DNA of 35,106 nt from Candidatus Acetocimmeria pyornia. GTDB taxonomy: Bacteria > Bacillota > Sulfobacillia > UBA3575. The translations under genes and the position numbers were made by a program. This document shows, in pieces, positions 1 to 35,106 of the stretch (position 1 is its first letter; each line of letters begins with the position of its first letter). The notes under the pieces were generated by a model that saw only the letters and a list, made by a program, of their open reading frames with translations, was not told the DNA's origin and searched no databases. The DNA lies in contig SESX01000007.1 in the NCBI GenBank assembly GCA_004367365.1, positions 1-35,106 on the forward strand, read 5' to 3'.

Positions 1-570
1 GCCAAGGACGTTCACGAGATCAAAAAAGATTACCAACGGATTATTACAGGCCTTGACCGGATTATGAAACGGAAAGACCTCGAACCGGAAATGCGGTTTT
101 CCGATATAGTAGCCTTGGTAGAAAGCTCAAACGAGTTGTACGCCCGTCACTTAGGCAAAAAGATCCGCTTTGTGACAAGGCTTCATCAGGATTTTTCCAC
201 ACCCCACTATCGGAACTGGGTATCAATTCTTAACAACCTGGTTACTAACGCTGTGGAAGCCTCTGGCCCCCGGGGACGAATAGAAATCTCAGCTCGGCTG
301 GCTGAAGACAACATCATAGTGGAGGTTTTGGATGAGGGGAAGGGCATCCCACGGGAAGACTGGGAAGTTGTGTTTAGTCCCGGCTACTCGACCAAGGCTG
401 ACCATAAGAGTGGCAAAATAGCTACGGGGATTGGCTTAACCCACGTACGCAGTTTAGCAGAGGAATTTGGGGGTCGTGTTCAGATCGTGGAATCTTCAAG
501 CCCGGGAGCATGTTTTCAAATCGTGGCTCCCTCCAGGACGACTAAACCCGCCGAACCAGATTTGGCATGA
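1..570 (+). CDS. Sensor histidine kinase, C-terminal part (5' end outside window)
   Basis: The reading frame is open from the first base, so the ATG at 64 given by the ORF track is internal. The first visible residues (DVHEIKKDYQRI) look like the phosphoacceptor helix of a Spo0B/CitA-like kinase, with the His in an HEIK motif. The ATP-binding domain follows: an N box (NNLVTNAVEA), a G1 box (DEGKGIP) and a G2 box (GIGLTHVRSLAEEFGG). The protein would autophosphorylate on His and pass the phosphate to a response regulator. The sensing domain and partner lie outside the window. The stop is followed by a convergent gene 116 bp away. The family is secure; the signal is unknown. Confidence 0.88.
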   Translation, partial: AKDVHEIKKDYQRIITGLDRIMKRKDLEPEMRFSDIVALVESSNELYARHLGKKIRFVTRLHQDFSTPHYRNWVSILNNLVTNAVEASGPRGRIEISARLAEDNIIVEVLDEGKGIPREDWEVVFSPGYSTKADHKSGKIATGIGLTHVRSLAEEFGGRVQIVESSSPGACFQIVAPSRTTKPAEPDLA

Positions 571-595
571 GTTTCACGGAAACGGCGGGCTTAAT
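552..595 (+). terminator. Possible weak terminator hairpin overlapping the kinase stop codon
   Basis: CCCGCCG near the end of the kinase gene pairs with CGGCGGG about 28 bases later, followed by CTTAATTTT. The loop is long and the T-run is poor, so this is only a possibility. The genes on either side converge here, so some termination signal is expected. Confidence 0.25.
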
Positions 596-686
596 TTTGG
601 CTTAACGATGCTGTAAGTGATTCTCAGATAAAGGATATAGTATACTAGCCAGCTATAGCGTTTCTCCCTGGTGGTGTCAGCCTGCT

Positions 687-1790
687 TTACTGGTGTTCGA
701 GTGCCTTTAGTCCCGTTCCTGTCAAAGGCACCACCACGTCTTCGTCTTCCCTGATCTGACCTGAGTACCTTAACTTCTTGAGTCCAGCCACCGCCACGGC
801 TGAGCTCGGCTCGACGAAAATGCCTTCCGACCCCAGTTCCTTGACGGATTCATCTATCTCTTCCTCGGAGACTATTTCTACTGCTCCCTTTGTTTCTCGG
901 AAGGCCCTAAGGATTTCCCGGCTCCTCACTGGCATTCTGCAAGCGAGAGCCCCGGCCTTGGTAGGACCTTGAACCGAAACAGGCTTCAGAACTTCACGTT
1001 CCTGTCGCTGGAATGCGCCGAAGAGAGGCGCTATATTTTGAGGCTGGACCCCGAACAGCCTTGGAATAGAGGAAATCTGACCGGAAGAGAGGAGTTCGAA
1101 GTATGCCTTGTAGGCTCCGAGAACAAGACTACCGTAGCCTACCGGCATAACGATACACCGGGGGACGGTAAAATTCATCTGCTCCCAGATTTCCAGGGCG
1201 AAGGTTTTTACTCCCTCGATAAACAGCGGCTGCCAGTTGTGACTGGCATAAAAGGACCGGCTAGCATCCTGTCGCGACCGCCGGGCAGTCTCCTCGCGGT
1301 CTCCTTCAATTTCAACCACTGTGCCACCGTATGCCCTGATCTGAGCTTTTTTTGCTTGCGGGGTTTCCTGTGGCACGTATATTTTAACGTCAATCCCTGC
1401 TCGGGCGCAGTACATGGCGATCGAAGAGCCTGCGTTTCCTGACGAGTCCTCAATCACCTGGGTTATGCCGGCTGCCTTCAGGGCATTGACCAGAACAGCA
1501 GTGCCTCTATCTTTGAAGGAACCAGACGGAAAAAGGAAGTCCAGTTTATACCTAACCCTGGGCATGATGCGGCTTTCAATTAAAGGGGTCATACCCTCGC
1601 CAAAATAGGCTGCGATCTCCGAGGGGCTGCCGGCAATTGCGTGGCTATACCGCCAGAACGAGCCTTCATCCTTCCCTATTTTTTCTTTGCCAAAATCCGT
1701 TACAGAAGGACAGCTGAGATAGCCTCCACACCGGCACCGCCAAACGAGGTCCCGAAGGTTATACCCCGTACCACAACGTGAACACACCAT
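687..1790 (-). CDS. Threonine-synthase-like PLP-dependent enzyme with N-terminal zinc ribbon
   Basis: This is a fold-type II PLP enzyme of the threonine synthase / cysteine synthase superfamily. An N-terminal CxxC...CxC zinc ribbon (Cys 3, 6, 19, 21 from the chosen start) is typical of archaeal-type threonine synthases. The PLP lysine lies in SGSFKDRG (about residue 93), the phosphate/substrate loop is SSGNAGSS, and the C-terminal PLTGTGLK also fits. The ORF track starts at a TTG (1817). I prefer the ATG at 1790, which begins right before the zinc ribbon, but neither start has an ideal ribosome site. No homoserine kinase or homoserine dehydrogenase lies nearby. It follows a LarA-like gene on the same strand, so it may be a paralogue with another beta-substitution or elimination role rather than the housekeeping enzyme. 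Confidence 0.85.
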   Translation of the reverse strand: MVCSRCGTGYNLRDLVWRCRCGGYLSCPSVTDFGKEKIGKDEGSFWRYSHAIAGSPSEIAAYFGEGMTPLIESRIMPRVRYKLDFLFPSGSFKDRGTAVLVNALKAAGITQVIEDSSGNAGSSIAMYCARAGIDVKIYVPQETPQAKKAQIRAYGGTVVEIEGDREETARRSRQDASRSFYASHNWQPLFIEGVKTFALEIWEQMNFTVPRCIVMPVGYGSLVLGAYKAYFELLSSGQISSIPRLFGVQPQNIAPLFGAFQRQEREVLKPVSVQGPTKAGALACRMPVRSREILRAFRETKGAVEIVSEEEIDESVKELGSEGIFVEPSSAVAVAGLKKLRYSGQIREDEDVVVPLTGTGLKALEHQ

Positions 1791-1833
1791 CAAAGATACC
1801 ACACAAGTCACCCCCAAAGATTTCCGGGAGAAC

Positions 1834-1932
1834 TCAAACCCAAAGTCCGGAGTTTGCTATGTACCCTTGGCGAAACGTAAGGGGCTCGGATGCCACGGGC
1901 TCAATTCCGATATCAGAGACTGCTCCTGTCAT
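1834..1932 (-). CDS. Possible small ORF (32 aa) upstream of the threonine-synthase-like gene
   Basis: An ATG-initiated frame on the minus strand (MTGAVSDIGIEPVASE...) ends 44 bases before the ATG of the PLP enzyme. The open frame extends about 10 codons upstream of the ATG. Residue use looks protein-like, but there is no good ribosome site and I recognise no family. It could be a leader peptide, a remnant, or chance. Confidence 0.2.
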   Translation of the reverse strand: MTGAVSDIGIEPVASEPLTFRQGYIANSGLWV

Positions 1933-2086
1933 GGTAATTTCGGGTTTCCCAGTTAAACCCTCTCATACTTTGTACTTTGAACCATGGTGATTGTGTTACC
2001 TTCGCTCTTATCAGTGCTCAACTTACCCACGCTCTCCGAACGAAAGCTCCTCTGAAGGTGACCAGGGCCTTACTAGGTTTTTGACT

Positions 2087-3361
2087 TTAAATCAATCTCC
2101 CTTTGCCCGTGAAACCCATGGGTTCAAGGCTGCCTAGAATCTCGATGTTCTCGTTGCCTTGTGCCTCCGGTAAAAGGGCCTCGGATATTTCAATTTCCTC
2201 TAGTTCCATGGTATTTTTTATTCGAACAACCTTGGCGTCGGGAGGTTCTACCTGGTTGCACGTTTTGAGGGCAACGACAATGGCCTGCAGGTCGTTTTCC
2301 ATGGCCATGGGAATGGCACCACCGCGAAGAACAGTGGAGGTAATGACATTTGCATTGGTTTTATCGAAGTCTATCTTGCTGAGTACTTCCTTGGTGATCA
2401 GGTCTGCATCACCGATTCCGGTGGCATTCCCGTGGGTTTCCTCGGTAAGCCCAAGCACTACGATCTTTTGGACACGGGGTTTGGGATCAAGCTGCATCAT
2501 GAAAGCTTCAGAGTAGCGTCCGGTAACATTGGGGTCCATCCCGGAACCACTGATGTTTTTGCCGATTTCGTCGACAATAAGAAGATCAAGCTCGTCGAAA
2601 AGGATTTTAGGCATTGCTTCATGGGCGACCTTCAAGAGCTCGATATCTGTTTCCTCGATTTTGTCTGGAGTCACAGCACGGATAATCATCTGTTCATGGT
2701 ACCCGTTTTCAACCAAGGCCAACCCACAGGTGATGGGCGCCCGTTCTATGATGGCCCGCCCGACTTCTGGAATGAGGGTCCGAAAACGCTGGAAACCCAG
2801 CTTGTGGACATAGGTGGCCCCGCGGTGCTTACCGAGTCCTATAACCATCATCTTCATCAGGCCGCTTTCCACGGGCCCGCGAAAGTTGGTATGGTTTTTC
2901 ACCCGGGCGGCCACAACAACACCGTCTGCTTCGTAGGCAGGTTTGCTGAAGTAGACTGGGGTGCCGCTTTCTGTTTCTCCGAGCTGGACGACCTCCATGC
3001 TGGCCTCGATGGATACGCCCATGGTCTCTTCAGTCACACCGTAGCTGGCCAGGACCTCTTTCTGGCCCTCCGGGGTAGCCCCGCCGTGGCTTCCCATGGA
3101 TGGAATAATAAAGGGTTGGGTGCCAAACTCCTTAAGTTTATCAACAATCGCCCTTGTAACCTCGGCGATACTTGCTACCCCGCGGCTGCCTACTGTAACG
3201 GCAATCCGCTGTCCCCTTTTGAAGCACCTCCGGATCTCGTCGCGCTCCAACTCGGCAAAAACCGTTTCCCGGACGTTTTCGATCCTATCGGCCCGAAATT
3301 TCTGTTTAACCTTTATCATCCGGGGAAACTCAATATCAAACCCACCGTCCACGAGAGGCAT
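2087..3361 (-). CDS. LarA-like (DUF2088) lactate racemase family protein
   Basis: This 424-residue protein belongs to the nickel-dependent lactate racemase superfamily. Candidate catalytic or cofactor residues are His92 (SMGSHGGATPEG), His157 (VKNHTNFRG), Lys170 (ESGLMKMM) and His179 (GLGKHRGA). In LarA, two His act as acid/base, a Lys holds the pincer nucleotide and a His binds nickel; my assignment is by motif only. Spacing between these residues differs from textbook LarA, so the substrate is probably not lactate. The ATG at 3361 has a strong AAAGGAGG site 11 bases upstream. No larB, larC or larE is in the window, so the cofactor would have to come from elsewhere. The neighbours are a PP-loop ATPase and a PLP enzyme on the same strand. 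Confidence 0.8.
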   Translation of the reverse strand: MPLVDGGFDIEFPRMIKVKQKFRADRIENVRETVFAELERDEIRRCFKRGQRIAVTVGSRGVASIAEVTRAIVDKLKEFGTQPFIIPSMGSHGGATPEGQKEVLASYGVTEETMGVSIEASMEVVQLGETESGTPVYFSKPAYEADGVVVAARVKNHTNFRGPVESGLMKMMVIGLGKHRGATYVHKLGFQRFRTLIPEVGRAIIERAPITCGLALVENGYHEQMIIRAVTPDKIEETDIELLKVAHEAMPKILFDELDLLIVDEIGKNISGSGMDPNVTGRYSEAFMMQLDPKPRVQKIVVLGLTEETHGNATGIGDADLITKEVLSKIDFDKTNANVITSTVLRGGAIPMAMENDLQAIVVALKTCNQVEPPDAKVVRIKNTMELEEIEISEALLPEAQGNENIEILGSLEPMGFTGKGRLI

Positions 3362-3424
3362 ATCTCCACGGTCCTCCTTTGAGCATCTAAATTCAGTTAG
3401 TACAGGATCAGGTGCTTCTCTATA

Positions 3425-3592
3425 TTACACTATGTACACCCAGAATTCCATTAACCACGAGTTTCCTTCCCCTGGGAAAGGAGATGGTTCCAGTTTGCTC
3501 ACACCTAAAGACTGTACCCTCAAGGGCCTTTCTTGGACCACGCCTTGCGTATTCTTAATGGTGATCTCAGCCGCCATATTAGTTGCGTCCAT
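3425..3592 (-). CDS. Possible small ORF (55 aa), unknown function
   Basis: This minus-strand frame, too short for the ORF track, begins MDATNMAAEITIKN and ends EFWVYIV. It lies between the Dph6-like and LarA-like genes in the same direction and fills much of an otherwise empty 389-base gap. Residue use is protein-like, and the frame is open a little upstream of the ATG to a TGA. There is no clear ribosome site. I recognise no family. It may be a real small protein or the tail of a decayed gene. Confidence 0.3.
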   Translation of the reverse strand: MDATNMAAEITIKNTQGVVQERPLRVQSLGVSKLEPSPFPGEGNSWLMEFWVYIV

Positions 3593-3750
3593 GACAGCCC
3601 ATTCTTGCTCTTGGGGCTGAGTTTTTCAGAAGAAATCTCCCGTGCTGGCTACAATAAGTCAGACGGCACCATCGCGATTAAAGTTCACCGTAGAAATGTT
3701 CTTGTTTGGCGCTTTAGCCAATGACTTTTTAATTCATAAATTTATGAAGG

Positions 3751-4410
3751 TCAAGCCAGATTCCAAAAAGAATAACCTTCTTGGGTCACGATCCTGGGTC
3801 TTGATGATTTCAGGTGTTCTTCAAGAGATGTTTTATGGAAAATGGGGCCGTCCACAACGAGGGTGTGGTACTCCCCGAATTCCCCTGAAGGTGAAATGCC
3901 CAGGTTTGCCAATTCCTTAATCAGAGCTGGATCTAGGTTTTTCCCTAGGTATTGACTCCCTAGCTTATCTTGCTTTACAACTATGATCACTGTCTGAAAA
4001 CCAGTTTCAATGAGTTCGTCCAAGAGCTCTTCTTGGGTACTTCCATGGAGGGGATGAACTGCGTCAAGACCGATATCAGCACAAACCTTCCGGCACCACT
4101 CGATGTGTTCATCAAGGTCAATATCTCCAAAGATGCACCCGACAACACCCTTCCTCTTAAGTGTAGAAAGTATTTTCTTAAATTCATCCTCATAAGTTTC
4201 CCAGCTGGCAATACCCTCTACGAGAGGAATGCCCATTGCTTCAGCCTGTTTTTGTACCAATGTACGTGGTATGCGGTGAGACTTTGAAAAACTGTCAGGA
4301 GAAAACATGGTAAATAGATAAGAGACCTGCATCCCTTCGGATTGTGCCCTATGAAGCGCCAGTGCCGAATCCTTTCCTCCACTCCACGAGACAACAAAGC
4401 TATTATTCAT
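3751..4410 (-). CDS. Dph6-like PP-loop ATP pyrophosphatase (diphthine-ammonia ligase family)
   Basis: This 219-residue protein of the adenine-nucleotide alpha-hydrolase-like PP-loop fold starts with the signature SGGKDS at residues 10-15. It also has GDIDLDEH in the middle and GEFGEYHT near the C-terminus, both characteristic of the Dph6/DUF71 family. Members adenylate a carboxylate and ligate ammonia. Bacteria have no diphthamide, so the bacterial substrate is unknown. Its length is usual for the short single-domain form. The gene leads a minus-strand row with the LarA-like gene and the PLP enzyme. LarE is also a PP-loop enzyme, but these motifs fit Dph6, not LarE. Confidence 0.85.
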   Translation of the reverse strand: MNNSFVVSWSGGKDSALALHRAQSEGMQVSYLFTMFSPDSFSKSHRIPRTLVQKQAEAMGIPLVEGIASWETYEDEFKKILSTLKRKGVVGCIFGDIDLDEHIEWCRKVCADIGLDAVHPLHGSTQEELLDELIETGFQTVIIVVKQDKLGSQYLGKNLDPALIKELANLGISPSGEFGEYHTLVVDGPIFHKTSLEEHLKSSRPRIVTQEGYSFWNLA

Positions 4411-4460
4411 TACATTTCCCGTCCTGACAAAACAATACTTTTAGCGGTGGCCTCAACAAA

Positions 4461-4490
4461 ATATTATTCTAGCCTTTACTTGACTTCCAA
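4461..4490 (-). promoter_or_regulatory. Possible sigma-A promoter for the Dph6-like gene
   Basis: On the minus strand, TTGGAA (-35) and TAATAT (-10) are separated by 18 bases, about 50 bases upstream of the ATG at 4410. The surrounding sequence is A+T-rich. Called by eye only. Confidence 0.3.
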
Positions 4491-4752
4491 GGGGGGTGGC
4501 GTCTCCGGGCTATCTTCGAAAATCTCCAGGTCGAAAAAGTTCCCATGATTATTGTGGCGCCCAAGGATTGAAGACCACCTCATTGGAAGTTCGCCCGTAA
4601 ATAAACTTCCCCCTCGAGCGCCCGCTTTCCTGCCTTTGAGGCAAAGGTGTAGGAGGAGTAACTCCTGCCTCATACCGCCCCTGAAGCGGCACTACGGCCC
4701 ATGAAAACTGGAGCCGGTACCCGGCGGGCCTCGCTCGGGTGGCACCACCAAA

Positions 4753-4778
4753 AGTTGCACGCCAGGGGTGCTCCAAAG
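4753..4778 (+). repeat. Dispersed repeat copy A
   Basis: The core TTGCACGCCAGG with flanks CAAAAG and GGTGCTCC matches the copy near 17300 at 24 of 26 positions by eye. Both copies sit in long non-coding gaps and in the same relative reading frame downstream of an ATGAAAA. Confidence 0.5.
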
Positions 4779-4846
4779 GGACCCTTTAATGCTGCAGGAC
4801 CAGAGGGGCGAGGGATCATACACAGGATCATGATTGAAGAAGGAAT

Positions 4847-4883
4847 AGCCCCCTTGGTCACGAACCAAGGGGCTAAAGGAGGG
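4847..4883 (+). promoter_or_regulatory. Leader hairpin abutting the ribosome site of the molybdoenzyme gene
   Basis: AGCCCCCTTGGT and ACCAAGGGGCT form an 11-bp stem with one bulged C and a 5-base loop. The stem ends at 4874 and the Shine-Dalgarno AAAGGAGGG starts at 4875, seven bases before the GTG start. It could regulate translation or terminate upstream transcription. There is no T-run. Confidence 0.5.
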
Positions 4884-4890
4884 AACTGCC

Positions 4891-6993
4891 GTGACTGAAG
4901 TTATCCGGACAGCTTGTCCCAGGGACTGCTGGGACACATGTACCTTGCTGGTGGAAGTCACTGATGGCAGGGTGACGGGTGTGCGCGGGGACCCAGAGAA
5001 CCAGGTCACCAGGGGATACGCCTGTCCGAAAGCGGGATACGAGCTTGAAAGGCTTTACAGTCCCCAGCGGCTACTTTCCCCCCTCATCAAGAAAGATGGG
5101 ACCTGGAAAGAGGCTGCGTGGGAAGAGGCCCTTGACCTGGTGGCAGACAAACTCCAACACTACCGGAGTGAATTCGGGCCTTTGTCTGTGATGCACTACT
5201 CGGATGTCGGCAGTATGGGCTGGCTTCATGACCTGGACAAGCGCTTCTTCAACCTTTTTGGAGGAGTAACCCTCCCCGAGGGTTCCCTTTGTGCCCAGGC
5301 CGGGAGTACAGCCCAGGCCCTGGATTTTGGGGCTGTCATTGCCCATGAACCATCGGACCTCGTCAACGCGAAAACCATCCTCATCTGGGGACGCAACCCT
5401 GCCCATACCAATATCCACCTTATACCTTTCCTTAAAGAAGCCAGAGAAAACGGGGCTTATGTAGTCCTCATCGACCCGGTCCCTACCAGGACTGTACGGC
5501 TCTGTGACCAGCACATTGCGCCACGGCCAGGGACTGATGGGGCCCTGGCCCTGGGAATGGCGCGGGTCATTGTGGAGGAAGGTTTGGAAGACAAGGATTT
5601 TATCGAAAACCACGTTACCGGCTTTCCTGAGTTTTCCCACCTCCTAAAAGACTACCCCCTTTCCAGGGTCGCCGGGATCACCGGTATCCCGGTGGGGACG
5701 ATCCGCCAGCTGGCTCTCCGGTACGCCTCACACAAGCCCAGCACCATTCTCCTGGGGTACGGGGTTCAAAGGTACGAAAACGGTGCCGAGACCGTGCGTA
5801 CCATTGACGCCTTGGCTGCTCTTACCGGAAACATTGGTGTCCCGGGGGGAGGTGCTAGTTACGCCTTCCACTGCACCCGGCATCTTAGGCCAGATATCTC
5901 GGCGGAAGATCAAAGGAAGCACCACCGTTCGTTTCCCAAGCCTGCCGTCGCACGTTATATTCTGCGGGCTTCCGACCCACCTGTCAAAGCCCTTTTCGTG
6001 ACCAGGGCCAACCCGGTCGCTCAGCTGCCCGACACCCACGCAGTCAGGCGGGCCATGGAATCGATAGAGTTCAAGGTGGTCATTGACCTGGTGCTGACTG
6101 AGACGGCAGAAATGGCGGATGTAGTCCTGCCGTGTACTACTTTCTTCGAACAGGAAAATGTCTTCTCCGCCTGGGGGCACAACTACATTATCTACGGCGC
6201 AAGGGCGATCCCTCCCCTGGGGCAAACTAAGGACGACTGGGAAATCTTTGGTGAACTGGCACGGCGTTTGGGCTTTGGCGCAGACTACGGCACGGCCGAC
6301 CAGTGGTTGGATACCCTCCTCCAGCCCTTTTTGCCCGAAGGGGCCAAGCGGGAAGACCTAAGAGGAAAGTCCTTTCGCTGTCCAGGGGCACCTTACGTGC
6401 CCTGGGCTGACCGCAAGTTCAAGACCCCGAGCGGCAAGTATGAACTTTACTCGGAAAGGGCCGTAAAGATGGGCACCGACCCCCTCCCGGTCTACCGGGA
6501 GCCGGCCGAAGGTTTCCAGGCAGCGGCCGGTCTAAGCCAGCAAGTGCCGAACAGGGTGAAACCAGGTACCACAAACAGGACGCCACCAGCCGGCCCGGGG
6601 GGAAAATATTCCTTCCATCTTTTGACTCCGGCCCACTTCCGGACCATCCATTCCCAGTACTACGAGAAAGTTGAACCCGGTACCCTGCCCCTCGTTCACC
6701 TGGCGACCTCGGCGGCAGCCAAGAGGGGGATCCAAGAAGGCTCACTGGTCCAAGTGGTTTCAGTCCGCGGAAGCTTAACCGGGCAAGCAAGGCTTCACGA
6801 TGATTTTCGGGACGATGTTGTTTTCATTTATCACGGCGGCTCTGCCAGGGACAGCAAGGGGGTCAATGTCTTGACACCCGATAGGGTCACGAATATTGGG
6901 TCCTGTGCCACTTACTACGACTGCATGTGTGATGTGAGGCTCCACGGTGAGGCGCCGGAAAGTCACGTTGGTCTCCCGCCCACAGGGGAATGA
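4891..6993 (+). CDS. Molybdopterin oxidoreductase (DMSO reductase superfamily)
   Basis: This 700-residue catalytic subunit has an N-terminal [4Fe-4S] motif CPRDCWDTC followed by a distal Cys in YACPKA, then the bis-MGD-binding Rossmann-like domains (ILIWGRNPAHT, VLIDPVPTRT, LLGYGVQRYENG). A C-terminal molydopterin dinucleotide-binding beta-barrel starts around residue 570 (LLTPAHFRTIHSQ). The residue that coordinates Mo or W is uncertain; it probably lies in the EGSLCAQAG stretch. There is no Tat signal, so the enzyme should be cytoplasmic. No electron-transfer subunit gene is adjacent, which is unusual for respiratory members and suggests a soluble partner. The GTG start is set by the strong AAAGGAGGG. 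The gene forms a single unit ending at a terminator. The substrate cannot be told. Confidence 0.92.
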   Translation: MTEVIRTACPRDCWDTCTLLVEVTDGRVTGVRGDPENQVTRGYACPKAGYELERLYSPQRLLSPLIKKDGTWKEAAWEEALDLVADKLQHYRSEFGPLSVMHYSDVGSMGWLHDLDKRFFNLFGGVTLPEGSLCAQAGSTAQALDFGAVIAHEPSDLVNAKTILIWGRNPAHTNIHLIPFLKEARENGAYVVLIDPVPTRTVRLCDQHIAPRPGTDGALALGMARVIVEEGLEDKDFIENHVTGFPEFSHLLKDYPLSRVAGITGIPVGTIRQLALRYASHKPSTILLGYGVQRYENGAETVRTIDALAALTGNIGVPGGGASYAFHCTRHLRPDISAEDQRKHHRSFPKPAVARYILRASDPPVKALFVTRANPVAQLPDTHAVRRAMESIEFKVVIDLVLTETAEMADVVLPCTTFFEQENVFSAWGHNYIIYGARAIPPLGQTKDDWEIFGELARRLGFGADYGTADQWLDTLLQPFLPEGAKREDLRGKSFRCPGAPYVPWADRKFKTPSGKYELYSERAVKMGTDPLPVYREPAEGFQAAAGLSQQVPNRVKPGTTNRTPPAGPGGKYSFHLLTPAHFRTIHSQYYEKVEPGTLPLVHLATSAAAKRGIQEGSLVQVVSVRGSLTGQARLHDDFRDDVVFIYHGGSARDSKGVNVLTPDRVTNIGSCATYYDCMCDVRLHGEAPESHVGLPPTGE

Positions 6994-7021
6994 GCAAAGA
7001 TGAACGCGGATAATGATGCAC

Positions 7022-7060
7022 GCGGCCTGGTAAACGGCGTACCAGGCCGCAGGTATTTTT
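7022..7060 (+). terminator. Intrinsic terminator of the molybdoenzyme gene
   Basis: A perfect 11-bp stem, GCGGCCTGGTA / TACCAGGCCGC, with a 7-base loop is followed by AGGTATTTTT. It lies 29 bases after the stop codon. Confidence 0.88.
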
Positions 7061-7568
7061 ATCGACCCCTTCCCAGGTTGAACTGACCCTACTCAACGCC
7101 CACTTTAGCTGGATCGCTGTCACCCTGGCCCTCCGGCAAACATCGTCCCGTTACAAGACCTGCCCGGAAAAAGGCCCTGAGACCGGCTGCAGTCAAAGCA
7201 AGGAGAACCTGTCGACCGATGTTGCCATAAAATTAGGAAAAGCGGCACCTTTTGCATTTTTGCAGAAGGAATTCTGGGGGTGCCATGGAATATTATAGGA
7301 GGTGGTTCCGGCCAATTTGTTTGTGAAAAGGCAAGACTTGTGATCCTGTAAGCAGCCCCCCTTCTTTGCTGGGGCTGAAGCGAGGTCTCCCCGGGCCGGC
7401 GCCGGTGTACAGTTTTGTGAAATACGAGGCGATCTTTTCCTGCGGCCCTGGCACTGCCGGACGTACGCGGCAGGGTGACCGCTTGAAAAAAATTATACAT
7501 AAATCCATCTAGGTTTTTATATACATTGAAATACAATGGTAGTTTTTGGTGGCAAGGAGGAAAAGGAG
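7061..7568 (+). other. Intergenic region upstream of acetoacetyl-CoA synthetase
   Basis: About 500 bases without a convincing gene. It contains a frame without start codon (about 7077-7297) whose residues look protein-like but match nothing I know, and a 7-bp hairpin CAGCCCC/GGGGCTG near 7352-7376. A weak -24/-12-like element, CGGCAGGGTGACCGC, lies at 7468-7482. TTATATACATT at 7517-7527 also occurs upstream of the BCCT gene. The last bases carry the AAGGAGG ribosome site for the next gene. Confidence 0.35.
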
Positions 7569-9521
7569 ATGAAAAAACCGCTTTGGGAACCATCAGAGGG
7601 CCGCAAGAGAAATACCAATATGGCCCGTTTTCTGCACTTCGTGAACAAGAGATACCGCAAGAGCTTTACATCTTACGGCCAGCTGTACCACTGGTCGATT
7701 AACAAGATCCCTGAATTCTGGGCCGCAATGTGGGAATTCGGAGGTATTAAAGCCTCCCGCACCTATGACCGGGTGGCCAGCAACCTGAGGGATATGCTGG
7801 ATTGTAAGTGGTTTGAGGGTGCCAGGCTGAACTTTGCCGAAAACCTGCTTCGCTACCGCGACAACCGTACCGCTATTGTATTTCAGGGTGAAAATCAAGG
7901 GCCGGTGCGAGTCACCTATGCTGAGTTGTACAACACGGTGGCGCGCCTGGCCGCATCCCTGCGCCAAGCGGGGGTGGAAAAAGGCGACCGGGTAGCCGGG
8001 TTTATGCCCAACATGCCCGAAACCGTCATCGCCATGCTTGCTAGCACCAGCATCGGCGCCATCTGGTCGTCGTGCTCCCCTGACTTTGGCTTCGGCGGGG
8101 TCATGGACCGGTTCGGGCAGATTGAGCCTAAAGTACTCTTTACAGCTGACGGCTATTTTTACAACGGTAAGAAGCACGATTCTCTGGAAAGGGTGGCCAG
8201 GGTCAAGGAGGAGATTGCTACGATAACGAAAGTGGTGGTGGTACCCTATACGGAAGAAAAACCGGATCTAAGGGCCATACCTGGAGCGGTTTACTACCAG
8301 GATTTTCTTTCTACACAAAGTACTCAAGAAATCCAATTTGAACAACTGCCCTTCGACCACCCGGTATACATCATGTACTCCTCCGGTACGACCGGTGCAC
8401 CAAAAAGTATTGTGCACGGTGCCGGCGGAACCCTCATCCAACATCTAAAAGAACTAATCCTTCACTCCGACCTCAAGCGGGATGATACCATTTTCTACTT
8501 CACCACCTGTGGTTGGATGATGTGGAACTGGCTGGTAAGTTCCCTGGCTGTGGGTGCAACCATTGTACTGTTCGATGGCTCGCCCTTTTACCCTGATGCA
8601 GGTACACTCTTTAAGCTGGCCCAGGACGAAAAAATAACTGTGTTCGGCACCAGCGCCAAGTACCTTACCGCGGTAGAAAAAGAAGGTTTGAGACCTGGCG
8701 AGGAATATGACTTGAGCAGCCTCAAGGCCATTCTTTCCACCGGATCACCCCTCTCGGTGGAAAGCTTTGAGTACGTTTACCGGGACATCAAGCAAGACCT
8801 GTGTCTCTCGTCCATTTCTGGGGGAACGGATATCATATCTTGCTTTGCCCTGGGCAATCCCATGGGCCCGGTTTACGCCGGCGAGCTCCAGTGCCGGGGA
8901 CTGGGTATGAAAGTAGAAGCCTACGACGAAAAAGGAAATCCCGTGTACAATCAAAAGGGCGAGTTGGTCTGTACGTCCCCCTTCCCCTCAATGCCTGTCG
9001 GTTTTTGGAACGACCCTGACGGCAAGAAGTACAGGAGCGCCTATTTTGAAACTTACCCAGGAGTCTGGCACCACGGCGATTTTATTGAAATTACCGAGAC
9101 CGGGGGGGTTATCATCTATGGCCGTTCCGATGCCACCTTAAACCCGGGTGGTGTACGCATCGGCACCGCGGAAATTTACCGCCAGGTGGAGGTATTGCCT
9201 GAAGTTAAGGACAGTATCGTAGTTGGTCAAGACTGGGATAACGATGTACGGGTTATTCTCTTCGTCAAGCTGGCTGAAGGCATCGAACTGACAGGTGAGT
9301 TAATTGAAAAAATCAGGACTACCATCAGGGAAAACACCACGCCCCGCCACGTCCCGGCCAAGATTATCCAGGTGGCAGATATACCATACACCATCAGCGG
9401 AAAAAAGGTAGAGCTTGCCGTCAAGAAAGTGATCCACAACGAACCTGTCCAAAACCGGGATGCCTTGGCCAACCCGGAGGCACTGGACCTGTATAAAGAT
9501 ATCCCGGACCTGAAAACTTGA
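7569..9521 (+). CDS. aacS: Acetoacetyl-CoA synthetase (acetoacetate-CoA ligase)
   Basis: This adenylate-forming acyl-CoA synthetase of 650 residues has the length usual for AacS. It converts acetoacetate, ATP and CoA to acetoacetyl-CoA. The P-loop-like A3 motif is YSSGTTGAPKSIVHG. The AacS-typical TTCGWMMWNWLVSSL and GGTDIISCFALGNP follow, and the C-terminal catalytic lysine is in TISGKKVE. The ATG at 7569 is chosen over the upstream ATG of the ORF track because AAGGAGG precedes it by 8 bases. The next gene encodes an enzyme family that releases acetoacetate, so this protein most likely recaptures that product. A gap of about 200 bases separates them, so co-transcription is not certain. Confidence 0.93.
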   Translation: MKKPLWEPSEGRKRNTNMARFLHFVNKRYRKSFTSYGQLYHWSINKIPEFWAAMWEFGGIKASRTYDRVASNLRDMLDCKWFEGARLNFAENLLRYRDNRTAIVFQGENQGPVRVTYAELYNTVARLAASLRQAGVEKGDRVAGFMPNMPETVIAMLASTSIGAIWSSCSPDFGFGGVMDRFGQIEPKVLFTADGYFYNGKKHDSLERVARVKEEIATITKVVVVPYTEEKPDLRAIPGAVYYQDFLSTQSTQEIQFEQLPFDHPVYIMYSSGTTGAPKSIVHGAGGTLIQHLKELILHSDLKRDDTIFYFTTCGWMMWNWLVSSLAVGATIVLFDGSPFYPDAGTLFKLAQDEKITVFGTSAKYLTAVEKEGLRPGEEYDLSSLKAILSTGSPLSVESFEYVYRDIKQDLCLSSISGGTDIISCFALGNPMGPVYAGELQCRGLGMKVEAYDEKGNPVYNQKGELVCTSPFPSMPVGFWNDPDGKKYRSAYFETYPGVWHHGDFIEITETGGVIIYGRSDATLNPGGVRIGTAEIYRQVEVLPEVKDSIVVGQDWDNDVRVILFVKLAEGIELTGELIEKIRTTIRENTTPRHVPAKIIQVADIPYTISGKKVELAVKKVIHNEPVQNRDALANPEALDLYKDIPDLKT

Positions 9522-9727
9522 CTTGCTTGGTTGGCTCTGTAACCAACATTCATACGGTAATGGTTTTTAGGGAATTTGACCTTGCTTTATCCTTAAAGGG
9601 TTTTCATGGGAGTTCATGGCCTTAAGGAACGAAAGGGGTTTAACAAAAAAATGTGACACACACAGGCTCTCAGGGTTCATGTGCTACAAGCTTTTGAATA
9701 TGCAATTTTAAGGTGAGGTGGATACTC

Positions 9728-10648
9728 GTGGAAAAAAGGATCATAACTGCTGCCATCACAGGTGCCATACACACCCCTACCATGTCGCCCTATTTACCCA
9801 TTACGGCGAAACAAATTGCAGAAGAAGCCGTGCGCGCCCACGAGGCGGGGGCGGCGGTAGCACATATTCACGTTCGAGACGAAGAGACCGGGCGTCCGGC
9901 ATCTGATATGAATCTTTTCAGGGAAGTAGCTTCTTATGTAAAAGCCCGCTGTGACATGATAATTTGTTTCACTACCGGCGGTCGTCTCGGGGCAAGTGTA
10001 GAAGAGCGCATCAAAGTTGTGCCTACATTTGAACCAGAACTAGCGTCTTGCAACTTCGGTTCTATTAACTTTGCACTCTTTCATGTTTTAGAACGCCTAA
10101 AAGAAGTTAAGTATTCTTGGGAAAAAGATTACTTAGCCATGACAGAGGACTTTATTTTTCCGAATACCTTTAAGACTTTAAAAGATTACTCTAGATATTT
10201 TAAGAAATACAACACCAAGGCTGAAATGGAAATTTATGATGTGGGCATGATTAACAACGCAAGTTTTATGATTAACAGGGGGTTTTTTGAAAAACCGGTT
10301 TATCTTCAGTTTGTGATGGGGATCTTAGGGGGAATCCAACCATCAATCGAAAACCTGTTGTTTCTGTATAACAATGCAAAAAAACTTATCGGGGATTTCC
10401 AATGGTCAGTTTGTGCTGCCGGGAAACATCAGACAAATATGTGCACGGCTGCCTTGCTCATGGGGGGGCATGTCCGGGTAGGCCTGGAGGATAATTTATA
10501 CTTGGAAAAAGGCGTGATGGCGAAAAGCAATGCAGAACAGGTGGCCAAGATTGTTCGTATTGCACGTGAATTGGGGATAGAACCAGCTAGTCCCCAAGAG
10601 GCACGCAAAATCCTAGGCCTCAAAGGGTTAGATAAAGTTAAATTCTAG
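9728..10648 (+). CDS. BKACE-family beta-keto acid cleavage enzyme (Kce/DUF849)
   Basis: The family condenses a 3-keto acid with acetyl-CoA and releases acetoacetate plus a shortened acyl-CoA. Founding members act on 3-keto-5-aminohexanoate (Kce) or 3-dehydrocarnitine. From the GTG at 9728 the zinc-binding HxH falls at residues 46 and 48 (AHIHVRDE), the same positions as in Kce. The third ligand is probably Glu254 in VRVGLEDN. The protein has 306 residues, about 30 more than Kce; the extra part includes the segment around FPNTFKTLKDYSRYF. The GTG is preferred because AGGTGAGG lies 9 bases upstream and the family N-terminus (ITAAITGA) follows. AacS upstream and a dehydrogenase downstream fit a pathway in which a 3-hydroxy acid is oxidised and then cleaved. 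Confidence 0.9.
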   Translation: MEKRIITAAITGAIHTPTMSPYLPITAKQIAEEAVRAHEAGAAVAHIHVRDEETGRPASDMNLFREVASYVKARCDMIICFTTGGRLGASVEERIKVVPTFEPELASCNFGSINFALFHVLERLKEVKYSWEKDYLAMTEDFIFPNTFKTLKDYSRYFKKYNTKAEMEIYDVGMINNASFMINRGFFEKPVYLQFVMGILGGIQPSIENLLFLYNNAKKLIGDFQWSVCAAGKHQTNMCTAALLMGGHVRVGLEDNLYLEKGVMAKSNAEQVAKIVRIARELGIEPASPQEARKILGLKGLDKVKF

Positions 10649-10657
10649 CTTCTTTCA

Positions 10658-10686
10658 CTCCTCCTGCTCCTTGGGAGCAGGAGGAG
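10658..10686 (+). promoter_or_regulatory. Perfect 13-bp intergenic hairpin
   Basis: CTCCTCCTGCTCC and GGAGCAGGAGGAG form a 13-bp perfect stem with a 3-base loop between the BKACE and dehydrogenase genes. No T-run follows on either strand, so it is more likely an mRNA processing or stability element than a terminator. The right arm contains GGAGGAG but lies too far from the next start to be its ribosome site. Confidence 0.6.
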
Positions 10687-10713
10687 AAACCTTAGACGCG
10701 AGGAGATTTGCTG

Positions 10714-11679
10714 ATGATGAAACTGGAAGAGATGCGGAATATCTCTGTCATCGGTGCTGGCATTATGGGCCATGGTCTTGCTCTTACCTACGCCTTAGGG
10801 GGCTATCAAGTAATTCTAAATGATGTTAGCGACACAATTCTTGATGCTGCACTGGAGCAGGTGAGAGACATTCTGGAACTTTATGCAGAAAGGAATCTCA
10901 TCCAGGGAGCCGAGATAAAGGGTGTGCTTTCACGGATATCTGTCACAACCGACTTGCACGAAACAGTAGCAAGTGCTGATTTTGTTACAGAGGCGATTGT
11001 TGAAGACATTACGGAAAAAAGAAAGCTTTTTAAGATGCTTGATGCAATGTGTCCAGGACACACCATTATCGCAAGTAATACTTCATCACTGCTAATTAAG
11101 GATTTTGCTGCAAATATCACAAACCTTGAGAGATTGAACAAGATCTTGATTACCCACTGGTTCAATCCACCGCACATTATACCGGTTGTCGAAGTTGTCC
11201 AGGGAGATCATACCTCAGAAGAAACCGTCAATCTTGTTTGTGAACTCTTAGAGAAAGTGCGGAAGGTACCAATAAAAATAGCACGGGAAATCCCCGGTTT
11301 TTTAGTAAACCGGGTACAGTCGGCCATGTTTCGTGAGGTTCTGTCTTTATGGGAACAAGGAGTAGCCACTATAAAAGATATTGATCTGGCCATAAAGGGA
11401 AGTATGGGGTTTCGTCTGGCCAGCTTTGGCCCCTTTGAAATAGCTGACTTAGGGGGTGTAGATACATGGTACCGGGTTGCTGAAAACTTGTTCAAGGTAC
11501 TTGATAATTCACGCCAACCACCAAGACAACTTAAAGAAATGGTGGACAGAGGAAAACTAGGTTTGAAAACCGGAAAAGGGTTTTATGATTACAGCGAGGA
11601 CTCTCCTCAAGAAAAGCGGGGTAACAAAATTAAGGCAAGGGATATCGAATTCTTGGAGCGCCTAAAACGTTTATATTGA
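10714..11679 (+). CDS. 3-hydroxyacyl-CoA / carnitine-type NAD dehydrogenase
   Basis: This protein of about 321 residues belongs to the 3-hydroxyacyl-CoA dehydrogenase superfamily. The N-terminal NAD fold has GAGIMGHG with an acidic residue at the end of strand 2 (ILND), favouring NAD. The active-site segments SNTSSLLI and THWFNPPHIIP follow, and the C-terminal helical domain includes the RLASFGPFEIADLGG stretch. Its length equals that of L-carnitine 3-dehydrogenase and of single-domain HBD enzymes, which belong to the same family. Next to BKACE and a BCCT transporter, oxidation of a free 3-hydroxy acid such as carnitine is attractive, but a CoA substrate is equally possible from sequence. The ATG at 10714 is chosen because GAGGAG lies 8 bases upstream; the track begins at a TTG. 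Confidence 0.85.
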   Translation: MMKLEEMRNISVIGAGIMGHGLALTYALGGYQVILNDVSDTILDAALEQVRDILELYAERNLIQGAEIKGVLSRISVTTDLHETVASADFVTEAIVEDITEKRKLFKMLDAMCPGHTIIASNTSSLLIKDFAANITNLERLNKILITHWFNPPHIIPVVEVVQGDHTSEETVNLVCELLEKVRKVPIKIAREIPGFLVNRVQSAMFREVLSLWEQGVATIKDIDLAIKGSMGFRLASFGPFEIADLGGVDTWYRVAENLFKVLDNSRQPPRQLKEMVDRGKLGLKTGKGFYDYSEDSPQEKRGNKIKARDIEFLERLKRLY

Positions 11680-11760
11680 TCAAGGTAGTCGAGCCCTAGG
11701 GTTGCTTTTAAGCTGCCCTGAGCCAAGAAATATAGATCTGACACTGGGAGGTCATCTTAA

Positions 11761-12729
11761 ATGACTAAACTCATTACCGGTGGAACTGGCTTTATTGGAG
11801 CCGAGCTTGCACGGATACTTGTTGAGCGAGGCGAAAATGTAGTCCTCTTTGATATCGCGCCGAATTATAATCGCCTGGAAGGTATCGAAACAAAAGTAAA
11901 AGTAGTTCAGGGAGACTTGAGTAACTGGTCCGAGGTTTTTAATGTTGTTAAAGAAAATAGTATTCAATGCATTTATCACCTGGGCGGAATGTTAAGCGTC
12001 CCATCAAATGCAAACCCATGGGCTTCCTTTAGAGCTAATGTTTGCGGAACTTTTCATGTCTTGGAGGCTGCTCGTCTTTTTGAGGTTGAAAAAGTAATAT
12101 TTTCAAGCACCTCCGCCACCTATGGTTTAGACACCGAGCCGGTCGTTACAGATAAATCAGTCCAGCGGCCGACCACCATGTACGGGTGCGGCAAGGTCTA
12201 CGGTGAACTTCTCGGCAGATTTTACCTGAACAAATTTGGATTAGATTTTCGTTCCGTACGGTATCCTTCGATCATTGGTCCAGGCGTGAAAACCCCAGGA
12301 GTCGCCCAATATAACTCCTGGATGATTGAACATGCTGCCCTCGGGAAGCCCTTTGAATGTGATGTAACCGAAGAGACAACAATACCGGTCATGTATTTTA
12401 AGGATGCAGCAAGATGTGCGGACATGATATGTGAAGCACCGAAAGAAAAAATAAAAACAGTGAACTATAATGTGAATGGAATTTCACCGCAAAAAACTGC
12501 CAAGGAAATTGAATTAATCATAAAAAAATATCTTCCGGAGGCTGTTATTACTTATCATCCTAACCCTGAAATCATGAAATTCTATAAATCATTAAACATG
12601 GAAACATACGATGATACTAATGCTCGTGAAGAGTGGGGTTGGACTCCTCTCTATCAAACCTTTGAAAAAGTAGTGGCTGACTTTATTGAGGAAATTCGTC
12701 AACACCCGAAGCGGTACGGGATCACGTAG
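11761..12729 (+). CDS. SDR-family L-threonine 3-dehydrogenase-like protein
   Basis: An extended short-chain dehydrogenase of 322 residues: the NAD motif GGTGFIGAE is at the N-terminus, the catalytic Ser region is FSSTSATYG and the YxxxK pair lies in MYGCGKVYGE. The segment RYPSIIGPG and the C-terminal architecture resemble the SDR-type L-threonine 3-dehydrogenases rather than sugar epimerases. It would oxidise a hydroxyl next to an amino or quaternary amino carbon, but the true substrate is unknown. The ATG has GGGAGGT upstream. It lies 81 bases after the other dehydrogenase and is followed by a terminator, so it is probably the last gene of the block. A role on a carnitine-like hydroxyl or a stereoisomer is possible but unproven. 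Confidence 0.8.
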   Translation: MTKLITGGTGFIGAELARILVERGENVVLFDIAPNYNRLEGIETKVKVVQGDLSNWSEVFNVVKENSIQCIYHLGGMLSVPSNANPWASFRANVCGTFHVLEAARLFEVEKVIFSSTSATYGLDTEPVVTDKSVQRPTTMYGCGKVYGELLGRFYLNKFGLDFRSVRYPSIIGPGVKTPGVAQYNSWMIEHAALGKPFECDVTEETTIPVMYFKDAARCADMICEAPKEKIKTVNYNVNGISPQKTAKEIELIIKKYLPEAVITYHPNPEIMKFYKSLNMETYDDTNAREEWGWTPLYQTFEKVVADFIEEIRQHPKRYGIT

Positions 12730-12737
12730 AACTGAAC

Positions 12738-12789
12738 AGCCACGGGTGTTCCTTTGAGACCAGCAATCAAAGCTGGCCTTGGCTTTTTT
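12738..12789 (+). terminator. Intrinsic terminator after the SDR gene
   Basis: An outer stem AGCCA/TGGCT encloses an inner hairpin CCAGC-AATCAAA-GCTGG and is followed directly by a run of T (TTTTT). It lies 8 bases after the stop codon. Confidence 0.6.
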
Positions 12790-13164
12790 GGTCAGGCGAA
12801 TAACGTGCCCGAAGACGGGGTAGCGTGCAGCTGACAAGTCGCCTTCTACAGGCCTCAAGGGCTCACCATCACATCATCTCAGGTGTTGTGTTTTTTTCCT
12901 GCCCTCTACCAGCCAACTACGGGAGGCTGCCCCGTCCTCGGCTCGACCTTTTGGTTTCCATCTGCCGGCTTCGAGGAGGGCCTTTGTTGCAGTAGACTTG
13001 GATTCCACCCAGACCTTTCGACCTCTGATCATCTAGTGGCCGCTTGGACCCTGCAGCACCTAACCAACCACCACATGCAACCACCACATGTATTGAACCT
13101 GGACAGGCCTTATATGGGTCGAAGCCTGAGCATGCGCGGGTACTTTGGGCTCAAAGGGGGAGGG
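12790..13164 (+). other. Upstream region of the sigma-54 activator
   Basis: The ORF track extends the regulator to 12883, but the extra residues (many Cys, His, Pro) do not resemble a domain and are probably untranslated. The region contains an exact tandem duplication of 13 bases at 13065-13090. I see no gene. Confidence 0.5.
13065..13090 (+). repeat. Tandem 13-bp direct repeat (two copies)
   Basis: CAACCACCACATG occurs twice back to back, about 75 bases before the probable start of the sigma-54 activator. It could be a regulator binding site or a replication slippage product. Confidence 0.6.
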
Positions 13165-14901
13165 ATGTGCTTGTTGGTTCAAGATATGGTTGATGTTCCA
13201 CTGGCAGCAATGGTGGTGCTGCCGGTCCACACCTCTCCTAGCGAAGCTCTGAAGATCTTGGATGCCAACGGTGAAAGTGTCGGCGTCGTGGTGGACAAGA
13301 AAGGCTGCTTGCTGGGCAAGGTGAGGAGAGACCTGTTGCTGTCGGAAAGTGACCATGAGAACCTACGTCCTTTTCTGGAGCCTGTGGAAAATATCGTGCG
13401 TACTTTCGAGAACGCAACAGTTTTGGTTTCTTCCTTTCGAGACGGCCGTAGGAAGAAGGTGTACGTGGTAGATGAGGATGGCAACTTGGTTGGTGCCGTA
13501 TCCTCAAGGAACAACGGTCTTAACACCTTGGTCAAGGCGAGCAGTTTACTGCCCATTCCTGACATTTTTGATGCCATGCATGATGCAATCATTGTCATCG
13601 ATGAAACAGGAACCATTGTCTACGCCAACCATGCTTATTCACGCATCATCGGAGTCCAGGTGGGAAAAATTTTGGGCAAGAGAATGCAAACAGTAGAACC
13701 TACTTCACCCTGCCTAGGGGTTTTGAATGGTGATCCACCGATTCTAAACCGGTGTATACGGATTCAATCCCTTGGAATTGAAGTAATAGCCAGTATTACC
13801 CCAATTTATCAAGGTCAGAAAAAAGTAGGTGTTATTTCCGTTTTTCGCAGTATTGATGAGACCCTCAGGCTGAGCATCGAGCTGCAAAGGCTGAAGAACG
13901 CGGCCTCGAACCTGCAGCGAAAATCAAAACGAGAGCGCAAGCTCCCCCCGGCTTTTGCACATTTTGTGGGGAAAAACAAGCGTTTCCTGGATACCCTGGC
14001 CTTGGCAGCCAAGGTGGCGCCAACGGGTGCTACGGTGATGATCCGGGGAGAAAACGGTGTGGGCAAAGAGATTCTGGCCAAGGCGATCCATAACAGCAGC
14101 CCACGCAGCAGCCGTCCCCTGGTTAAGGTAAACTGTGCAGCTATCCCTGAGCAGTTGTTGGAGAGCGAACTTTTTGGCTATGAAGAAGGTGCATTTACAG
14201 GGGCCAAAAAGGGAGGTCGGATCGGGAAATTTGAATCGGCCCATAAGGGTACGCTCTTTCTAGATGAAGTGGGGGACATGAGCCTGGCCATGCAGGCCAA
14301 GCTTTTGAGGGCAATCCAGGAAAAGGAGATTGAGAAAATTGGTAGCAACCGGGTAGTACAGGTAGATGTACGGATAATTTCGGCTACCAATAAAGATCTG
14401 GAAGCCATGGTGGCCCAAAAGCGCTTTCGGGAGGACCTTTATTACCGCCTCAATGTAATGCCGATTATGATCCCGCCCCTACGGGAAAGAAAAGACGATA
14501 TACCGTTACTGGCAGAGCATTTTATGAAGCAGTACTGCAGTGAACTGGGGAGAAAAGAAATCGTGATTTCCTCTGAGGTTATGGAGATATTCATAGCCTA
14601 CAGGTGGCCAGGGAATATTCGAGAGCTTCAGAATGCTGTGGAGCATGGAGTTATCCTGTGCACTGACGGTGTCATGACTCCCGAGCACCTACCTTGGTAC
14701 TTGCAGAAGGTATCGAGTCGAGTTCAGGTTAGTCAACCCAGCGGTGTGACGGCACTGCGCAAGCTGGTTGCCCAGGTGGAAAAGGAGGCCATCGTGGAAG
14801 CTTTACGGATGTGTAATAACAACAAGAGTGCAGCCATTAAGGCACTTGGCATTAGTCGGCGCACATTTTACGAAAAGATGAAGAAGTACCGGATACGGTA
14901 G
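13165..14901 (+). CDS. Sigma-54-dependent transcriptional activator (CBS-like / PAS / AAA+ / Fis-HTH)
   Basis: From the ATG at 13165 the protein has about 578 residues. Residues 10-130 look like a CBS-type sensor (VDKKGCLLGKV, VVDEDGNLVGAV), 140-230 are a PAS domain (AIIVIDETGTIVYANHAY), and about 275-505 are the AAA+ module. That module has Walker A GENGVGKE, the sigma-54 contact loop GAFTGA and Walker B TLFLDEVGD. A Fis-type helix-turn-helix ends the protein (NKSAAIKALGISRRTFYEKM). The start is set by GGGGGAGGG directly upstream and by the lack of domain sense before it. It should bind upstream sites and open sigma-54 promoters in response to a small molecule. A matching -24/-12 promoter lies 319 bases downstream, before the BCCT gene. 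Confidence 0.93.
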   Translation: MCLLVQDMVDVPLAAMVVLPVHTSPSEALKILDANGESVGVVVDKKGCLLGKVRRDLLLSESDHENLRPFLEPVENIVRTFENATVLVSSFRDGRRKKVYVVDEDGNLVGAVSSRNNGLNTLVKASSLLPIPDIFDAMHDAIIVIDETGTIVYANHAYSRIIGVQVGKILGKRMQTVEPTSPCLGVLNGDPPILNRCIRIQSLGIEVIASITPIYQGQKKVGVISVFRSIDETLRLSIELQRLKNAASNLQRKSKRERKLPPAFAHFVGKNKRFLDTLALAAKVAPTGATVMIRGENGVGKEILAKAIHNSSPRSSRPLVKVNCAAIPEQLLESELFGYEEGAFTGAKKGGRIGKFESAHKGTLFLDEVGDMSLAMQAKLLRAIQEKEIEKIGSNRVVQVDVRIISATNKDLEAMVAQKRFREDLYYRLNVMPIMIPPLRERKDDIPLLAEHFMKQYCSELGRKEIVISSEVMEIFIAYRWPGNIRELQNAVEHGVILCTDGVMTPEHLPWYLQKVSSRVQVSQPSGVTALRKLVAQVEKEAIVEALRMCNNNKSAAIKALGISRRTFYEKMKKYRIR

Positions 14902-14980
14902 GGCGTTGATTAAGCGCGCCCAGCGCAATTTTAGAACCTGTTGATGAAGGTAAAAGAGCTTGTGGGGGCCATGGAGATTA

Positions 14981-14991
14981 TATACATTATA
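14981..14991 (+). promoter_or_regulatory. Candidate activator site, copy 1 (TATACATTATA)
   Basis: An exact 11-base match to the sequence at 15089-15099. It lies about 230 bases upstream of the -24 element and could be a binding site of the sigma-54 activator encoded just before it. Confidence 0.35.
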
Positions 14992-15088
14992 GCCGTACGT
15001 CTAAAAAGTATACAAAGAAAGGAGTGGTGTTGCGCTGTTTCATAAGGATGGGCTTCTAACAATTTAACCAAGAAACCTGTCTACAATC

Positions 15089-15099
15089 TATACATTATA
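15089..15099 (+). promoter_or_regulatory. Candidate activator site, copy 2 (TATACATTATA)
   Basis: The second exact copy, 108 bases after the first and about 120 bases upstream of the -24 element, a usual distance for sigma-54 enhancers. The stretch is A+T-rich, so chance is not excluded. Confidence 0.35.
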
Positions 15100-15219
15100 T
15101 ATCTAATCTAAATATAAACACGGTGCTGAGGGTGCCTTGCGGGGTTTAGATTTAGATAAAGGTTGCGAGTGGTCGGGTGGAACCGCGGGGCAGGTATTCC
15201 TTCTGGTACTTGGTAATCT

Positions 15220-15234
15220 TGGCGCGATTTTTGC
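15220..15234 (+). promoter_or_regulatory. Sigma-54 (-24/-12) promoter for the BCCT transporter
   Basis: TGGCGCG-ATTT-TTGC fits the consensus TGGCACG-N4-TTGC with one mismatch and the required GG-N10-GC spacing. It lies between the sigma-54 activator gene and the BCCT gene. A transcript from here would have a leader of about 240 bases. Confidence 0.65.
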
Positions 15235-15484
15235 GATAAAGGGTTTGTGTGGTAGTAGCTGTAACCCAAATCAAAACCTACCTACCGCGGGTCTACGTGT
15301 ACTTGGAGGAATGTCGAGAAACATCAAGCGGCATGCCTTGGCGCAAGAAGGGAGGGGGTAAAGGAAAGCAAGAGATATGCGAATTTTCGAACGATGGAGT
15401 AGTGACAGAGGCGATGCAGCTGAAGAAGTTCAGAAAGTGGTATTAACAACAAATTACAAAATCTTGTGATCGGAGGTAGGTGTG

Positions 15485-17068
15485 ATGCAAAAAACCAGTG
15501 TGGATTGGCAAACATTTTTACCCACGCTAATTGTCTTGGCATTACTCTCTGTCTCCATTGCCATTAATCCTGAAGGAGCGGGCGAAGCTGTCAATTCAAT
15601 GTTGGCCTTTATTACAAATCAATTTGGCTGGTCTTTTGAACTTTTTGTCCTGGGGATATTTTTCTTCTTGATGTGGTTAGCTTTTGGACCTTACGGAAAA
15701 GTAAAGCTGGGTACACCTGATGATGAGCCGGAGTTTTCATATTTTACCTGGATCGCGATGTTGTTTTGCAGTGGAATTGGTACTACCTTGTTGTACTGGT
15801 CTATTATCGAACCGATGTATTATCTCCAAGGACCACCGGTAGGCGTACAGCCTGGTTTTGAAGCAGGCTCGACTGTTGCAGCGGAATGGGCCGCCACGTA
15901 CGGGTTATTTCACTGGGGGTTCTCCGCGTGGGCTGTGTATGCCATTCCGACACTACCAATCGCTTATGCACTTTACGTAAAGAAAATACCGGTTCTGAGG
16001 TTAAGTGCTGCCTGCAGGGGTGTCCTAGGTAAGCATACAGATGGTGTTATTGGTATAGCTATCGATGTACTCGCCATGTTTGGTATCGTAGGTGGTGTTG
16101 GAACTGCATTAGGTCTTGGGGTCCCGCTGATTTCGACTGAAATCAATGAAATCTTCGGCATCCCAGATACTTTCGGGCTGCAAATAGCGGTAATCTTGAT
16201 TTGGTTGTCCATCTTTGGAACCAGCGTGTACCTAGGTTTATATAAAGGAATCGCAAAGCTGTCTAATTTCACCGTATACTTGGCCCTTGGCTTACTTGCA
16301 TACGCATTCCTGGCTGGCCCCACGATGTACATCCTGAACCTAGCTACCAACAGTGTTGGCTTAGTCTTTGATAACTTTTTCCGCCTCAGCATGTGGACTG
16401 ACCCAATAGCAGAAGGAGGATTTCCACAAGGCTGGACAACTTTTTATTGGGCCTGGTGGCTTGCTTTGGCGCCTTTGATGGGTATCTTCGTTGCTCGAAT
16501 TTCAAAAGGGCGGACCATAAAGGAAGTAGTAATTGCTGAAACGGTATGGGGAACCCTGGGTTGCTGGGTGTTCTTCTTCGTTTTTGGTGGCTATACACTT
16601 AATTTGGAGCTGAACCAGATATTGTCCGTCAGCTCCATCATGTCAGAAAGCGGGACAACAAGGGCTGTTGTTGAGGTTCTCAAGACGTTACCCCTGCCAG
16701 GGCTCGTGATGCTCGTAACTTTGGTAATTTCATTTGTATTTTCTGGAACCACGTATGATTCCGCGGCCTATACGCTTGCCAGCGGCACAACTAAGGGCAT
16801 CGGTCTTGGACAGGAACAACCTCCACGGTGGTTCAGGGCGCTGTGGGCGGTTATTATTACAGTTGTCGCAATTGCATTAATGCTCATCGGTGGATTGAAG
16901 GTTCTTCAGCTGTCATCTGTCGTCGCGGCATTTCCGTTAATACCAGTGTTTGTCATCATGGCCGTATCGTTTGTGAAATGGCTCCATGAAGACCATGGCA
17001 AGTACCTAGCTCCCTCGGCACGCAGTGTTGACCTGGGCAGCGGTTCAAGTCCATCGCTGGATGCTTAA
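15485..17068 (+). CDS. BCCT-family transporter (betaine/carnitine/choline)
   Basis: This 527-residue membrane protein has about 12 hydrophobic helices and the BCCT signatures. These are the glycine-rich segment with LLYWSIIEPMYYLQG, the HWGFSAWAVYAIP helix, and the tryptophan-rich FYWAWWLALAPLMGIF followed by ARISKGRT. The family imports or exchanges trimethylammonium compounds (glycine betaine, carnitine, choline) or related zwitterions at the cell membrane. There is no long regulatory C-terminal tail as in osmosensing BetP, which favours a catabolic role. The ATG at 15485 is 7 bases after GGAGGT; the track uses the GTG just before. A sigma-54 promoter and the preceding activator suggest substrate induction. 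It probably supplies the substrate for the BKACE/dehydrogenase block. Confidence 0.93.
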   Translation: MQKTSVDWQTFLPTLIVLALLSVSIAINPEGAGEAVNSMLAFITNQFGWSFELFVLGIFFFLMWLAFGPYGKVKLGTPDDEPEFSYFTWIAMLFCSGIGTTLLYWSIIEPMYYLQGPPVGVQPGFEAGSTVAAEWAATYGLFHWGFSAWAVYAIPTLPIAYALYVKKIPVLRLSAACRGVLGKHTDGVIGIAIDVLAMFGIVGGVGTALGLGVPLISTEINEIFGIPDTFGLQIAVILIWLSIFGTSVYLGLYKGIAKLSNFTVYLALGLLAYAFLAGPTMYILNLATNSVGLVFDNFFRLSMWTDPIAEGGFPQGWTTFYWAWWLALAPLMGIFVARISKGRTIKEVVIAETVWGTLGCWVFFFVFGGYTLNLELNQILSVSSIMSESGTTRAVVEVLKTLPLPGLVMLVTLVISFVFSGTTYDSAAYTLASGTTKGIGLGQEQPPRWFRALWAVIITVVAIALMLIGGLKVLQLSSVVAAFPLIPVFVIMAVSFVKWLHEDHGKYLAPSARSVDLGSGSSPSLDA

Positions 17069-17100
17069 ACCTCTCGGGGTTCTTGAAGACGGGATTTCTT

Positions 17101-17131
17101 GGTGGAACGTACGTTGTTCCACCTTTCCTTT
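17101..17131 (+). terminator. Intrinsic terminator after the BCCT gene
   Basis: GGTGGAAC and GTTCCACC form an 8-bp stem with a 7-base loop, followed by TTTCCTTT. It starts 33 bases after the stop codon. Confidence 0.6.
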
Positions 17132-17449
17132 GTCTTGATCTGTGCCAGGAGTTGTTCCTTCGGGTCCAGCTTCGAGAGGATCGCCACGACATCCCGGCTG
17201 CCAGGACTAAAGCCAGAGACTGTCAACTAGTCCTCCATGGCGCCTTGCGGAGCGGCGGTACCATTGAGGATGAAAATTGACGGCGGTATTGTGCAAAGGT
17301 TGCACGCCAGGGTTGCTCCGGAGCGAGACCGGTTATGCGTCAGCCACAAAATCCAGGGTGGAGCCGGCATTTTCAGCAGGCAGCTCAGGGCTCAAAAGGG
17401 GTTAGATTCGCCGAAGAACGATCCTGTTTATGGAGAGGATGAGGACTAC
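17132..17449 (+). other. Intergenic region with dispersed repeat copy B
   Basis: The ORF track starts the Fe-S protein at 17237, but the residues before 17450 do not fit the family. The stretch contains the second copy of the repeat found near 4753. It also shows a protein-like but broken frame (LREDRHDIPAARTKARDC...), suggesting decayed coding sequence. Confidence 0.4.
17300..17325 (+). repeat. Dispersed repeat copy B
   Basis: The core TTGCACGCCAGG with flanks CAAAGG and GTTGCTCC differs from the copy at 4753-4778 at two positions by eye. Confidence 0.5.
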
Positions 17450-18259
17450 ATGGACAGTAATGAAAAACTAAGAATTTCTTCAGAAATCCTGAGAAAGGCC
17501 AAGGAATTTGATGCTACTTTGGTTGGCATTGCGAGTGTCGAAGAACTCAAGAGAGCGCCTTCTTTTACTGTAGCTCCCAAGATGCCTGAATACAGCGGAG
17601 TTGGCGCGGATAAGGAGAAAATACCTGGCCTTGGAAGTGGAGAGGTGGTATGGCCAGAAGGGGCAAGATCGGTCATTGTGATCGCTTTTGCCCACCCAGA
17701 AAACCAACCTGAACTTGATTACTGGTATGGTAGTATTAGCCCCATTGGTAACAGAAGGCTGATGGCGACGATTAATAAGCTTGTGAAATGGCTAAACGAA
17801 ACCTATGATGTGCGTCCATGTCATCTGCCGTATCATGTAGAAAGGGGAGGCATATTTTTAAAAGATGCTGCAGTACTGGGGGGCTTAGGGTGTATTGGGA
17901 AGAACAATATGCTTGTTACTCCTGAGTATGGACCAAGGGTGAGATTGAGAGCTATGACTGTAAATATAGATCTGCCTTCTACAGGACCTCTTAATTTCGA
18001 CCCTTGCGCCGGTTGTGATGAGAGTTGTACCAAGGCATGCCCAGAAGAGGCTTTCAGCAAGCAGTTGTATAAAGCGAAAGAATACGGGAGAGAAGAACTC
18101 CCTGGAAGAAGGGGTAATTATGACCGTTTGGCTTGTAATATTCAAATGAAACTAGATGAGAACATCGCTGAGATCCAAGAAGCTGAGGATTGTGACCAGC
18201 CATTAAGAGTGGTAAAGTACTGTCGAAAATGTGAATTTGCTTGTTGGGTCGGGAAATAG
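17450..18259 (+). CDS. QueG-like 4Fe-4S double-cluster protein
   Basis: A 269-residue protein related to the iron-sulfur part of epoxyqueuosine reductase and reductive dehalogenases. The N-terminal half carries AAVLGGLGCIGKNNMLV, typical of the family. The first cluster motif CAGCDESCTKACP lies around residue 187, and a final group, YCRKCEFACW, ends the protein. The ATG at 17450 follows GGAGAGGATGAGG, so the longer track ORF is not used. It is shorter than true QueG (about 310-380 residues) and lacks the HEAT-like C-terminus, so a role in queuosine synthesis is unlikely. Such proteins often pass electrons to corrinoids. Next to a BCCT transporter, a role in methylamine/betaine demethylation is possible, but no corrinoid protein is visible here. 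Confidence 0.75.
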   Translation: MDSNEKLRISSEILRKAKEFDATLVGIASVEELKRAPSFTVAPKMPEYSGVGADKEKIPGLGSGEVVWPEGARSVIVIAFAHPENQPELDYWYGSISPIGNRRLMATINKLVKWLNETYDVRPCHLPYHVERGGIFLKDAAVLGGLGCIGKNNMLVTPEYGPRVRLRAMTVNIDLPSTGPLNFDPCAGCDESCTKACPEEAFSKQLYKAKEYGREELPGRRGNYDRLACNIQMKLDENIAEIQEAEDCDQPLRVVKYCRKCEFACWVGK

Positions 18260-18392
18260 AAGCTCCATGTCCAGGTGCAGCTTTGAACTTGGCGGGAGCA
18301 ACTAACACTGGAGGACGGTGTGGACCGCGGGCCTGGGGGGCGAAGGGCTTGTGTAGAAACAGGCTTAGTCAATTTGGGTTTAGTAAAGATGA

Positions 18393-18448
18393 ATACGGCG
18401 GGGTGAAGACGGGGTACGGCTTACCTGAGACGGTGGCCGTATCTTTTT
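18393..18448 (+). terminator. Intrinsic terminator with two alternative left arms
   Basis: GCCGTA followed by TCTTTTT can pair with TACGGC at 18415-18420 (6 bp), or as GCCGTAT with ATACGGC at 18393-18399 (7 bp). It probably ends transcription after the Fe-S protein; the double arm is reminiscent of attenuation, but no downstream gene is close. Confidence 0.5.
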
Positions 18449-18679
18449 GTCTGTTCACCCTTCAGTGAACTTGTGAATCACGTCTTCACTGTGATATACT
18501 TCCGATCGCAGCCTGTGTCAAAAGAGGCCGGGCTTAACCAAGACGCGCCCCTGTAAATGCCCAGTGAGCGGTGACCCCGGGGGAGCGGTTTGTGTCACTG
18601 GCCGGGAGTAGTGGGAAACTGCGGTCCCTGGAGTAGACTCTTGCTGACTTCATTCCATGCTAAGAAAGAAGCTGGTTTG
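18449..18679 (+). other. Intergenic region before the AbrB-family gene
   Basis: I see no gene or strong signal. The ORF track extends the next CDS to 18590, but those residues lack family features. Confidence 0.35.
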
Positions 18680-19801
18680 GTGACGGATTTGATTAGTATT
18701 TTTGGGGTGGGAGCTGCCGGGTGGGTACTGGCCAGGCTAGCCAGGATGCCTGCCCCGGCTATTATCGGTTCCATGTTGGCGGTTGGGCTGGCCAAGGCAT
18801 CCGGTTTTGACTTTGCCCCGCTGCCGGCCTATTATCGACAGGTGGTCCAAATTGGTATCGGTACGGTTGTAGGGTTAAGGTTTACAGCCGGTACCTTCTG
18901 GCAGCTAAAACTAATGCTGGGTCCTGCGCTTTTGGTTGCCACCTGGATGGTGTTTACCGGCTTGGGAGCAGGATATGCCTTGCTTGCGGTCACCAACTTG
19001 GATCCTGCCACTGCGTTATTTGGTTCTGTCCCAGGTGGTATTGCCGAGATGTCCGGGATAGCTATTTTCTTTGGTGCTGACGGCGCCAAGGTTGCCCTTC
19101 TTCAGCTGTCGCGAATTCTCGTCGTGAGCTTCGTTCTTCCTCTTGTTGGCGAAAGGGTCGCCCGGCCAGAGTGTTCGGGTTCTGAAGTTGTGCTGAAGGA
19201 CCTGGTAGCTGCTGCTGAAAACGATGCCCCACGCCCCAAGGCCGGTCCGCTCCCGGACGATTTTTCATGCCGGACGGTCCCTGGAGATGAGCCGGCGTTC
19301 TGCATTAAAACTGTACTGCCGAAAGCCTTGACCGTTACGGCTGGTGCCATTGGAGGGATCATCGTATCATTGTTGGGCGTTCCAGCTGGTGGAATGGTCG
19401 GCGCCATGTTGACCGTGGGCTCTTTGAAGGCGGCAGGTGTTAGTCTTGAAACACCCTTTCCCTGTTTCCAGGAGGCTGCTCAGCTGGGAATTGGCTGTCT
19501 CATCGGGATGAGCTTTTCGCCCGAAACCTTGTTGGCAATGACCGGAGTGGCTCTACCTGTTGCTGTCCTTACTACGATCATGCTGGGCAGTGGCTTGCTT
19601 CTCGCCCGGGTTCTGCGGCTGCTCACAGGTTGGGATCCTGCTACCTGCCTCTTTGGGACGGCTCCAGCTGGTTTCACCCTGATGGTTCTGCTTAGTGAAT
19701 TTTACGGGGGTTCCAGCTCCCGTGTAGCAATGCTGCACTTGGTTAGGTTAACGAGTATGATCCTGATCATGCCCGTTGTCTTTGGGTACTTGGTAAAATA
19801 G
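18680..19801 (+). CDS. AbrB-family (AbrB duplication) integral membrane protein
   Basis: About 373 residues from the GTG at 18680. The protein is built of two homologous halves, each with several hydrophobic helices. The repeated motifs GSMLAVGLAKASGF / GAMLTVGSLKAAGV and LFGSVPGGIAEMSGIA / LFGTAPAGFTLMVLL show the duplication. This matches the family once misnamed ammonia monooxygenase or AbrB regulator (Pfam AbrB, two Gneg_AbrB_dup repeats). A soluble loop of about 60 residues joins the halves. The function is poorly known; transport or export of small solutes is the usual guess. The start is uncertain because no strong ribosome site is present (AAAGAAG is the best). It stands alone between long gaps. 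Confidence 0.82.
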   Translation: MTDLISIFGVGAAGWVLARLARMPAPAIIGSMLAVGLAKASGFDFAPLPAYYRQVVQIGIGTVVGLRFTAGTFWQLKLMLGPALLVATWMVFTGLGAGYALLAVTNLDPATALFGSVPGGIAEMSGIAIFFGADGAKVALLQLSRILVVSFVLPLVGERVARPECSGSEVVLKDLVAAAENDAPRPKAGPLPDDFSCRTVPGDEPAFCIKTVLPKALTVTAGAIGGIIVSLLGVPAGGMVGAMLTVGSLKAAGVSLETPFPCFQEAAQLGIGCLIGMSFSPETLLAMTGVALPVAVLTTIMLGSGLLLARVLRLLTGWDPATCLFGTAPAGFTLMVLLSEFYGGSSSRVAMLHLVRLTSMILIMPVVFGYLVK

Positions 19802-19910
19802 GGCTTAAAGGGCTGGTGACGGAGACATCGACCGTGGTGTACTTTATTCGAAAGTGGACTAGGTTTTCTGAGAAGCTAAGGACGGTTCGGGTCTTTTTTT
19901 TATTTCCGAG

Positions 19911-19945
19911 GGAAAGCAGGGGAAAGGTTTCTGTCCCTGCTTTCC
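19911..19945. terminator. Strong hairpin downstream of the AbrB-family gene
   Basis: GGAAAGCAGGG and CCCTGCTTTCC form a perfect 11-bp stem. The T-run (TTTTTTTT, 19893-19900) precedes rather than follows it on the plus strand, so efficiency is unclear. It may serve both the AbrB-family gene and the small minus-strand ORF that ends at 19952. Confidence 0.45.
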
Positions 19946-19951
19946 ACTTTA

Positions 19952-20080
19952 TCAACCTTTCTCATCATTTCTCCCGCCAATGAACACACCTAACAAATCT
20001 CCGACAACGTAGATCCCAAGGGTGAAGATAGCCCCAACTTGTTCGAGATCTGACCGGGTCAAGGCCGCGAAATTGAGCAT
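19952..20080 (-). CDS. Possible small membrane protein (42 aa)
   Basis: This minus-strand frame, too short for the ORF track, starts MLNFAALTRSDLEQVG, contains one hydrophobic helix (AIFTLGIYVVGDLLGVFIGG) and ends RNDEKG. It has the amphipathic start, single helix and charged tail of many real small membrane proteins. An AGGAG lies 13 bases before the ATG, or 4 bases before an in-frame TTG at 20087-20089. No function is known to me. It is the only convincing coding signal in a 700-base gap. It may instead be a remnant of a transporter. Confidence 0.42.
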   Translation of the reverse strand: MLNFAALTRSDLEQVGAIFTLGIYVVGDLLGVFIGGRNDEKG

Positions 20081-20500
20081 GACGCACAAGGAACTCCTGG
20101 CGCAGGCGGGCGAACTAACTGGCGATTCATGAAATTACAAATAAGCACACTTTTTTGAAGGATATTTAAAAGACAGCGTCGAAATGCATTATTGCCCACT
20201 TCTAGCTCAATATGGACATTATATCTAAGAATTAAAACATCCGGACTGCACCTTAGTTCTGCCGTGCTGACGTGTTAGGTATTGCACAAAGAATTTAGCG
20301 AAAATGAAAAGTTAAAGGGAGGCATTTTATACACCATAGGCCTACGTGTTGTGGGTACGGCGAAGATACGGGTAATTGTTAAGAAATTTCGGTGAAAAAG
20401 GGGGGAAGAAATGAGGGGGATAACTTGATATTCCTAGGAAGATCGCATTCGAAATTGTCATGTAAAACCAAAAAGATCAGTAAGGGGGTCCGCGTCTTAA
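20081..20500. other. Long A+T-rich region upstream of the TRAP operon
   Basis: No gene visible. It presumably holds the promoter of the TRAP operon. I looked for -24/-12 elements and found none with correct GG-N10-GC spacing. A purine-rich stretch AAAAAGGGGGGAAG lies near 20395-20410. Confidence 0.35.
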
Positions 20501-21616
20501 GTGAAAAGTAAAATAATTGCGATAGCCTTGCTTTTTCTGTTTGCCATCACCCTTTTCGGCTGCGCCCAGGCTGAGCAAACAACAACTGATAACGACAATA
20601 CTACAGCGCAAGCAGAACCCAAGGAAGTTATTACATGGAAAGTACAGGGTTTTACACCTGCAGGAACACTTTATGATGATTGGGGCAAGCACCTGGCAAA
20701 TCTAATTACCGAACTTTCAGGTGGCCGTTTGGTTATTGAGTGGTATCCATCAGGCGCTATTGTCCCAGCTTTTGAGGCTCCCGCTGCTGTTCGCGATGGC
20801 ATCTTAGATGCTGAATTCGGTTATTCGGGTATCTGGGCAGGCATTAAGTTTGCTGCCCCGTTGTTTACCGCTACTCCCGGACTTTTCAGTGATGCTCGCG
20901 ATATGCTAATGTGGCTCTGGCATGGTGGCGGAATGGAGCTATGGAGTGAGATGGTGGCAGACTACAACGTTGTGGTTTTCCCGGCCGGGCTCATTGATAG
21001 CGAGATTTTTATGTGGTCAAATGAACCCTTACGTACCCTGGAGGATTTGAAGGGCAAGAAGCTGCGTATGATGCCGCTGATGGGCAAGATCCTGGAGGAG
21101 AAAGGTTATTCCGTGGTCTTCTTGCCTGGCGGTGAGATTATTCCTAGCCTTGAAAGAGGGGTTATAGACGCTGCTGAATATAGTATACCAGCTTTCGATA
21201 TCACCTTGGGCTTTCAAGATGTGGCAAAATACTACCATTTCCCGGCCATTCACCAGCCTAGTGGTGTGCAAGAGTTCGTGATTAACAAGGATAAGTGGAA
21301 CGCCTTGCCTGATGATTTGAAGCGAATCGTAGAGTATGCGACCCAAATCAATTTGTTATACACCTGGACTCAGCAAGGAGCTCTAAATATAAAAGCGCTG
21401 GAAGAATTTGAGAAAATGGGCTTGGAGAAAGTTGTCATGGAAGAAGAAGCAGTAAAAGAAATGATGAGATGGATAGACGAATGGTTCGCAGAAAAAAGTA
21501 AAGAAGATCCCTTCTTGGCTCGGGTTCGTGAGTCTCAGATTGAGTTTGCTAAGTGGTGGTTTCCATATAAGCAATCAATGATGCTTCCATATCCTGACTG
21601 GGCTTTAGAAGAGTAA
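20501..21616 (+). CDS. TRAP transporter substrate-binding lipoprotein (DctP family)
   Basis: A 371-residue extracytoplasmic solute receptor. A signal peptide with lipobox LFGC places the lipidated Cys at residue 21, as expected for a Gram-positive cell. A Thr/Asn/Asp-rich linker follows, then the receptor fold. The segment KYYHFPAIHQPSGVQEFVINKDKW and the preceding AAEYSIPAFDITLGF resemble the mannitol/chloroaromatic and TakP-like subgroup that often binds 2-oxo or 2-hydroxy acids; the ligand cannot be fixed by eye. The GTG start has AAGGGGG about 13 bases upstream. It is followed, after an unusual 458-base gap, by the two membrane subunits. Confidence 0.93.
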   Translation: MKSKIIAIALLFLFAITLFGCAQAEQTTTDNDNTTAQAEPKEVITWKVQGFTPAGTLYDDWGKHLANLITELSGGRLVIEWYPSGAIVPAFEAPAAVRDGILDAEFGYSGIWAGIKFAAPLFTATPGLFSDARDMLMWLWHGGGMELWSEMVADYNVVVFPAGLIDSEIFMWSNEPLRTLEDLKGKKLRMMPLMGKILEEKGYSVVFLPGGEIIPSLERGVIDAAEYSIPAFDITLGFQDVAKYYHFPAIHQPSGVQEFVINKDKWNALPDDLKRIVEYATQINLLYTWTQQGALNIKALEEFEKMGLEKVVMEEEAVKEMMRWIDEWFAEKSKEDPFLARVRESQIEFAKWWFPYKQSMMLPYPDWALEE

Positions 21617-21655
21617 ATATGCAAGCTAGACCTTTCAAGAGGATCTGCTGACCTT

Positions 21656-22059
21656 AAAGGGCGGAGAAGGAGTCTAGAAGAATACATCCGGAGCCAGGCG
21701 TCCTCGGTACAGGTCAAATCTCTTACGATGCACTTAGCTGCCGAAGGGCAGGCAGGAGAGAGATTTCCCCCGAGGGGGCCTGGCTCATTACCCAGGGTTA
21801 CCCACCGGTTCTTCTAGGCTTGCCCGGGGCAGATAGGATTTTCTTGTGTGGCCGGGCGGGAGAGGTACTTGCGGCGAGCACAACCATCAGCCCGAAAGAT
21901 CGCCTGCTTCGATGAGCACCCGTCCGGAGCTCGGCCGAAGCCAGGCGGTGCTTAGTGAAGCTGGAGGCCGATAAAGGGGTTACCCTGGAGGACACGTGGT
22001 GCTGGACTGACCAATAGGAACTGGCCCGTAAGCAAGAACGTCAGAAGAAAGGATACAAG
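21656..22059 (+). pseudogene. Decayed-looking reading frame between TRAP P and Q genes
   Basis: One frame reads as protein-like sequence (ESRRIHPEPGVLGTG..., ITQGYPPVLLGLPGADRIFL) up to a TGA near 21916. It resumes in the same frame (SSAEARRCLVKLEADKGVTL), meets a TAG near 22015 and ends with a basic tail at a TAA near 22059. No start codon lies near the beginning. I do not recognise the family. It would explain why the P and Q genes are so far apart. Chance cannot be excluded. Confidence 0.35.
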
Positions 22060-22074
22060 TAAAGGAAGATGACT

Positions 22075-22599
22075 ATGAAAAAACTAAAATTTTTACTTGG
22101 CTTAATAAGCAGGTTTAACGAAAGAGTAGGAAGTTACTTTGCTTGTTGGCTGATCTTCCCCTTGATACTGGTAATCACTTACGATGTGATTTTTCGCTAT
22201 TTTTTTAACAAGACTAGTATCTGGGGTTATGATATGGCATGGATGCTTTACGCTGCGTTTGTTTTTCTAGGTGGTGCCTATACACATGTCCATGAAGGCC
22301 ATGTAAAAGTTGATATCATTTACAACCTTTTTTCGGCACGTGTTCGTGCATTAATAGATGTTATTTGCCACCTAGTGTTTTTCTTTCCTGCTTTTATTGC
22401 GTTAACTCTCACCAGTTACAACCTGGCGTACAAAGCCTGGATATTTTCAGAACGCTCTCCCTATACTAACTGGCAGCCTCATACCGGACCGATAAAGACT
22501 ATCTTAGTGATAAGTATCTTACTCATGTTGTTTCAAGGGATAGTAGTATTTTCCACTCAATTGATAACTCTAGTGAAAGGAGAAGACCATGAGTCCTGA
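22075..22599 (+). CDS. TRAP transporter small permease (DctQ family)
   Basis: A 174-residue membrane protein with four hydrophobic helices, the DctQ layout. The family segment DVIFRYFFNKTSIWGYDMAW and the HVHEGHVKVDI loop are typical. It bridges the binding protein and the large permease. Of two in-frame ATGs (22069, 22075), the second is 6 bases after AAGGAAG and is preferred. Its end overlaps the start of the M subunit by 11 bases, showing translational coupling. Confidence 0.93.
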   Translation: MKKLKFLLGLISRFNERVGSYFACWLIFPLILVITYDVIFRYFFNKTSIWGYDMAWMLYAAFVFLGGAYTHVHEGHVKVDIIYNLFSARVRALIDVICHLVFFFPAFIALTLTSYNLAYKAWIFSERSPYTNWQPHTGPIKTILVISILLMLFQGIVVFSTQLITLVKGEDHES

Positions 22600-23905
22600 A
22601 ATTTTAACTCTACTGATGTTCTTGGGGATTTTAGTTGGAGTATTTGCCGGCTTTCCTATTGGTTTTACCCTGGGTGGGTTAGCTCTTATCTTTGGTTATC
22701 TCGGCTGGGGCCCTCAAATTGTCCCCCTTTTTGCCTCCCAAGCCTACGGCTTAATGACGAATTTTGTGATCATTGCTGTTCCCTTGTTTGTATTTATGGG
22801 ATGTATGCTGGAACAGTCTGGAATCGCCGAGCAGGCCTTTGATGTGATCTATAAGTGGTTTGGCAGAATAAAAGGAGGACTAGCTTTAGCTACTGTAGTA
22901 ATTAGTACACTATTTGCCGCCTGTACTGGTATTGTGGGAGCTTCAGTGACCACGATGGGCCTGATAGCTTTACCTTCAATGTTAAGCCGCGGTTACGATA
23001 AATCCCTAGCTACTGGCACTGTAGCTGCCGGAGGGACCCTGGGAATATTAATACCACCCAGTATTATGCTTATTCTCTATGGTCCGATGGCAGGTGTCTC
23101 TGTTGTGGAACTTTTTGCTGCTGCCATTATCCCGGGTTTACTTTTAGCCGGACTTTATTCTTTATATATCTTCATTAGATGCCAGTTACAACCTGATTTA
23201 GCCCCTATCAGCCCTGAAGAAGGCCGTGAGACAATATCACTAATTTCCCTACTGGTCAGCATGAAGACCTTTCTTCCTTTTATAGTTCTTATATTAGCTG
23301 TTTTAGGAGCGATTTTTTTCGGTATTACTGCTCCTACAGAGGCTGCTGGTTTAGGTGCTCTCGGCAGCATCATTATTGCAGCAGCTCATCGTAAATTAAC
23401 GTTTAAGACGATGTACGAAGTGAGCAAAACTACGCTACGAGTATCTTCCATGATCATCTTTGTTGCCTTGGGTGCTTACACCTTTACCGCTGTCTTTTTT
23501 GGTATTGGTGGTGGGAGAATTGTCGCTAACTTTATCAGCGGGTTAGGCCTAGGTGCCTACGGGGTTTTGGCTGTTGTCTTGTTTCTTACTTTCTTACTGG
23601 GTATGTTCATTGACTGGGTAGGTATTTTGCTGATTATTGTTCCTATCTTTATCCCGATTTTGAAGATGTATGGATTTGATCCTTTATGGTCGGGTATGCT
23701 CATCATGATTACCTTACAATCATCTTTTCTTACTCCGCCGTTCGCTTATGCACTTTTTTATATTAGAAGTATAACATCCAAAGAGGTAGAATTAATTGAT
23801 ATTTACAAAGGAGTGGTTCCTTTTGTTTCCTTGCAATTGATAGGACTAGTTCTTTCTATATTATTCCCACAAATTATCACCTGGCTCCCTGGAATCATAA
23901 AGTGA
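22589..23905 (+). CDS. TRAP transporter large permease (DctM family)
   Basis: A 438-residue membrane protein with about 12 helices; it performs sodium-coupled transport of the substrate delivered by the binding protein. Family motifs include GFPIGFTLGG near the N-terminus, GGTLGILIPPSIMLILYG in the middle and GMFIDWVGILLIIVPIF in the second half. The ATG follows AAAGGAGAAG. It closes the TRAP operon and a terminator-like structure follows. Confidence 0.95.
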   Translation: MSPEILTLLMFLGILVGVFAGFPIGFTLGGLALIFGYLGWGPQIVPLFASQAYGLMTNFVIIAVPLFVFMGCMLEQSGIAEQAFDVIYKWFGRIKGGLALATVVISTLFAACTGIVGASVTTMGLIALPSMLSRGYDKSLATGTVAAGGTLGILIPPSIMLILYGPMAGVSVVELFAAAIIPGLLLAGLYSLYIFIRCQLQPDLAPISPEEGRETISLISLLVSMKTFLPFIVLILAVLGAIFFGITAPTEAAGLGALGSIIIAAAHRKLTFKTMYEVSKTTLRVSSMIIFVALGAYTFTAVFFGIGGGRIVANFISGLGLGAYGVLAVVLFLTFLLGMFIDWVGILLIIVPIFIPILKMYGFDPLWSGMLIMITLQSSFLTPPFAYALFYIRSITSKEVELIDIYKGVVPFVSLQLIGLVLSILFPQIITWLPGIIK

Positions 23906-23949
23906 TGGGGATAACCGTTTGATGATCAATCGAAGCCTTCTCAAGCTCA

Positions 23950-24007
23950 ACCCCCCGATTAGCCAGGTACGCAACCAGAGCCTTGTTGGTCGGGGAGTTT
24001 TTTTCTG
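23950..24007 (+). terminator. Terminator of the TRAP operon
   Basis: CCCCGA near 23952 pairs with TCGGGG near 23991, with an inner CAAC/GTTG stem, and is followed by AG and seven T. A second possible stem, GGGGAGTTT (23992-24000) with AAACTCCCC (24017-24025), overlaps it. Confidence 0.6.
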
Positions 24008-24025
24008 CTGGGTGCCAAACTCCCC

Positions 24026-24551
24026 CTGGAGACTGGCGTCGTCCTCACCCACCGACGTCAGGCGGTCAAGCTTCTCGAGTTGCTTCCGTCGTGCCTGCCA
24101 AGTAGATGGATGACATCACGGTTGTTGAAAATCTTAAAAGCGCTCATACAGTGAGCTCTCAGCCTGTAACGTTTTCGTGGTTATCCATGGTCTTGTGCCA
24201 CTTTGCAATATTTTGAGAGCCTAATCCTTACATTTGCCTGCCAGGACAACCGTCAAGTCACCTTAAGACCCTCTGCTTCAAGCCAGTCTCCCCTCCCCTC
24301 ATGCTGCACCACAAGAATATCACTTCATCATCCACGGAGGTTCTTAACGTCCGGCGCTGTTTCATTGGTCTTGATCCCGGATGCGGCATTCGGCGTAAGC
24401 CTCCAGTCCCCAGGTTTTCAGAAATCTTTGGCATACTTGCCATCTTTTGCAAATAGAATTTACTGAGAAGTTGTTGGTGATGCCGCTGGCTGCTGGTCGC
24501 GGCACCGGCGCAATAATGAAAATAAGTCAACTTACCGGGAGGTGAGAACCT
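24026..24551. other. Gap between the TRAP operon and the lipoate/Aco island
   Basis: About 500 bases without a recognisable gene. ORFs listed on both strands here (for example 24258-24530 minus) have Arg/Ser/Pro-rich residues and no family I know. The last bases (GGGAGGTGAG) are the ribosome site of the ligase gene. Confidence 0.35.
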
Positions 24552-25604
24552 GTGAAGCTCTTCAATTTAGGGACTGTCCCCAATTTTGACTCCATGGTTA
24601 GCTTCCACGCCCTGGCGCGCATGGGAATCGAGTCCTTGGTGGTGGTTTCACCGAAAACCCCCTACGTGAGTGTGGGGTATTTTCAGGACACGGCCAGGGT
24701 TTTAGATGTCGACCGGTGCCGGGCCTTGAACTTGCCCATTATCCGGCGGGAAGTAGGTGGAGGGTGTGTCCTTCTTGATGAGAACCAGGTGTTTTATCAC
24801 GTGATTCTTAGAAAGGATAATCCCATCCTCCCAAGGACCATCGACGGGATTTACCGCAAGTTTTCCCAACCGCCTATCAACACCTATGCTCACTTTGGGG
24901 TAAAGGTTCATTTCAAACCAGTTAATGACTTGGTTACTCCTGAAGGTAAGAAAATCGCGGGAGAGGGAGGCGCCAATATTGGCGATTGCATGGTCTTTGT
25001 AGGGAGCATCATCATGGATTTTAACGTCAAGATGATGGCCCAGATTTTACGGCTTCCTGACGAGAAATTTCGGGACAAGGTTTACAAGACCATGGAAAAC
25101 AGTATTTCATCCCTGAAGGAAGAACTGGGGCAGACTCCGCGCCGGGAAGAGGTAGAAGAGGTGCTGGTGGAGGAGTTTCGTAAAATCCTCGGCCCGCTGG
25201 AAGAGAGTTCATTAACCCCTGAAATCAAATCCCAAATGCAACTGGTGGAAAAAGAACTCACCGCAGAAAACTTTTTATTTGACGAGCGTTTCCAACGCCA
25301 TGAGGCGATAACCATCAAAGCCGGTTCCTATATCGGATACGGTAATTACAAGGCCAAAGGGGGCCTGATTTCCACTACCGTCACTCTCAACGATGACAGA
25401 ATAGAGGCAGCGAGCATCTCGGGGGACTTTACTCTCAACCCCAAGGAGGCCATAACCCTCTTGGAAAGATGCCTGGATGGGGTTGCTCCATGCCAGGAGG
25501 CGGTGCACCGAGCCTTCAGGCGTGTCATTGAAGCCAACCATTTAAGTATTCCCGGGGTCGACGCTGAGGATTTGAGCCGTGCCGTAATGGATGCCATCGG
25601 GTAG
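24552..25604 (+). CDS. lplA: Lipoate-protein ligase A family protein (two-domain)
   Basis: A 350-residue protein with the biotin/lipoate ligase fold. The lipoate-binding RREVGGGCVLLDE (LplA RRxxGGGxVxHD motif, with Leu-Asp replacing His-Asp), NDLVTPEGKKIAGEGG with the catalytic-type Lys, and the C-terminal LplA domain (SYIGYGNYKAKGGLISTTV) are present. It would activate lipoate with ATP and attach it to lipoyl domains. The GTG at 24552 has GGGAGGTGAG upstream. It opens a row that contains an E2, a GcvH-like carrier, LipB and LipA, so scavenging and synthesis of lipoate occur side by side. The His-to-Leu change in the motif and an acidic central insertion (about 185-225) could mark a specialised ligase or an amidotransferase. 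Confidence 0.88.
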   Translation: MKLFNLGTVPNFDSMVSFHALARMGIESLVVVSPKTPYVSVGYFQDTARVLDVDRCRALNLPIIRREVGGGCVLLDENQVFYHVILRKDNPILPRTIDGIYRKFSQPPINTYAHFGVKVHFKPVNDLVTPEGKKIAGEGGANIGDCMVFVGSIIMDFNVKMMAQILRLPDEKFRDKVYKTMENSISSLKEELGQTPRREEVEEVLVEEFRKILGPLEESSLTPEIKSQMQLVEKELTAENFLFDERFQRHEAITIKAGSYIGYGNYKAKGGLISTTVTLNDDRIEAASISGDFTLNPKEAITLLERCLDGVAPCQEAVHRAFRRVIEANHLSIPGVDAEDLSRAVMDAIG

Positions 25605-25883
25605 TTGCTGGAGGACCAGGCCCTGACCGCGGCAACAAGGTGCTCAAGGGGGTGGATAACGGGGAAAGCTGGCGCCCCCTCGAGGGGCCCAAAAAAAGGG
25701 TGCGGCATGATCAATGTGAGGGATTACGATGGCGGTACGAGTAGGACTGGTATCGGTTCATGGAGGCTTGTGTTCAGGGTTTGAAAGAGCCGGATGGCAC
25801 CAGGCAGTCCATGCTGATTAACCTTGTGGCCAGTAAGGCATGGTACTTTGCTAGAACCCATTGAGAACCGGGGAGGGAGAATA
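25605..25883 (+). other. Leader region of the aco genes with a possible 34-aa ORF
   Basis: The region includes a palindrome CCCCTCGAGGGG near 25677-25688 and an ATG frame at 25760-25864 (MEACVQGLKEPDGTRQ...). That frame ends 20 bases before the E1 alpha start. The frame looks protein-like also upstream of the ATG apart from one TAG, so it may be the tail of a decayed gene or a leader peptide. Confidence 0.3.
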
Positions 25884-26846
25884 ATGGCGCTTTCTCAAGA
25901 GAAGCTCCTTGAACTTTACAGGAAAATGGTCACCATCAGGGTGTTCGAGGAAAACACGGCAGAGCTTTTTGCAAAGGGCGAGATTCCCGGCTTCGTCCAC
26001 CTCTATGTTGGTGAAGAGGCGACGGCAGTCGGGGTTATTGCCCACTTAAAGGATCATGACTACATTGCCAGCACCCACCGGGGCCACGGCCACCTCATTG
26101 CCCGTGGTGGTGACGTGAAGCAGATGTATGCTGAGTTGTTCGGCCGAAAAACCGGCTACTGCAAGGGAAAAGGAGGTTCCATGCATATTGCCGACTTGAG
26201 CCTGGGCTTTTTGGGGGCCAATGGTATTGTGGGAGCTGGTCTGCCCCTGATTGCCGGGGCGGCCTTTGCCTGCAAGTACCGCGGAGACGATGGTGTGGCC
26301 GTATGTTTCTTTGGTGATGGTGCTTCCAACCGGGGTACCTTCCATGAAGCCTTGAACATGGCGTCTATTTGGAAACTGCCCGCGATTTTCGTTTGTGAAA
26401 ACAACATGTACGCAATTTCTCTCAGCCAAGAGCTGCACCAAAACATTGATGACGTGGCTGACCGGGCAGCTGCCTACGGCCTTCCGGGCATCAGCGTGGA
26501 TGGTAACGACCTCTTTGCCGTTTACGAGGCGGCGGAAGAGGCGGTCAAACGGGCCCGTAACGGCGACGGGCCAACCTTGATCGAAAGCAAGACCTACAGG
26601 TGGCGCGGGCATTTTGAAGGCGATCCCGTTGTTTACAGGACGGAAGAAGAACTCCAAGCCTGGAAGAAGAAAGACCCGATTGAACGGGCCAAAAAGCGGA
26701 TGATGGAAACAGGTGTTTTGACCGAGGAGGAAGACAAGGCCATTTGGGAAGAAGTCAGGAGCGAGATCCAAGAGGGTATTGAGTTTGCCAAGAACAGCCC
26801 GTTGCCTGAAGAAGAAAGCCTCCTGGAAGATGTTTACTGTGAATAG
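25884..26846 (+). CDS. acoA: Acetoin / 2-oxoacid dehydrogenase E1 alpha subunit
   Basis: This thiamine-diphosphate-dependent E1 alpha of 320 residues has the length usual for AcoA. The TPP/Mg motif is GDGASNRGTFHEALNMA through CENN; GKGGSMHIAD and the YRWRGHFEGDP segment are also family hallmarks. With E1 beta it cleaves acetoin or a 2-oxoacid and passes the acyl group to the lipoyl arm of E2. The ATG at 25884 follows GGAGGGAG; the longer track ORF has no family residues before it. The order A-B-X-C with acoX supports acetoin rather than pyruvate as substrate, though this rests on gene order. Confidence 0.93.
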   Translation: MALSQEKLLELYRKMVTIRVFEENTAELFAKGEIPGFVHLYVGEEATAVGVIAHLKDHDYIASTHRGHGHLIARGGDVKQMYAELFGRKTGYCKGKGGSMHIADLSLGFLGANGIVGAGLPLIAGAAFACKYRGDDGVAVCFFGDGASNRGTFHEALNMASIWKLPAIFVCENNMYAISLSQELHQNIDDVADRAAAYGLPGISVDGNDLFAVYEAAEEAVKRARNGDGPTLIESKTYRWRGHFEGDPVVYRTEEELQAWKKKDPIERAKKRMMETGVLTEEEDKAIWEEVRSEIQEGIEFAKNSPLPEEESLLEDVYCE

Positions 26847-26878
26847 ACTCTGGGACAAAGAGTAAAGGGGTGAAATAA

Positions 26879-27850
26879 ATGCCGGAGATGACCTACCTGG
26901 AAGCGATTAACACCGCCCTGCGGGAGGAAATGTCCCGGGATCCCAGTGTTTTTGTCCTTGGTGAAGATGTAGGGGTGTTTGGGGGTTGTTTTGGGGTTAC
27001 CCAGGGGCTGCTGGATGCCTTCGGACCGGAACGGGTCTTGGATACCCCCATTTCCGAGACGGCCATCATCGGGGCCTCGGTGGGCGCAGCCGCCGCCGGG
27101 TTAAGGCCGGTAGCCGAAATCATGTTCATGGACTTCATGGGTGTCTGCATGGACGAAATATTCAACCAGGCAGCGAAAATACGCTACATGTTCGGTGGTA
27201 AGGCAGCCATTCCGATGACCCTTCGAACCCCTTGTGGGGCGGGTCTTGGGGCAGCGGCCCAGCATTCACAAAGTATGGAAGCCTGGTTTGCCCATATCCC
27301 TGGTCTAAAGGTGGTCATGCCTTCGACCCCTGCTGATGCCAAGGGGCTCCTCACCAGTGCCATTAGGGATGACAACCCCGTGATCTTTATTGAGCACAAG
27401 ATGCTCTACGGTGTCAAAGGTTCGGTTCCGGACGGCGAGTACGCCATTCCCCTGGGCAAAGGGGATGTCAAGCGGGAGGGAAGTGACGTGACAGTGGTGG
27501 CCACCTCCCTGATGGTGCACAAAGCCCTGGCTGCCGCGGAGACCTTGGCTGAGGAAGGGGTCGAGGTCGAAGTGGTTGACCCGCGTTGTCTTGTGCCCCT
27601 GGATCAGGACACGATTCTCAAGTCGGTGGCGAAGACGGGTAAGCTGGTGGTGGTCCATGAAGCAGTCAAGAGCGGTGGTATCGGCGGTGAAATTGCTGCC
27701 ATCGTGGCTGAAGAGGGTTTTGATTTCCTGGATGCACCCATCAGGCGTATCGGGGCGCCCTTTGCGCCAATTCCCTTTGCTTCGAACCTAGAAAAGGCCT
27801 ATATCCCCAGTGAAGAGACCATCATTGAAGCGGTAAGGTCTTTAGCATAG
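26879..27850 (+). CDS. acoB: Acetoin / 2-oxoacid dehydrogenase E1 beta subunit
   Basis: A 323-residue transketolase-like E1 beta. Signatures include [18 protein letters not shown] at the N-terminus, the [17 protein letters not shown] segment, [10 protein letters not shown], and the C-terminal transketolase domain ([28 protein letters not shown]). It pairs with the preceding subunit to form an alpha2beta2 E1; the spacing of 32 bases shows co-transcription. It is followed by a hairpin that may reduce transcription into acoX. Confidence 0.94.
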
Positions 27851-27863
27851 CTGGCACGTGGTT

Positions 27864-27915
27864 GGGAATGGACGGCTTCAGGGTGGAAGCCTGGGCCGTT
27901 CATTCCCTCTTTGTG
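27864..27915 (+). terminator. Hairpin / attenuator between acoB and acoX
   Basis: GGGAATGGACGGC and GCCGTTCATTCCC make a 13-bp stem with one G-T pair, followed by TCTTTGTG. An inner alternative, GGCTTC/GAAGCC, competes with it. The T-run is imperfect, so partial termination is likely. Confidence 0.5.
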
Positions 27916-27940
27916 CAGAATGCGGGGAAGGGGTGTCAGA

Positions 27941-28954
27941 GTGCCCACTGTCGGGATTATTGCCAATCCGGCCTCCGGCAAGGATATCAGGCGTTTGGTG
28001 GCCCACGCCACTGTCTTTGATAACCTTGAGAAAGTGAATATTGTCCGGAGAGTTTTGCTCGGCCTTGAGGCGGTAGGGGTTACCCGGCTCTTATTCATGC
28101 CTGACTATTTTGGCATTATCCAGCGGGCCCTGGAAGGGCTTACCGGTGACTACTCTCTGAAGATGGACGTGGAATGCTTGAAAATGCCCCTTACCGGAGA
28201 ACAAGAGGACTCCCTGGTGGCGGCTAGGCTCCTGGCAGAAGAGAAGGTCGGGTGTATCGTCACCCTGGGTGGGGATGGGACCAACCGGGTGGTAGCCAAA
28301 GGCTGCCGGCAGGTACCGCTTGTACCGATCTCTACCGGGACCAATAATGTTTTCCCATCCATGGTGGAAGGTACCATCGCCGGCATGGCCGCCGGCTTGG
28401 TGGCCACCGGGAAGGTTGCGCCGGAGGTGGCCCTGACCAGGAACAAAAAGATTGACATTTACGTTAACGGCTCCTGGGAAGACATGGCCCTGGTTGATGT
28501 GGTAGTCCTGAAAGAACAATTTGTCGGCTCACGGGCTATTTGGCATGAAAGGAAAATCAAACAAGTTGTCGCTACCTGCGGTGAAGCCACCAATCTTGGC
28601 ATCACGTCCATGATCGGCGCCTTGCATCCCCTCCCGCCCGCTGACCCCCGGGGTATGGCTGTGAAGGTCGGTACCGGCAGGACCAAAGTGTTGTCTGCCC
28701 TTGGACCGGGTTTGATAAAATCCGTGTCTATAGCTGAATACCGTTTTCTTGACCCGGGTGAAAGGGTGGTGGTGGAGACCATACCGTGTGTGATGGCTGT
28801 TGATGGTGAACGTGAGGTGGAGGTCGGAAGCCGGGACCGGGTGGAACTGGTACTCAACTGTGATGGTCCGCTTGTTGTAAATATTAAGGCTACCATGGAT
28901 GCAGCTGCCCGGCGGGGTGTCTTCAGGTGTACCCAGGGTCATGGGAGCTCGTAG
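27941..28954 (+). CDS. acoX: AcoX-like NAD kinase-fold protein
   Basis: A 337-residue protein with the ATP-NAD kinase fold: GIIANPASGKDIRR at the N-terminus and the diagnostic GGDGTNRVVAKG around residue 107, then PISTGTNNVFPS. AcoX is found in acetoin dehydrogenase operons; its activity is not established. The GTG at 27941 is chosen because GAAGGGGT lies 6 bases upstream and the family N-terminus follows. It is 21 bases from the E2 gene. Confidence 0.88.
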   Translation: MPTVGIIANPASGKDIRRLVAHATVFDNLEKVNIVRRVLLGLEAVGVTRLLFMPDYFGIIQRALEGLTGDYSLKMDVECLKMPLTGEQEDSLVAARLLAEEKVGCIVTLGGDGTNRVVAKGCRQVPLVPISTGTNNVFPSMVEGTIAGMAAGLVATGKVAPEVALTRNKKIDIYVNGSWEDMALVDVVVLKEQFVGSRAIWHERKIKQVVATCGEATNLGITSMIGALHPLPPADPRGMAVKVGTGRTKVLSALGPGLIKSVSIAEYRFLDPGERVVVETIPCVMAVDGEREVEVGSRDRVELVLNCDGPLVVNIKATMDAAARRGVFRCTQGHGSS

Positions 28955-28975
28955 TTTCTCTTGGAGGGGAGAATG

Positions 28976-30562
28976 ATGGCCGTAAAAGTAGTGATGCCGA
29001 AACTCGGTCTCACCATGAAAAAAGGGAAGGTTGCCAGGTGGCTCAAAGAAGAGGGCCAGGAGGTTACCAGGGGCGAGGACCTGCTGGAGATTGTAACGGA
29101 GAAAATTGCCAGTACGATGGAAGCCCCGGCCAGCGGTATCCTCTACAAGATCCTGGCCCCAAAGGGGAGTATTGTCCCCGTCGTCTCCCCGGTTGCCGTC
29201 ATCGCCGAACCGGGTGATGATGAAAAGACCCTCCAACAAATGGTAAAAGAAGCTGAGGCTGAACTGGCCAACACCCGGGTGGAGGCCAGGGAGGCGAAGA
29301 AGACCGTCAAAGAGCCCAAGAAAAGAGGGGTTGACCTCATCCGGACGGGGAAGGCCCGCAGGATATCCCCGCGGGCCCGGCGCCTGGCGGAGGGAAAAGG
29401 GGTTGACCTGGATTACGTGCCCGGTACGGGTCCCGGCGGGAGGGTGACGGAAAAGGACGTCAGGGAATACCTCGAGGAACTAGACCGGGAGAAAGAGCCA
29501 GAAGTAATTCCGTTGGAAGGGATGCGCGGTATTATTGCGGAGCGCATGACCGAAAGCCACCACCGGGCGGCAAGGGTCACCATTTTGCAGGAGGTGGATG
29601 TTACCAATCTTCAGGACCTGAGGGTCAAGATCAATGAGGTCTTCCAGCAGCAGGGCCGAGGCAAGGTGTCCTATACAGACCTGATTGCCGTCCTGGTTGC
29701 CCAGGCCCTTAAGGAACATCCCCGGCTTAACGGCCGGGTACTTGAAGACAGGGTTGAACTTTACAGCGGGGTCAACATGGGCATCGCCGTTGCCCTTGAT
29801 GACGGGCTCGTGGTACCGGTGATTCACAAGGCACACCGCCTTTCCCTGGAACAAATGTCGGAAAGGATCAAGTCTGCGGCCCAAAGGGCGAGGGACGGGG
29901 ACCTGGAACCGGAAGAACTCGAGGGTGGTACCTTTACCCTTACCAACCTGGGGATGTTCGGGGTTGAGGGCTTTACACCCCTCATTAATCCCCCCGAAAC
30001 GGCCATCCTGGGTCTTGGCACCATTTCCGAAAAACCGATGCTCAAGGATGGAATCCTGGAGCAGCGTCTTTGTATGACCCTGAGCCTCTCCTTTGACCAC
30101 CGTGCTGTTGATGGAGCGCCGGCGGCCCTGTTCTTGAGCCGGGTAAAGGAGATGATGGAAAACCCTCATTTGCCCTTTCAGATGGATGCCCCCCAAGTGA
30201 GTCGGCCCCTGGTGGCCGCTGGAAGGCGGGACCCTCGGGCCTTGGTCCAGGCCTTTGCTGATGGAATGGAGTGGCTGAACGACGAGGCACCAGACCTGGC
30301 CCTAGGCTTCGATGCTTTGATGGCCCCTGTTTTTGCCGAGGGTGAGCTTTCCACCAGGGTGAAAGAGCTCATTGCGGTAGCCCTCTCGGTCCATATCAGG
30401 TGCGAGTACTGTATTCCCTACCATGTTCACAAAGCTGTAGAGGCCGGAGCTCATCCTGATGAGATCCTGGAAGCGGCCGCGGTGGCATTGGGCTTTGGCG
30501 GCGGGTCGGCCATGGCCTACGTGGTAACCCTGGTCAAGGAATGTATCGAGGCCTTTTCTTAA
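28976..30562 (+). CDS. acoC: Dihydrolipoamide acyltransferase (E2) fused to a C-terminal AhpD/CMD domain
   Basis: A single ORF of 528 residues. Residues 1-76 are a lipoyl domain with the lipoyl-Lys in IVTEKIAS; about 120-160 are the E3/E1-binding domain (RRISPRARRLAEG, GRVTEKDV). About 178-395 are the acyltransferase core with the catalytic SFDHRAVDG. About 415-528 are a carboxymuconolactone decarboxylase/AhpD-like domain. In that domain KELIAVALSVHIRCEYCIPYH reproduces the AhpD pattern Glu-x11-Cys-x2-Cys-x3-His (Cys 476 and 479). AhpD is a lipoamide-dependent peroxidase that in Mycobacterium takes electrons from a lipoylated E2, so the fusion would place peroxidase and lipoyl arm in one chain. 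The ATG at 28976 is 6 bases after GGAGGGG. No E3 gene is in the window. Confidence 0.93.
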   Translation: MAVKVVMPKLGLTMKKGKVARWLKEEGQEVTRGEDLLEIVTEKIASTMEAPASGILYKILAPKGSIVPVVSPVAVIAEPGDDEKTLQQMVKEAEAELANTRVEAREAKKTVKEPKKRGVDLIRTGKARRISPRARRLAEGKGVDLDYVPGTGPGGRVTEKDVREYLEELDREKEPEVIPLEGMRGIIAERMTESHHRAARVTILQEVDVTNLQDLRVKINEVFQQQGRGKVSYTDLIAVLVAQALKEHPRLNGRVLEDRVELYSGVNMGIAVALDDGLVVPVIHKAHRLSLEQMSERIKSAAQRARDGDLEPEELEGGTFTLTNLGMFGVEGFTPLINPPETAILGLGTISEKPMLKDGILEQRLCMTLSLSFDHRAVDGAPAALFLSRVKEMMENPHLPFQMDAPQVSRPLVAAGRRDPRALVQAFADGMEWLNDEAPDLALGFDALMAPVFAEGELSTRVKELIAVALSVHIRCEYCIPYHVHKAVEAGAHPDEILEAAAVALGFGGGSAMAYVVTLVKECIEAFS

Positions 30563-30679
30563 GGGTAGTGATCAAGGAACCCTGCGACCACGGGCGCCAG
30601 GTGGCAGCCGGTTGTTTGCGCGGTTCGAGGGGGGCCAAGCGGGCAGGGCGCAGGAGCAGGAGAGGGAGGGGGAAGGGTC

Positions 30680-31393
30680 CTGGCAGGTAAGGTTTCTTAT
30701 CTGAACCTTGGTTTCATGGATTACGGGAAGGCTTACTGGATTCAAAAACGACTTCACCAAAGGCGGGTAGCCGGGCTAACCAGGGATGTGCTCATCCTGG
30801 TGGAGCATGCCCCGGTGCTTACCATGGGGCGTGACGCTGGGAGAGAGCATATCCTGGTCGGGGATGACGTGCTGCAAAGACACGGCATCTTAATCTACCA
30901 GGTGGAACGGGGCGGTGACGTAACCTACCACGGGCCTGGGCAGTTGGTAGGGTACCCGGTTCTTGACTTAACCCGGTGGGGCAGGGACCTGCACGGCTAC
31001 GTGAGGCGGCTCGAGGAAGTTATCATCAGAACCCTAGCCTGTTACGGGGTGACAGCGGGGCGTCGAGAGGGTTACCCGGGTGTCTGGGTAGGTGACAAAA
31101 AGGTTGCTGCCCTGGGGGTAGCGGTGAAGAGATGGGTGACCATGCACGGGTTCGCCTTCAACATCAACAGCCACCTGGAACACTTCCAGTTCATTGTGCC
31201 CTGTGGTATTTCCGAGTACGGGGTTACTTCCTTGGCCGAGGTTCTGGGCCAAGAACAGGATTTTCGGGAGGTGTCCCGGGTGCTCAAGAAGCAGTTTGCG
31301 GGGGTTTTTGGGATCGAACTGGTTCCGGTGGCCCTGGATGGTCTTCTTTTTGGGGACAAAGGTCTTCCGAAGACGGGTGGACCCAGCCCCTAG
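30680..31393 (+). CDS. lipB: Octanoyltransferase LipB (probable non-ATG start)
   Basis: LipB moves octanoate from acyl-carrier protein to lipoyl domains. The core motif RGGDVTYHGPGQLVGYPV, the Lys-containing KKVAALGVAVKRWVTMHG and the Cys of PCGISEYGVTS (catalytic Lys/Cys dyad) are all present. The ORF track starts at the ATG 30716, but the conserved first strand of the family (YLNLGFMDYGKA) begins upstream of it. In frame there is no ATG, GTG or TTG; a CTG at 30680 lies 7 bases after GGAGGGGG and gives a normal N-terminus of about 237 residues. I therefore propose a CTG start, with 30716 as fallback. Confidence 0.88.
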   Translation: MAGKVSYLNLGFMDYGKAYWIQKRLHQRRVAGLTRDVLILVEHAPVLTMGRDAGREHILVGDDVLQRHGILIYQVERGGDVTYHGPGQLVGYPVLDLTRWGRDLHGYVRRLEEVIIRTLACYGVTAGRREGYPGVWVGDKKVAALGVAVKRWVTMHGFAFNINSHLEHFQFIVPCGISEYGVTSLAEVLGQEQDFREVSRVLKKQFAGVFGIELVPVALDGLLFGDKGLPKTGGPSP

Positions 31394-31644
31394 CGAATTC
31401 TCACCCCTTTTGCTGGTGCTGCCGAGGGGGACGGGAAAAGACCCTGGAAGACTTGGGTTAAGGATGTATCCGCCCACGTTTTCAGGGTAAGAACTGAGGG
31501 GCGTAGTGAAGGAGATGGAACCGAAGGGCCTCCAGGCCGGCCAAAAGCCCTTCGTCCGGATGGTGTCCAATTGGCCCGTAGGCACCGAAGATAGGGAGTG
31601 CCCTGGAGGAGTGCCTTCTGAATGAAGGGGTTGAACGGTAATGG
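31394..31644 (+). other. Gap between lipB and lipA with a possible 36-aa ORF
   Basis: This contains an ATG frame at 31515-31625 (MEPKGLQAGQKPFVRM...) that ends 19 bases before lipA, with GAAGGAG touching the ATG. It may be a leader peptide or chance. Otherwise nothing is seen. Confidence 0.25.
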
Positions 31645-32574
31645 GTGACAAGGAAGATGAAAAGGTGGCTCAGTTTTTCCAAGAAGCCCATAAAATACAG
31701 CCAAGAGCGGGGGCCAAGGCCGGCGTGGCTGAAGGTACCTGTTCCCGACCAAGGGGCACTGCACGCGATGGAGACCCTGCTGCGTGGTGCCGGCTTGCAC
31801 ACGGTGTGTGAAGGGGCCTTGTGCCCCAACATTGGCGAGTGTTTTGCAAAAGGGACGGTTACCTTCATGATCCTCGGTGACACCTGTACCCGACACTGTC
31901 GTTTTTGTGGGGTGGGCAAGGGCCAGCCCCAAGTGCCCCGGGAAGAGGAACCCGAGAAGGTGGCCTGGGCGACACGGCAGCTGCGGCTGCAGCACGTGGT
32001 GATTACTGCGGTGACCCGGGATGACCTGCCCGAGGGTGGGGCAGAACACTTTGCCCGTACGGTGAAGGCCATTCACAGGATCGCGCCTGGAACAACGGTG
32101 GAGGTGCTGGTTCCAGATTTTCAAGGTTCCGAAAAGGCCCTCAGCCTAGTGGTGGATGCCCAACCGGAAATAATTGGCCATAACGTGGAAACCGTACCTC
32201 GGCTCTACCCTGAGGTGAGGCCAGGCGCGGATTACGGGCGCTCCCTGAACTTGTTGGAAAGGGTGAAGAGGCTGGACCCTGGTATCAAGACCAAATCGGG
32301 GATGATGCTGGGATTGGGAGAGAAGGAAGCAGAGGCTTTGGGGGTATTGAGGGATTTAAGGGGAGTCGGCTGTGATTTTGTCACCTTGGGGCAGTACCTG
32401 CGGCCCACGGGAAAACAGCTGCCGGTACGGCAATACATCACCATCCAGGCCTTTGCGGAGTTGGGACGGCGGGCCAGGGAAATGGGCTTTGCCCACGTGG
32501 TATCCATGCCTTTGGCCAGGAGTTCGTACCAAGCTGGGGAAGCTGTTACAAGCCTTGCTGGGGGAGAGAAGTAA
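31645..32574 (+). CDS. lipA: Lipoyl synthase LipA (radical SAM)
   Basis: A 309-residue radical-SAM enzyme that inserts two sulfurs into protein-bound octanoyl groups. The auxiliary-cluster motif CEGALCPNIGEC, the radical-SAM motif CTRHCRFC and the C-terminal RSSYQA (the Ser ligand of the auxiliary cluster) are all intact. The GTG start at 31645 is adopted from the track, with AAGGGG upstream. LipA and LipB together give de novo lipoylation of the neighbouring E2 and GcvH-like carriers. Confidence 0.96.
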   Translation: MTRKMKRWLSFSKKPIKYSQERGPRPAWLKVPVPDQGALHAMETLLRGAGLHTVCEGALCPNIGECFAKGTVTFMILGDTCTRHCRFCGVGKGQPQVPREEEPEKVAWATRQLRLQHVVITAVTRDDLPEGGAEHFARTVKAIHRIAPGTTVEVLVPDFQGSEKALSLVVDAQPEIIGHNVETVPRLYPEVRPGADYGRSLNLLERVKRLDPGIKTKSGMMLGLGEKEAEALGVLRDLRGVGCDFVTLGQYLRPTGKQLPVRQYITIQAFAELGRRAREMGFAHVVSMPLARSSYQAGEAVTSLAGGEK

Positions 32575-32737
32575 GGGGGTATCAAGCTGAGCTACAAGAA
32601 ACCGAGGAGCAGTCTCCTTTAAAAACCTGCTGGCGGCATGTTCTGTTCCTACATAACTTTATCATGGATACCCATTGAGGGTGAGGAGGACGGAAGAAGA
32701 AATCCCTCGGAACAACGTTGGTGGAGGTGTGAACCAG

Positions 32738-33178
32738 ATGGCCGTCGTCAAGGGTTACGAAATTCCCGAAGGGCTTTACTATACCAAAGACCACGCCTGG
32801 CTCAAAGTTGAGGGTGGTAACAAGGTTCGCGTTGGTTTAAACGATTTTGCCCAAAAGCTAGCGGGCAAGATCTCTTATGTTAAGGTGCCAAGGGTCGGTA
32901 AGGAGGTAACCCATGGTAAGGTCCTTTTCTCGCTGCAGGCGAAAAAATGGACCGGTAAAATCATGGTGCCCCTGGCCGGGATGATTGTGGAGGCTAACCG
33001 GGACTTACTTCGTCGTCCTGGGCTGCTAAACCAGGACTGTTACGGAAAGGGCTGGGTGGCTGTCATCAAGGCTGCCAACCTGGCGCAGGATTTAGCCCGG
33101 CACTTGACCGGTGAAGCCGCTCACCGTTGGATAAGGAAAGAAGTAGCCCGGGTGGAGGCTGAGAGGGGAAAGAAGTGA
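32738..33178 (+). CDS. GcvH-like lipoyl carrier protein
   Basis: A 146-residue protein with the hybrid-barrel fold of glycine cleavage H protein. The lipoyl lysine aligns with Lys70 in LFSLQAKKWTGK. The normal GcvH surrounding ESVKA is changed to QAKKW, so recognition by ligases may differ. The C-terminal half (RRPGLLNQDCYGKGWVAVIK) is conserved, followed by an extra basic helix. No gcvT or gcvP is in the window, so classical glycine cleavage is doubtful. GGAGGTG lies upstream of the ATG at 32738; the track ORF is 21 codons too long. Its stop overlaps the GTG of the flavoprotein gene by 4 bases, implying co-translation and a possible redox partnership. Confidence 0.88.
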   Translation: MAVVKGYEIPEGLYYTKDHAWLKVEGGNKVRVGLNDFAQKLAGKISYVKVPRVGKEVTHGKVLFSLQAKKWTGKIMVPLAGMIVEANRDLLRRPGLLNQDCYGKGWVAVIKAANLAQDLARHLTGEAAHRWIRKEVARVEAERGKK

Positions 33179-34647
33179 TTCAGCTACCCAAGAACCTAAA
33201 GGAACGGTTTGGGTCACGATGCACAGATTCACGGTTTGAATGTTCCTTTTACGGCCGAGATGTTGCCTACATTCCACCTTTCTTGGTGCGGCTCCTCACC
33301 CGGCCGGTACCAGACATGGTCTTCAGACCCCTTTGTGCCGAGGAAGTGAGTGAAATCATCGCCTTTGCAGGCCGCCGGAGGCTGGCGGTGACCCCCAGGG
33401 CCGGAGGTTCCACGGCCCTGGGAAGCTGTGTGCCGGTCAAGGCCGGCATCGTCATTGATTTGAATGGTCTGAAAGGTGTACTAGGTTTTGAGGCGGGCAA
33501 GGAAAAGGTCAAGGTGTTGCCTGGTACCACCTGGGCAGAACTGGACGGTTACCTGCGGCGCAGAGGTTATTGTGTGCGTTCCTATCCCAGCAGTTTCCAT
33601 GTTGCCACCATCGGTGGGTGGCTCTCCGGGGGAGGATGCGGGGTCGGCAGTCTTCGTTATGGTCCCCTGGTGAACCAGGTGAGTTCCCTGGAGGTGGTTC
33701 TTCCTTCAGGGGAAATAAGGAGGGTAACTAGGCATTCCCAGCCCTGCGTGTCGTGGTTTGCCGCCGCTGAAGGGACACTTGGGGTCATCACAGGGGTAGA
33801 ACTCAAGGTGAGGACGCTGCCTGAAGCGACGCGGCATTTCTTGCTGGCCAGCAAGGAACCTGGCGGCCTTTTTGAAGCGGCCAGGGATTGTGCCCGCGGG
33901 TTGGCCCACCCTGTCTACAATCTCCATTACAACAGCCGGTCCCTGAACTGGGCCTTGCAAACGGGTGGACTGGCACCTGAACCACTGGGCAGGTACCATA
34001 CCTTGGCCGTGAGCTTGGAGGGAACCCCGACAGACCTGGACCGGGCAGGGGAGTCTATCTGGTCGATGGTCAAAGGGTATGGATTGACAATGTTGGATGA
34101 CTCTTTGGCCCTCGAAGAATGGGAGAACAGGTTCCGGCTTTTGCGCATCAGGCGTCTTTACCCTTCCCTGCTTGCCTGTGAACTGCTGGTGCCGACAGCC
34201 TCCTGCCAGCAATACCTTGAGGAGGTGGAGAACCTGGGACGGCAGGCCGGGGTCAGGATGCTCACCTATGCTCACATCATTTCCCGGGACCAGGCCCTGG
34301 TGATGACCCTCTATTACTCAGATGAGGGAAACCCCTTCAGGTACCTATGCGATGCCAGCTTAACGGCCCGCATTTACCGCACCGGGTGCAGGCTTGGGGG
34401 AGGACCCTACACCATTGGTTTCTGGAATACACCTTACTTGCATTTACAGAAAATCCACCACCCGGACAGACTGCAGGAATTGCGGCAGCGCAAGTTGTTG
34501 CTTGATCCCCAAGGGATTCTGAATCCTGGGAAGGTTTATGGGCCAACACCCCTTTTATCCCCGGTACTGTTCGGAATCGGGCTCAAGGCGGCAGGGTTTT
34601 TGCGGGTATTTCTCCACGAGAGGGTGCGGTGTGATGGTTGGGAATAA
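33175..34647 (+). CDS. GlcD-like FAD-linked oxidase
   Basis: A 490-residue flavoprotein of the PCMH/vanillyl-alcohol oxidase superfamily. FAD-binding segments are PRAGGSTALGSCVPV, VLPGTTWAELDGYL and the diphosphate region IGGWLSGGGCGVGSLRYGP; the C-terminal LLDPQGILNPGKVYGP is typical of the glycolate/D-lactate dehydrogenase branch. Such proteins oxidise 2-hydroxy acids and pass electrons to a GlcF-like Fe-S subunit, which is the next gene (14-base overlap). It is itself coupled by a GTGA overlap to the GcvH-like gene. The substrate is unknown; the coupling to a lipoyl carrier suggests a lipoyl-linked reaction. Confidence 0.88.
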   Translation: MIQLPKNLKERFGSRCTDSRFECSFYGRDVAYIPPFLVRLLTRPVPDMVFRPLCAEEVSEIIAFAGRRRLAVTPRAGGSTALGSCVPVKAGIVIDLNGLKGVLGFEAGKEKVKVLPGTTWAELDGYLRRRGYCVRSYPSSFHVATIGGWLSGGGCGVGSLRYGPLVNQVSSLEVVLPSGEIRRVTRHSQPCVSWFAAAEGTLGVITGVELKVRTLPEATRHFLLASKEPGGLFEAARDCARGLAHPVYNLHYNSRSLNWALQTGGLAPEPLGRYHTLAVSLEGTPTDLDRAGESIWSMVKGYGLTMLDDSLALEEWENRFRLLRIRRLYPSLLACELLVPTASCQQYLEEVENLGRQAGVRMLTYAHIISRDQALVMTLYYSDEGNPFRYLCDASLTARIYRTGCRLGGGPYTIGFWNTPYLHLQKIHHPDRLQELRQRKLLLDPQGILNPGKVYGPTPLLSPVLFGIGLKAAGFLRVFLHERVRCDGWE

Positions 34648-35106
34648 GGCTCTCTTTCAAGGCCTGGAAGCTGAAGTAAGGGCCTGTGCCACCTGTGGTT
34701 CCTGCCGTTCGGCTTGTCCTGTGTACAGTGAAATCGGATGGGAATCGGCGGCTCCCCGGGGGAAGATAACCATGGCGAAAAGGATTCTTGTCGACAGGCA
34801 AAAAGGTGTTCTTTCCGAGCAGTACGTCAAGAGGGTGTTTCAGTGCACCCTGTGTGGTGGTTGTGCCGTTGTTTGCCCTGTTCAGATTGATACCCGGGAA
34901 TTGTTGCGTGGGCTGCGGAGGTATCTCGAAAAGCGCGGCCGGAACCCCCGGGTTTTTGATGAACTATCGGCCCGGATCCGTCAGAACAGGAATATCTCCG
35001 GCCAGGCAAATGAAGGGCGCTTGGACTGGGCTGAAGACCTGGAAGAGCCGGTGGGTATCGTGTCCACTGGGGCACCGGGTTTCCAAGACGACCCTTGGGA
35101 AACCAA
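34634..35106 (+). CDS. GlcF-like 2[4Fe-4S] oxidoreductase, N-terminal part (3' end outside window)
   Basis: This open frame is not in the ORF track because its stop lies beyond the window. It begins MVGNKALFQGLEAEVR and carries two ferredoxin motifs, CATCGSCRSACP and CTLCGGCAVVCP, as in the Fe-S subunits of glycolate oxidase and heterodisulfide-reductase-type complexes. The CCG domains expected further on are not visible. It overlaps the flavoprotein gene by 14 bases, so the two are probably subunits of one enzyme. Confidence 0.85.
   Translation, partial: MVGNKALFQGLEAEVRACATCGSCRSACPVYSEIGWESAAPRGKITMAKRILVDRQKGVLSEQYVKRVFQCTLCGGCAVVCPVQIDTRELLRGLRRYLEKRGRNPRVFDELSARIRQNRNISGQANEGRLDWAEDLEEPVGIVSTGAPGFQDDPWET

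Follow-up and report, generated by a model that had tools for sequence, protein, structure and literature searches.

The lbpA locus

A gene for a predicted lipoyl carrier of the LbpA type (Q-K-W subtype, 146 residues) is located on the forward strand at positions 32738..33178 of the window, the whole stretch of 35,106 nucleotides that was analysed here, and its product matches the Pfam family GCV_H with 108 bits (E 2.9e-31). It begins with an ATG at 32738 preceded by a strong Shine-Dalgarno sequence, GGAGGT, and its stop codon (33176-33178) overlaps the GTG start of a flavoprotein gene at 33175 (GTGA). A promoter and terminator scan gave no signal above chance. The lipoyl-lysine context reads Q67-A68-K69-K70-W71 (32936..32950, forward strand), with K70 as the predicted lipoyl lysine. 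In the AlphaFold2 model of the protein (pLDDT 95.4), residues 69-70 form the turn of the lipoyl hairpin with strands 62-68 and 71-76 on either side, and the best Foldseek matches of this model were observed to be GcvH structures, the top five at 1.1-1.8 Å. K70, W71 and G73 are invariant across the 28 rows of our alignment (A2) and, judging from the sequence, K70 should carry lipoic acid. A first-pass annotation had described a GcvH-like carrier with the altered site QAKKW and a start-stop overlap with a flavoprotein gene; the open reading frame, its coordinates and the GTGA overlap agree with this description, and the GCV_H fold and the position of K70 at the hairpin tip are confirmed.

The genes around lbpA are likewise on the forward strand. 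An LplA-like lipoate-protein ligase of the LbpA-linked type (24552..25604; LplA-B_cat) was found to be closest to LbpA-adjacent ligases at two other loci (L078 and L037, 46-47% identity), with 35-36% identity to sHdr-linked ligases and 30% to a LipM-like protein on contig C306. It is followed by E1 alpha of the AcoA/PdhA type (25824..26846; E1_dh, and 401 bits with TIGR03182 at a cut-off of 394), E1 beta of the AcoB type (26879..27850; Transket_pyr and Transketolase_C) and an AcoX-like protein with an NAD-kinase fold (27911..28954; NAD_kinase/DAGK_cat), which shares 71-66% identity with the AcoX proteins of the three operons whose layout is most similar. The E2 acyltransferase (28961..30562; Pfam Biotin_lipoyl, E3_binding, 2-oxoacid_dh and CMD) has a lipoyl domain and a C-terminal CMD domain with an AhpD-like CEYC motif. 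The LipB octanoyltransferase (30716..31393; above the TIGR00214 cut-off) and the LipA lipoyl synthase (31645..32574; 362.6 bits with TIGR00510, cut-off 310) are located between E2 and lbpA.

Downstream of lbpA are a GlcD-like FAD flavoprotein of the VAO/PCMH type (33175..34647; FAD_binding_4 and FAD-oxidase_C) and the N-terminal part of a GlcF/HdrD-like Fe-S protein (34634..35106; Fer4_8), which is truncated where the contig stops. The rest of the Fe-S protein is on contig C19, which overlaps the window end by 37 bp with a mismatch at the last window base. The complete protein has 408 residues and two CCG motifs (CCGFPL..CPSC and CCGGGG..CQQC), and on C19 its stop is followed by convergent genes. 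In fold, the flavoprotein belongs with D-lactate dehydrogenase and AGPS, the former being nearest (in a model with a pLDDT of only 76). It has HIISRDQ and GGGPYTIG where 2-hydroxyacid dehydrogenases carry HAGDGN and GEHG, two motifs that its kin at six other loci (L061, L078, L092, L094, L098 and L086) lack as well. A FAD_binding_4 flavoprotein also adjoins a CCG Fe-S protein in the lactate and glycolate oxidation systems GlcDF, LutABC and LctBCD, but the window differs from these in its GlcD motifs, in the participation of LbpA and in an operon without EtfAB. In the thiol:fumarate reductase TfrAB, a flavoprotein and a CCG Fe-S subunit couple dithiol/disulfide to flavin. TfrB was among the family matches in our window profile search, whereas the window flavoprotein belongs to another family and its pair would act on protein-bound lipoyl, not on CoM-SH and CoB-SH.

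E1, AcoX and E2 occur in the usual order of the acetoin dehydrogenase complex (E1 alpha, E1 beta, AcoX, E2 and E3), but the operon here has no E3 gene, carries a CMD domain on E2 and continues with LbpA, GlcD and CCG genes. This acetoin-dehydrogenase-type complex directly upstream, without an E3 gene, is likely to be a partner that the first-pass annotation had overlooked. The E1 subunits by themselves cannot tell acetoin from pyruvate. Acetoin as the substrate rests on homology, since neither a butanediol dehydrogenase nor AcoR was found beside the window locus; from the presence of AcoX and from the neighbours of the kin operons, the complex would by homology cleave acetoin.

A TRAP transporter (DctP at 20501, DctM at 22589 and a small DctQ-like ORF between them) is encoded at 20501-23905, ahead of the LplA and acetoin genes. 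A cluster at 7536-17068, likely of the carnitine/betaine type, holds genes for an AMP-binding CoA synthetase, BKACE, a 3-hydroxyacyl-CoA dehydrogenase, a sigma-54 regulator and a BCCT transporter. A lactate-racemase-like protein (Lar_N/DUF362) is encoded on the minus strand at 2087-3361, and a similar one was found on contig C262. Several HdrC-HdrB(-HdrA) clusters are present on contigs C201, C326, C262 and C137 of the source genome (G000), some with FlpD and hydrogenase-type subunits, and these have no LbpA.

Family placement of the predicted lipoyl carrier

Our alignments show that the sequences fall into three groups: GcvH with E[SA]VK[AST], sHdr LbpA with K-W and a cysteine near each end, and a Cys-less K-W group. 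The window protein scored 150.8 bits with the Cys-less K-W HMM, 121.9 with that of sHdr LbpA and 108.9 with that of GcvH, and its 93.6 bits with the NCBIfam gcvH equivalog are under the cut-off of 115.85. The K70-W71 pair is present within its GcvH fold; K-W was observed in nearly all LbpA rows and in no GcvH row. With a K-W motif, no N-terminal cysteine and a CCG Fe-S protein nearby it belongs to the Cys-less K-W group, and with Q-K-W followed by window-type GlcD and CCG genes to the Q-type within it. Nine Q-type rows, the window included, form a clade (support 99/93; inner nodes 100/98, 97/83 and 96/82) where seven members come from acetoin-type operons, and the highest identity among the nearest kin is 71% (G190). 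Glutamine at the third place ahead of the lipoyl lysine is common to all nine members, and the alanine and lysine in the two places after it are peculiar to the window protein. A one-off corruption of the lipoyl site is ruled out because the glutamine is clade-wide; the altered site reported in the first pass is therefore real but not singular to the window. The constancy of glutamine in place of glutamate might, as a guess, reflect ligase or docking specificity.

The GcvH clade (100/95) is separate from the window protein in the tree, and placement inside GcvH was rejected in the AU test (p=0.0015). This value had been 0.155 in a first tree with few kin and the window protein on a long branch, and it fell when close orthologues were added to the later tree and test. 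On the deep branch order, a grouping of GcvH with the Q clade was not rejected (p=0.38). The source genome (2.75 Mb, 327 contigs, 99.8% complete) encodes two GCV_H proteins, the window LbpA and an ESVK-type GcvH on contig C157, where gcvT-gcvH-gcvPA-gcvPB make up a complete operon with its own gcvH. The earlier statement that no gcvT or gcvP is near holds for the window but not for the genome. A function as glycine-cleavage H protein is ruled out by this separate operon together with the tree, and the proposal of a separate, non-GcvH role is upheld by the phylogeny; a gcvTP operon lacking its own gcvH, which would have spoken against such a role, was not found. GcvH resembles the window LbpA in fold (Foldseek E 3.6e-13 to 1onl) and in the position of the lysine, whereas the site reads ESVK[AST] in the former and QxxKW in the latter. 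PDB 5a35, which we take to be GcvH-L of the sirtuin/macrodomain operon, is likewise a stand-alone GcvH-like lipoyl protein, but it is 20% identical and macrodomain and sirtuin genes are absent at the window.

In the tree, the rows of sHdr LbpA cluster in a single clade with the window protein outside it, and a grouping with them was also rejected (AU p=0.026). These proteins (PMC6067878, PMC10332631) are like the window LbpA in their GcvH fold, the single lipoyl lysine followed by W, the stand-alone gene, a partner with CCG (HdrB-type) Fe-S sites and related LplA ligases. Their hallmark is two conserved cysteines, near the N and C terminus, with some archaea excepted (PMC6067878). Neither cysteine was found in the window protein, where Y7 occupies the N-terminal place and the tail is without Cys. 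Furthermore, no sHdr, DsrE or TusA genes were found in the window and contig C19, glutamine stands where sHdr LbpA has glutamate, and the partner is a GlcD-like protein with a double-CCG protein, linked to acetoin dehydrogenase. The missing cysteines and sHdr genes rule out an sHdr LbpA. The likeness to LbpA that had been suggested first is thus retained at the superfamily level (K-W, CCG partner and related LplA) and lost at the level of sHdr LbpA, from which the absent cysteines and the AU test separate it.

Recurrence of the operon and the wider family

The gene arrangement of the window was found to recur in at least six other Bacillota (G276, G231, G190, G439, G221 and G337). The shared layout consists of E1 alpha, E1 beta, AcoX, an E2 with a CxxC-bearing CMD domain fused or adjacent, usually lipoylation genes, LbpA, the GlcD-like protein and the double-CCG Fe-S protein. 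LplA, LipB and LipA are adjacent in the window, G231 and G190. The LbpA of the kin operons also has glutamine ahead of the lysine (QSGKWA), and the CCG gene is often followed by a second, E-type LbpA with LipS1/LipS2 or LplA. Several of these operons are flanked by a dehydrogenase whose best match is (R,R)-butanediol dehydrogenase (318 bits, against 200 for the next) and some by a GAF-sigma-54 regulator of the AcoR type. A search of 399 genomes from the phylum with the flavoprotein profile gave 15 loci that combine a stand-alone GlcD of the window type with a CCG gene. A K-W LbpA adjoins the window-type GlcD in at least 11 of these 15, and in 0/15 loci with fused or canonical GlcD/CCG. A GlcD in G017 (39% identical), which lies about 5 kb from an LbpA-like gene in opposite orientation, was left out of the counts.

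AcoX was used as a locus marker as it does not itself select for LbpA, and 26 AcoX-bearing dehydrogenase loci were read. LbpA and a CCG-type enzyme without E3 were observed at nine (the window, G190, G221, G231, G276, G337, G439, G529 and G258, the last over two contigs), E3 without LbpA at eight (G173, G189, G216, G266, G299, G325, G345 and G503) and neither at nine, some of them on short contigs. E3 and LbpA were never found together (0/26; Fisher one-sided p=0.016, for a small sample uncorrected for kinship). A CMD domain with CxxC was seen at the LbpA loci (for G258 in an ORF that is partly masked), whereas none of the eight E3 loci and two of the nine with neither have one. The acetoin operon of G529 has no GlcD, and LbpA is followed there by HdrC-HdrB-HdrA; the flavoprotein part differs, whereas LbpA and a CCG site are kept. 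At this locus (L288, G529:C1:2246500-2266400), the LbpA is encoded at 7133-7546 on the minus strand with an ESAKW site, a separate CMD gene and no E3.

Beyond these operons, 50 additional Cys-less K-W LbpA loci were obtained when bacterial and archaeal genomes were scanned; they come from Thermodesulfobacteriota, Myxococcota, Chloroflexota, Bacillota, Actinomycetota, Pseudomonadota and archaea. In 42 of the 50, LbpA has a CCG-type Fe-S protein no more than 5.5 kb away, compared with 0/27 GcvH controls, a proportion that characterises the family and is no independent test, since loci with CCG neighbours had supplied the query alignment. DsrE or TusA was found at three of the 50 loci, and gcv genes adjoin none. 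In several bacterial and archaeal phyla the related LbpAs accompany GlcD/CCG or HdrABC genes.

Several individual loci were read. In three Bacillota MAGs (L058, L093 and L095) the order MetV-MetF-LbpA-HdrC-HdrB-HdrA was observed together with a FlpD/MvhD-type gene (Pfam-checked in L093), with LbpA near 9001-9417 in L058 and L093 and at 5444-5914 in L095. The MetFV-HdrABC-MvhD complex has one partner still to be named (PMC5861303). LbpA is a candidate disulfide partner of this MTHFR-HdrABC complex, and the loci suggest a wider role for the LbpA family. At four loci (L035, L036, L075 and L103), LbpA and a canonical GlcD lie beside a lactate permease, LUD genes or the lactate racemase LarA, with CCG separate from GlcD in the first three and apparently fused to it in L103; by gene content, these are putative lactate-oxidation versions of the LbpA module. 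In Syntrophaceae and other former deltaproteobacteria (L054, L056, L059, L060 and L062), LbpA adjoins HdrC-HdrB-HdrA or a CCG Fe-S protein, and no sulfur-oxidation genes were found near LbpA at these five. A Pseudomonadota MAG (L086) encodes at 8995-9435 an LbpA with QSAKWI between two GlcD-CCG pairs, followed by LplA, LipS1, HdrB and LipS2, and the Q variant may therefore have arisen twice or predate the acetoin operon. In Candidatus Formimonas warabiya DCMF, which has a complete genome, GlcD-CCG-LbpA (L098, 6376-10431) is located between pterin-binding and URO-D-type proteins, and this strain is a possible experimental system.

A possible electron route and its meaning

E3 and NAD+ are taken to reoxidise the lipoyl groups of 2-oxoacid and acetoin dehydrogenases. 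We consider it fairly probable that LbpA here takes the place of dihydrolipoamide dehydrogenase by moving electrons between dihydrolipoyl-E2, their source, and the CCG/FAD pair, which receives them. E1 and E2 would yield acetyl-CoA and leave dihydrolipoyl-E2, from which two electrons would reach the lipoyl group on K70 of LbpA, probably through the CxxC of the E2-fused CMD domain. LbpA would then dock on the double-CCG Fe-S protein, where a non-cubane cluster site would oxidise the dithiol, and the electrons would move on over 4Fe-4S clusters, reach the FAD bound by the GlcD-like subunit and presumably pass to a further acceptor. The E0' of lipoamide is -0.29 V (quoted in PMC6067878). This reading draws on the hairpin-tip lysine with the invariant K-W and G73, on the recurring operon with its butanediol dehydrogenase and AcoR-type flanks in some copies, and on the exclusion between E3 and LbpA, which is paralleled by the CxxC CMD domain. 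It also draws on G529, where LbpA is found in the same place with a different CCG enzyme, on the CCG proteins near most Cys-less K-W LbpAs and on the window-type GlcD beside LbpA. Against a replacement of E3, a trans-encoded Lpd could serve E2. A bona fide Lpd is present in nearly every genome tested with the module, several sharing a contig with a canonical gcvH; the source genome has a single Lpd above the family cut-off, on contig C306, where it adjoins glyA and the LipM-like gene. In addition, the nine AcoX loci with neither gene indicate that E3 is not always linked.

GlcD-CCG might instead be a separate organic-acid or other dehydrogenase with LbpA as its electron acceptor, dihydrolipoyl-LbpA being reoxidised by Lpd and NAD+ and acetoin linked only via common lipoylation enzymes. 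LbpA-GlcD-CCG sets that lie without acetoin genes beside the lactate permease, LUD and racemase genes, the methyltransferase-like neighbours in L098 and the D-lactate dehydrogenase fold of GlcD would suit this arrangement, but the window-type GlcD lacks HAGDGN and GEHG, E3 is absent exactly at the LbpA-bearing loci, and G529 keeps LbpA with HdrCBA where GlcD is missing, and we regard it as unlikely. It is more doubtful still that LbpA is a maturation relay, octanoylated or lipoylated by LipB, LipA and LplA before it hands the group over to E2, a part played by GcvH in Bacillus subtilis. The adjacent lipoylation genes in the window, G231 and G190 fit such a relay; however, most of the 42 loci with a nearby CCG protein are without E2, LipB can act directly on E2, and the LbpA of sulfur oxidisers has no relay activity (PMC6067878). 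A sulfane-sulfur carrier similar to sHdr LbpA is very improbable, as the K-W superfamily, the CCG partner and the 35-36% ligase identity are shared but both cysteines are gone, the operon has no DsrE, TusA or sHdr genes and the sHdr LbpA clade excludes the window. An AhpD-like thiol relay of E2-CMD, LbpA and GlcD-CCG for peroxide or disulfide defence has equally little in its favour: a CxxC CMD is fused to E2 and a CMD gene lies near LbpA also in L078 and L194, but no peroxiredoxin was identified beside the module in the loci read and the constant partner is the CCG protein.

For the Cys-less LbpAs as a whole, we tentatively propose a general function as protein-bound dithiol/disulfide electron carriers, with which CCG-type (HdrB/HdrD-like) enzymes of non-methanogens could be physiologically paired. 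They might serve as an E3 stand-in, as a link to GlcD-type oxidases or as the disulfide of HdrABC, including the acetogen-type MetVF-HdrABC clusters. In the open-access literature (subscription papers and preprints being outside this scope), we found no description of a link between LbpA or GcvH and lactate, CCG, HdrABC or acetoin dehydrogenase outside one setting: within that searchable literature, LbpA was previously known to be tied to CCG enzymes only from sHdr sulfur oxidation. The acetoin operon thus possibly reoxidises lipoamide by a new route. If this is true, replacement of E3 by a lipoyl carrier and a heterodisulfide-reductase-like flavoprotein would be a different electron exit, and acetoin oxidation could be coupled to another acceptor. 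Where coenzymes M and B are absent, the wider family would offer a candidate, open to testing, for the disulfide that CCG and HdrABC enzymes naturally use.
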